Assembly (NCBI RefSeq): GCF_001540865.1
Contig: NC_033640.1
Location: 4,573,409-4,637,408, forward strand
DNA length: 64,000 nucleotides
Reading direction: 5' to 3'
Source: Ananas comosus
Lineage: Eukaryota > Streptophyta > Magnoliopsida > Poales > Bromeliaceae
This document shows positions 1 through 64,000 of this stretch, piece after piece (the stretch's first letter is position 1; every line of letters begins with the position of its first letter). Both the position numbers and the translations under genes were made by a program. The notes below the pieces were generated by a model. That model was not told the origin of the DNA. It ran no database searches and saw only the letters and a list, made by a program, of their open reading frames with translations.

Positions 1-279
1 AGCAACACTCTCCATGTGCTCATGCTGGCGTTGCAACTCAATGCTCATAGACGCTAGCATGTAACATTTTACCTTTATATTGTCATCGGTCCATTTATTT
101 CTTGCAGCTCTTTGCTGAGCTGTTGGATTTTCGGGCACCGCTCGGGTCTCTGTGTCCAACACGTAGGCTAATTTTTCAGAATTGAGAACAATTCTCAAAT
201 TCCTCGGCCAATTGGTGAAATTTGGTCCAGTTAAGCGATTAGTATCAAGTATGTTGGCAAGTGGGTTAGATGCAGTCAT
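1..279 (-). CDS. Ty1/copia GAG N-terminus, cut by the window edge
   Basis: An open frame of 93 codons starts with ATG at 279 and runs off the window at position 1. It has the usual copia capsid layout: an N-terminal segment with L-T-G-P-N-F-x-x-W (residues 16-24), then YVLD (about 39-42), then a W-x-x-D segment followed by a helix with S-M-x-x-E-L-Q. This matches the UBN2/retrotransposon-gag families of plant copia elements. No stop or frameshift is seen in the visible part. The PBS and 5' LTR of the same element lie upstream on this strand at 12705-14597, separated by nested insertions. The lineage within copia cannot be named from this fragment. Confidence 0.8.
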   Translation of the reverse strand, partial: MTASNPLANILDTNRLTGPNFTNWPRNLRIVLNSEKLAYVLDTETRAVPENPTAQQRAARNKWTDDNIKVKCYMLASMSIELQRQHEHMESVA

Positions 280-885
280 TTTCTGCCGATGGTTAAGATT
301 CTAATTAGTTGTGTACTTAATCGTAATCTATTTTATTAGGGTCTTTAAATCTAAATAGTGCCTCCCACTAATTTGGCGAATCTCCACACTCCCCGAGCGG
401 AGAAAACAGAAACTTTATTTAAAAGTTTCTAATGGGGATTGCGGTCCCATCTGTTTACACACCATCTCATCCTAACAGATTTTTGGCAATGAGCAAACAA
501 ATAAGTGAACAACTTGTTAGAAATTAACCGCCACATCAGAAAAATGCAGCGGAAAATAATTTTGCACTTCTAAAATTTTTCGGAAGCTAAATATATATCA
601 CATATGAAAACCAAAAACCAATAAATCAAACCGTTGCCAGCGGATCATTCTCATGTTACTATGCAAAAATTTAATCTAAACAAAACTCTTTATGTTTAGA
701 GATCTTACCATGGACCAGTTAAGGTCTCTTGATCTACCATATGGTTGAAACTAAATATGACGAACAGAGATTCCGATTAGCCGCGCACATGCCCGGCCTC
801 TACGCGTATCCACATGAAATAGGCGACCCGATCGATCTTCGTCTCACGAACCGGATGAGTCATGGACCATTTGGACGGTGCTAGC

Positions 886-1619
886 AATCCTTTCATGATC
901 CACCAGTCAATAAAGAGTTGAGAAGTTGATCGGAGAGAAACACGCGCGCGGGAGAGAAATCGGAGAGATTGATCTCTATATGTACATAGATCAAAAAACT
1001 AACATGCATCAAATTAATTAAGATGCATGGCATCTTAATTACCATACATTCAATCCGTATGGCACTATGTGTCGTACGGCTTCATCTTCTTCTTTTTTTA
1101 ATTAATTGTATACTCGTACATACATATAATCTATATATGTATATATATAGAATCTTATTTCATAAAATCTTATCTAATAAGATTTTCTCCCTCTCTAATT
1201 GGATTTGAGAATAATTAAATATTCATAATATCTTATGAGATAAGATAAGATTTTTACTAGATTTGATTTAGTTGTATAAGTATGAATATTTAATTGTTAA
1301 ATTTTATTGGAGAGGGAGAAAATCTTATTAGATAAGATTTTATGAAATAAGATTCTATATATATACATATATAGATTATATGTATGTACGAGTATACAAT
1401 TAATTAAAAAAAGAAGAAGATGAAGCCGTACGACACATAGTGCCATACGGATTGAATGTATGGTAATTAAGATGCCATGCATCTTAATTAATTTGATGCA
1501 TGTTAGTTTTTTGATCTATGTACATATAGAGATCAATCTCTCCGATTTCTCTCCCGCGCGCGTGTTTCTCTCCGATCAACTTCTCAACTCTTTATTGACT
1601 GGTGGATCATGAAAGGATT
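886..1619. repeat. Near-perfect inverted repeat ending at an N
   Basis: Arms 886-1205 and 1300-1619 are inverted copies with no difference seen in the stretches compared by eye, separated by a spacer of about 95 bp. The right arm stops exactly at the N at 1620. The related LTR at 12718-14597 does not show this fold-back. An assembly artefact is therefore as likely as a real hairpin. Confidence 0.85.
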
Positions 1620-2817
1620 NATAGGTTCATTACCATTCGGCAGTGGAGCTCAACATCAAACTCTTTGATATTTAATTAGAACTCTTCTAATCGATAAATA
1701 AGAACAATTCAATTCGAATCATTCATATTCTCTCACCGTCCGTGAGTGATACCTAGCAGTATATCACGGCAATCCAGAATGGTGATGAAGAATGAACCTT
1801 TCTGCTTTCAGTTACCATGTGATTAATTCCTTCTAATATATAATGTCTCAATCGAACTAAGGTCATAGTTACTTGCCGAACCTTATTATTCGACCATATG
1901 ACTAGACTATCTGAAATCAACTCAATATGGCAACACAGTTGGAAACTCTTTCCATATACCATGTACCCGGGCAAGGGGTTTTTTGAGTCAAGTTCGATAG
2001 ACTGTATAGGACATTCTCCCTCGTCATTGAGAGCGTTGGATTCCTTATTGCGCATTCACATGCCTGCTCGTATAAATCACCACAGCCAATCAGTACCGAA
2101 CATAGACCCGTGTCTAGAGTCTAAGTATTAGTATTATCAAACGATAGCAACCTATATGTCATGCCCCGAGACCCAGCAGAAGCCCGCCCGGTGCGTGCCC
2201 AGACCCGCCATATGCCTGCAACATATAAGGCGTTTACAACAAAGCGATAAATAAAACTCAGTAAATAAGTATTTAGAGATATCAGAGCATGAGCACAACT
2301 AAATTCTAATGACAAGCGGATAAGTAAAAGAACTAAATAACCAACATAATCCAAGGTAGATACAACCCAAATTCCATACATAGCACTAAGTATACAAAAT
2401 GATGGTCTCTACAAATAGATACAAAAACTCTCACTCTCTCCAACATAAAACAAAAGGAAAAAATGAACCACCTAAAGCAAGACCCCTCGCTAACTAGCTC
2501 GAAGCGATACCCTTGCCGCGATCCCTAGCCTCACCCGGAGTGGAAGGCTCTGTAAAAACAACAAAACAGAGGGCGTGAGAACTATTAAAAAATAGTTCCC
2601 AATGGGCAAGTTGCCGACCTCAGCGAAATACACCACTAGACTAAAGAGGTATAAGTAGAAGTATAAAACTAAAATATACAGCATGTATGTTTAACAAGTG
2701 TTAAATTGCTACGCTACTATGCTTCAAATTTAGCATGATATTAAACATGTAATGTTACTAGTCCATCATGTATGAGTATATCCAGAGAGTATACTAATAT
2801 GCTCCAAATATGTCCAA

Positions 2818-3482
2818 CAAGTATACTACTATGCAATAAGCAAGTCCAACAACACTACAACAAAAACGGTCTATAGCGACACTTTTAAATGTCGGTATAG
2901 GTCAAAAAAAGTACTGCTGGCTAAATTACCGACACTTTTAAAAAGTGTTGCTATATGTGGGGTCGCTAGGTATATAGTGACAGTTAAAGAGTGTCGCTAT
3001 AACCTAAAAAAGTGCTGCTAATTTTGCAATACTTATTTAAGCATCTAGCAACCGCTAGAACTCTATCTCGTTGGCTGCAGTGGCGGATGAGGACGAGAGG
3101 GAAGGCCCCTTCGTCTAGAATTTCAGTGGATTGAGTGAGAGGAGAAAGGGAGATGGTAATCGATTTTTCTTTTTTTTTTTCTTTTCTATTTAGAATCAGG
3201 CCAAATGGGCTGGGTTGGGTGGGTTGAGTATAGTAACCTTTTATTTTTTGTTGGATTCGGCTTTATATTTAGGCATTAGTAGATTTTTTTTTTTTAATTT
3301 TGACATAAATGGAACACTTAGACAAAAGTATCCCAAACATGTGTCCCTATAACCTAATTTTGTTGTAGTGCAAGTATACTACTATGCAATAAGCATGTCT
3401 AATAAGTATACTACTATGCAATAAGCAAGTCGAACAAGTATACTACTATGCAATAAGCATGTCTAACAAGTATACTACTATG
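2818..3482 (+). repeat. 32-bp minisatellite split by a CACTA insertion
   Basis: Units of about 32 bp, each containing AAGTATACTACTATGCAATA, repeat on both sides of the element at 2853-3370: one unit before it and three to four after. Variants alternate between GCAAGTC and GCATGTC near the unit end. Degenerate relatives extend upstream from about 2740. The array lies within Del-like LTR unit a. Confidence 0.75.
2853..3370. mobile_element. Non-autonomous CACTA transposon
   Basis: It begins CACTACAACAAAAACGG and ends TTTTGTTGTAGTG, the classic plant CACTA terminal inverted repeat, with a 3-bp duplication CAA at 2850-2852 and 3371-3373. Subterminal motifs such as AGCGACACTTTTAA and AGTGTCGCTATAA recur in both orientations, as expected for transposase-binding repeats. 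At 518 bp it has no transposase. Confidence 0.9.
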
Positions 3483-4914
3483 TCCAACCATTACCTACTA
3501 CCAAGTAGTAATTGTCACTTGTATGTTTACATGTCAATTTCTATTTCCAATTAAGGACCTACACAAGGGTAGTCCGGCTTGTGCCGCCTAATTACCCGTG
3601 ATAGCTCCAACATTCCCACTCTAGGAATGAGTCTATCCCACCCAGCCCTGTAGGCTACCCAAAACCACACGAGCGAGCATATGTCGCGAAGGCCAACTCC
3701 GAAGCGCCGGCTTATGGGAAGCGACCCTCACAAGCATGTGCAAATAAGCACAAATGGCAAGCAAGTGTGATCATTATCTCAAGTACCCGGTCATCATGTC
3801 TCGAACATGATACAACACTAGCAACCCCAAAGGTTTAGTTCTATGTCAATGTAGAGATTTAGCCGTTCACTAAGTCTAAGGCCACTTTATGACATTATCG
3901 TTTATTATGTCAATTCATGTTCCAAGCCGAATGCCACTTTATGACATTATATAATCCCTATGTTTAGCACATGTCCATTGTTCTCAAACAAGTAAAAGCT
4001 TGTCATTTCAACACATCTAACATGATTTCTAACATCTCATGAAAATGCCACACACTAGCATTGTACTACATACATATCTCACTACTACATAGGGAGGAAA
4101 TATCATGATACATAACATATGTATTTTAATCATTCTAAAATTCATTTATACTTTATCTAGCATGAATATGCATAAATTTTCATTTTACAATAAAGAGTAG
4201 AACATAAGGGGAGTTCACCCATTTCGGTGAGGTCAAACCCACCAAGAACTCCTTGCAACCCTTTCGTTTGCGCGAACGAAGGTGCCCACAAGTCTCCTAC
4301 CTCCCTAAAGAAAATTCTAAGAGGGTTAGACGAAACGAACGAACACCCAAAGTGTTCATCTTTAACTAACCCAAGATAAGGGTTAAAACTCACCTAAGTG
4401 TGGAAAAACCCTCTCAAATCCCAAATGGAAGCTAGAGCACTCCTAATCCAACCTAAAGAAAGGTTTTAAATCAATCAATTGAGCTCCCAAAGCTACAAAT
4501 CAAAAATTTTCAAATAAACCCTAGATTTCTCATTTCTAGGGTTTCTACACAAAAACCTTCAAAAACATGATCCAAAATAGGAAAACATGTTACTAACCTC
4601 TTAAGAAGCTCCAAACTAAACTTGAAGTGAGCTAGGGTTGAAAATCTCTCCTCCAACAAGTCCCAAACCTTGCTCCAAAGCTTCTCCAATGGTGGAGAAG
4701 ACCACCAACAAGCAAAGAGAGCAAAAAGAGGTGATTAATCCTAAAAAATCCCAACAAAATAGAAGAAGATCAAAGAGAAGGAGTGGAGGGCTCCCTACCT
4801 TGCTCTCCATAGGTTTCAAGCTCAGGGAACACAATGGGGGCGTGGGGGTATATGTAGTGTTGCTACAATTCCAAAAGCACCCCTAAGAAATCAGCAGACT
4901 GCGGTCTGCACTGC

Positions 4915-5069
4915 GTACCGGTACCACGGGCTGGCGTACCGGTACCAGGCAGCCGAGCTCGTCAACCCAATCCTCGGGTTGGGAAGCAGACGCACTGGGT
5001 ACCGATACCAGCCTGATGCAGTACCGGTACCAGGCCAGTACCGGTACCAGGTCGATGCGGTACCAGTAC
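4915..5069 (-). promoter_or_regulatory. Palindrome array in unit a (GGTACCGGTACC type)
   Basis: Six sites of GTACCGGTAC or one-base variants start at 4915, 4936, 4999, 5021, 5038 and 5060. Spacings are 21, 63, 22, 17 and 22 bp. This is the 2-4-2 layout seen elsewhere with one terminal pair missing. In sense orientation the array lies about 60 bp upstream of a TATA-like box. The regulatory role is inferred from position only. Confidence 0.6.
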
Positions 5070-5682
5070 CCTGCTGCGCAGAGCCCAACCCGAGAGCAAC
5101 CCAATCTCTACATTTTCGAGATTTTGGCGCTAAGCATTCACCCTCGCTCCTCGGGATGCGAGTCATAGGTCGGAACACTGTCTACGACCCTCCAGAATAC
5201 CTGAAAAAACTCAGAACACAGATCAAACACTCGAACCTTGCAATTTGCTAAAGTTCAGTGTGTTACACTATACGTGAAGCAACTATGATGCCTCAGGTCC
5301 GAGGAGTACTTCACACAACTGTAGCAATGAACTTGTCATTGGCGAGTATAGAACCATGTGACTGTTCAACTAAATAGTCACGCTCAGTGTACTTGTTCTC
5401 TAACAAGCACCTGTATGCTTGTTCTAGTGTCCCTACACTAGTGACTTGAGATTCGTCACCTCAATTAGAAACATAGCATACACCAGCCTATCCAGAATAT
5501 CACCGTCCCTATAATATTCCTCTGGTTAGGAGCATTTAAAGAGTCTCGTACAGAAAAAGACATATCTCAAATTCCTAACTCTTAGGAATATGTATTTTCA
5601 AACAAAGACTCTATGGACGATTCAAGTCAATATTGCACTGCTATACAATAGATATGAATAGAATATCTACCCTTATATTGTG

Positions 5683-8415
5683 TGTAATATACCGAAAGTT
5701 CGGAAAATGAATATCGAACTTTAGTCAAATTGACCAAAGAGCGAAGATGGTACACTTCGAAAAGTCCGAAGGTGTTAAAATGATCAAAAGTGCGTTATGG
5801 GAGGTTTTCGAGAGCTAAAGAATCAAAAACCTGCAAACTGCAGTTTTTGAGCTCTTGGGGACCGGTCCCTGGTGGGAGAGACCGGTTCCCGAACGCGTGA
5901 GAAATGAGAAAAGCTGAAAATCGGCTAAGTCCCAGAAAATTAGCTCTCGGGAACCGGTCCCTGCGGGGAGAGACTGGTCCCCGAGAGACCGGTCCCCCAA
6001 AGAGAGACCGGTCGCATTGCGCGGGAGCCCTGGCTGCCGCAGGGAGGAGCTACGAGAACCGGTCCCTTGTCGGGGAGACCGGTCCCCGCACACGAAATCT
6101 GCCCAGTTTGAGCAATTTAATAAGATAAAAGCTGAGGGGTTTAAATGCAATTATGCATTATATGAGCTATGTATGAGGGGTGTATGAGATATTTCCTCTC
6201 ATTCTCACCCTCTCACACTCTACTCTCTCTCTTTCTCTCTCTGGAAGACAAGAAGGAAAAGAAAGAAGAGAAGGAAAAGAAGGAAAAGAATAAGAAGAAG
6301 AAGAAAAAGAAGAAGAAGAAGAAGAAGAAGAAAAAGAAGAAGAAGAAGAAGAAGGTGAAGAAGAAGCCAAGGAGTGAAGCTACCTCCTCTTCTTCCCCTT
6401 TGGAGCAATATAGGAGCAAGCTTAAAGGTAAGCTTGAACCCTATTCATGGTAGAACCCAAATTAGGGGTTTGATTAAGCTAAGAATGATTTTTATAGAAC
6501 CTTTAGAGTATTCGAAGCTTTCTTTTGCTTCCTTTAGAGATCAAACCATGGAATGGGTCGAGGTGGTGAAGCTTGAAGGAGAGCTTCAACCCCTCTCATG
6601 GTAGAATCCAAATTAGGGTTTGGATTGAACTAAAGATGGTTTTTATGAAGTCTCTAGAGTAGATTGAAGCTTCTTTTGTTTCCTAATGAGATCAAACCCT
6701 AGGTTTGATATATGTTATGAGCTAGGGCACCCCAAATTGGGGCTTTTGCTCGTGATGTTTCTAAAGTGCAATTGGCCCTCTAGAAACCTAATTGGGGGTA
6801 TTTCCGACGCGTTGGTGCGGTCGGTTGGAGCAAACGAAAAGCCTACGCAAAGTTATGACCAAATAAGCCTAATTTGGCTTCGTTAACTCACAGGTAGCGA
6901 GCCGGGTGTCTAAAAATTCCAAGAAAATCATCGGAGCACCTTTGAGAACCTACGAGGTGGGTGGTGCTATCCAAACTCGTTGAACTTCCTTCTATACCTA
7001 ATGTGTCATTCAATTGAGCATATGTTATATACATTGTTGCATGCATCGCAGGGTATATGTAATGAGAATAATGTAATGTTGCATGTTGTGAGTACAATTT
7101 GCCTAATGAGATGGTTGAGAACCCCTATGAATGTTTAACCCTATATGTATGCATTAGGTAAAATGTGAGCACCTAAGTGAGGCAAAAGAACAAAGTGACA
7201 CAATGAGACATAGATCGAGTGGCATTCGATAATGTAAAGTGATGTGACACTAGAGTTAGTGTGGGACAAAGAATCCATGTGACGTAAAGGACAATGATAA
7301 AGGCTAAAGTTAATGTAAAGTGTGGCATTTGAGAACAAAGAATAGAGATAATGCAAAGTGGGGCATAAAGAACATGTAAAGAGCAAAGAACAGTGATTGC
7401 TAGAGTTAGCAAAATAAAGAGATGTAAAGAACACTAGAGTCAGTGTAATGACATGATTGAACTTATAATCCTTAGAGTTAAGGATTCGATCATACTTGCT
7501 ATGAGTTCCGTGCTCGAGGGCGGTCGCTCCCCCTCGGGCGATGCGCTCCGGAGTTTTGCATCACGGGTTGGAGTAAACCCGAGGACGGTCTTAGCGGGAG
7601 GAAGCTGAGGGCCCGCGATGATGGACTTAATGTGGGCAAGTTAATGTGGCGAAACCCCCGGGTTAGCCGTGAGATTAAAGAACAAAGAACAAAGTTTAAA
7701 GAATAAAGAGTAAAGAACAAAGAACTTGCATACTTGCATGATTTACATTGAGCATACTTCCTGCTTTATTGTTCAGGCATATTAGCATCATGATTATAGT
7801 TTGGTTACAATTCTGCTTATCCTTTCTATTATGCCTGAGTTAGTCCTAGTGGGAAAGTCGATGAGATTGGGGCCGAACCCACTGGAAACTTCGTTGTAGT
7901 TCTCACCCCACTATTTTCACAGAGCCGGGAGCGAGCGAAACGGCGAGCGACCACGGTAAAGGTATCGCACCTTAGTCAGAGGCCACCCGAGTTGGGTTAT
8001 TTACATTTTGTAGTAGCATTCCCTTTTATCATCTTTTGTATTTGATGATTTAAGATGTTAATGTATAAAGCAAAGAAAGAAAAGATTGTAAAGTTTATTT
8101 TGAGGCAATGTGATGTAAAAAGAAATGATGCAAGTGATGTAATGAAAGGTAAAGAATCATGAATATGAAGGTTAAATGCAATGTATGTGATCAAAAGAGA
8201 ATCATAGTACTTGTGTAGATGTTTAGTTTCCTTTCTTTCATTCATGGCTATTGCTTACCCTCATGTAAGCCGTTTGTGTATGTTTTCGCTAGTGCACTTT
8301 TTTTTGAAAATGTACATGTGATAAGCCTTGGGCGGACAGGGAAAACTCTGTCCGTTCGGTGTCTGTTTGACGTGCTCGGGCCGGCCCAAATTGGTATCGG
8401 TCCCGGGGCGTGACA
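5683..8415 (+). mobile_element. Del/Tekay-like solo LTR (unit b)
   Basis: It starts TGTAATATACCGAAAG and ends CCCGGGGCGTGACA, with TTGTG at 5678-5682 and 8416-8420 as a perfect duplication. Sense order is: palindrome array 5861-6083, pyrimidine-rich leader near 6200-6240, GA-rich tract 6240-6370, donor AAAG/GTAAGC at 6428, hairpin at about 7885-7903, acceptor TTTTCACAG near 7922, and a second hairpin at about 8332-8357. Unit m at 55489 is a close relative along its whole length. Confidence 0.87.
5861..6083 (+). promoter_or_regulatory. Eight-site palindrome array in unit b (GGACCGGTCC type)
   Basis: ACCGGT cores, most flanked by GGG/CCC, start at 5861, 5881, 5953, 5973, 5988, 6007, 6058 and 6078. 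Spacings are 20, 72, 20, 15, 19, 51 and 20 bp, giving groups of 2, 4 and 2. One core is ACTGGT. The array precedes the pyrimidine-rich leader region by about 100 bp. Confidence 0.65.
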
Positions 8416-9231
8416 TTGTGAATTATAAATAATTAATGCATAAATACCCTTAAGCTAGTGTCACCAGATTGGCTTTTGGGCATATAACTAACACAACTCT
8501 TGTTCAATGCTTCTCAAGCAAATTACAATTTAATCTTTGACCTCTATAAGATATAGGCCTCTTCCTGACAGATTCTTGGCCTTATCTCCTAGTTAAGTTA
8601 GACCCACCGTTCATCGTGCAAATAAGAATGTCATTGAATTCTCATCCTGACAGATTCTTGTATTCAACCCCTTGCTTACCGCACAGTATCTCATGCCAAT
8701 AGAATGGTTGCGGCCCTCTAATGCAACTAACCCTCGTATCTGGGTGCATCAATCAACACTAAAGAGACGCCCACACCCTACAACGGTGGAAGGCCACTAA
8801 TGGGTTCATAACACTATTAACTTAATATTTCATTTAAGGAGATTAGTTTGTCTCATCAGTTTTAATTTATTATTAATTTACATCTCATGCAAACCATCGC
8901 ATCACATGCATACATACATTACATATAAAAATAACTACCGGTGATGATCATGGATTTTACCTTGATTCGGGCCTGAGCCACTAGGCCGGAATCGGGTCAT
9001 AAGGGTATTACACACAAGAAAGCCTTTTCTTATTCTGCATCTTGATCGGATTGGAGTTGATCAACTCTTGTCTTCTCCCTTGATCAGTATCTGGTCCAAA
9101 CTTGATCCGCATCGCATCAACTCTTGAATGAAACGAATCCCTCTGGAACCTAAGCTACCCTTTTTCTTATTAATTTTACAACAATAACTTTACAACCTAT
9201 AAAATTAATGAGACACGCAGGTCTCCAAATT

Positions 9232-11921
9232 TGTCACGCCCGGGTACCAGCGGAAGCATATCCGGCACGTGCACAGACCCGCCATACACCTGCAGTATAT
9301 AAGGCGTCTACAAAGAAAGCAAGTCGATAGGAAGTAAAATAAGAGAGAATCCTATCCTGATATCAGAGCAATGTACAAGTCGATATATATATATAAAAGA
9401 ACAAAGAGTGTACAATCCCAAAATCTCGACAGAAGAGAAGTATCACAACAGAAACATCGGGATCAACAGTAAATATACATCACGGGTATACAAAAAACAT
9501 CTATACAACGGTGGTCACTCTATACAGTGGACATCACCCTCGGCCGTAGCCCGAGTAACAAGGTGATCGACTAGCACGCTCCTAGTAGTGCCTAGCTAGG
9601 CGCGACTCCCTTGCCACGATCCCTAGCCTCTCCTGTAGATAGCTCTGTAAAAACAACCACCAAAAGGGCGTGAGAACTATTAACAATAGTTCGCCAGTGG
9701 GTAAGCGCCAGCTCGTCGGCGAATTCCACCATTAGGCTCAAGATGTCATAAAATGAAAGCAAAATTAATAATTGCATGATTTATAGCTGATGCTAGTAAG
9801 TAATAACATGTAATCAACATGTAATAGCTTTCTACAGTAATGAACCATTGCATAAAAGAGATATCAGCAACTTCTGTAATCATGAGCATAGACATGATTA
9901 TAAGCACGAACATAAAATGACTACTGTACACTTTAAGTAATAACATTCATTACGCTCTTTTTCATTTTAGTACCTCCTTTCAATCTCACAGGGACTACCC
10001 AAGGTAGTCAGCTTGCGCGCGCCTAATGGCCCCGTGGTAGTATACACTCCCCACGCAATCCATTTCGGCACACCATCCGCACGGCGAGCAAACTGTCGCG
10101 TAGCCAACTCCGGAGTGCCGGCTGCAGGGAGCGACCCTCACAAGCGTGTGCGAATGAGCACGATGGCAAGCAAGCAAAGTCCATTGACCACATGTCCACA
10201 ATTTTCATATTTCATTGCAAATGTTCTTACCCTCGAATCCTCTGATCGGAATGTCAATACACAAATAGGAACAAAGCTAGTATCCACTAGTTTGTATTCA
10301 TGTAATGGTAAAGCTATCACATGCAAATTATAACTTTCCACTAGTATGGCACTATCAACATAGTCATAAGCATTCTCATAGTTCTCTACATTAGAGCCAA
10401 GAGAATGTCATTGTTCTCTACTTTTAAGTGGCATCCTACACTGTGTTCATAAGGCCATTCAACTGATTGAATAGTGAATAGAAATACTTTCATGTTATAG
10501 TGTCTCTATATCATAGAAACATAATAAACTGATCTCCTGATTGTTCTACTGAACTAAACAAGAATACTTTAATGCATGAGTACTTTTATGCATGAATGCT
10601 CATTTCACATATGATAAACGTCATGATGACGAATTCCGAGCCCTTTAACAATCACATAGGCATATAATTAAACCACGTCTATAATACATATAGAACATAG
10701 GGGAGCTTCACTTGCTCTGGTTAGGTCAAACCCACCTAGTACTATGCTCCCAATAATCACAAGAAGTCGAAGAAAGTCGGCTCCAACCCTGCTGAAAACA
10801 AACATTAACACCGCGTCAAAATAACGACCGGAATATCCGATTTCGGCCTAAATTACACTTAGTACTGAGTAATCCCTTAAATCCCTGTTTTGGGACTAGT
10901 GTAATACCTCAAAATAAGTCTCCAAAAGCTCTCATAAGTCAACTAACGATGATCCAAGGCTCGATCGCATTCACGCTGCGAACAAAATCGAAACGGCATC
11001 AAACTCATCATATTATAGCAATTATGGTCGGAATCTTGCAATTTCAGCTTCCTAACTGAAATTCTTACTCACCTTAGGTTAGAGTACCTTCTAAACCATC
11101 TTCAAAGAGTACAAGTTCAGCTCAATAAAGCTCGAGGACCTGCTGCGAAGAAGTAATCCCCAAATACATCAAGTCGCTCCAATAATTGCATTTAGTTCCG
11201 ATTTATCTTCATAAATGGCTAATCCTCTCAATTAACCTTCAAAGAAGCTTATCCCTAGTCTAAGGAGCTTAATTCACAGCTAATTAATCCAACTTTAATT
11301 GCTGAAATCTCAGAAGAATACAGCTAGAAGCAGAAACTCAAAAGCAATACTCAAATCGACTAATAAAACGTCGATAACGGAAAACTCGAGTCACATACCT
11401 TCTTAAGCTTCCAACCAGCACCTCACTGGTTCAGAGCTGCGAAAAACTCTCCAAAATACTCCCTCACACGTCCACGTAGGCCCTGCGACACATGCGAACA
11501 GCGAAGAACCAACGTTGCGACGAAAACGAGCGAAATCGGCGAATTCTTTGTAGAGAGAGAAAAACCCTAGAGAGAAAGAGAGAGGAAGGTGGAAGAACAA
11601 CCTCCTGAGTTCCAGCAACCATTACTGAGCTCCCAGAGTCGTGCTGGGATCAAATAGGTGAGAGCAAGATGTGAAATTACCAAACTACCCAAGCTGCCAC
11701 GAATCTGCCAGCTTGTACCGGTACAAGGTGATGGCTGTACCGGTACAACAAGCAGAAAATTGCTGATTTTCGCAGATCAATGCAATTTCTCACTTTTAAC
11801 CCTCCAATCACTCTCTAACTTGGTCAAAAACTTGTCCAAGGCTAATAGAACATGTAGAAGAGTTCCACACATCAATCCACACACTCGAACTCTGCAATTT
11901 GCGAAAGTTCAGTGTATTACA
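9232..11921 (-). mobile_element. Del/Tekay-like solo LTR (unit c)
   Basis: It starts TGTCACGCCCGGGTACC and ends AGTTCAGTGTATTACA, with AAATT at 9227-9231 and 11922-11926 as a perfect duplication. Sense is minus. It interrupts the copia leader. It has the conserved hairpin (9674-9692), an AGAGCT/CTGT splice-like site near 9645, and only one palindrome pair (11715 and 11737, 22 bp apart) between the LTR start and the leader. Length is 2690 bp, with no coding domain. Confidence 0.87.
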
Positions 11922-12704
11922 AAATTACATAATTTATTTGGCACGTGCAGGCACCAAAAACAATATAATCTAATACTAGGTCCTTATTAAATTATAACAA
12001 TTCACATCGTCACATGATACATACACATCACAAGGTCGCTATCCATGATCATCACCTCATATACATCACATGCATATAATATTAAATTCTCTAATTTGAA
12101 TTCTAATTAATTGGGTTTCGGATTAATTTAAAAACAAATCTTTATTTGTTTCAAGAATCGCAATTCATTTTTAAAATTATTTATTAAATTTTAAAATTAA
12201 AAATTAATAAAAATTGCGACTCACGATGCAACTGCATACATAGCCGCATCCTAGCCGCGTCGCACACAAGCACCGCAAGAAATACGTGCACGCATGGCGC
12301 GCGGATCTTGCAACATGTGCATGTCGTCCATGGAACTATGCCCCACATCACATGCAATCACATGCCCAACTAATTAATTAGTGATGCCATACTCTAATTT
12401 GTCATGCATGGCCACCCTATTTAATTAGATAAGGTGTAAGGCATTAAATTTACATGTGCATGCATGGCATTGAGATGACTAAGTAATGCATGGGCTACTT
12501 ACGGTTGCATGCAATCTTTGCAGCCGTCTCGCCCGCATGCCGAATGTCGCGGCCGTGTGAATGGTGCATCGTGTATTGGTTTTAATTAGTGTTTCGAAAC
12601 AATCAAAAATTGTTCAAAAATAATCCTCATTGTTTTGAATTCAATCGTTCCGAAAAACCCTAATATCGAAAAAGAGATTAGATCTAAAACAAATGACGAG
12701 GGTG

Positions 12705-12716
12705 GCTCTGATACCA
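12705..12716 (-). other. tRNA-Met-type primer binding site of the copia element
   Basis: The minus strand reads TGGTATCAGAGC, complementary to the 3' end of plant initiator tRNA-Met. It is separated by one base from the LTR end at 12718. This fixes the orientation of the surrounding element. Confidence 0.88.
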
Positions 12717-12717
12717 C

Positions 12718-14597
12718 TGTAAGAATATCATGTGTACGCAACGGAAGAAAATAACACAATTAAAATATTCTAAAACCAAAGATCACCTCGTGTTTCGTTT
12801 TAAATCATTAATAATTGATCTAATTGATCTAATTAATAGGATCTAGTTTTTTTTTTTTTACCTTGCGCGGGTCGAGATCACCGGAAGTCGACAATCGTTG
12901 GTAAAACTTGTTCATCCTCGCTTAGCCGCGCACGCGCCCGGCCTCTACTCGCGTCCACACGAAATCACGCCATTGATCGAATTAGACGACCGCTTCGATC
13001 CGTGATCCGATCACGAATTAACTCTTGCGTCGATTTGAGGAAGATGAATCAATCTTCTAAATGTGCTACCAACCTTTTGGAGATCGAAAACGATGGATTA
13101 ATTGTGGAAAACTTAAGAAAGAGAGAGAGGATTGACGGCTAGGGTTTTCTATTTCTCTTCTATTAATTAATTTTAATATGCCATATGACATATATTTATA
13201 ATGAGAAAACCTTAAGCCTAATCCTAATCCTAATCGAAATCCTAATCCGATTGGATTATCCATTAACCCACAAGTTAGTTATAATATTAACCAAATCCGA
13301 ATCATAATTCTAATTCGATTCGTGTGTAACATTTACAAATAAGTTCTCATATTATTTACTAACAATTAGTAAATACACCATGCAACTTTTACACACAAAT
13401 ACCTCTAATTTACAACAATTGAAAATTAGTCCTTTTACTAATAAATTAGTAAACTTTAGTATTTAACTATATTATAATTGCAATTAACCTATCTGATAAA
13501 CTTCTTTTATTGTCTCCTTAACATCGATCATGTGTGATTTCTTATATGTGTGACCTAATAGGTTTAATTCTGTTTGGTAATGAAATATGATGCAATCCCT
13601 ATCTATATCATTATCGAAACTTCTTTTGATGGCTCAAACTCTTTTGATTTCACCCTTATAGAATAATTAATTATTTATAATTATTTTTATTGGCTCCCAC
13701 AATCCACTAGTGACGTCTAGCAGTATGTAGTGGCAATCTAGTCAGAAGTGAATATCGGACTGAATCTCTAGGTGCAGTTACCGTACAATACAATCCTTCT
13801 ATCGTATAGTTCCAACTGAGTGGAGATCATAGAATATTCGTCAAACCCCATCACCCATCATATGACAAATTTGATAGGACAAAAACACTTATGATTACTC
13901 TTGAAAACCTCTTTTCATACACCATATTATCCCGGCCGAGGATTTTTGAGCTTTGCCTTACAAATAGTATAGAACTAATTATCTCTCTACCGAGAGCGAT
14001 AGATCTCTATAAACACACACCCATTCCTGATATGAATCGACTGCAGCCAACATATACTATTAAGACCCATGGCTAGGATCAGAGTTTGTTCCATAGTCAA
14101 ACTACAGTAGCCTCACATTGAATGGCCGTGGAGTCGCAGGTCTAAGGATCATTTGTACCACTGCAACATCGAACTAGTTACTGACGAATGAGTAGGCATC
14201 CATATAACTGTTCGTAGTTGGTCATGCTCAGTACCCTTGTTCTCCAACAACCACCTGCATGTTCGCTCCAGTGTCCCCACACTGATGACTCGAGATTTGT
14301 CATCCCAAAAGAGAAGCGACACACATATCAATGTTATTGGATCAATCATCGTCTCCATGATGATCCAATGATTGAGAGCATTTAAGAATTAATCACCGAC
14401 AATATGTATCTCAAATTCTCAACTCTTGAGAATACATATTATCATCTTATTAACTCAAAGGACGATTCATGGACACATTAAACATGAATGGAATAAAAAG
14501 GCCCAATTATATAAATAATAAAGATTAAGCACAAATATATGTCCCATAGAAAATAAAATGCGTCAGTCTGATAGGCTTCTAAGGCATACAACTAACA
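12718..14597 (-). mobile_element. 5' LTR of the copia element
   Basis: The 1880-bp segment begins TGTAAGAATATC and ends CAACTAACA on the plus strand, so TG...CA on either strand, and abuts the PBS. Blocks in it match the solo LTR at 515-8493 in order. No duplication can be tested because the 3' end of the element is outside the window. Confidence 0.78.
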
Positions 14598-14599
14598 AT

Positions 14600-14722
14600 G
14601 CTGAGATATGGGTGACCTTTGGGAAGTTGGGGCGTCACAGTTGGTATCAGAGCAGTTCACCAGCCAAAAGTGTGAGGTAAGTTTTGACTAAGCCAAGGTC
14701 GGAATGACAGACTAAGCCAAGG
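14600..14722 (+). mobile_element. Gypsy-type LTR end with PBS and start of leader
   Basis: An LTR 3' end reading GGGGCGTCACA stops at 14639. One base later comes TTGGTATCAGAGC (14641-14653), an initiator-tRNA-Met PBS on the plus strand. The leader continues to 14722, where unit d begins, and resumes at 20392 with related wording (CTAAGTCAGGGTTAGAATGACA versus CTAAGCCAAGG...). This fragment supports calling the GGGGCGTGACA end of the Del-like units their 3' end. Confidence 0.65.
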
Positions 14723-16551
14723 TGTCACGCCCCGAGTCCACACCGGAAGCCCACGAGGACGTCAACAGACCCACCGAATGGTCAGGGTTTCCCTTGTCTA
14801 AACGAATTCCAAGGGGTTACATTTGAGAAGTCTCCACAACACAAGAATCAAGATGAAATACAGAATAAACAAACGACATGTATCAGAGCACTATCTACAA
14901 GCTAAACTGCTGTACATCATGTACTACATCAAATAATTCTCAATCCCAAAAAAGTACAAGGAAAAAGCCCTGGCCCTCGCAGTGCATGCATGTAGTATAG
15001 AGTAGCACACTATCTAGTGGTCCAGTAATGTCTAGGCATGCTGGTAGGAGATGCTATCTACTGCGCGATACCCCTCGCCTCGATCAGCCGACTGTATACG
15101 TACCCTAAAAAGTAAACCACAAAAGGGTGTGAGAACTACTGAATAGTAGTTCCCAGTTGGTACGGTCGACGATAACCACGGCCTTCCCACTAGGTCTACT
15201 GCAGGCGAGAATAGTGAAAGAACAGTAAAGAATGCGATAAATGTATAACTAAAGATAACTGCAAGTACAGTAAAGTCTGCTATAAATAGATATCTGACTC
15301 TGATCAGAACAGGGAATGTATCTACTAATCACTTTACTGAAAGGAATAACTGAATATAATAGAAACAGATCCATATACCTACTGAACTCTCATGCCCTTG
15401 TATATGTCGTAAAAGTCAGAAAAGAGCTGGTTAGTGCATGCACCAAAGCTACTGCTACTAAACAAATGTTGTACTAATACCCAATCGCAACGGCCGACTC
15501 ATACGTCCGGTCAAACCTACACCCGCCTATTGCCCGGAATCGCACTCCCACAGGTGCACCGCTGACAGCTAGGCTCTGCCCCCAGCCCGAACACCACTCC
15601 CACAGGTAGGTCGTCTTCCCAAAGGCACACATATCTTTGCTATAACTAGCCAACGTCCAGAGCGGCACTCGAAAGGGAGCGACCCCTACCGAGTCTAATA
15701 GCAAGTATCTCAGTCAAACCACTATGGCTCTCCAGTCTATGGTCTATATCATGGTTAACAATATCACGATACCCAATACACTGTCCTCAGCATAGTCATG
15801 GAGAATACAAGAAGTCGACTGTCACAAGAGAATGTGCACACAGAATAAACTACACTCTCTATGTCCACATATTTGCACACTACCACCGTGCTACCCGCGG
15901 CCTCTATCACAAAGTTCATGGCATGTACGAGAAAAATAAATAAGAGATGACTCACATAGATGGTTCAAATGAACAACGCACATAGATACCTCACCTAACT
16001 TATGTTTTGTATAGCATTTAGGGACAATAGACAACTCATCACTATCCACAAGATGTCGACTAGCCTCCCACGACCTAAGTCAGAATATCTAATATGAGAT
16101 ATGGCTAATAATAAGTATGTCCCGTCTAGTAAATCATGGGATGGTCAAGAATTACTAGAAATGACCCAATGATCTCAACTCAATCATATAGGTCCAAAAA
16201 TCTATCCACACGTGTCTCACGAATCCTCGGCCACAAAGTAACCAAAAGAGCGGTCGTCAAAGGTCTCGTGAAGCCTAGACCTCTATCATGTAATTCACGG
16301 CATGCTCAATGCAAGGAAAAAGGAAATAACTCGTATTCATGCTTCAAGTACGATATTGTAACACACTGGGCCCTTGCAAATGGCGAGGTTCGAGTGATTG
16401 GTCGTGTTCTGAGCTTTTCCAGACTTGCTGGTAGGTCGTTGACTGTGTTCCGACCTATGACACGTGTCCCGAGGAGTGTGGTACGAAGCCTTGCACCAAA
16501 ACCCAAAAATTTGGATTTTGGTCAGCTCTCGGATTGGCTGTCTGGCGGGCT

Positions 16552-16797
16552 TGTACCGGTACAAGGCTGTGCTTGTACCGGTACAGAGCCGCGAGCTTGC
16601 AAACCCGAGCCTCGGGTTTGCATTTTCGCAGGTCTTGTACCGGTACAAGGATGGTCTTGTACCGGTACAATGTTGATGGTTGTACCGGTACAGCCACCGG
16701 GCCTGTACCGGTACAGTGCTGCAGAACAGCGCAACCCGAGCCACGGGTTTGGATTTCGTGGACCTTGTACCGGTACAAGGGACCGTGTACCGGTACA
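16552..16797 (+). promoter_or_regulatory. Eight-site palindrome array in unit e (TGTACCGGTACA type)
   Basis: Eight copies of TGTACCGGTACA or near copies start at 16552, 16574, 16636, 16658, 16681, 16704, 16766 and 16786. Spacings are 22, 62, 22, 23, 23, 62 and 20 bp. Both 62-bp gaps contain a further dyad, AACCCGAG...CGGGTT. The array ends about 55 bp before a TATA-like stretch. Reading frames through it encode only repetitive Cys-Thr-Gly-Thr or Val-Pro-Val-Gln peptides. Confidence 0.7.
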
Positions 16798-16913
16798 AGG
16801 CGGCAGATTTCGCACAGTTTGGACTGCAGGGGTGTTTTTGAGTTTGTATCTCTTTTATTTATTCCCCCACGCCCCTTAGCTGTTTCTTTGAGCTTGAAAC
16901 AGCAGGAGACAAG

Positions 16914-18728
16914 GTAAGGGAACCCTCTCCACCCTTCCACTTGGATTTGATCCTCTTTTTGCATGGTTTTTGATGGATCCTTCTTCTCCTTTTTCCTTTT
17001 GGTGCTATTCCACTATGGTTGAAGCCAAGAGCTTGGATTTGGAGCTAAGTGGAAGAGAGATCTTGGAACCTAGAGCATTTGGAGCTTGATTTGAAGCTTC
17101 TAGAGAGGTTAGCAACATGATTTGAGCCTTTGATCCATGTTTTTGCTAAATTTTGAGTTGGAACCCTAGATTGGATACTTAGGGTTTATTTTGGGGATTT
17201 TGATTCTAGGGCTTTAGAGACTAGATTGGTGGGTTTAGAACCTTCCTTGGGCTTAGATTGGATGAACCCTAGCTCTCTTTTGGAGCTTAGGAGAAGATTT
17301 CTATTCTTGAGGTGAGTTTGACCCTTTTTGCTCCTAGGTTAAAGATTGAGCTTATTGCTCTTCGTATCGATTGGATGACACCCTTTTTGATGTTCCTAGG
17401 GTGCTAGAAAGCTTGTGGAAACCTCCGTTGGAGCAAACGAAAAGCTTCGTTGTCGTTGGTGGGTTTGACCTAGCCTATAATATGAGAAATCCTCATATTT
17501 GGTGATAAGTGTTTCGTATACTATTAATTCATGCATGATCATGCTAAATACATTTATTATGATTTTTAGAATGCTCAAAATGCCCATGTTATATGTAATG
17601 AAATTTCCGGACCTCTATGTAGTAGCGAGTTGCTGGACAGATCTAGTGATGCATTTGGCATTCTATATGAGACTTGGTTTCATGCTTCTATAGTGTAAAT
17701 GGGCTTTAATTCGTGCATTTAAACTTAGGTTTATTTGAGACATGATGAATGACAAGTTGCCATTTATTGACATCAAACTTAGATGCATGTGAATTAGAGA
17801 GCTAATGTCATCAAGCGGCATTGAGCTCAGGACAAGTGTGAACCTAGTGGATAGGGCCATTAAGGGATTTGGAAAACTTGTGGAACATCAAATTGCCTAA
17901 GTGTCATTAAGGGGCACTAGGCGTAGCAAATGTTGAAATTTCACATTGTGACTTAAACTAGATCTTCGGGATGCTAGTGACTATACCATGTTAGAGACAT
18001 GAGAATTGGATACTTGAGACTTGGACTATGCTTGTTTGCCATTTGTGCTCATTCGCACATGCTTGTGAGGGTCGCTCCCTACAAGCCGGCACTCCGGAGT
18101 TAGCCTACGCGACTTTTGTTCGTCCGTGCGGTATTGAGAAGCCTACGGGGTCGAGTGGGACAGACACATTCCAAGAGTAGGGATGTTGGGCTACCACAGG
18201 CACTTAGGCGGCACAAGCTGGACTACCTTGGGTAGGTCCTCAAGTTGGAAATGGAAATCGACACGGTGTTGAATATGAACAATCACTACTAGATAGGATT
18301 AGTAGTTGGATTACTTGGACACGCTTATGATATAGCATTGGTACATTTAGTATACTTGTCGGTTTCATTATTGCATCGTAGTATACTCGGTTGTTTGGAT
18401 AGTTTTACCCTTATGCATGGACATATTGCAACGTGAGGTTTACTTGTTATTATGTTGAGACATATTAGTATGCATCGGATATATTACCTTATGATAGCGT
18501 AGATGTACATCACCATGACATCATGCTTATTGGAGACTTAGTAGTATAGCATTTCATTCATGCTTTCTTTCAGCAGTTTTCGTGTTCACTATTTATTACA
18601 TATTACTTTATGTTGTTACTTACCCTTTTCTTTTGGGGCCTAGTGGTGCATTGAGCTGAGGTCAGTAATTGCCCACTGGGAACTATAAATTATAGTTCTC
18701 ACGCCCTCTTTTTCTCGATGTTTTTCAG
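16914..18728 (+). other. Predicted leader intron inside the LTR (unit e)
   Basis: CAAG/GTAAGG at 16914 and TTTTTCAG/AGCC ending at 18728 form a plausible plant intron. The same donor type occurs after the leader in units b (6428), h (24909), k (44575), l (54876) and m (56181). The same acceptor position occurs in b (7922), f (36063), h (26171), k (45815), l (58965) and m (57731). Splicing has not been shown; the call rests on conservation of the signals. Confidence 0.4.
18680..18698 (+). other. Conserved stem-loop before the predicted 3' splice site
   Basis: GAACTATAAATTATAGTTC is a near-perfect palindrome, 29 bp from the predicted acceptor. Equivalent hairpins with different stems occur at the same place in the other Del-like units, for example 2579-2598, 15133-15152, 36012-36030 and 58920-58939. 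The paired changes suggest that pairing, not sequence, is kept. Confidence 0.6.
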
Positions 18729-19764
18729 AGCCTTCCACTCAGGGTGAGGCCAGGGATCGCGGGAAGGGAGTTGCTTCGAGCTAGCTTCCTTCGAGGACGA
18801 GTTGATAGGTGGTCTACCTCTCGATTTTTGTTTTATTTTGCGAGAGGTGGAGCGTTTTTGCCAGTGTACTAGAGACCACCATTTTTGTACATATGAGACA
18901 GACATTGTACTTCTTATGACTCTTTTTATTGACTAGCTTTACTTCTTTACCTTGGTGTAGATGTTAGAACTATATTCGCTCTGATATCATTAGTTGCTTG
19001 TTATTTCACTTCTTCTAGTTGTCTACTACTTGCTTTTACTTCCGCTTTTATTCTAGACGCCTTATATGTGTAGACATATGGCGGGTCTGGGCACGCTACC
19101 GGGAGGGCCTCCGCCGGTCCCGGGGCGTGACAGATATACATTGTCAAAATGGACATACTTACACTTCATGTTTAAATTCATGACTCCTATGCATACTCAT
19201 GTTTATACTCCAGTATTATGTCTCATAACCATGTGTCGAATGTCTCAATATTATGCTCGATATTGTAGAATCCATGTACGGATGGTCAACTACAATATAC
19301 AATACCAAATAGACATAGAAGAAAATTCGCCGTTTTCAGCGACCGGAACCTACCTTAGTGTGATACAGCAGCTAAAGCAAGAAATCCGCCACTCACAGGA
19401 TTTTCCTCAGCTCACGGTCGCTCGGAAACACTAAACAAGTCAAATCATTTGGAATTACAATCAAAAGGCTAATTTTCTAACCAAGCTCAATTCATGCAAA
19501 TTGAACGTCAATTGCCTTAAATTGTGACTAACGGGACATGTATGGTACTTAAATTCGCGCTCTAGGACATCCTGCAACCGTCAATTTGACATTAGAATTG
19601 TGAATTTTGCTAATTGCTTCAATCATTCCCGTAATTCCTTTCCTTCCATCTTTTCTCCTTTTCTCTCTTCTTTTCTCTTTTTTTCCTTCTCTTTTCCTTT
19701 TCTTTCTCTCTTTTCTTCCTCTTTTCCTCTCTCTTCTTCTTTTCTCTTTTTTTTTAATAGTCTT

Positions 19765-19915
19765 GCTACCCTGCAGCACCTGCTGCTGCTGCCTGGCAGA
19801 AGCAGGCTGCTGCTGTGCTAGCAACGTGTGCTACTGCTGGTGCTGCGCCAGCAGCAGCCAGCTGCTGCAGGAGCTGCAGCAACAACCTACTGCTGCTGCT
19901 ACAAAAATTCTTGCA
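19765..19915. repeat. CTG/CAG-rich dyad cluster in unit d
   Basis: Runs of CTGCTG and CAGCAG alternate and form short dyads such as CAGCTGCTG and GAGCTGCAGC. Pyrimidine-rich sequence (19620-19760) and purine-rich sequence (19930-20040) flank it. It lies roughly where other units carry CCGG palindromes, but the phasing was not demonstrated here. Confidence 0.5.
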
Positions 19916-20391
19916 GTAGCAGTGGCACAAGACAGGGAGAGAGGGGGAAGAAAGGGAAGGAAAGAAAGGAGAAAATGAGGGAAAGAGAAAGGAAGGAAAA
20001 GAAAAGGAAAGGAAAGGAAAAGGAGAAGAAATTTTTTCCTTTCCCTCCAAGTTTTTTTTTCTTCTTCTTCTCTTTCTCTTTTACTTTCTCTTTTCTTTTC
20101 TCTTGCACAAGCTTAGAGAGAGAGAAGGAAAAGGATAAGAAGAAAGAAGAGAAAAATCTTCTTCTTCTTCTTCTTAGTGGAATTCCATTAAGATGCTCTA
20201 TTTGCATCTTAATCCAATTAAGTTTTCTAATTGCACTTTAGTCCTCATGAACTAGTAGCCTCATGCATCCGTTTTTGCATCAATTTCGTGCCAAAATGGA
20301 TTCACCTCAAGCTCCGCAAATATATGCTGCGTGCCAACCCAAACTACAATCTTGTCCAATTGGCAAATTCGGTATTCTACATAGGGTCAGT

Positions 20392-20672
20392 GAATAACAG
20401 GCTAAGTCAGGGTTAGAATGACAAGGCTAGCGAAATGAGTCTCACATCGCCTGGTGATCTTAGGCTCTGTGTGTGTTTAGGGTTGACGAGGATGTCAAAG
20501 CCTAAACAGGCGGAGTCTGTGACACCTCAGTAGTCCCACATCAGATGGAAATGGGATTGTCATTGGATATATAAGAGGACTCTACCCTAGTAATAATAAC
20601 TGGGCATAAGCATTTTGGGCCGGTGGTTTTGGCCCAACGAGTTATTATTGCTAGCAAGTCGGGTCTTTACAC
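20392..20672 (+). mobile_element. Gypsy leader and LTR remnant
   Basis: This continues the leader broken at 14722. From about 20521 it reads TGTGACACCTCAGTAGTCCC, then a TATATAAGAGG box and CATTTTGGGCCGGTGG, like the start of a short gypsy LTR. It stops abruptly near TCTTTACAC at 20672. A diverged relative occurs at 51041-51195. Confidence 0.5.
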
Positions 20673-22859
20673 ACTGCATTTATATGTGATTACTAATATT
20701 TAGTGATAACAAAGTTTGTCACAGAATATTACATTTATGACGATAATATTCATCGCCGATATATTGCCACTAATATTTAGTGACAATAAAATTTGTCACA
20801 AAATATTGCTTTTATGATGTATACTCAAGGATTATGAGAATTGTCACCATTATTTGTCACTGCATTGTCGGTCATAAAATATTGCTCTAATGACAAAAAT
20901 ATCATAATGTGCTACAAAATTCTATTTTAATAATAATATAAACTACAACAATATTTTATACAGTTCAAAACAATCAACTTGTATTTATGATAAAATCAAA
21001 TTGACGAGATTTTTAAGTCTTAATAACAAAAAGGCATTAATATTCTCAAATTCGTCATACAAAATGCTCCCAATATCTCAAATTTTTTAAGTACATGACA
21101 AATAGTTTTCAAATTCAAATTACAAATGATTCATTCTGAAATAACTACATTTGATTTTATTGTCCACATTCAAAATAAAGGATTGTCGAATGCTAACACC
21201 ATGTAGAAATTGCACCACTCATCCTCACCTGCAATAAATTAAAAATAAATATACTTAGACAAAATTGAAATATGAAAGAAAGTAAAATTAAAAAATTGAT
21301 GTTAAGCATAAGTATGATCCAAGTGGAGATCCGTTCTTTTTCTCAACGTATGCCCTTTCCTCATCCTCTAATAATTTCTAACTTAATTTAACAAAATAAA
21401 GTTAGAAACTAAAACTAAAGGATCTAGCAATTCTGACAAAAAGACATTTTATAGAGTTAAAAAAAGAGTTTATCTTATATGTGACTATCGATTGAACTGT
21501 AGGCGAAGTAATTCCATCATACCTATCAATTGACCAGTATAATAATAATAATAATAATAATACCAATAGGAGCAACCATTGTATTACCCTGCACATTTCC
21601 TAGTTCAAATAAATGGAAAAACAAACTCAACATAATGAAAACAAACTTCCAAGAACATGAATAAAATTGATTAAAAAGATCAATTAAATAAGCATGAAAA
21701 CCAAAAATGTTATGGTTATACTCCTAATTCTCTTGTAATCTTTATCAAAAAATAGTTATAATCACAAGATCCATATTCCTAGAGAAGGAGATCACCTGAA
21801 GCATAAAAGCTCAGGATTTTGTTGGCATGATACTCGGAGACATCAACCAAATGGGCAATAAGAATGCAGTTTAAAATATCAGATAACTGAATTACATAAG
21901 CTGCATGCTGTGATTACATGCTAAAACTTGATATGAATTGTGAGCAGTATGAAGAGAGCTATTTTCTACAACTAGTATTTTATATTTCATCTAATTTACC
22001 ATCTACATGAGAGTCGACTTCTACAAACAAGAGTGACAAGCATAGAAGTCAGCAAGTACAAACAGGCTGGTTCCATAGCAAAATAATATCCAACATAAAT
22101 AAGGGAGTTTCTAATTCTGAGAGCATGCGTCTATCATACAATAGCATGGTTCTATATTTGAAGGACTGTAATAACATGAAAATAGGTATACAAGTTGCTC
22201 AAAACCTAACTAGTTGCTATGGGATTAAATTATACGAGTAACAAAAAGGCTTACCAAAGATTTGAAATTCTCAAACCATCACAATAGTCAATGCAAATAC
22301 AAATCATTACATTCCATAATATCCTAAATTATTGTCCTAATCTTCATTGAACAAAAGTTGTACCTCTAATTATTAGAACAAAATCATAAAAATTTTAGGA
22401 TGATTAGTTTCTAATATCCGCCTTTTCTCTTCCAATAAGGCAGGTGTCTCGAGAGGGGTTGACCTCAAATGTATCCTAGCATCAGACTTTCAAAATTTTA
22501 TAGTAGTTCCTTGCTCCGATAACTATTTCCATGTCATGATCAACAAGTTTCGAAATGATTAACAAATTTTGAAAAAGAATATACAAATAATTTAAGCTTA
22601 AATAAAAAAGAGAGATGAAAACTTACTATATTGTGCTAGACTGTGTTTCATTGTCAGCTCGGTGAGAAGATATAGTACCATCCAAATGTTTCAAAATATT
22701 AGTCATTATTATTTCCAATCTCGTTGTTTGTTAGTTATTTCTTTCATCCTTGCTTCCTATTTTGCCTCTACCCCTGCTTCAATTTTGTGCTCGCATCGCT
22801 TGAATTTCTTGTGCTCGACGTAATTACCTCTTACATATCCTAGCACCTCCACTTACAGA
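20673..22859. other. Unassigned AT-rich region, possibly transposon-derived
   Basis: No gene was found. The first 250 bp repeat TTAGTGACAA and TTTGTCAC motifs in both orientations, which resembles subterminal repeats of a DNA transposon. The rest is AT-rich with a short (ATA)n near 21540. No matching terminal repeat was located, so no family is assigned. Confidence 0.4.
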
Positions 22860-24219
22860 GAGGAGCTCGGGATTGAGGAGATGAGCTTGTTGGAGGAGCA
22901 AACTTCAACACTAGCACTTCATGACATGAGTTGGAGTTTAATTTGAGGTTAGTATCCTTCTTATTTTCCCTATTTATGAGATTTGCATGAGATTTGCAAG
23001 AGATTTATGAGGTTAGTATCCTTCTTGTTTTAGGGTTTTTCTTTTGAAAGCTTTTTAGATGGAATTGATGAGTGTTGAACACTCTTGTAGGTTGAATTTG
23101 AAGCCCCATTGGGTTGATTTGAGCCTTAGACAAGTTTTACTTGGTCAAAGATAATTTTCACCTATTTTTTTTTGAATTTTGGTGAATTTCGTGGTGAGCT
23201 TTTTAGAAGCTCGTAACCCTTTGAGAATTTTTCTTAGGGTGCTAAAAGTCTTGGAGACAACTTCGTTGGAGAAACGAACAAGGTTTCGGATGCTATCCAG
23301 TGGGTTTGACCTTATCGAAGTGGGTGAATTCTCTCTGTCTTCTATATTGCTATAAGACATAAATTGATGCATATTCATGCAAGATATGACATGGTAGAAT
23401 TTTTGAAAACATGATACGTACACTCATGTTATGTCACGCCCCGAGACTGCCAATTTGGTCGGTTCGGGCACGTACACAGACGTCGAACGAACAGAACTTC
23501 CTCTGTTCGAACAGGATTACTTTGTTCGAACAGAACTTCTTCTGTTCACCCAAGGCTCCACAACAACCAAACTTGTGTAAGGAAATGCCTAGAAAAATTC
23601 CATTATACATGGCTTGCACGAGGGCAAGCATCTAAAGCAAGTGAAAGTAAAACTATCTATTACATCCACACATTGTATCTTGATTATTTTGAATCAAATA
23701 CAAAGTTTGCAATTTTATTTACATACATTCTTCCAATACATACAATAATCATCTCTCAAATGAATTTTTACACTTTCCTTCATCAACTACAATAGATGAA
23801 ATATACAAGGTATATCTATACTCAATGGAGGTCCGCTATCTAATGCGCAATATCCATGCTGCAATCCTTGACCGCCCCACTCATGTTAGGATCTGCATGG
23901 TTAGTGGGGTGAGAACTGCTGAAAGTTTCTAGTGGGTTCGGCTGCCGACCTCGCCGACTCACCCACTAGGTCTACTTCATAGGAAAAGGAAATAGATAAG
24001 TAACCAAACTAATGCTACTACAATGCCTGTACAAACTGGAAGGGGATAATATACTCATGATGCATGCATGCTCTTTTACCTTTACCCAATCCACTTGTTT
24101 AACCCTTTAGTTAAACCTCAACTCACCAAACTAAATCTCTTTTATCGGGGAGAATACCACAACCCGACTGGACCGTCTGCTGGGGAGAATTCCACTACCA
24201 ACCCAGTTGATGTCACTCC

Positions 24220-26636
24220 TGTAACATAGCGATTCCCCGTAAGCCGTACAGAGTTCCGTCGAAATGTGCGGAACGCGAAAAGGAATGAGTTACTATAGGC
24301 TAGAAGTGCATTGGAGCCTATATGTAAAGTATAAAGGGACCCGAGAGAGTGAAACTGCAATTCTGGAGAAGTCCCAGAAATTTTACTCTCGGGGACTGGT
24401 CCCTTGGGTGAGAGACCGGTTCCCGAATGTTGATCAGCCGAACGAGGTGAAAAATCGGCTAAGTCCTGGAAATTGAGTTCTCGGGAACCGGTCCGCGGGG
24501 GAGAGACCGGTCCCGAGAGACCGGTTGCATTGGGAGGAGACCGGTCCCTTTCTGCGCAGATTGCAGGATAGCTCTCGGGGACCGGTCTCTCCTTTGAGAG
24601 ACCGGTCCCCGAGCCCGAAATTGCCCAGTAAGGGCTGTTTGCAAAAATGAAAAGGTGAGGGGCTTATGTGCAAAAGTGACATGGGTTGGATGTATAGAGG
24701 TGAGAGATGGGGTTGGCTCCCATTTCTCTCACACCCTAACCCCAAAACCTTTCCCTCTCTCTATCTAAAAACCTCTCCTTTCCCTCTCCCTTTCTCTATA
24801 GGGCTTGGACCAAGAGGGCTTTTGGGAGGAGCAAGCTTGGAGAAGAAGCTCTCCAAGGTGTAGAGCAAGCTAGAGCAAGGCTTTGAAAGAAAGCTTTAGA
24901 CTCCAAAGGTGAGTTCTTGTGATTTTAAATTAGGTTTTGGGTTTTTGCTTTTAGTTGCTGCATCTAGGGGCTTCTATGGTATTTTCCCCCATGATTATCC
25001 ATGTTAGAGACCTAGTTGAGGAAGATAATGTTGCATAAGGACCTAACTTTAGGATTTTTGGATTTTGAGGTTCAATCTTGGGATTGATCTCTTTTTAACC
25101 TAATTGGTAGGTCAACAAACACATCGGTGCGCTCGGTTCGGCGATACGACGAGCGTGTGCGAAGATATTGGAAAAAGAAGCCGAGTCAGTATAGATTGCC
25201 GCAGCTTGCGGCGAAAGTATCTAAAAATTGTGAAAACAGAACCACGGCATCCTAGTATCACATAAAGGTAGGGGGTGCTATCCGAAAACACCGAGTCTCT
25301 TTCTATGTCTATGTCACTATTTTTGAGCATGTTTGTATTATTGCATTCTTGCATGTAGGGTAAGGACTGGTATATGTTGATTGCATCAATTATCTGCTTA
25401 AGATTATTGTGAACGATATAAGCACACGTGAACAAGAAAACGAATAACCCTATATGCATGTGAATGTGAGAAAAGACTATGACCATAGTAAATAACGGTG
25501 ACATTGACTATAGTGACTCAATTGGCATTGAAATGAGTATAATTAAACAAAGTTTAACCCAAGTGGCATTATGTGTATTATGGCATCAGGACCATTGTGG
25601 CTTAGTAAAGTGACATACATGATTAGGTAAAGACCTATCATCGGTATTGTGGCATCATGGTTAAAGGAAATGATTAAACAAGGTTTAGCTTTTCTGGCAT
25701 TGAGACTGGTTGGCCATACCTCCTCAAATTGAGGATAGGATCATACTCACATGTATTGGTTCCGGCTTGTGGGAGGTCGCTCCTCACAAGCAGTGTACTC
25801 CGGAGTGAAAAAGCACCACGGGTGAAGGTGCCCGGCGAAGATCCTTCGGGTGGTTGTGCCTTGTGCCTCCCCCGTTAGATGGGATATGTGGACTGTGAGT
25901 CGTGGTAAACCAGAAGCACCCCGGGTTGATTGGGTAAAGGCCAAAGGAAAGTGAAAAGGACATGCATGCATAATCATCATGTATTGAATATGAATATCTA
26001 TCTATGATTTGCTTTCTTGCAGGCATTGTATTAGAAGTGCATTAGTTGGTTCGTTATTCTTCTTTATTGAAATACATATGCCTGAATTAGACCAAGTGGG
26101 CGAATCGGCGTGGTCGGCGGCCGAACCCACTGGGAACTTCGTTCTAGTTCTCATTACCACTAACCCTGCAGATCCGTGCGCGAGCGGGGCAGCGGAGGAT
26201 CGAGGCAAGGGTGTTGCGCCGTAGATAGCGGCCTCAGAGTTTATAGGCATACCCTATGCTTTGGCGTACTCAACTGTAGGTGTTGAACTGTATATGATGA
26301 AAAGCAAGAAATGTAAATTATATTTTGGCTAACGTAAGAATGATGTAAGCAATGTATTTTGGTTAAAGGCAAATGTGAGATAAATGTATTAGACGACTTG
26401 TGTTTGATTCAAATGAAATCAAATGACTTGTATATTGAATGCTTAGATAGTTTCGATGCTTTCACTTGTGGTTGTTGTTTGCCCTCGTGCAAACCTTGTA
26501 TATCTTGCAATTCTCTTAGTGATTTGCTTGTAATATACTTGTTATTAGAGCCTTGGGCGGACAGGGGAGGTACTGTCCGTTCGGCGTCTGTCATGTGCTC
26601 GAATCCGACCAAATTGGCGGAGCTCGGGGCATGACA
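24220..26636 (+). mobile_element. Del/Tekay-like solo LTR (unit h)
   Basis: It starts TGTAACATAGCGATTCC and ends GAGCTCGGGGCATGACA. Flanks are ACTCC (24215-24219) and ACTCT (26637-26641), one mismatch. The ACCGGT array starts at 24395, 24415, 24487, 24506, 24520, 24540, 24581 and 24601 (spacings 20, 72, 19, 14, 20, 41, 20). Donor is at 24909, hairpin at 26134-26150 and acceptor at 26171. Host unit g resumes on both sides with matching context. Confidence 0.83.
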
Positions 26637-27233
26637 ACTCTGGAGCTCACCGCCCAAGGTGGAGCGACCTACCTCGAGCATTCAGACTATCTGTGAGTAC
26701 AATCCAATCCTCACTTGGAGGATACCAAGCCACAACCTTGACAAGCTCTTTATTCTAAGTTTAGCATTTCCAATTCTAAATGCTAACCAATCCATCTCAT
26801 TATAATGCCACAATGTCACAAGTTCCTTTTCCTTGTCTACCATTCACACTACTTAGTGTTACTCAAGCCATCAAGTCACAATGTCACTTGTTCGCTAGTG
26901 TCATAGTTCAATGTTTCATACATCTATAGGGTTTCTATGTTCATCATCTATAATTCACATGTTCTTTGCTTCCAAAGCATACAAGAATGCACAAGTACCA
27001 CATATGTCCCATTTACCCTATAATGCATGAATCCACTATACACATACAATATGCTCAAAAAGCAACTAGACATAACGGGTCATTTGAAGACTTCGGATAT
27101 CACCACCCACCTCGTAGGGATGCCGAGATGCGAGAACCCAAGTCCCGCGATTTTTGGAAGCCTATCTCTCTCAACCCACGACAAACGAAGCCGAAATGAG
27201 GTTTTTCCTCAATAACTCGATGTTGACTCGTCG

Positions 27234-30200
27234 TGTCACGCCCCGAGCTCCGCCTATTTGGTTGGATTCGGGCCACGTCAACAGATGCCGAACGGACAGC
27301 ATCTCCCTTGTCCGCCCAAGGCTCCAACAACAAGTATAATTAAGCAATCAAACAACGAGATTTGCAATTATACAAGGCTTGCACGAGGGCAAGCAACAAC
27401 AAGAATGAAAGCTCTAAGCTACTGCATATAACCACATACATAATATTTGATTACATTTTAACCAAATATAAGTAAACTAAAACTATTACATTCATTTTCC
27501 TTTCATCCATAATTTCTTTACATTATAATCATCCAACTCAAAATACATGATTATTTACAACTTTTACATTTCTTGATCAACAAAATAAAAGTTGATACAT
27601 GAACCAAAAAGGGAATGGCTATAATGTAAATGCTCCAATGGCCACTAGTTATGGCGCAAGACTCTTGCCTTGATCCTCCGCCGTCCTGCTCGCGCTCGGA
27701 TATGTAGGGTTAGTGGTGTGAGAACTTCAACGAAGTTTCCAGTGGGTTCGGCCACCGACCTCGCCGATTTACCCACTAGGTCTATTTAGGCATAAGTATT
27801 TCAAAGAAAAAAAAATAGTAACCATACTAATACTAATACTATGCCTGCAAGAAAACTGTCAAGAAGTAGATATATAATCATATGATGATAAATATGCATG
27901 CATGCTTTATCCACAATTACCTTGGCTTTTACCCAATTGCACCGGTTAACCTTGTTAACCCCAAAAACTCACAACCTGAAATTCCTTTTGTTCGAGGAGG
28001 CTCCAAGCACTTCCACTCGAGGGACCGTCTTCGGGGCCACTATCCCTGTGGTGACCAACTCCGGAGCGCACCGCTTGAGGAGGAGCTACCACCCTCAAGC
28101 TAAGACTTATCATGAGCATCGATTCAATTCCCAATTTGGGAATGTAAAGCCACTAGCCACAATGCCACTATCATAACAGGTTTCTCCCTTGTTATTAATA
28201 CCACTTTCTAGGTTACTCTTGCCATAATGCCACTGTTAGTTAAACCTTGTTTAATGATTCATTTCTCAATGCTAATCTTGTCTCTATTGTCAATGTCACA
28301 TTTGTTTACTATTATCATAGTCCAAGTCTCACATTCACAGAAGTATAGGGTTCCAACAAACATGTCCTCTATGGTTCATATGAATCACTATGTTCATCTA
28401 TGTTAGAAGCATATAATTAAAGCTCAACCAACATTCACATGTAAATTACCCTATTATGCATGAATGACTATTGACATATATGCTCAATAAAAGGTGTATA
28501 GACATAGAAGGGAATCCAACGATTCCAGAGTGCACCCCCCACCTCGAATAGTAGCAAAGGAGTTAGGATTCGATTCTCGTGATTTTTAGACTCCTATTCC
28601 GCGTGCTGCGGCGATCTGTATCAAAATAGAGCCAAATTAGGCTTTTTACTAAATATCTTTACATAGACTCTTCGTTTCCCCGAACCAAGTCCACCAACGC
28701 GTCGGAAATACCTCTAATTAGATTTCCACAAGGTCAATTTACCTCGAAAACAACTTAGGGCAAAAGCCCCAAATTTGGTGCCCTAACAATGTCATATAGC
28801 TAAGTTTTTTGGATTGATCTTTGAGCTAAGCAAAAACAAGCTTAGAACTGCCCAAGAAGTTCTCTAATACCATTTCTAACTCATTTGGACCATCCCTAGG
28901 ACATTTAACATGAACCCTAGAAGTTCACCATGAGAGCACTTGAAGAAACCATGAATTTTCATGGGTTCAAGGCCTCAAGAGAGTTTCTAGCTTTGCAAGA
29001 AGACCAAAACTCTAAGACTTAGGATAAAAATCCAAACCCTAGAACCATTCTTGCATAAAAACTCACCTTAGCCTAAGAGCACTATCACGCCCCGCGACCG
29101 CCAATTTGGTCGGTTCGGGCACGTCAACAGATGCCGAACGGACAGCACCTCCCCTGTCCGCCCAAGGCTCCAACAATACATGTATAACAATAGCAATTCA
29201 AACATAATGAATGCAAGTATACACGGCTTACACGAGGGCAAGCAACAACCAAACATAAGTGAGAGCAATCTAACTATTACATTTATACATTGTATATTGA
29301 TCACTTTCAATCAAATACAAAGCTTATACAATTTCTTTACATTCATTCATCTCAATTTACAATTTCATCTCTCAAAGGATCTTAATACATTTTCACCTTT
29401 CACATAATTTTATTACATTTCCATTTTACATTTTACATCATCGACATAATAGATGAAACATATACAAGGGTGCCTCTATACATAAAGGTAGCACACTACC
29501 TAGAGCACGATAACCACGCCACGAGCCCCGATCGCCCCGCTCGCGCTAGAACCTGCATGGTTAGTGGGATGAGAACTAGAAGAAGTTCCCAGTGGGTTCG
29601 GCCACCGACTGCGCCGATTCGCCCACTAGGTCTATTTCAGGTATATGTAATTCAATAAAGAAGGATAACAAATCAACTAATGCACTTCTAATACAATGTC
29701 TGCAAAAAAGCAAATCACAGATAGATATTCATATTCAAATACATGATGATTATGCATGCATGTCCTTTTCACTTTCCTATGGTCAACTCGGGGTGCTCCT
29801 GGTTTACCCCAACACACAGTCCACACACTTTCCTTTGGCCTTTACCCAATCAACCCGGGGTGCTCCTGATTTACCCCAACTCACAGTCCACATATCCATC
29901 TAACGGGGGAGGCACAAGGCACTACCACCCGAAGGATTTTCGCCGGGCACGTCCACCCGTGGTGTTTTCATCACTCCGAAGCACACCGCCTGTGGAGGAG
30001 CGACCTCCCACAAGCCGGAACCAATACATATGAGTATGATCCCCTCCTCAATTTGAGGAGGTATAGCCAAACCTGTCTCAATGCCACAATGCCGATGAAA
30101 GGTCTTTACCTATTCATGCATATACTACCATTTCCCAATATCACAATGGCCCTGATGCCACAATAAGCTAAATCTTGTTTAGTCATTTTCTTTAACCATG

Positions 30201-32315
30201 ATGCCACACTACCGATGATAGGTCTTTACCTAATCATGTATGTCACTTTACTAAGCCACAATGGTCACAATGCATAGAATGGTCTTTACAACTTTAACCA
30301 TGATGCCACAATACTGATGATAGGTCTTTACCTAATCATGTATGTCACTTTACTAAGCCACAATGTCCACTAATGGGATAGTCAATATTTCACAATGCTT
30401 TAAGGTTTTACCTTATCTAGCACAATCTGTTCTCGGTGCCAATCATGTCACTAGAGTCAATGTCACCTTTATTTACTATCGATCAAGTCTTTTCTTACTT
30501 TTACATACATATAGGGTTGTTCATTTTCTCGTTCTCATGGCTGTACAACATGTTTGCGATGTTCATAAGCAGATAATTGATACAATCAATATTTATCTCA
30601 TTATCCTACATGCATGAGTACAACATTATCAACATGCTCAAAGAAGTGACATAGACATAGAAAGAGATCCGGTGTTTTCGGACAGCACCCCCCACCTTGT
30701 AGGAATGCTGAGAAGCCCCGATTCCATTTTCACGATTTTTAGACACCTACGCCGCGAGCTGCGGCCATCTGTACCAATTTAGCTTGTTTCTTCAATATCT
30801 TTGTATCGGCTCGACGAATCGACGAACCGTCGCTTCCCTCGCGTTCGTTGACCTGCCAATTAGGTTAACAAAAGATCAAACTCAAGTTAGATCTCAACTT
30901 TACAAAATCCCATTTTCTAACCCCTATGGTTTATCATCTTTCCCAAATTGGTCCCTAGACCATAGAAATCCATGAATGACGTCACCATGACATCTCCTAG
31001 AAGCTAGATCTAGAAGGAAACACCAAACCCTAACATCAAAACCATAAAACCCTCAAAACCTAGGGTACTTATCTCAAATCCAAGCTTTTTTTCCAAACTA
31101 GGTTGCCATGAGAGGGTTGCTTCTCCACCAAGCCATCTTTTTTCCATCAAAACTCCACCATTGGAGCACCTCCAAGAGAGAGGGAGAGAGATCTAGAGAG
31201 GGAAAGAGGGTTTCATTTGTGTTGGAGAGGAGAGAAATGAGGGCTAAACCTCATTACACTCACCCTATACACTCACAACACAATTGCACATAACCCCCCA
31301 CACCCCTCAATGTTTAACACAATGATCCAGCCCAAACTGGGCATTTTCGGGTGCTGGGACCGGTCCCAGGCAATGAGAGACCGGTCCCCGAAAGGCCAGA
31401 AAATCAGCATTCCAGACTTAGCCAAATTTTCAGCATTTTCAGCCTTCGGGTCTGTTTTTTCGCTCGTTTTCGCTCGTTTGACCTCCGATTCGTTTCAAAT
31501 CGAACTGAGACTCTCCAAACATGTTTTTGAACATGTTTTCATCATCTTTTCATCCATGCCCTTGCTAAATTTAGTCCATGGTCCAACATAGACTTTCGGG
31601 TTCCGTTTTTGCGCCCTACGCACATTGAAGCAACGGAATGCTTCCGAACTTCACCGTAACCATTCTAATGGCTTTCCAAGCTAACATACACCATAACTTC
31701 ATAATTATAGAAGTTCAGTATGTTACAAGCACTCCAAGGTCCACCTTGTAGGAGAGCTCAAACCCTTCAAATCCTCCAAAATCCACCTTCAAATCCTCCT
31801 TTTAGCTCATTAGCCTTTGAAGAGAGATTCCCAGAGAGAGAGAGGGAGGAAATAGGTTGGAGATGGTGTTCACAGCTGCTGTGAACCAGTGGGTATATTG
31901 GGGTATTTTATAGATTGCAACAATAGCAACCAAGCCCCCCAAACACTCTATTTTGCATCAGACCAATTCTTTGCTGCCAGACCAAAGTGTACCGGTACAG
32001 GCCTTTCTGTCTCCGGTAACACGATCGCACAGAGGCAAACCTGAGAGCAGCTTCTCTCGGCCAGCAGTTTAGTACCGGTACAACATTGATTGATGTTGTA
32101 CCGGTACACTTTGCCCAGACTGTAGTTTTTTTGCATCTTTTCGTTTCTACTTTGCTCCAATCAATGCAAAAACCTTTCTAAATCTTTTAAACTCATTTTT
32201 AATCCTTCCAACCTTGTTGGAATGCCAATTGGAACTTGTCCAACTATCTCTTTCGCATACTTTAATCAATTTGGCTAAAGTTCGATAATCTCTACCGAGG
32301 TTTCGATATATTACA
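27234..32315 (-). mobile_element. Del/Tekay-like solo LTR (unit i), holding unit j
   Basis: It starts TGTCACGCCCCGAGCTCC and ends TTTCGATATATTACA. Flanks are CGTCG (27229-27233) and CATCG (32316-32320), one mismatch. Sense is minus. Three palindrome sites of TGTACCGGTACA type remain (31989, 32072, 32098). A CTATAAAAT box lies at 31904-31913 on the minus strand, about 75 bp from the array. The hairpin is at 27722-27738 (GAACTTC...GAAGTTTC). Confidence 0.8.
29083..31727 (-). mobile_element. Del/Tekay-like solo LTR (unit j), innermost of the nest
   Basis: It starts TATCACGCCCCGCGACC (first dinucleotide changed from TG) and ends TTCAGTATGTTACA, with AGCAC at 29078-29082 and 31728-31732 as a perfect duplication. 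Length is 2645 bp. One palindrome pair remains (ACCGGT at 31359 and 31380). Between 30060 and 30370 a block containing ATAGGTCTTTACC and TGCCACAAT recurs about three times, a small internal tandem expansion. Confidence 0.87.
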
Positions 32316-32850
32316 CATCGGAACTTCGATCCGAGCCTTCCAACGCATCAGTTTTACCTTCAATTAGGATTACATGAGATTAATTCTAAGCTAGATCTCC
32401 AATCCTACAAACTCCCATTTTCATGCTTAGGTTCAACATAACCTTCTCATACTCAAAATTCTTAGGAAATTATGGAGTAATCCAAACTTCCATAACCTAA
32501 GAATCTCAAAACTAAGCAATTTAGGGAATTTACATCAAACCCTAACCAAGAGGAGCAAGAGAACTCACCTTGACTCCATCGCTACCCAAGCTCATCTTGT
32601 TCTTGAGCTTCATCAACACTAAAACCACCAACTTCCCTTCAATCCAGCCTCAATATCCTCAAAACCCTTTTGTTGGAGAGATCCTAGAGAGAGAAAGAGA
32701 AGGAAATGAGAAGGAGAAGAGAACAATGCTTCTCTTGCATGAGGAGTGTACCGATGTTGGGGTTGGAATTATATAGGCCCGCAACAATTACCTTTAAACC
32801 CCTCCACAATACTCTTCTCATTTCGTACATTTCAGTCCTTAACAAACTAG

Positions 32851-33078
32851 GTACCGGTACCCACTATCTAGTACCGGTACCAGCTCCTACATCCCGAGCT
32901 GCGTAACCACTGGTTTGCGGCACAGTACCAGTATTCAACTCCAGTACCAGTACCTGACCATTTCGGTACCGGTACCAGCCTCAGGTACCGGTACACAGCT
33001 TACCCTTGTACGAATCCCAAGAGCTGTCCAACATCTCTTCAACTGGGTACCGATACCGCATTGGCCTAGTACCGGTAC
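32851..33078 (-). promoter_or_regulatory. Eight-site palindrome array in unit g (GGTACCGGTACC type)
   Basis: GTACCGGTAC or one-base variants start at 32851, 32871, 32925, 32944, 32966, 32985, 33047 and 33069. Spacings are 20, 54, 19, 22, 19, 62 and 22 bp. Read in sense orientation this is the same 2-4-2 plan as unit e, with different spacer sequence. A TATATAAT box follows 75 bp downstream on the minus strand. Confidence 0.68.
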
Positions 33079-34769
33079 TCAATGTCCCATGTGCATTTCC
33101 GGCAACTACCGGGTTTCGGACTCCGTTTTCGCACCCAATTTGTGCCAAAAACACTCAAACATCTCCGAAACACCTTCTAACCATCCAAACACCTTCAAGG
33201 TTATTCGGGTACCTCGTTTATCATTCACATACCTCACTTTGATCAATTCGATCAAAGTTTGCATTGTGATTCGGGAATTCGGTATGTTACATGTTACATA
33301 TAGAAGTTTTCATACTCTATATAGTAGAGGCTTATAATGTGGATTGGTACGTACACTAAATAGAATGTAATTGTATTTCCTCTTATGCAACATTAGAATG
33401 CGTGATAGAGATGAGTAATTGAATGTCCTATGGGACCTTACATGGTTAGTGGAATTATCGAGTTCAACTTGCATGATAAGTAATATACTTGTTTTAGACA
33501 AGGGCAAAAATGACCTATTGCATAGTAGAGATAAATAGTGAAGTTAAGCATGTGCACTTAACTTAGTTGAACAACTAATTGGGCATTATGACATTGTATT
33601 CGACCTCTAGGTCGCTAGTTGCATTTCATGTTTTAGACATGACGAAAGAGATTTCTATGCTTTTGGGCGAATAAAAAGGGCAATTGCATATAATTGCTTA
33701 GTTGAATGAAAGTTACTTGCATGATGACCATCATACTCCATGAAGTGGAGGTTTGTGTAGCAAGGCATGTGCATGACCTGAATCATGATCTAGTTGACAT
33801 CCTCGTAGCTCATTGAATATGATATTGGTAAGTTGTTCACTTTACACTATAGTGGAAACAGTATACTTATGAAACTGTTATAGTGTAAACAGTATACTTA
33901 TGAAACCCTGTTGGTTCTTGAATAAAATAGAGAACCATCCTTGATAGGATAAATGAGATGTAAACCAGTACATGCTTTAGGCATGTTATGTATCGGTAGA
34001 GACATACCACCAAGTTGATTGAGAATGAAACTTGACATATATGATATAGTACCCGACCTTTGAGTCGATGATTGTGATTCCATGTTTTAGACATGATGAT
34101 TGAGATATGTGGTCTTTAGACTTGATGCTTATGATCACGCTTGCTTCCTTCTGTGCTCATTCACATAAGCTTGTGAGGGTCGCTCCCTACAAGCTGGTAC
34201 TCCAGAGTTAGCCTTTGCGACGACAGATCGCCCATGCGGGATTGGGCACCGAAATGGATTGCTGTGGGGGAGGCTCATTCCTAGAGGGAAAATATTGACT
34301 ACCACGGGGCTATTAGGCACGGCACAAGCCGGAAAGTTATCATGTGTAAGTCCCTCGTTAATTGGGTAAAGATTAAGTAAACTTGACATAGTACATCATA
34401 ATTAGTTGATGCATATATAGTAGATGGGCATACTACTGGATTATTACTTTGTGACGCTACTTGATACATTCGTAGTAGTTGGGCATTGATGTTAATCATT
34501 GTTGCATTGACAACCTTAGTAGTAGTAAATCTATATACACATGTTGATTAGTATAGAAGTATAGCTATATGATGAAAATGAAAGTGAATTACCTGTGCAT
34601 GTAAACTTGCATGTGAATTTGCATATAGACTTGCATATACAAGTACTTGTGCATGTGACAGTAGAAAACTACATACATGTTAAATGACATTATCATGTAG
34701 AGGCATGACTATAATTGAATGTTCAATTTATTGTTAACTGTATGCTTAATGTAGGTTATGGAAACCCTA

Positions 34770-35945
34770 GGATTTATCTAGATACTATCAAACACCTAGA
34801 GGGGGGTGAATAGGTGTATAACCCAAAAACACAAATCTCAATGCGATAAAAATAAATATGAAAAATTAAATAGCACACCAAGATTTACATGGAAAAACTC
34901 TAATTTGGAGAAAAACCTACGGGACCAACACGCGAAAAAACAATCCACTAAGAGAAAAAGATTTTAAGGTAATTACCGACTCCATGGGCTCGACCTTTCT
35001 TTAACCTTATACGGATCTCGCACACGTCATCGGGTTATCCACGCCCCACGTCCGAATCTACGAACGCCACGCTTGACGTTCGAATCCACGAACACCACGT
35101 CCCGAATCCACGAGATGCCTACCTTCGAATCCACGAAGCCTTGATCACGCTGAATCAACGATGCCCACTCGAATCCACGAGTGCACTCCGTCCGGAGCAA
35201 GAACAATACGATTGGTGATGATTTACTGTTTAGAATCTCATTAAAAATCTGTGAGAATAATTTCTAAGCAATTCTCAAATTGATTAAAGAAGAACATTAA
35301 GAATTAGGGCACCAAGAATCAATTTAAGAGAAGCTTGTTGTAGAAGATGAGAAAAACGGCTACCTACAAGCTTCTAGGGTTTCTAAACGATAATCTAGGC
35401 TTAACCATATTTTAGAGATACCCTCACATCTTATTTATAGGTTTAGAAGACATTAGAAATAGATTAGGATTAAAAAAAACCATATTTGGAAACTCAAAAC
35501 CATATTTGGAAAACTCACGTTGGGTTTAGGGTCCGGACTTCCAATAGGGTTCGGATCTTGAAAGTCCAAATCTTGATTCCAACGTCCGGACCCTCCCTGC
35601 GTAACAGCAAAACCGACGTACGGGTTCCGGACCCTGGACCCAAGGTCCGGACCCTCTCTGCGTATCAGCCAGGAGGGCGTACGGGTTCCAGACCTTGCAC
35701 CTAGGGTCCGGATCCTGAAACTTGGAAAACTCAGTTTTGAATTTTTTATCAATTTATACATATTCTAATATCTTCGAAACACTTGTAAATGCTCATAAAT
35801 TATCATCAACATAATTTAAACTTATTGGGCATTGTGGATTCATGTTTTGCGTCTTTGAGTCTTCAATCTTCGTCCTTCTTTAAACTTTCAAGACTCCGAC
35901 TTCACGAAATATACCAATTTAAAATTTATAACACTTAACGCTTAT
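34770..35945 (-). mobile_element. Unclassified LTR-type insertion in unit f
   Basis: The left end contains CACCTAGAGGGGGGTGAATA, a motif I associate with plant LTR retrotransposon ends. At 35045-35195 the motif CGAATCCACGA recurs about six times. At 35532-35712 lie seven TCCGGA or one-base-variant cores with GGTCCGGACC flanks, spaced 18, 35, 41, 20, 41 and 20 bp. Boundaries, strand and family are uncertain, and no coding domain was seen. Confidence 0.45.
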
Positions 35946-36411
35946 TGCATATCATCATGCCTCAGTTGACCTATTGGTGTATTTCGCCACTCTCGGCGGC
36001 TTACCCACTGGGAACTATTGTTTAATAGTTCTCACTTTCATTGGTTGTTTGTTTTTGTTTCAGAGCCTTTCACAGTAGGAGAGGCTAGGGATCGTGGCAA
36101 AGGGTCATCGACTAGCTAGCGCCTCCTCGGTGTTATTATAGTTGAACCCGTAGACACCTTTCTTTTGGTTTAGTTTGAATGATGTATAACTGTACCTTTG
36201 TTCTTCTTTGTAATTCTTGAAAAGGTAACTTTATATAGTAGACTTATGTATTTTCTTTGATAGCCCTGTTAGGAATTTATTTCTACTTCTTTCCATATTG
36301 TTGTAGATGCCTTGTGTGCACCGAGGGTACTTGGTGTACATGGCAAGTCTGTGCACGCGTCGGGCGGGCTTCCGCTGGAGCCCGGGTGTGGCATAGGGTA
36401 TTGGAATTGAA

Positions 36412-37053
36412 GGTGGTAATTGGTTTACCGCAAATGAATGCGGTGAATGGTTAACCGCATTTATAAACGGTAAACTATTCACCGTCTTCATAAGCGGTAA
36501 ATAGTCTACCACATTCTATTGCGATGAACCATTTACAACATTCTTGATTTTTCACTATATTCTCACAGGCCTACAAACGCGGTGAATGGTTTACCATATT
36601 CTTATATGCGGTGAACCATTTACTGTATTTGATCAATTTACTGGCCCAACCTATTTGAGCCCTATTTTTACAATAAAATTTTTATCAGGACTGTTTTTAA
36701 AATTATAAAATTTAGTAAGATTATTTATAAAGAAATTCCTTTATATAAGTTTTGCGTAATTTGATTGATTTTTTTTTTCATAAATGATCCTACCAAATTT
36801 TACAATTTCAAAAATAGACTTTTTAAAAAATAATTATAAAAATAAACCTCTAATATGCTACATTAAATTTTTGAAAAAATAAATAACACAAGCGGTGAAT
36901 GAATCACCGTATTTAAATGCGGCGAATTATTCACTGCTTTCATAACTTCTCTTTTCATTCATTCTTTCATCATATATTTTTTAAAAGCGGTAAACCATTC
37001 ACCGCTTTCTTTCTCCGTAAAAAATTTGATGAATGCGGTGAATCATTTACCGT
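36412..37053. repeat. Periodic near-palindromic 20-mers (GCGGTRAA...TTYACCGC)
   Basis: At least eleven copies of a near-dyad close to GCGGTGAATGGTTTACCGC occur here. The first five start about every 27 bp (36412, 36440, 36466, 36493, 36520), separated by 7-8 bp AT-rich spacers. Others are near 36577, 36607, 36893, 36918, 36986 and 37034. The region begins right after the end of unit f. It may be part of a DNA transposon, but no terminal repeat was identified. Confidence 0.6.
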
Positions 37054-38254
37054 TTTTATTTTTTTTATTTTTTCAGAAGACTATATTTACAAATAAAATT
37101 TTGACGAATCTAATTTTAAAATAAAATAAAATAAAAGCCTAATATACTAAAATCTCCCATTTGATCGTTGACAATTTGTGGCTGATCCCACAAGGGAAGT
37201 GGAATGGTGGTGTTGGTGGGTCCCAGTTGGGTAATAGAAAAAGTTGGGCCTCGGCATAGGAAGTGTCGAACCCCCGCGTCTCATCGGAGAAGCCGCCCGT
37301 CTTCTTCTTTACAACATCATATTATTCTCAATTCCCCCAGTCTTATAACCAAGCAGGTGAAGAACAAGAAAGAAGAGAAAGTTAGAACGGCCAAAGAGTT
37401 AAGAGGTAGGTGACATTTCTCTGACCCGACAACATTGTTGAGCTGTGGAGGAAGCATACATAGGACTCGATCGCCATGTGTTATTAGATGGTATGCTAGC
37501 TTCTTTTCTCTTCGCTTATTTTTATCCTGAAGCGTCCCTTTCTTTTTAGTAGTTTGAGATAAGAGATGAATAAAAGGCTAGTAACTGTGTTTTGGACATG
37601 CGAGTTATGCTTATGTTGTATAGCTTCTCGAAGGTATTAATTAAGCAGATCAAGTAGGCTAAAATTTTAAGCCCCTTAATTGCAGCATGGGACGACTCTC
37701 TATCAGGTACTTTGGCCTTGCCGAAGGGTATGGTGCTGTTTGCATTGTGCTATTACGAGAACATTATACTGAATACCCTTGAAATCTTCTTTTGCTATTA
37801 GAATTACAAGCACTGAATTCGCCTGCTGCTTTTGAGAACAGGAATCTCATTTCTACTTCCAGCTGTTTCTATTTGAAGTGCCAAGACTCTCTCTTTTTGC
37901 TGCACTCTAGTGAAATAGAATGATATTCTACGGCAGGAAATATAGAAGTGGGGCCAAAAAGGCCCTAAGGCTTATGTCTGAGCTCTGTTGTTTAGGCCTT
38001 TGATAACCTTTCAAAGAACCTGCTCTTTTAGTAGCAACTTACTACGAAGTTTCACATGGTCAGTTAATAAACTGAACTTTAATTTTTATTTTGGTCAAGT
38101 CACTTTATCAAATTTAATTTGCTTAATAGAGGGATTACATGAGAGCAGATTCTACCCCTCTCCAAGAGACAATATAGCAAACTATGTTGCACAGAAATGG
38201 ATATAACACAACAGTTCTTAAAAACTTTAGAATACAATATGTGGGGTGTAATCG
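37054..38254 (+). other. Non-repetitive region, possible upstream leader exons of the kinase gene
   Basis: This is one of the few stretches without obvious transposon signature. A pyrimidine-rich segment (37290-37345) is followed by AAGAG/GTAGGTG (37407), a good donor. A short segment after TTGCAG near 37686 ends with ATCAG/GTACTT at about 37706. A frame at 37204-37413 (69 codons) has no recognisable domain. Joining these to the kinase exon at 47203 would need an intron of over 9 kb and would be non-coding in the frames checked. This is speculative. Confidence 0.2.
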
Positions 38255-38396
38255 AATAAAATATTAATTTTATATATATATTTAAATATATGTTGATTGT
38301 ATATAATGATATATTAAGAACAATCAGGATATTTGGATTATACTAAGAAAAATATACTAATATACATTAGCTTGTACAATTCTTTTAAATTTGTTC
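38255..38396. repeat. Fragment matching the interior of the hAT element at 40637
   Basis: About 130 bp match, in inverted orientation and by eye at roughly 85%, the stretch 41280-41410 inside the hAT-type element. Shared stretches include ATGTTGATT and AATGATATATT. It lies directly beside the hAT MITE insertion at 38405. Confidence 0.55.
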
Positions 38397-38404
38397 CTCA
38401 CAAA

Positions 38405-38904
38405 TAGGGATGTCAATGGGTACGAATACCCGAAATTTTATCCGAACCCGAACCCGAAGGGAGCGGATATATCCAATGCTAAACGGATATGGATTCGGAT
38501 ATGGATATCAAAAATAAAAACCCGACGGATATGGATTTGGATATGGATTTTGACTGTACCCGTCCTGAACCTGAACCTGAACCTGAACTTGAACCCGACC
38601 CAAACCCGAATTTATTTTGCATTATATATAATATATATATAAAAATTTGATGTTATATTTGAATTTGTATTTTAAAAATTTAGATTTAATGTAATATATT
38701 TTTAAATATTGAAAAAATAATAATTGTTTCGGGTTCGAATTTTCGGGTTCGGGTTTCGAATTTTTGGTCGGATTAGGGTTTTGATGTGGATTTTTAAAAT
38801 CCACTGGGTTCGGATTCAGGTTCAAGTCTCGGGTTTGGAATCGGTTTGGGTTCGGGTTAGTGTTTTTGAAAATCCGCCCCGAATCCGACCCGTTGACATC
38901 TCTA
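38405..38904. mobile_element. hAT-type MITE, copy 1
   Basis: The ends TAGGGATGTCAATGGGT and ACCCGTTGACATCTCTA form a terminal inverted repeat. The flanks are CTCACAAA at 38397-38404 and 38905-38912, a perfect 8-bp duplication typical of hAT. The interior has many CGGGTTCGGGTT-like repeats on the right and their complements on the left, so most of the 500 bp can fold back. It encodes nothing recognisable. Confidence 0.9.
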
Positions 38905-38912
38905 CTCACAAA

Positions 38913-40628
38913 AGGTAATTAATCGTATTAAATAATAATCCAAAAATATCAACCAACCATCATCCAACTTGAGCAAATGATAATTGTTGATTAAAAACTC
39001 AAAATTTTGATTTTTGAATTTATTTTGTTTTTGAATTTATTTTATTTAATATTTTATTTATTTATTATTTATTTATTCACCTTTCTTGGTGCGTAAGAAA
39101 ACCTAATGGGATTTTCTGCTGTTCCTTTTCTTGCGCCAAAAGGGAGAGAACATGTGTTCTGTTACTTTTGCCTAACAAGAAAGAACATGGTCCGACTCTT
39201 TTTTACTCCCTGTTCCCTTTATATACATTCATCCTCTGTTCTTACAGAGATAGAGAAAAGACATTGAGATAAAAAAAATAGTCATCATCTTTTCATTTTT
39301 CACAACTTTTTACATTTCTCTTATGATGCAAACCGAGAGGTTGCCAAAATTGAATTTTCAAGTTTGCTTTTGTTTAAAGATAAAACTAGGTTTAATTTAT
39401 CAATTCCGATGAACTTTAAGCAAGAAAGCAAAAATTTCAGCAAGACAAAAATTAAAATCGAATTGAAGTAATACTAAGATGATGATAACCTTCAATATAT
39501 AAGATAATAACAACCAATTGAAAATACATATAATAGTTTCAAAAGGTAAATTCGGCTTTATCGGACTTAAAGCTTTAGGTTTGGTTGCTTGGTAAATATA
39601 GTTGGTAATGGTGGAAGGCTAGATTAAAAGGGGATAATAGGATATCAGGAGATGAGAGATACAAAAAGTGCACCGTTCACACGATTGCGGGGGATCCATG
39701 ATTGACGAGGAGGGCGGTACACCATGGGTAAAACTTCGGTAACGGGGAAGAAGAAGATGAGGTAGTGACTCGGAAGAAGAGGAAGAGTAGAAGTAAAAGC
39801 CGATCTTGTCACGAGAAAGAAACGACAACGATCAAGTTGAGGAAAAAGACGATCTCAGCGCGAGGAAGAAGCGTCGATGATCTCACCGGGAAGTAGAACA
39901 CCAAGGATAAAGAGTGAGAGTAGAATTTTCTATTCATCCAAATATATCTTCTAAGGCTTCAAGAACCATGTATTTATAGTGTTGAGAGCCCTTTGATAAT
40001 AAATTATTGTCTTTTCGTTTTCAACACAACACGGTCACCCAAGAGTCATGCATAGAAAACGAAGCAATTTTGGGAAATTCCAAAGGTCTTTTTGGGATTG
40101 TTTCTTTGTTTATTGGAGAAAAGGGTTTGAGTTAGCCAAATCAACTAAAATTAAATGATTTAAGTCCGAATCAAACACGAACCTACAAAATAAAAGAAAA
40201 TTGCATTCAAAAATAAAATGAGGTTTATTTGCTGCATCATCTTATTTACTGGATGTTGAAAGAATTCCCTTCAACTTCCAACACGATCGTGCTCGCAGGA
40301 GGAGAAATTCTGGTCGTACTTTGGAGTGTTATTCTCGGTTAATCCCGCACAAAGGACAGAAATATGCCTTGGGGCAGTACTACGCACGCTTCCTGATAGA
40401 TCAAATCTTCTATTTAGATTTTTGCTCTCATCTATAAGTTTAATTTTATCTTTATTACTACATTAGTTATATTTTAATTACAATCGGATTTAGTAGTACT
40501 ATATTTTCTCCAACAATCTAAGGCGTACTTTCCCAACCTGATTGTGGTTAAAAATCTAATGGGTGCTAATCTGTTTTTTTTAAAAAAAAATATTGCCTAT
40601 AATTCCTATTTGACAACTTTACTATATA
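38913..40628. other. Unassigned region
   Basis: No gene was recognised. The part around 39600-40260 has a GA-rich stretch, a repeated GATCTCA/GAGGAAGAAG motif and a CATGTATTTATAG box on the plus strand. It ends TTCCCTTCAACTTCCAACA near 40280. This is reminiscent of a copia LTR, but no partner or duplication was found. Confidence 0.3.
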
Positions 40629-40636
40629 CTTGTCAT

Positions 40637-41511
40637 CTATGATGCACGGATACTTCAAATTTCATGCCGTATCCGTATCGGATACGTATCGGATACCGAT
40701 ACGCGCCCGATACGTGTCCGATACGGGAATGAAGTATCTGGCATTTTTAAAAAATAAAAAAATATCGGATATGGCTCGGATACGTGAGGGATACGGGGGG
40801 ATACGGGGGGGACACGGCACGGTTCTTTTTTGGTCTAAAATGATTGAAACTTAAAATTTTTTTAAAAGCTCACGTCCAAACCTATTGGAAAGAAGGAAAA
40901 GAGTGAGAAAAACACCAATATCTGTTCAATTTGTCATTTCATCTATCTTTTTGTTCTTGAATGGTAGAAGGCCTCTTGTTCTATCTTCACACAGTATTTA
41001 CTCTCTTCCATCTAATTTGTCAACCTAGTATTAAGCAACAAAGGCTATAGAAAATATGATTTTTTTGTCCTTCTCTATTAAATTGTTAGCATATTTTTTT
41101 ATTACTATTTTAATAATAGAACTAACAAATCAGACATATATATTGAATGGCTAATTATCTAGTTTGTGCGACTATATATTTATTGTTATCATTTGATCAA
41201 GTTGAATGATAGTTGGTTTGATACTTTTTGAATTATTATTTAATATGATTGATTATCTTTTTTCATGAACATATGTAAAATAATTATACAAGTTAATGCA
41301 TATTAGAATATATTCCTTAATATAGTCTAGATATTCTAATTGTTCTCAATATATCATTACATATAATCAACATACATTTAAATATATTTAAAATAATATT
41401 TTATTTAAGTATATCCCGCGTATCGTATCCTAGAAGTTTTAGAAATTGCCGTATCACCGTATCCGTATCGTGTCGTATCCGTATCCCCGTATCCGTATCT
41501 GTGCAACATAG
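40637..41511. mobile_element. hAT-type non-autonomous transposon
   Basis: The ends CTATGATGCACGGATAC and its counterpart GTATCTGTGCAACATAG are inverted repeats. CTTGTCAT at 40629-40636 and 41512-41519 is a perfect 8-bp duplication. Both subterminal regions are packed with CGTATCC/GGATACG repeats (40670-40820 and 41415-41500). The AT-rich middle has no coding potential. Length is 875 bp. Confidence 0.88.
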
Positions 41512-41519
41512 CTTGTCAT

Positions 41520-42480
41520 ATAAATTAAAATATTTCGGAATCAGCACTTTAAATTAGTAATTTCATATCTTTATAGTTTAAATTGCAAACCTTTATTTAT
41601 ATATAATTTTTTATGGTATACTGCTGTTTTTTAATAAAAAGGAGTTTGTACGGACATTATTTTTGTTATAGTAAAAAAAAAGGCTTAAAAAAATTAATTT
41701 TTCTGTAGCCTTGGTTTTTTTTAAAAAACATTACTGTTGAAAAAATATTGACTTTTCCTGAAAAAAGGATTTTACTGTAGCTTAAAGAAATTATGGTGTA
41801 TTGCTATTTTAAAAAAAAAGAACATTAGAGTTTTGATTTTTTACAATTTAAAGAAAAGGAGGTTTAATTTTCTGTATTAAAAAGACTATTGAAAAAAAAG
41901 AAAAGGGTGTTTTTGCTTTCTACGGGATTTGAACCCAAAGCTTTTATTTTGCCCTATAAAAAAAATGGACAGGACATTGATTTTCTGTACCTTTAACAAA
42001 AAAAGGTTTAGTCACTATAGCAAAAAATCCTTAATATTTTAAAAATATTTCATTATAAAAAAAATTAAAATTAAATTAAAATTAAAATACAAAATATAAA
42101 AATAATTGAAAATTCAGTTTGCACCTCAAAACATAAAATTAAATTTATAATTTAAATTCAAACTAAAAGTTAAATATTAAAAATTTACATCAAAATATTG
42201 AAATGATATGCCAAAATTTTAAATGTAATATTTTAAAAGATTAAAATTTAAAATTGTGTGGGCAATTTAAAATATAAAACTAATTTTTGATTTGATTCAG
42301 ATTCAAACTTACAATTAAATTTAAAATTAAATTTATATATCAAATTCAAAATGCTTGATTGAATTTATATTTTAATTTAATTTCTAATTGAAAATCTAGA
42401 ATTAAAAATTAATTTTAAATTTTAAATTTATAATTTAATTAAAAATTAAAGTAAAAAATTTAATTTAATTTTAAATAACA
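41520..42480. other. AT-rich low-complexity region
   Basis: It consists mostly of poly-A/poly-T runs and AAATTTAAAATT-like words, with no gene. On the minus strand near 41930-41942, GGGTTCAAATCCC resembles a tRNA T-arm or Pol III B box, but no rest of a tRNA or SINE was found. Confidence 0.6.
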
Positions 42481-43861
42481 AATATGAAATATAATTTAGA
42501 TATTTTTGTAAAGTGCATTCTTTCCACCTAGATTCAACTTCTAATCCGGCTTGTGAGGAAAATAGCAATCTAGGGCCGATACCGAAAATTGTGCAACTGC
42601 GAGACCAGCTGAGGGTACCAATTGGTAGGTCTTGACGCAACGAAGCCCGTGCTCGCTGTCCGGAGCACGAACAATAGCCGAGGAGTGCGCCGGGGCTACG
42701 TGAACTGACTAAGAAGTCCACCGGGAGTGACACTGTCAAAACTAGCAATTGAGGCCCCGCGAGGTGAGCATGGAGGTCCACGACACCTCTAGAAATCCGT
42801 GCTCACCTCAAGGTCTCCGGCCACCAGGAGAGCTGGAATAGTAGAGCTCGGCCAAGAATTCTAAAGCCCCGAGACCGAGCTGGAGCAACCACTTCCGACG
42901 AGGCGCTCCGGTGGCACAGGGACCCGCGCCGCCGACAGGGTTTGGGCGCGGCGGCCAAGGGACCACGATGCTCAAGGCAACCGACGGCGGCGACAGAAAG
43001 CGGCGGCGGCGGTTCTGCAACACCGGCCGGAAACAAAATCCCAAAGTTCTAGGGTTTCCTATTCTGGCTGTGGCGGCGGCTAGGGAGGGTCGAGGTCAGT
43101 GCCGGAGGTCCACAAGAGCCCTCCACGATAGGCGGCGGCTATGACGACGACGAGGACGCAACATTGGCCGCGTTCTTGCAACTCCGGCCAACACTTCAAG
43201 AATCGGCTCAAGAAGCTTCCGTTGGCCACGGCGACGCACAACGGCGCCGGGGAAGGTTGGGGTGGTGTCGCTTGGGCCCTAGGGTGGCAGCGCTCGCGGG
43301 CTGGAGCGCTTGGGGCCACCACAGCAGGAGCTCCACCAAAACAGGTTGAGGGATGGAGAGAAATGAGTTGAGGAAAATGGAGAGGAAATTGGGCCGGAAC
43401 AGGATAGCCAGACGGTTGTCGCCGATGGCCAGGGTGGGTTGCTGCGTGAGAGAAGAGAGGGGACGCGGCTAGGGCTCGGGTGAAGAAGAGAGGGAGTTAG
43501 GATTAGGGTTAGAGAAGTAGAAACCCTAGGTTGCATATATGTAGTGGAGGGACAAATTGCTAATAAGTCCTCCAAATGTCAGAATTTCAAACCGAATCCC
43601 TCGCAGCGCGTGTAAAACGCGCTAAGGCACCTCCATGTGCGATTCACACAAATCGATACATAAAATAATAGGTATTTTCTAAAAATACCAATTTCCCAAC
43701 ATCGACCTCCTCGAACAACTTGCAATTTCGGACGATCAATTCGTCGGATTTGCGAACGGATTGCATCGCAACCTTCGACATTGCCGAACTATCAGATCTG
43801 CGATTTTGTTTCGCCTAAATCAATTGCCAATTCACGATGAATCCATCCCCTCTCCGTCTCC

Positions 43862-43867
43862 ATATAT

Positions 43868-43932
<65 letters not shown>
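43862..43932. repeat. (AT)n microsatellite
   Basis: About 70 bp of nearly pure AT dinucleotides lie directly left of a MITE. Confidence 0.95.
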
Positions 43933-43935
<3 letters not shown>

Positions 43936-44175
43936 GATCTGACCTTATGATAACTATCGTTTTCTAGGAAAAACGATAGTTCAAAAATTAGGAATCTACT
44001 ATTTAACATCCTAATCCTACTATAATTAGGAATCCCAACTCACCAGGGGGATCCCAACTCACTAGGGGTGACCCAATATTATAAATTAGGTTACCACTCT
44101 TTACTACTTTTGTTAACTAGGTTTCCAATTTTTGAACTATCGTTTTTTCCGAAAAACGATAGTTATCGTAAGATC

Positions 44176-44183
<8 letters not shown>
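43933..44183. mobile_element. Short inverted-repeat MITE between AT and GA tracts
   Basis: The left end CTCGATCTGACCTTATGATA and the complement of the right end (CTCAACCCGATCTTACGATA) match over about 31 bp, continuing into AACTATCGTTTT. The interior repeats ATCCCAACTCAC. It sits between (AT)n and (GA)n, as other MITEs in this window do. Confidence 0.75.

Positions 44184-44214
<31 letters not shown>
44184..44214. repeat. (GA)n microsatellite next to an N
   Basis: About 30 bp of GA repeats are followed by ATACTA and an N at 44220. A collapsed or poorly joined repeat is likely. Confidence 0.9.
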
Positions 44215-44216
<2 letters not shown>

Positions 44217-44281
44217 CTANCAAATTTAAAAAGAAATTAAAATTTAAAATTTGAATCTCAATTCAAAAGTTTCGGATATTA

Positions 44282-46184
44282 CACCCTAACTGGAGAATTC
44301 GGACTCCGGAGAGAGGATCCGGATCCTTCGCACTTTGAAGGTGCAGTTCGAGGGGGTTTTGTGCAAATGTTACAACACCCTTTTAAAAGGGGACCCCAGC
44401 CCCTTCTCTCCCGCATGAACACACATATTCCTCACTCTTTCTCACTCTTCTCCCTCTCTCTCTAGAAATCTCTCCAATACTTGAAGATTTGGGGAACTTG
44501 ATCTCGGCGGAGCTTCTTGGAGTGGAGGACAAGTTTCTTGGAGCAAGAAGAAGCTTGGGGAGCTTGAGGTAAAGGTGAGTTTGTAGGGTTTTGACTTAGG
44601 ATTTTGGATTTATCCCTTAGATTTGGAATTTTATCAAACCTTGGACAAATTTAGGCTATAAATGGTAGAGATTTGCCATGAGATTTAGATTTTTCCATAG
44701 CTTTTGAAAAATCCTAGATTAAATTGGGATTTTTGGATTTTGAAGGTTAAAAATATTTGGACCCTTTAGAACTCTAATTGAAGGTTAGAGGAACGCGTGG
44801 AACAAATTCATTTCGAGGAATGAAAGGATCCCGGAGGTCGATTTGAAGTAACGAGCTAATTTTGGGTGTTTTTGGGCGAAAAAGTTCGGAGCAGAGCAAA
44901 TAGCCTACAGAAACCTAATTGCAAAGTGTCTACGAGTAATTGGGAGTGTATTGAGGTGGGTTGTGCTTCACTAAAGTGATTTAGTTACTTTCAGCTCTAG
45001 AGAGTAAATAATTAAATAAAGTTATGCATGATAAATGGTAGTTTAATTAGTAAATATGCATGCATGAGACATATGTTACTTAGTATAATTTACCACCAAT
45101 GTAAAAGTAAATGCATATGTTGTCATCTTGCACACCTATGTTATGGACTAGACGTAGATTGATATTTCTTTAGGGACATTAGAGAACTCAACATGTGAAT
45201 ACAAAGAACCTAGTATAATTGAACATAGGTTGGAAAACATAGTGAGTAGGATACCACTCGAACAAGATGACTTGGAATTGACAATGTAGGGTGAAAACAA
45301 TGGACCCTCAAGACCATGAAAGGGAAAATTCCAAAATTTCGAAACCTACGGATGGGCGTGCGTGGAATGCCACTTAATACCAAGGTGTGACATGCTACCT
45401 GCAAACCCATGGGCGGCGGTGTGTGGAATGCCACCTAATGCCGGAGTGAAGGTACGAGAGATGAAGTTGCTATCTACAATCCTATGGTCCGAGTTGCGTG
45501 GGATGCCACCTAATGCCAAGGTAAGGGGGCGACTTCACTAGCTATGGACTCATAGCCAGAGGTGGGCGATAGTTTTGCCACCTAATGCCAAGATGAAAGC
45601 GGCGCTTCCGCTATGAATTGACCCACGCCCTGGGTCGGGTGACATGTGGATAGGATAATAAAATAGTAAGTAAAAGTGAGAATAACTTACTCGTTGAATT
45701 CCATTATCTCATGCCTCCTTTGAACCTAGTGGGTCGAGCTCTTTCCTGGATGGCCGTACCTACTGAAAACTATGTTTATAGTTCTTACCACCATATTTTT
45801 CAAGTTCATTTGCAGACGACATGGCGGAGCGAGGAAATGGCGTAGCACCATAGATAGCGGCCCTTCCATATTTGAGGTTTGTACCCTCTTTTGGAAAATG
45901 TAATGAAAGAGAAAGGAAAAGAAAATTTTGTAATGAAGTATTTTGGATTGTATTCCGGAAAGACAATGTATGTAATTGAATGAATTAGCGGAACCATGTA
46001 ATAGAAAGTAGTTGTTTTATGTTTATATGATATTCTCCTTGTACAATCCATGTATACAGTTCCTGTTTGGAATGTGTTGTATATAAAGGTTGTCACGTCT
46101 TGGGCGGATAGGAGTAACTCTGTTTATTCGGTGGGTCTATGCGCGTGCCCAATGAGTGCTTCCATTGCGGTCTCGGGGGGTGAC
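44282..46184 (+). mobile_element. Del/Tekay-like LTR fragment (unit k)
   Basis: The start is missing; the body follows the usual sense order. There are two TCCGGA-type palindromes (44305 and 44318), a CTTTTAAAAGG TATA-like box near 44380, a pyrimidine-rich leader, donor AAAG/GTGAGT at 44575, hairpin 45765-45784, acceptor TTTGCAG at 45815, a weakened second hairpin at 46110-46135, and end TCGGGGGGTGACA. At 45380-45600 a block with TGCCACCTAATGCC recurs four times. Confidence 0.75.
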
Positions 46185-46295
46185 ATGGGTTGTCTTGATT
46201 TAGTAGCTTTGTTTTGTTATTCCTTTTCTCCTTCTTCCCCTTCTTTTCTTTCTTCTCTTTTTATTGTAGCTAGCAGGTCCAATGTTTAATCTACT

Positions 46296-46491
46296 TAGGG
46301 ATGTCAATAGGTATGGATATCCAAAATTTTATCCGAACCCGAACCCGAATGAAACGGATATATCTGATGCTAAATGGATATGGATTCGGATATGGATATC
46401 AAAAATAGAAACCCGATGGATATAGATTCGTATATGGATTTTGACTGTACCCGACGCGAACCCGAACCCGACCCGAACCCGAATTTATTTG

Positions 46492-46534
<43 letters not shown>

Positions 46535-46796
46535 AATGTATATTTGAATTTGTATTTAAAAATTTAGATTTAATAAAATATATTTTGAAATATTGAAAAA
46601 AGAAATAATTGTTTCGGGTTCAAATTTTCGGGTTCGGGTTTGGGTTCGGGTTTCGGATTTTTGGTCGGGTTCGGGTTTGGATATGGATTTTTAAAATCCG
46701 TCGGGTTCGGGTTTGAGTTCGGGTCTCGGGTTTGGGGTAGGGTTCGGGTTCGGGTTTTTGAAAATCCGCCCCGAATCCGACCCGTTGACATCTCTA
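46296..46796. mobile_element. hAT-type MITE, copy 2
   Basis: It is the same family and orientation as 38405-38904. The ends are TAGGGATGTCAATAGGT and CCCGTTGACATCTCTA. The flanks are AATCTACT at 46288-46295 and 46797-46804, a perfect 8-bp duplication. It differs from copy 1 by a long (TA)n near 46496-46530 and fuller CGGGTTCGGG runs. Confidence 0.9.
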
Positions 46797-46804
46797 AATC
46801 TACT

Positions 46805-47202
46805 ACTGTAGTTGGTCATTGTAGCCTAGCTTTTGCAGTGCATGTGATGCTACCTGTGCTCTCTCTTTTCCTAGTGACATAGTTTAGGAATTCCCTAAAA
46901 GGCTAAAACCATTCAAAATAAATTAACTTTTAATCTTTGATGGGATCTTTGCAATTGTCTTCTTCTCTATGCTGCTACCTCTAGCATAGCAGCATAAGAC
47001 GGAGTCTTTACATGGTTTTTTTCTCTTCTAGGTTTTCTTGCTATTTGTTTTTTACTTGCATAACTATTGATGTAATGTTACCTAATTAAGCTCAGTATAT
47101 AGAAGTGTCTAGATATATTTGGGTTCTGTGTTTTCTTCATTTGTTATGTTTCATAGCTCATATTATGGTTTTATAACTAGATTCTTTTGTTTTTGTTACC
47201 AG
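46805..47202 (+). other. Kinase gene upstream region
   Basis: No transposon or open frame stands out. It ends in a strong acceptor-like TTTTGTTTTTGTTACCAG at 47202, after which the frame is open into the first kinase exon. This suggests an unseen upstream exon. Confidence 0.4.
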
Positions 47203-47267
47203 GTGCATCTCCATCTCCATCGCCCTCAGAACGATTCTTGGTAGTGATTTCATCTAAACAACAAAAT

Positions 47268-50200
47268 ATGGAAACCTCAAACTCATTTTTACTCCTTATC
47301 ATCCTTATAATTCTTGTTATCATCCTACTTGTAATGGCTGTCTTTTGGAAGTGTATCAAAGTCGAGACATTCTTTAAAACAGTAAAAACTACAGGAACCC
47401 TTTCAGGTAAACCTCATTACCTTCAGATGACATTTACCTATTAAATATACGATATATGTGATATTACTTATACTGCAATGTGTTTTGTGCTATCAGTCCC
47501 TGATTACTTCAGCGGTAATCTTCGAACAATAAGCCACTTCAGCTACAAAACCTTAAAGAAAGCCACCAGAGATTTCCATCCAAAATACCAGCTCGGAATA
47601 GGAGGTTTTGGCACAGTCTATCGGGTATTTGATGCTAAGAATAAACAGACTAGAGAATAACTAACTACATTTTTTTTTTCATTTTTCTTCACTGACTAAT
47701 TGCATATATCCTTGCAAATATGTGAAATTGTTCAAATAGCTCACCAAAGTTGGATTTTGCTTGCGCAGCCCTGTGACCTAACTTATATGCTTGCCCACCC
47801 TGCCAAGGCATCTGACTGAATAACCACTGCATTAATACTCCTAGTTTATGCATGTTGTATACCCTTGATGGCACACACGTGCAAGTGAATCAGTATGCGC
47901 AAACACCAGCTTTGCAGGGGCACTGGCACAATTTTATATATTTACTGTAATATGTTTGCAATAAATCATTTTTAGATTGTTGCAATCTCGTCGGTTCTTA
48001 ATATAATTTTTAACAGGGAGTACTAGATGATGGGAGGACGATTGCGGTGAAACAATTGTCAGTTGGAACTTCTAAGCAAGGAGAGAATGAATTTCTTGCT
48101 GAGGTTAAGATGATAACAAGCATCCAGCACAAAAATCTTGTTAGGCTTGTGGGCTGCTGTTCGGAGGGGGCGCAACGACTCCTTATCTACGAGTACATGC
48201 AAAATGGAAGCTTGGATAATAATCTATTTGGTTTGTTTCTCAAGAATTAATTATTTAAAAGTTAATTTCAACTCTATTTTGCATGTTTAATTGTTTAATT
48301 GTTTATCAGTTTACTTCAATTCTATTTTTTCTTGTCGGGTTATAGTTCAAATGTATCCCTTGCAATTTGACTTGAATTTCAATTTCATTGTAAGATTTTC
48401 AATTGTGACAGTTTTACATTTATTTCAATTCATCCTCGAAGTTTCAATTTTGATTTTAATAAAGGAAAGCCTGGAGATAGTGACATGGAACCTTTTCGGA
48501 TAGCAGACTACAGGAAGGACTTAATGATATGCAAAATAAATTTCGAGGACAAAATTGTTACACTTGGAACTATGGGCATGAGCATTGAAATCAATGTCAA
48601 ATTTCAGGGCTGATGCATAGTCAAACATTCTTTGTTCAATGTCCAGATTCTTTCTTCTTTTCTTTTCTTTTCTTTTTTTTTTTCAAACCCATATGCATAG
48701 GAAAATATTGACTCCAAAAATTTATGTTTTATGAACATGGCTAAACAGAAAACGGTGAATCGTTTTTGAATTGGAAGACAAGGTTCCAGATCATTCTTGG
48801 TGTAGCAAGGGGTTTACGATATCTGCATGAGGACTCAAATTTAAGGATTGTTCATAGAGATATCAAGGCCAGCAACATCCTTCTTGATGATAAATTTCAA
48901 CCCAAGATAAGCGATTTTGGTTTGGCTAGGTTTTTCCCTGAAGACCAAGCATATCTCAGCACCAAATTTGCAGGAACTCTGTAAGTTGTTGATTGATTAT
49001 TTGTTAATGGACTAACTCATAGTTTAACAGATTTGACAATCCCTGAGAGCGGGCAATTATATGACATCAGATCTATCGCTTTTATTAATAATATAGCGTG
49101 ACTAACATATCTATATGTATAGTTGTATACTAACTATAAGTATAACTAATTTTAAATACTGTAATGAATTATGCATCAATTTCAACTTTTACCTAGATTG
49201 AATCTGTTTTGGACACATGTTGACTAATTAGATATTATAACTAGATACTTTTGGTATCACCGAATGCAAGTACCTCAGAAAATAAATACCTTTTATCAAT
49301 AATAGTTTAGAAGCATAACATAATCATTATCGAACTAGGTCCTATGTTCTTCACAAAAGGTTGGCCTTTACCGTAATAACAGTTAATACGTATGTCAAGT
49401 GGATTATTTATGATTAGTTTCTGGTAGTTTGCTGATATGAATTCTAATCACATGGCAGAGGCTATACTGCACCTGAATATGCTATAAGAGGAGAGCTTTC
49501 TGAGAAGGCCGACATTTACAGCTTTGGTGTTCTTGTGCTTGAGATCATTAGCAGCAGGAAGAACACAGACCTTACACTACCTACTGAGATGCAGTATCTT
49601 CCAGAATATGTATGTTGTTCACTTTATCTAATCCTGCCTCAACTGCAGAGTAGTCAATCACAAAAAAGATGGCCGATAAATATGATAAATAAAAGCCTGA
49701 TCTTAGTTCCTATATCTCTATTCATTAGTGCTTTTGCACGTATCACCCTGAACATGTCCGAAATTGCTCAAATACTCTTGAAAAGCTTGGAATTTACATG
49801 GGTGCCCCTGAAAGGAGCTTTTATGTTCTTTCATGCCCTCGTCATAGCTCGTAAGTATGTATGTAAAAATTGTTTTGCCTAGAAATTCCCAAAGGGGCAT
49901 ACACAACTGAGGTTTTTTGAGGCACAAGCGGACACCAACTTGTAGGGGTATTTGCTCATTTCGCATATTTGGAGGGATATGTATACAAAAAAAAAAAAAA
50001 AAACCCTTTTCTTTTCCTCTTGTAGGCATGGAAGCTTTATGAGAGATCGAAGATCATCGAGTTGGTCGATCCAAAACTGAAAGTTGATGGGACAGTGGAG
50101 AGAGATGTGTTACTAGTATGTGACGTGGCATTGCTGTGCCTCCAGCCATACCCGAGCTTACGGCCTCCGATGTCTGAAATAGTCGTGATGTTAGCATGCA

Positions 50201-50337
50201 AAACAGAACCACCTCCTGCTCCTATGAAGCCGGCATTTCTTGATCGCAAGAATAGATTTTCGACTGAAAGCACATTTCTAGTACCGTCCCCTTCACCATT
50301 TCGTATCGACTCGCCCTCCTCCCACATTGAGAAATAG
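47268..50337 (+). CDS. Membrane-anchored receptor-like Ser/Thr kinase, six exons
   Basis: Exons are 47268-47406, 47497-47624, 48017-48230, 48749-48980, 49459-49609 and 50026-50337. All introns are GT-AG and phases agree, giving 391 residues. Residues 7-26 are a hydrophobic membrane segment, then K-C-I-K. The kinase domain has the glycine loop GIGGFGTVY (80-88), Lys101, Glu118, HRD (196-198), DFG (216-218) and APE (242-244), so all catalytic residues are present and it is an RD kinase. It belongs to the plant RLK/Pelle family, near the CRK and LRR-VIII groups, and should phosphorylate Ser/Thr on the cytoplasmic face. No ectodomain or signal peptide is seen. ATG 47268 is the first in frame, but the frame is open upstream to an acceptor at 47202, so an earlier exon is possible. 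Confidence 0.88.
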
Positions 50338-51040
50338 TACCTGTCTATGCCATTATGATGACAGGCTCTATAAGACTTGCTGAGAGAGGAGGGCCACTGC
50401 AGTATATCTATATATGACAGCAAGATTTTTTTTTTACCAGATTGACTACTGCCGTGCCAACAATATGTTGTTTGCTGCCTATATGTATGGATAAAAAAAT
50501 GTATAAGTTAAATTGTCATTCACAAGGCACCACCGCTGCAATGTGAGAGTGTAAATTCATGGAGCAAGATATTGTTACAGTATCTGCTATTTGAATTAGA
50601 GGGGTATGACAGTATGTAGGAGTCAAGAAATCCAGAGACTTTATATATCGCTCTTGTGGTGTTGGGTCATCTGACTCCAATTAGTTGTAAGTCGTTAGAT
50701 TTCATATGGTTCATTTTATATTTTATATTTTTTACATATTAAAGTCCAAATAAAGAAGAGCTCTATCTCTTTTTGCGGCACATTGTAATTAATTTCATTT
50801 AGTCTTTTTGTCACAACAAGTTTAATTCTTCTAGCTTCATGTCGTTGAATCCTTATGTTAAGTCGCAAAATTTCGTATGTTTAGTCAGTTACATTTCATA
50901 TATGTTTGTGTATTACATATAAAAGGGTTAACCTTCCTAAGCTCGAGATAATATGATATAGGAAGAAGACATGATGCTTATACTTTAGTCCTTGCAACCA
51001 GTATTTTACAAGCACCCAGGCTACATTACTCCATGACAAG
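50338..51040 (+). other. 3' flank of the kinase gene
   Basis: No gene is seen. An AATAAA near 50747 is a candidate polyadenylation signal about 410 bp after the stop. Nothing else is distinctive. Confidence 0.35.
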
Positions 51041-51195
51041 AAAACAATATGTGATGCCCTAAGCATCCCACATTGGATGGGCAAGAAGTTGTGAATGAGA
51101 ATACAAGTACCAAGGACTAACAATAATTAGGCTAGAGCATTTTGGGCTGGTGATTTGGATGCAATTAGTTATTAGTGCTAGTAAATTAGATCGTG
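51041..51195 (+). mobile_element. Short gypsy-type LTR remnant
   Basis: The sequence TGTGATGCCCTAAGCATCCC, then GCATTTTGGGCTGGTGATTTGG and GTTATTAGTGCTAGTAA, matches the order of motifs at 20521-20672. It is diverged and isolated, without PBS or partner. Confidence 0.5.
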
Positions 51196-51470
51196 CTTAT
51201 CATCGGTCACAATTTGTACAATGTACTTCTCTACGACTTCATCAATGACCTTCTTGGCTTCTTTATGTGTCTTTGTGTGAAGTTGGCATCACAAATCTTA
51301 TCTATCTAGTGCATGAAATGATTTATGAATTACCATCTTTTTGTTGTAGTACACAATTGTGACCCCCCATAAAGCTCCCCTATTTCTTGTTTCTTGAATC
51401 TTGAATCTTGCCGCATAACTAGAGGGACCAAACTGAGCCCTATGCTGTTGCACATCCTCCCACTGTTGCT

Positions 51471-51665
51471 ACCCATAGAGGTACTTAAGGGTGGAAACCA
51501 GCCGAGCTTGAGCGAGCATACCTCAGCTCCAGCTTGGCTTGAAATTAATTTCAAGCCTAAATTTAGGCTTAAGCTCGGTTTGAAATTAATTCGAGCCGAG
51601 CTCGAACGAACCTAATTTCGAGTTGAGTGAGCTCGAGCCCTAAATGAGCCGCTTGAAATTCTTAA
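51471..51665. repeat. Fold-back repeat rich in GAGCTCG/GAAATTAATT
   Basis: AGCTTGAGCGAGC on the left and GCTCGAGC on the right surround repeated TTGAAATTAATTTCAAG and TCGAGCCGAGCTCG dyads. It resembles a common plant hAT-type MITE, but the termini were not fixed. The interval 51196-51470 shows nothing recognisable. Confidence 0.4.
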
Positions 51666-51968
51666 CACCGTACAATCTATAGTTTAATTTTTATAGAACA
51701 TTATCTAAAATTTGATATAAAAAATGTCTAATAGTTCAACATACAAAATGAATGAATGAAATACGATGTTATATTATTAAAAAATAATTAGGGGAAGCGA
51801 TTAAAAAGAAATTAGGAAAAGCAACTCTACGAGCAAGTGAAAAAGAGAGAGCAATTAGAGTAAAATTTTGCTAGTTTGGTTTCGTGGGCCAAATAAACTA
51901 AACTTTATATACATATAATTAAAATAAATAATATATATTGCTATATATAATTAAAATATTATATATAG

Positions 51969-52508
51969 AGCAGGACTGCTGTCCTCTCAGGAGCACGGAG
52001 GCCTCCGTGCTCCCAAGCCATTTTCGATGATAGAATTTTCGAATCGACGATCGACTCCATTAGACTTGATCTAGCATATTTGAAGTTTCTAGAAAATTTT
52101 TGCGATTTTTTGATATCATTTACCTAGTGATCGAAAGAGTTCAAAATTAATAATTTTTAATGGTTGATATATGCCGTTTTCAAGTTTAACGGTGTAGAAG
52201 TATTCAAATCAGATAAAATTTTGATACAAAATTCTTTATACTATCTACAACAAGATCAATATTTCTGATCAAAAATTTTAGTGCTATATCACGACGTTTT
52301 ATAGGATTTTTATTTTCAGCCGTTAAAAATTATTGATTTTGAATCCTTTTGATTGGTAGATAAATGATATCGAAAAATCGCAAAAATTATTTTCTAGAAA
52401 CTTCAAATACGCTAGATCAAGTCTAACGGAGCCGATCGCCGATTCGAAAATTCCATCATCGAAAACGGCTCCAGGCCTCCGTGCTCCTGAGAGCACAGCA
52501 GTCCTGCT
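51969..52508. mobile_element. Micron-like MITE family 1, copy 1
   Basis: The ends AGCAGGACTGCTGTCC and its complement form long inverted repeats covering much of the 540 bp. GGAGCACGGAGGCC is repeated near both ends. It is flanked by (TA)n on each side. It is the same family as 62623-63168. Confidence 0.85.
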
Positions 52509-52524
52509 CTATATATATATATAT

Positions 52525-52570
<46 letters not shown>
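52509..52570. repeat. (TA)n and (GA)n microsatellites
   Basis: TA repeats (about 52509-52526) pass into GA repeats up to 52570, between two MITEs. Confidence 0.9.
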
Positions 52571-52575
<5 letters not shown>

Positions 52576-52935
52576 AGCTAGAATACTATCGATAGCAAAC
52601 GGGTTCCGATGCCACCCATTTGTTTTCGATGATGGAGCCTCCAAATCGACGATCGGCACCGTTAAACATGATCTATACCACTTGAAGTATTTAGAAATCA
52701 AATTTCGTACATTTTCAATATTGTTCTCTTATCCATCGAGTGGACACAAAATAAACGGCTGAAAATGAATATTCTTTAAAAAATAATGATAGGAGTCTTG
52801 TAATCAAGATCAAAAGTATAGATCTTGTTTTAAATAGTTTAAAGAATTTTCTAACAAAAATTCAATTGATTTGGATATCTTTACGCCGTTAAACAAGAAA
52901 ACGTCTCATATCGACCATTAAAATTACAAATTTTG
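52571..52935. mobile_element. Micron-like MITE family 2, truncated copy
   Basis: It opens ATTTGAGCTAGAATACTATC and follows the family 2 sequence seen at 62051-62596. It stops near ACAAATTTTG at 52935, about two thirds through, where gypsy-related sequence begins. Confidence 0.75.
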
Positions 52936-52966
52936 TATCTGACCCTTGTTTTGATTTCAGGTAGCC

Positions 52967-54129
52967 ATGTATCGACGCCGAGGTCGACCGTTGACGCAGG
53001 ACCGCTCCGCACCAGCTGAGATGCCTGAGCAGGCAGGGCTGAGTGCACCCCCTGATCTGAGAGAGCAGTTGGCTGCCCTGACTGAGGCGACGAGGCAGCA
53101 GGGGACATTGTTATAGAGGATGTGTGAGACATTTACTTCGCCGGAGAGCACAGCGCCTAGAGCACCAAAGCAGTCAGCACCACCACCGACTATTCCCGTA
53201 GCCGCACCAGCTGCAGCTGTACCCCCACCCGTGACAGTTCCTACGGCGCCTGTTTCATTTTCTTGAAAGGCGTCGCAGATGTCTGAGGTTGAGCAGGAGC
53301 GGATGACTAAGAGGCTTGCTCGTTTTCATCGGTTCGATCTGCCGTGCTTCGACGGCAGTTGTACAGAGCCCTGGATTGTAGAGGGCTGGGTGAGTGCGAT
53401 GGAGAAGTTATTCGAGGACTTATTTATACCGGAGCGAGAGCAGGTACATCTGGGAGTGCATTGTTTGGTTGGCGATGCGCATTCTTGGTGGAGGAGGATG
53501 AGGGATACTCGACGGTTGGTGGCGTTGCAGATGAAGTGGGATGAGTTCTACGGAATGCTGTACGAGGCATACTTCCCAAACAGCGTCAAGCAAAAACTCG
53601 AAGAGGACCTGAAGAAACTATAGTAGGGGGAGCGATCAGTTCAGGAGTATACCCGTGAGTTTATGCGACTTTTGAACTGTGTGCCATTTGTAGCCAAGGA
53701 TGAGACCCACAAGGTATATCTGTATGAGGGGGGCTTGAGGCCAGAGATCTTTCGGTTGGTACAGGCGCAGAGGTTGAGGACCTTGGATGCGTCTATTGAG
53801 CAGGCATTGTAGGTGGAGAGAGGAGATGTGTCGATTCGTGAGCAGGCCCAGGTGCCAGGGCAGAGTTAGGACAGGAAGCGCCCGGTTCCAGATGATGGAG
53901 GACAGTCGAGCAGCAGGCATCCGCCGAGGCCTCCACGATCACGCTATCAGGGTCGTGGGACTTCGGGGCAACCGCGATCTGAGGGATCCCGTCAGCAATA
54001 TAGGATTCCACGGTGCATCATTTGTAGGGGACCACACTGGCCCCGATAGTGCGAGCAGAGAGGGCCGGTGTGGGAGCTAGGGCACAGCTGATGACAGCTC
54101 GGCGACGAGTGCGCCAGCTGCAGGCGAGC
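52967..54129 (+). pseudogene. Ty3/gypsy GAG pseudogene with in-frame stops
   Basis: One frame from ATG 52967 can be followed for about 1.1 kb without a frameshift. It encodes a proline-rich N-terminus, a retrotransposon gag domain (F-D-G...P-W-I...W-V-S-A-M-E-K and later H-S-W-W-R-R-M, 53279-53620), a continuing helical part (53640-53810), and a CCHC-like knuckle at about 54015-54052. Stops interrupt it at 53114, 53264, 53621, 53624, 53810, 53867, 54047 and 54089. All are TAG or TGA. The unit l LTR begins at 54130, and no pol follows. It cannot make a full protein. Confidence 0.82.
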
Positions 54130-54305
54130 TGTAAGGAAGTGAATTCTCGAAATACGAGAATTAGACTTCATACGAAATCGACCAAGGGTCGTGTTGGTGT
54201 GCTTTGGAAAAGCCAAAGATGTCAAAATCACCAAAAATGCATTAGAAACGAGTCCACGAGAGCATTTAGTGCAAAACCTGCACTGGAGCAAGATTGCTCT
54301 CGGGG

Positions 54306-54572
54306 ACCGATCCCTGGTAAGGAGGAACCGGTCCCATCGGCTCGGGGATTCTTAAGGCAACTAGTCCCTGGTAGGGAGGGACCGATCCCCGAACGCGAAC
54401 CCAGCGAGAAAAGCTAAAATTTGGTTAAGTCCTGAAAGTCCCACTCTCAGGGACCGGTCTCTCAGGCAAGGACCGGTCTCTTGGGGACCGATCTCTTAGG
54501 GAAGGATCGGTTCCCGAACGCGTGACCCGAGCTGAGGCTCTCGGGGACCGGTCCCAAGTCGGGGAGACCGGT
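54306..54572 (+). promoter_or_regulatory. Ten-site palindrome array in unit l (GGACCGGTCC type)
   Basis: Cores ACCGGT, ACCGAT, ACTAGT or ATCGGT start at 54306, 54327, 54361, 54382, 54453, 54472, 54487, 54506, 54547 and 54567. Spacings are 21, 34, 21, 71, 19, 15, 19, 41 and 20 bp. This is the 2-4-2 plan with an additional leading pair. Confidence 0.6.
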
Positions 54573-55488
54573 CCCTCTGGGCGCAGAATGCCTAGTGAAG
54601 GCTGTGCACAGAGATGAAAGTTGAGGGGTTTGGTTGGATATTGTTATATTAGAGGGGTATGTAGGCCCCTTCTCTCTCTCCAACCCTCATTTCACTCCCT
54701 CTCTTTCACTCTCTTTCTCCCTTTCTCTCTCTAGAAAGAAAAGAGAAGGAAGGAGAAGAAGAAGAAAAGAGAAGAAGAAGAAGGAGGAGAAGAAGAAGAA
54801 GAAGGAGGAGATGAAGCTCAAGGAGGCTTGGAGCATCTTCCTCTTCCTCTCCTCACCATTGGAGTAGCTCAAGAGGTAAGCTCTTGAATCCTAACTTATG
54901 GAACTTAGAGTTTTTGGGTTTTGAGCCTTGAAATTGGGGTCCAATGGACCCCTAGGACCATTGTTGATGAATTAAAGCTAGAGTTAGGGTTCCAAAATGC
55001 AAATGGCAAAATGTGAACCCTAGAGCTCCAATATAAGTTTTTTGGTAAAGTATGAGATTGATCTCATTTGAGGCCTTGTAAACCTAATTGCTAGGTGCCT
55101 AAACACGGGGGCGAAGTCGGATTTTGCATTCGTCAAGCGGGTGAAAAGCTATTGGCAAAACAAGACCGACCAAGCTTCATTTGGACCAAGAGGGCTAAAG
55201 CCTCGTCGTAAAGTCCGTTGGAGGGCGTTTCTAGAGCCTCCATACCCTCAAGAGGTGGGGGGTGTCATCCCGAAGCATCCGGATTTCTCTTTATGTCTAA
55301 GTTAATTTTATTCATCATATGTTGATTGTGCATTATAGGATTAGTAGAAGCATATTTCCATTCCTTGCATGCTTACTTAGTAGTGTAGCAGTATGGGCTC
55401 AACACTTGGACTAGGGAGGCATGAGGATTGGGTCTTGAGACAAAGAATCCTATAGTGGCAAAAGTGATGAACTTGGATATAGCCTAGT

Positions 55489-58202
55489 TGTAATATACCG
55501 AAAATTCGGAAAATAAATATCAAACTTTAGTCAAATTGACCAAAGTGCGAGGATGGTACGCTTCGGAAAGTCCGAAGGTGTTAAAATGAGTAAAAGAGTG
55601 TTGCGGAAGGTTTTCGAGAGCTAAGAATCAAAATTCTGCAAACTGCAGATTTTGAGCTCTCGGGGACCGGTCCCTGGTGGGAGAGACCGGTCCCCGAACG
55701 CGTGAGAAATGAGACGGCCGAAAAATCGGCTAAGTCCCTGAGAAACAGCTCTCGGGAACCGATCCCTCCCCGAGAGACCGGTCCCCCAGAGACCGGTCCC
55801 CTAGAGAGAGACCGGTCACATTGCGCGCAGCAGCTCTAGCTGCACTGGGAGAGCTCTCGGGGACCGGTCCCTAGTCGGGGAGACCGGTCCCCAAACCCGA
55901 AATCTGCCCAGTCCAGGCAGTTGAATAAGATGAAAGTTGAGGGGTTTATTTGCATTTTGGCAACCCATTGAGTATAGTAAGGGGGGAAAATGAGATATTT
56001 CTCTCATTTCACTCCCTCTCCCACTCTCATCTCTCTTTCTCTCTCTAGAAGACAAAGAAGGAGAAGAAGAAGAGAAGGAAAAAGAAAGGAAAAGAAGAAA
56101 AAGAAAGTGGAGAAGAAGAAGAAGGAGTGAAGAAACTCCCTCTCCTTCATCTCTAGCTTGAAGAGGGGGGAAGCTTTGAGGTAAGCTTCAACCCTAATCA
56201 TGCTAAAACCCTAAAATGGGAACTATGTGACCTAGAAATGGTTTTAATGAAGTCTTTTGAGTCTTTGAAGCTTTTCTTTTGCTTCATTTGAGATCAAGAC
56301 CATGGGTTTAGTGTTGGAGGTGAAGCTTGAAGGAGAGCTTCATCCCCTCTCATTGTAGAATCCAAACTAGGGTTTGGATTGAATTAAAGATGGTTTAAAT
56401 GGACTCTTTAGAGTAGAATGAAGCTACTTATGCTTCCCAATGAGATCAAACCCTAGGTTTGATGCATGTAATGAAGCTAGGGCACCCAAATTGGGGCTTT
56501 TGCTCATGGGGATTCCTAAGTGAAATTGACTCTCTAGAAACCTAATTGGGGGTATTTCCGACGCGTTGGTGCGCTCGGATAAGCATTACGAAAGGTCTAT
56601 AAAAAGTTATGGGCAAAATGGCCTAATAGGGCTTCGTTTTGCCGCAGGTAAAGAGCGAAGGGTCTGAAAATTCCAAGAAAGTCATCGGAGCACCTTTGAA
56701 AGCCTACAAGGTGGGTCGTGCTTTTCAAACTCGTTGAACTTCCCTCTATGCCTAATGTGTCATTCAATTGAGCATATGTCTATACATTGTTGCATGCATT
56801 TTAGGGTAAAGTAATGATAAAATGTGATGTTGCATGATTGTGAGTACAACTTGCATAATGTGATGGTTAAGAACCTTATGAATGTCAAAAACCCTATATA
56901 TGTATGCATGAGAGAAAATGTGAGCACCAAAGTGAGGCGAAAGAACAAAGTGACACTATATGATATAGATTGAGTGGCATTGATAATGTAAAGTAAAGTG
57001 ACACTAGAGATAGTGTGAGGCAAAGAATCAATGTGATGTAAAGAATAATGCTAATGACTAAAGTGAAAACAAAGTGGGGCGTAAAGAACAAAGAATGCTA
57101 AAGATAGCCAAAAGTAAAGAAAGGCAAAGAATAATGATTGCTAGAGTTAGCAAAAGTAAAGAAAGGCAAAGAATAATGATTACTAGAGTAGTAATATAAA
57201 GTGATGTAAAGGACACTAGAGTTAGTGTAAAGTCAAGATTGAGCATACAATCCTTTGAGTTAAGGATTCGATCATACTTGCTATGAGTTCCGTGCTCGAG
57301 GGCGGTCGCTCCCCCTCGGGCGATGCGCTCCGGAGTTTTTGCATCACGGGTTGGAGTAAACCCGAAGGACGGTCTTAGCAGGAGGAAGCTGAGGGCCCGC
57401 GATGATGGACTTAATGTGAAGCAAGTTATTGTGGCAAAACCCCCGGGTTAGCCTTGAGATTAAAGAACAAAGAACAAAGAGCAAAGAACAAAGAACAAAG
57501 ATAAAGTGTAAAGTGTAAAGAACGAAAGAACTTGCATAATCTGCATATGTTAATGTTGAGCATACTTCTTGCTTATTTGTTCAGGCATATTAGCATTATG
57601 TTATAGATTGGTTACTATATCCAGCTTATCCTTTCTATTATGCCTGAGTTAGTCCTAGTGGGAAAGTCGGTGATATTGAGGCCGAACCCACTGGGAACTT
57701 TGTTGTAGTTCTCACCCCACTATTTCTACAGAGCCGGGACCGGGCGAGCCGGCGAACAACTGAGGTAAAGGTATCGTGCCTTAGTCAGAGGCCACCAGAG
57801 TTGGGTTTACATTTGTAGTAAAGTACCCTATGATCATCTTTTATACATGATGATAAATGATGTAAAGAAAAGAATGTAATATGTATTTTGAGGTAAATGT
57901 GATGTAAGAAAGACATGATGAAATGATGTAATGAATGTAAGAAATCGATAATGTACAAGTTGGATGTAATGTATATGATCTAAATTGAATCATAGTACAA
58001 TGAATGCTAGTTTTCCTATCTTTCACTCGTGGCTATTGCTTACCCTCGTGTAAGCCGTATTTGTATGTTTCCGCTAGTGCACTTCATTATTTGAAAATGT
58101 ACATGTGATGAGCCTTGGGCGGACAGGGGAAACTCTGCCCGTTCGGCATCTGTTTGACGTGCTCGGGCCGGCCCAAATTGGTATCGATCCCGGGGCGTGA
58201 CA
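55489..58202 (+). mobile_element. Del/Tekay-like solo LTR (unit m)
   Basis: It starts TGTAATATACCGAAAATTC and ends TCCCGGGGCGTGACA, with CTAGT at 55484-55488 and 58203-58207 as a perfect duplication. It closely resembles unit b across its length, so the two are from one subfamily. Array 55666-55888, pyrimidine leader near 56025, donor 56181, hairpin 57695-57712, acceptor 57731 and second hairpin 58119-58143 are all present. Length is 2714 bp. Confidence 0.88.
55666..55888 (+). promoter_or_regulatory. Eight-site palindrome array in unit m (GGACCGGTCC type)
   Basis: ACCGGT cores (one ACCGAT) start at 55666, 55686, 55758, 55777, 55792, 55811, 55863 and 55883. Spacings are 20, 72, 19, 15, 19, 52 and 20 bp, nearly identical to unit b. 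The 72-bp gap contains AATCGGCTAAGTCC, shared with units b and h. Confidence 0.67.
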
Positions 58203-59434
58203 CTAGTAGAGGGGCATTTAATTAGTATAGTAGAGACACTAAACTTGGACATAGCCTAGTGAGTGGCATTGACTAGTGTAGTAGAAACACTAAACTTGAA
58301 CGAGTGGCATGTCAACTAGTTAGAAGATAATACTACAACAACTGAACGAGTGGCATCGAGTCTAGTGTAGTAAACATGACATGGTTCTTGGGACAGTAGA
58401 GGTCCCGGCATCTAGGATGCATTGTATATTATGCAGCAGAGGCACATTGACCCTTGTAGACAGGGTATCCTCTTGAGAGAATTGGATCATACTCACTAGT
58501 CTGTTTTCGCTTGTCGGTGGTCGCTCCACCGAAGCACGAGTCTCCGGATATCTCACAGAGTTGTCCCGCAGACGGTCTCGGTGTGCGAGTGCAGCTTCTC
58601 CTCACCTATAAGATTGAGAGTGAGTCGAGGGCTTAACCTACGGGTTAGCCAAGTAGATTGGGTGATAAACATGAAATGCATAGTAGAGTTGCATTATTAC
58701 CTTGAGTAGACATAGTGTATGTTGTAGATTGCATTACTATGTACTTTTCTATACTCATGACATGATACTAGCATGATAGTAGTTGTTGCATGTATCGTCA
58801 TCATTGGTGGCATGATAGAGTAGTTGCAGTTTATTTCTCTATTTATCTATCTATCTCTCTATCTGTGCCAGCTTAGACCTAGTGGGAAAACTGGCGGAGT
58901 CGGCGGCCGAACCCACTGGGAACTATATTTATATAGTTCTCACCCCGTGTGGTTTTGGGGTACAGGTGCACACAGGAGCAGACCGAGCGAGGGCCGCTAT
59001 AAGGGCATAGCGCCCTGAGCTTAGTTAGTAGCTTTTCCTTTATGCATTAGAGTACCCTCGTGTACTAGTAGAAGATATGTATTTTGGACAGATATCGAAG
59101 AGCTACTTATATTTTGAGGAAAACATATGTTTACATTTTAGAAGATGAAAATGTAATGTAATCAAATGATGTAAAAGTTGAATGATTCTAATAGCTAGAT
59201 GTTTCTCTCTTTATACACTTGTACCTTTCCTTGTGGTTCTTGCTCTTAGTTATATTGCACCTGTGTGCATCGTAATGGATCATGTATGTTATTTAAACAA
59301 TTCCTGGGCGCTTAATTGTACTTGATCAGATTGTTTAGCCTTGGGCGGACAGGAGAGGTGCTGTCCGTTCGGCGTCCGTTCGCCGCACCCGAACCACGCC
59401 AAATTGGTAAGGGTTTCGGGGCGGGGTCGCGACA

Positions 59435-60910
59435 AGGGCACGGCCACTAGCCGGCGGCGGGAGGCGGCGGCGGTGGTGGCGGTGCAACCCGAGTCCGCAC
59501 TAGCTCAGATCCGGCTCCTCTTCAATCTCCAGCCACGACGATGGTCGGATAGGCCAGGGGAGGGGTGCGGGCCCCCTCTGGGACTGAGGGGAAAGGATGT
59601 GGATGGTGGCCGGCGGCTAGGGGTGCGGCGCTACTGAGCTCAGCCGCACCAGCCTGGGCTGGCCGCGGGTTGGCAGCAACGGCGCGGCGACGCTCGGGGC
59701 GGCTGCGGGCCGGCGGGGGAGGTCATTGGGGCTCTGGGGTAGGAGGCAGGAGCGGCCTCAGGCGGCGGCGGGTCGAGAGAAGGGAGCTGAAGCTCCCTCG
59801 ACCCGAGCTGCCACAACTCAGCCGCAGGGTGGCTGCAGCGCGGCGGTGGTGTCCGAGGGCGGCAGCGACCGACCAAGGGAGATCGCCGGAGCTCAAGGGT
59901 GGTGCCAGAGAGGAGCTAGATGGAGGGGTGTGCCCAACACCACCTTCGGCCAAAGAGAATAGGAAGGGAAGTGGTGGAGAAGAAGAAAATGAAGAAGAAA
60001 GTGGCTGAGGCTGTGGCTGCCGGCCGGGGCTCGGTCAACGAGGTGAGGAGGAAGAGGTGGCTGGGAGTCAGCTAGGGGCTAGGGTTAGGGTTTGCATGGT
60101 GCAAATCCCTAGAAGATTATATATACAAAACTNCCGGGAGGCGCGCGGCGCACGAGGTGAGGAGGAAGAGGTGGCTGGGAGTCAGCTAGGGGCTAGGGTT
60201 AGGGTTTGCATGGTGCAAATCCCTAGAAGATTATATATACAAAACTCCAAATTGCGTAAAAGTCCTTCAAAACTCGATATTTAACACTGAGTCCCTCACA
60301 GCGCTAGTAAAACGCGCGAATACACGCCCACATTCAAATTCACGCGAAACGGTACATAAAATGTAGGGCTTTTCGCAAAATTACCGTTTTACCATCTAAG
60401 ACCCATCCTCGATCAACGTGCGATATCAGGAGATCCGTCTATCAGATTTGCGAACAGATCACACCAGTGCGATTAGCACGATAGACACATCAAACCCACG
60501 ATTTTATTTCGCTTGGTTTGGTTGCGGATTCACGACAAAACTCATCCTCTCTCCAAATGGCAAAACTACACACAAATACATAAAATATATGTGTTTCCAG
60601 TTTTCTCGAAATCCGTGCGTCAAACCTAAAATCCATCAGCGGCAATAGTTCCAGGATAGTCGAACTATTGAAAATAAGCTATTGGATCACTATGAATAGA
60701 GTCCGATACGCGCCAAAAGCCATCTCTACACCGTGGCCTCTCCGAAAAACCTAGTTACTATTCACTTTAAGTGAAAAGTAAAGTTCGCGTAAAATCACCA
60801 TTCTAACTCGTTTTCCTCCGAAACTTGACAAGTGCTTTTATAATTAAAATACATACAAAAACATCGTCAACAAAGAGTTTAGCTACACTGCCAAAATCTC
60901 AGTTCTTACA
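59435..60910 (-). mobile_element. GC-rich Del-like LTR segment, relative of 42481-44281
   Basis: A GC-rich part (59435-60060) with long frames of low-complexity Gly/Arg/Pro is followed by TAGGGTTAGGGTTT, a TATATATAC box on the minus strand, and blocks matching 43560-43850. It ends CTCAGTTCTTACA at 60910. No protein domain is recognisable, and the start is not defined. Confidence 0.5.
60038..60246 (+). repeat. 95-bp direct duplication around an N
   Basis: The 95 bp at 60038-60132 and 60152-60246 appear identical. The N at 60133 immediately follows the first copy. Only 19 bp, GC-rich, separate the N from the second copy. An unmerged contig overlap is the simplest reading. Confidence 0.85.
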
Positions 60911-61696
60911 TTCTTTTTCACCATGGAATCAGAATCGAAATGGGTAAATTCGTTTGTGGGTGTTTGGTATGCGGAAGTCTCATTATGATTCCGATTCCCG
61001 AGTGGAATGGGAATCCCCCAATCACCTCTTTTCCCAATCCGACCTAGGAGACCGGATTGGAAGTTGAATCCAGACGGAATGGGTATTTTTCAAATTAAAT
61101 TTATTTTTTCAACTTTTTAAATTAAAATATAAGTTTAAATTTAGTTATTAAATTTATAATTTTAAATTTTAATTTGAATTTGAATTAAAAATTAAAAGTT
61201 AATCAAGTATTTTAAATCTAACTTATAAATTCGAATTTAAATTAAATTTTAATTTATATAAAGTTTTATTCAAATTTTATTTAAAACTTAAATTAAATTT
61301 ATGGATTTAAATTAAAATTTAAATTGTAATTTTAAGTTTGAATTTGAATAAATCGAAATTTAGTTTTATATTTTGAATTATCCACTCAACTTCAAAGTTT
61401 TTTTTTTAAAAAAAATAGATTTAAAATTTTGACATTATTTCAAAAGTTTGATGTAAATTTTTAATATTTAATTTTCAATTTGAATTTAAATTAATTTATT
61501 ATAAAGATAAAGTTAGTATATTAATTTGATTACGTTTTTTATATCTACCTAAACCAAACACTGACAATGGGAATGATTTATTCTGATTCTGATTCAGATA
61601 ACGAACCAAACAGAATTAGGTAATGAGTCATTCCGGATTCCAGTTTATTTCAATTCCAATTCTGATTTCGATTCCGATCTCAAACCAAACGCGCCC

Positions 61697-61697
<1 letters not shown>
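60911..61697. repeat. MITE-like repeat with GGAATCGGAAT words
   Basis: GGGTGTTTGGT near 60958 and ACCAAACGCGCCC at 61684-61696 resemble inverted termini. Between them, GATTCCGATTCC-like repeats on both sides surround an AT-rich middle of AAATTTAAATT words. It resembles a widespread plant MITE type. Exact ends and duplication were not established. Confidence 0.45.

Positions 61698-61762
<65 letters not shown>
61698..61762. repeat. (TA)n then (GA)n microsatellite
   Basis: TA repeats pass directly into about 45 bp of GA repeats ahead of the first MITE in a chain. Confidence 0.93.
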
Positions 61763-61767
<5 letters not shown>

Positions 61768-62017
61768 AAGGCTACTATACTCTTATGAGTATTAATCCAT
61801 TTGCACTCATAAATTTTTCGCCGTTGGATGAAGGGATGTACGATTAGGATGATAGTGATCTCCGATTATGATGATAGTGGTTCCCTACGGTTGAGTGGGT
61901 ATTTGGTTGAATATTATAATCTAACGGATAGAAATGGTCAAAGGGGTAGATCTAACGGCCAAAAACTTATGAGTATAAAAAGATCTGTACTCATAAGAGT
62001 ATAGTAGCCGAACTCTA
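61763..62017. mobile_element. Micron-like MITE family 3
   Basis: The ends share GGCTACTATACTCTTATGAG as inverted repeats. The flanks are GA repeats on the left and TA repeats on the right. It is about 255 bp and non-coding. Confidence 0.75.
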
Positions 62018-62019
62018 TA

Positions 62020-62050
<31 letters not shown>

Positions 62051-62054
<4 letters not shown>

Positions 62055-62592
62055 TTGAGCTAGAATGCTATCGATAGCAAACGGACTCCGTTGCCACCCA
62101 TTTGTTTTCGATGATGGAGCCACCAAATGGACGATCGGCACCGTTGAACATGATCTATACCACTTGAAGTGTTTAGAAATCAAATTTCATACATTTTTTA
62201 TATTGTTTTCTTATCCATCGAGTGGACACAAAAATGAACGGCTGAAAATGAATATTCTTTAAAAAATAATGATAGGAGTCTTGTAATCAAGATCAAGAGT
62301 ATAGATCTTGTTTTAAATAGTTTAAAGAATTTTCTAACAAAAATTCAATTGATTTGGATATCTTTACGCCGTTAAACGAGAAAACGTCTCATATCGACCA
62401 TTAAAATTACAAATTTTGAAACCCTTTGATCATTAGGCAAATGATGTCGAAAAGATTTGAAATTTGATTTCTAAACACTTCAAGTGGTATAGATCATGTT
62501 CAACGGTACCGATTGTCGATTTGGAGGCTCCATCATCGAAAACAAATAGGTGGCAAAATAGCCCGTTTGCTATCGATAGTATTCTAGCTCAA

Positions 62593-62596
<4 letters not shown>
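62051..62596. mobile_element. Micron-like MITE family 2, complete copy
   Basis: The ends AGAGTTGAGCTAGAATGCTA and the complement of TATTCTAGCTCAACTCT are inverted repeats of about 130 bp. It is flanked by TA repeats on both sides. It serves as reference for the truncated copies at 52571-52935 and 63205-63443. Confidence 0.85.
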
Positions 62597-62622
<26 letters not shown>

Positions 62623-62623
<1 letters not shown>

Positions 62624-63166
62624 GCAGGGCTGCTGCGCTCTTAGGAGCACGGAGGCCTCCGTGCTCCTGAGCCGTTTTCGATGATGGAATTTTCGAATCG
62701 ACGATCGGCTCCGTTAGACTTGATCTAGGGTATTTGAAGTTTCTAGAAAATAATTTTTGTGATTTTTTGATATCATTTACCTAGTAATCGAAAGGATTCA
62801 AAATCAATAATTTTTAATGGTTGATATGTGCCATTTTGAAGTTTAACGGTGTATTCAAATCAGATGAAATTTTGATACAAAATTCTTTATACTATTTACA
62901 ACAAGATCAATATTTATGATCGAAAATTTTAGTGCTGTATCACCACTTTTTATAGGATTTTTATTTCGAGCCGTTAAAAATTATTGATTTTGAATCCTTT
63001 CGTTTGCTAGATAAATGATATCGAAAAATCACAAAAATTATTTTTTAGAAACTTCAAATACGCTAGATCAAGTCTAACGGAGCCGATCGTCGATTTGGGA
63101 GTCCTATTATCGAAAACGGCTCAGGAGCACGGAGGGCTCCGTGCTCCTGAGAGCACAGCAGCCCTG

Positions 63167-63168
<2 letters not shown>
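62623..63168. mobile_element. Micron-like MITE family 1, copy 2
   Basis: It starts AGCAGGGCTGCTGCGC and ends AGCACAGCAGCCCTGCT, a near-complete fold-back with TA repeats on both sides. It aligns along its length with 51969-52508. Confidence 0.87.
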
Positions 63169-63204
<36 letters not shown>

Positions 63205-63209
<5 letters not shown>

Positions 63210-63443
63210 ACTATCGATAGCAAACGGGCTATTTTGCCACCTATTTGTTTTCGATGATGGAGCCTCCAAATCGACAATCGGTACCGTTGAACATGATCTA
63301 TACCACTTGAAGTGTTTAGAAATCAAATTTCAAATCTTTTCGACATCATTTGCCTAATGATCAAAGGGTTTCAAAATTTGTAATTTTAATGGTCGATATG
63401 AGACGTTTTCTCGTTTAACGGCGTAAAGATATCCAAATCAATT
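63205..63443. mobile_element. Micron-like MITE family 2, inverted and truncated at an N
   Basis: It is the inverse of about 62345-62590. It begins AGAATACTATCGATAGC after a TA tract and stops exactly at the N at 63444. Confidence 0.8.
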
Positions 63444-63444
63444 N

Positions 63445-64000
63445 AAAGTTTCCGATTTTTCGATTTACCCCTCTTAGAAGGCTAATATTGAAAATACCCC
63501 TCCTACGTTCCAACCTATTTCTAATATACCCTTAGAGTTATAATCTGTTAAATAACACTGTTATCTCTGTAAAATTACTCTTTTACCCTTTTCAAATATA
63601 CCCTTCCACCATCATTGTCTTTCTTATTTGCCCTTAAAGTCAGGGGCACAAAAAGTATTTCAACTTTTTATCTTTTTCAATATACCCCTCTACCGTAACC
63701 AACCTTTCTTATTTGCCCTTAAGATAAGGGCAAAATTGGCATTTTAATTTTTTTTAACTGTGATAAATATTTAACTCACGTTTAACTCAGGTTAACTTAA
63801 CAGGAGATAACTACGGGGGTATTTTGTAATAACGGTGGAACATATGAGGGGCATTTTAGAAAGAAAAAAAAAGTAGGGGTAGATCGGATATTTTCAGACG
63901 CATGAGGGGTATATAGGCAATTATCCCTAGATTATACTATTCAACCAACCACCCACTCAACCCTAGGGGGCCCACATCATCCTAACAGCACATCTCTTAA
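63445..64000. repeat. Fold-back-like repeat with TACCCCTC words
   Basis: Left-side words such as TTTACCCCTC and ATACCCCTC are answered on the right by GAGGGGTAT and GAGGGGCAT near 63845-63915. This resembles a common non-coding plant repeat. No gene is seen and the ends are not fixed. Confidence 0.35.

What the first reader, a model, noticed from the sequence alone, without database searches (positions are those of the whole stretch)
16552..16797. Eight CCGG-centred palindromes in a fixed 2-4-2 layout, phased at about 21 bp
In unit e the sites TGTACCGGTACA are spaced 22, 62, 22, 23, 23, 62 and 20 bp. Unit g, read in sense, gives 22, 62, 19, 22, 19, 54, 20. Most intervals are close to whole numbers of DNA turns. 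Such regularity with diverged spacers suggests a scaffold for a dimeric DNA-binding protein or a chromatin mark, placed about 55-75 bp before a TATA-like box. I know of no described plant LTR feature with this architecture.
Basis: partly seen in the sequence, partly recalled or inferred. Interest (0 to 1): 0.85.

Follow-up and report, generated by a model that had tools for sequence, protein, structure and literature searches.

The report
Phased palindrome array in plant retrotransposon
A jumping element in a plant genome (probably pineapple) carries, just before its likely promoter, a row of near-identical mirror-image DNA boxes mostly held at steps of whole DNA turns, which looks like a docking strip for a paired DNA-binding protein that controls the element.

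Summary
Observation confirmed: eight exact TGTACCGGTACA boxes (P) at 16552-16797, spaced 22,62,22,23,23,62,20, in U3 of a 2,776-bp solo LTR (16357-19132, target duplication GATAT). Pol remains beside related LTRs are Ty3/gypsy, probably Del/Tekay; the plant is probably pineapple. P is constrained: over 19 copies it differs at 12/1812 bases, array spacers at 277/2200. The 62-bp gaps hold a second palindrome Q (AACCCGAG-N-CTCGGGTT), within 1 bp of the midpoint in the 21 of 31 gaps that have it whole: P-P-Q-P-P steps are about 2-3-3-2 turns. Genome-wide, pairs of P cores 61-64 bp apart number 3033, 56-59 bp apart 91. Phasing across families is real but imperfect: 28 of 237 intervals are 14-18 bp, half a turn off, and one dedup setting lost significance. 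'2-4-2' is fixed in unit e's subfamily and shared by unit g, not by other families. Best reading: promoter-proximal sites for a dimeric protein; binder unknown. Closest known: Sirevirus RM boxes (Ty1/copia). A new variant, not a new category.

The parts
16352..16356 (.). target-site duplication GATAT, left
16357..19132 (+). solo LTR, 2,776 bp, TGTAACACACTGG...GGCGTGACA; many homologous hits in other loci begin at 16354-16357
16552..16563 (.). P box 1 TGTACCGGTACA
16574..16585 (.). P box 2
16602..16618 (.). Q palindrome AACCCGAGCCTCGGGTT, 30.5 and 31.5 bp from the flanking P centres
16636..16647 (.). P box 3
16658..16669 (.). P box 4
16681..16692 (.). P box 5
16704..16715 (.). P box 6
16733..16749 (.). 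second Q palindrome AACCCGAGCCACGGGTT, 31.5 and 30.5 bp from the flanking P centres
16766..16777 (.). P box 7
16786..16797 (.). P box 8, promoter-proximal
16856..16863 (+). TATA-like TATTTATT, 58 nt after P box 8; TTATAT, TTATAA or CTATTTATT stand at the same alignment columns in the copies that reach there
19133..19137 (.). target-site duplication GATAT, right
4914..5070 (-). unit a: array in an LTR of the same clade (81% at the LTR start), boxes GGTACCGGTACN in sense, sense intervals 22,17,22,63,21
32850..33079 (-). unit g: 8 boxes of type GGTACCGGTACC (three degenerate) in a diverged LTR, sense 22,62,19,22,19,54,20, followed by CTATAT
55663..55891 (.). example of a type-B array (GRGACCGGTCYC), 20,91,15,19,52,20 read on the plus strand; LTR sense only from single-linkage orientation

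Best explanation
The array is the upstream regulatory region of the U3 promoter of a group of Ty3/gypsy (probably Del/Tekay chromovirus) retrotransposons. Each P box (core GTACCGGTAC, dyad on the CG) is read by a homodimeric, probably host-encoded, DNA-binding protein; boxes are paired two helical turns apart so that two dimers can contact each other on one DNA face, and pairs flank a second palindrome Q (AACCCGAG-N-CTCGGGTT) at three turns on either side, read by a second dimeric factor. The complex acts on the TATA-like box some 55-75 bp downstream, most likely as an activator. Shown here: the boxes, their positions, constraint on P (and less on Q), helical steps across families, place in U3. 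Inferred: protein binding, dimers, activation, host origin of the protein.
For: P nearly invariant against spacers over 19 copies: 12/1812 v 277/2200 mismatches, Q 36/629, upstream LTR 250/3693, downstream 247/1441; CpGs inside P 3/302 v 65/897 outside (two of the 19, L046 and L047, are identical). Between the two halves of unit e, P 48/48 and spacers (Q included) 53/77 identical. 18 of 18 fully read copies keep eight boxes with each interval within 1 bp. Pol beside array-bearing LTRs is PR-RT-RH-INT. Steps: of 69 consecutive intervals above 24 bp, 62 lie within 0.2 turn of a whole number at 10.5 bp (0.42 expected); after merging equal-length gaps 65% alike, 34 remain, R 0.50, p 0.0008. A second sample, the first 50 listed places on contig 1, peaks at 10.35 bp, R 0.60, among periods 6-16; 36 of 50 within 0.2 turn. 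Whole genome: 3033 pairs at 61-64 bp, 91 at 56-59. Q within 1 bp of the midpoint in all 21 gaps that hold it whole, of 31 gaps of 50-66 bp. Unit g's eight boxes have best period 10.35, R 0.885. Core kept while arms and layout change between families.
Against: No binder, expression, methylation or start-site data. 28 of 237 consecutive intervals are 14-18 bp, half a turn off; the pair histogram also has off-phase counts at 33-35, 44-46 and around 68. Within the subfamily spacing is not kept better than its flanks: 8 of 132 intervals changed, all by 1 bp, about what the upstream indel rate predicts (7 in 3705 bp), so phasing rests on comparisons between families that share ancestry. In the first table merging gaps at 80% and 70% identity gave p below 0.001 and 0.0008, at 62% p 0.23. 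In the second table the best period was 10.85-11.0, not 10.5. Unit e alone shows no special coherence at 10.5 bp. Loci L006-L044 were chosen because they hold P-N10-P, which inflates the 22-bp class, and the 19-23 class (140 of 237) is on phase by definition. A TATA-like pattern was found in only 12 of 29 LTRs.
Confidence: 0.66

Rival explanations
1. RNA or DNA hairpins: the palindromes are kept because transcripts (or cruciforms) fold, as a source or decoy of small RNAs, or in packaging.
For: Unit e folds far better than shuffles: RNA -172.7 kcal/mol, z -13.3; DNA z -15.0. Type-A gaps alone fold a little (38 gaps, mean z -1.2), and the arms beside Q in unit e's first gap are complementary (z 3.4; second gap z -0.1). 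Small RNAs map to palindromes of maize Sireviruses (Bousios 2016, seen only as described in passages of PMC5311732 and PMC10760457).
Against: Short spacers that would have to pair in the same stem are no more complementary than spacers of other arrays (30 modules, p 0.74; letter shuffle p 0.088), and type-B gaps do not fold (18 gaps, mean z 0.3). In type-B pairs the inner arms are complementary at position 2 in only 19% of 47 pairs (outer arms 57%). A hairpin does not call for 10.4-bp steps.
Confidence: 0.13
2. Chromatin or methylation element (insulator, nucleosome phasing, demethylation island): P with its CG and CCG sites marks or protects the promoter.
For: CpG observed/expected 0.97 in the array against 0.13 just downstream and 0.64-0.78 in the rest of the LTR. 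Helical phasing also fits nucleosome wrapping.
Against: Constraint covers the whole 12-mer, not CG alone: 0-3 mismatches per position. No methylation or nucleosome data here.
Confidence: 0.1
3. By-product of duplication and homogenisation without function.
For: Short spacers inside unit e are more alike than letter shuffles (direct z 0.5 to 4.1) and its halves may be an old duplication (z 0.7 to 2.8); type-B short spacers are more alike within arrays (0.411 v 0.297, 19 comparisons); box-to-box deletion explains the change from unit e's layout to L013's.
Against: Spacers diverge while P stays; over all type-A arrays short spacers are hardly more alike within than between arrays (0.321 v 0.297) and long gaps hold no decayed box (5.26 v 5.72 in shuffles, 31 gaps); 51-54 and 71-75 bp classes are not multiples of 21.
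Confidence: 0.06
4. Sites for a protein of the element itself (e.g. integrase or Gag) used in packaging, dimerisation or targeting.
For: Arms change together between families while the core stays, as if partner and site co-evolved.
Against: The pol and gag pieces read here show only ordinary domains; internal regions were not fully examined, so an extra gene is not excluded.
Confidence: 0.05

Closest known systems
Sirevirus LTR 'repeated motif' (RM) boxes, Ty1/copia (Bousios et al. 2010, PMC2829016; abstract, sections 6 and 9-12, and passages of others seen)
   Same: Palindromic CG-rich boxes with element-specific arms, at least 8 per element in the 13 elements that have them (3-14 in the 3' LTR), mostly in the upper half of a plant LTR, CpG-rich, a short way upstream of a conserved TATA box; boxes alike against diverged flanks; function proposed as regulatory and untested there.
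   Different: There the authors call it Sirevirus-specific and absent from the other copia elements they tested; here it is in Ty3/gypsy. Their signature is CGG...CCG with or without bases between; here the order is CCG/CGG overlapping as ACCGGT. I saw no statement on fixed spacing or helical phase in the parts seen ('spacing' occurs once, in a reference title), and no second centred palindrome.
[quoted passage not shown] 2016; not seen, known here only through passages of PMC5311732 and PMC10760457)
   Same: Clustered palindromes with strong predicted folding in the LTR regulatory region.
   Different: No small-RNA data here; spacer pairing beyond P and Q not above chance.
Tandem or palindromic enhancer boxes of Tnt1/Tto1 type copia LTRs (recalled; Tnt1 box I is mentioned in a passage of PMC2829016)
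   Same: Short repeated activator boxes in U3 bound by host factors (recalled).
   Different: Few copies and no helical lattice as far as I recall; other superfamily.
Del lineage of pineapple (PMC6022998, passages seen, part of the abstract among them)
   Same: Dominant Ty3/gypsy lineage, 16.4% of a 382-Mb assembly, matching the size of G000 and the abundance of these LTRs.
   Different: No LTR palindromes in the passages seen; lineage not confirmed here by a tree.

Membership tests
Sirevirus RM box | Carrier is a Ty1/copia Sirevirus (PR-INT-RT-RH) | tested here: not met
   Bodies beside array-bearing LTRs in L008, L014, L017, L024 are in gypsy order PR-RT-RH-INT
Sirevirus RM box | Palindromic boxes in high copy number (at least eight per element) in the LTR upstream of TATA | tested here: met
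   8 in unit e; other arrays here have 2-9
Sirevirus RM box | CGG-CCG core signature | tested here: not met
   Core is ACCGGT, halves in the opposite order
Sirevirus RM box | Boxes bound a CpG island | tested here: inconclusive
   CpG o/e 0.97, G+C 0.57 over 246 bp; island length criterion not applied
Sirevirus RM box | Multiple AGGGGGAG polypurine tracts before the 3' LTR | tested here: not met
   No AGGGGGAG directly before the array-bearing LTRs of L008, L014, L024. Over all loci scanned the octamer is scattered; one, L024:8955, stands just before a TGTAACACCC that could be another LTR start, not followed up
Del/Tekay chromovirus | gypsy-order pol | tested here: met
   the rve hits themselves are below the curated cut-off, Integrase_H2C2 and SH3_Tf2-1 are above it where found
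Del/Tekay chromovirus | Chromodomain at the integrase end | tested here: inconclusive
   Chromo hit at the expected place in 3 of 3 pieces, E 1.4e-4 to 1.7e-3, all below the curated cut-off
Del/Tekay chromovirus | Long TG...CA LTR with 5-bp target duplication | tested here: met
   2,776 bp, GATAT
Del/Tekay chromovirus | Placement in an RT tree | not tested
   no reference RT set used

The most novel reading that the evidence does not exclude
The U3 array is a helical-lattice enhanceosome: two dimeric factors (P and Q) arranged at 2-3-3-2 turns, exchanged as a module between LTRs and re-specified in concert (TGT/ACA, GGT/ACC, GRG/CYC arms on a fixed ACCGGT core) in an arms race between a retrotransposon lineage that fills a sixth of the genome and a host regulator or repressor of the ACCGGT core.
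Probability: 0.2. Interest if true: 0.85.

Novelty: new variant of a known kind. Interest (0 to 1): 0.6.

Why it matters
Palindromic U3 arrays were reported as Sirevirus-specific; finding them, with another core, in Ty3/gypsy elements suggests that plant retrotransposons arrived at the same promoter design twice. The thousands of natural variants with preferred steps make the old question of whether plant regulators work by helical-face geometry testable by counting and by simple reporters, and would point to a host factor that controls a main repeat of this genome.

Tried and rejected
Tandem duplication of a 20- or 60-bp unit: not supported for type-A arrays as a whole, not excluded for unit e itself or for type B. 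Sirevirus membership: rejected. Hairpin selection: not supported beyond P and Q. Spacing constraint from indels inside the subfamily: no signal. Whole-array phase in unit e alone: weak. e and g spacers: near-random similarity (z 2.1; e against L013 z 12.9), so the shared 2-4-2 layout is old homology or convergence. L046/L047: looked like an LTR pair, is a segmental duplicate. Type-A and type-B arrays fall mostly into one single-linkage group (54 of 55); with shorter flanks 43 of 55 at the loosest thresholds, and some links come from neighbouring LTRs inside one flank; direct alignment shows a shared LTR start and shared leader with different arrays between.

Paper searches: pineapple with LTR retrotransposon and palindrom* (4 papers), chromovirus/LTR/palindromic, the box sequences (20 of 355 listed, unrelated by title), Tekay/LTR/palindrom*, ACCGGT with plant binding motifs (12 of 50 listed, none of these holding ACCGGT). 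No listed title or abstract start describes such an array in a Ty3/gypsy element; some searches gave the Sirevirus and pineapple papers. Of PMC8774480, PMC6911290 and PMC11963269 I saw passages only; none bears on the array.

Rows dropped: L001-L005 (short or duplicate of the window) were left out of the array tables. The first table used exact ACCGGT; the second also up to 2 mismatches to TGTACCGGTACA, 77 arrays; the third a looser core rule, mixed-type clusters split and arrays with fewer than two exact cores dropped, 76 arrays. The p-values use jittered lengths and do not model a tree.

Full report
What is there. Eight exact copies of TGTACCGGTACA lie at 16552-16797 with the stated intervals. 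They are far beyond chance: 52 ACCGGT in the window against 6.56 expected; the exact P-N10-P pair 1882 times in the genome against 45 for the reversed control; GTACCGGTAC pairs 32-62 bp apart 5051 against 97. The window lies in a 381,958,007-base assembly of 3128 contigs. A published pineapple assembly has 382 Mb with the Del lineage at 16.4% (PMC6022998, passages); its scaffold number differs (3380). I take the genome as pineapple on size and abundance, which is not proof.

Where it sits. Many homologous hits in other loci begin at 16354-16357. There the sequence starts TGTAACACACTGG and it ends ...GGCGTGACA at 19132, with GATAT on both outer sides: a solo LTR of 2,776 bp. In L014 an LTR 80% alike at its start follows pol remains directly; array-bearing LTRs in L008, L017 and L024 also follow pol remains, and their domains come in the order protease, RT, RNase H, integrase, which is Ty3/gypsy. 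L017's LTR gave no hit to unit e's. A chromodomain hit lies at the integrase end in three of three pieces, below the curated cut-off. So the arrays are in U3 of gypsy elements, probably Del/Tekay. A TATA-like pattern follows the last exact box by 53-58 nt in 9 of 25 LTRs of unit e's wider clade, by 36 in L008, 66 in L017 and 73 in unit g; the other 17 of 29 gave none.

Constraint. Unit e has at least 39 further places at 88-95% identity over 425-544 of 544 bp (40 of 2971 candidates were scored). I aligned 19 (11, 8; two, L046 and L047, are identical). P differs from unit e at 12 of 1812 bases, Q at 36 of 629, the other array spacers at 277 of 2200, the upstream LTR at 250 of 3693, downstream at 247 of 1441. 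CpGs in P changed at 3 of 302 positions, outside at 65 of 897. Fisher's p of 1.7e-59 for P against spacers ignores relatedness. The 18 copies read through the whole array hold eight boxes; 8 of 132 intervals differ, each by one base. But the upstream indel rate (7 in 3705 bp) predicts about as many changes, so this does not by itself show selection on spacing.

A second palindrome. 29 of 31 type-A gaps of 50-66 bp hold at least a 6-base piece of AACCCGAG-N-CTCGGGTT. Twenty-one of the 31 hold the full form with at most 4 mismatches, and in each of these its centre lies within 1 bp of the gap's midpoint, 30.5-32.5 bp from each flanking P centre. Unit e thus reads P-22-P-31-Q-31-P-22-P-23-P-23-P-31-Q-31-P-20-P. 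The six gaps of 51-52 bp carry half a Q with its centre 16-17 bp from one of the two P boxes.

Phase. In 77 arrays pair distances cluster at 20-23, 39-41, 51-54, 61-63, 71-75, 82-86, 91-95, 101-108 and 122-126, with near-empty stretches at 24-33, 47-50, 55-59, 76-79 and 96-100; off-phase counts stand at 14-18, 33-35, 44-46 and around 68. Merging equal-length gaps above 30 bp at 80% identity left 75 and at 70% left 52, with p below 0.001 and 0.0008; at 62% 34 were left and p was 0.23. With a looser box definition, 76 arrays give 237 consecutive intervals: 140 are 19-23 bp (on phase by definition), 28 are 14-18 bp and off phase, and of the 69 above 24 bp 62 are within 0.2 turn of a whole number at 10.5 bp, 0.42 expected. 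Merging these at 65% leaves 34, R 0.50, p 0.0008, best period 11.0. The first 50 listed places are a second sample not chosen by layout except for the 32-62 range: spacings 33, 39-42, 45-46, 50-52, 54 and 60-62 only, peak period 10.35 bp, R 0.60, 36 of 50 within 0.2 turn; 45-46 I read as sums of 22 and 23. Whole genome: 3033 pairs at 61-64 bp (control 45) and 91 at 56-59 bp (control 3). The loci L006-L044 were picked for P-N10-P, so the 22-bp class is inflated by choice. The short class, mostly 17 bp in type A and 15 bp in type B, is a real exception; it may be two dimers on opposite faces, which is inference.

Layouts and arms. Unit e's clade includes 23,17,22,63,20 and 22,23,23,63,20 arrays; the latter look like unit e with one box-to-box segment missing. 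Unit g has the 2-4-2 layout in a diverged LTR with near-random spacer similarity (z 2.1). Type-B arrays have the same ACCGGT core with GRG/CYC arms; in L011 and L019 a type-B array follows an LTR start 80-81% alike to unit e's over about 100 bp, and L011's leader is 76% alike over 115 bp. So the array behaves as a module that can be exchanged, and arms are changed together. Type-B boxes are not symmetric at position 2 (33% complementary, 48% after shuffling, 116 sites).

How it most likely works. A dimeric protein reads each P, pairs of dimers meet across two turns, a second dimer reads Q at three turns, and the assembly acts on the TATA-like promoter. The sites, constraint, geometry and position are shown; the protein, its origin, and activation rather than repression are inferred. 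Hairpin formation is strong in unit e (z -13.3) but follows largely from repeated self-complementary boxes; short spacers show no extra complementarity over 30 modules.

Known work. Bousios et al. 2010 (PMC2829016; abstract, sections 6 and 9-12, passages) described palindromic CGG-CCG RM boxes in Sirevirus LTRs shortly upstream of a TATA box and called them Sirevirus-specific. The present arrays look built like these, but fail membership on superfamily, core order and polypurine tracts. I found no report of such arrays in Ty3/gypsy elements, nor of helical phasing, in the listings of searches and the parts of papers seen; most subscription papers are not in the library. Hence: a new variant of a known kind.

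Noticed in passing
window 5861-6083, 24415-24601, 54327-54567, 55666-55883: Type-B arrays (GRGACCGGTCYC) with polar, not symmetric, arms and a recurring 14-15-bp step between pairs.
   Followed up: partly
window 11717-11744 and loci such as L018, L034, L041: LTRs that carry only one P-P pair (22 bp); they may account for many of the 1882 genome-wide exact pairs.
   Followed up: partly
L013:448-646: ACCGGT boxes at 22,63,22,63,23 mostly without the usual arms (GTC, TAA, GAC): layout kept while arms are lost or changed.
   Followed up: no
L046, L047 (contig C2850): Two copies of a pol fragment joined directly to a unit-e type LTR, 8.2 kb apart, 98% alike over 3.3 kb: a segmental duplicate.
   Followed up: partly
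L024:8955-8974: AGGGGGAG followed by TTTGTAACACCC, a possible polypurine tract and LTR start of another element.
   Followed up: no
window 60038-60248: Tandem repeat of a 114-bp unit, 1.9 copies, 98% matches.
   Followed up: no
window 25692-26634 / 29085-30089 and 51932-52706 / 62459-63205: Two inverted repeat pairs, 75-76% identical, perhaps older elements in opposite orientation.
   Followed up: no
L026:692-1000: A type-B LTR abuts a type-A pair across an N, possibly a mis-join of the assembly.
   Followed up: no
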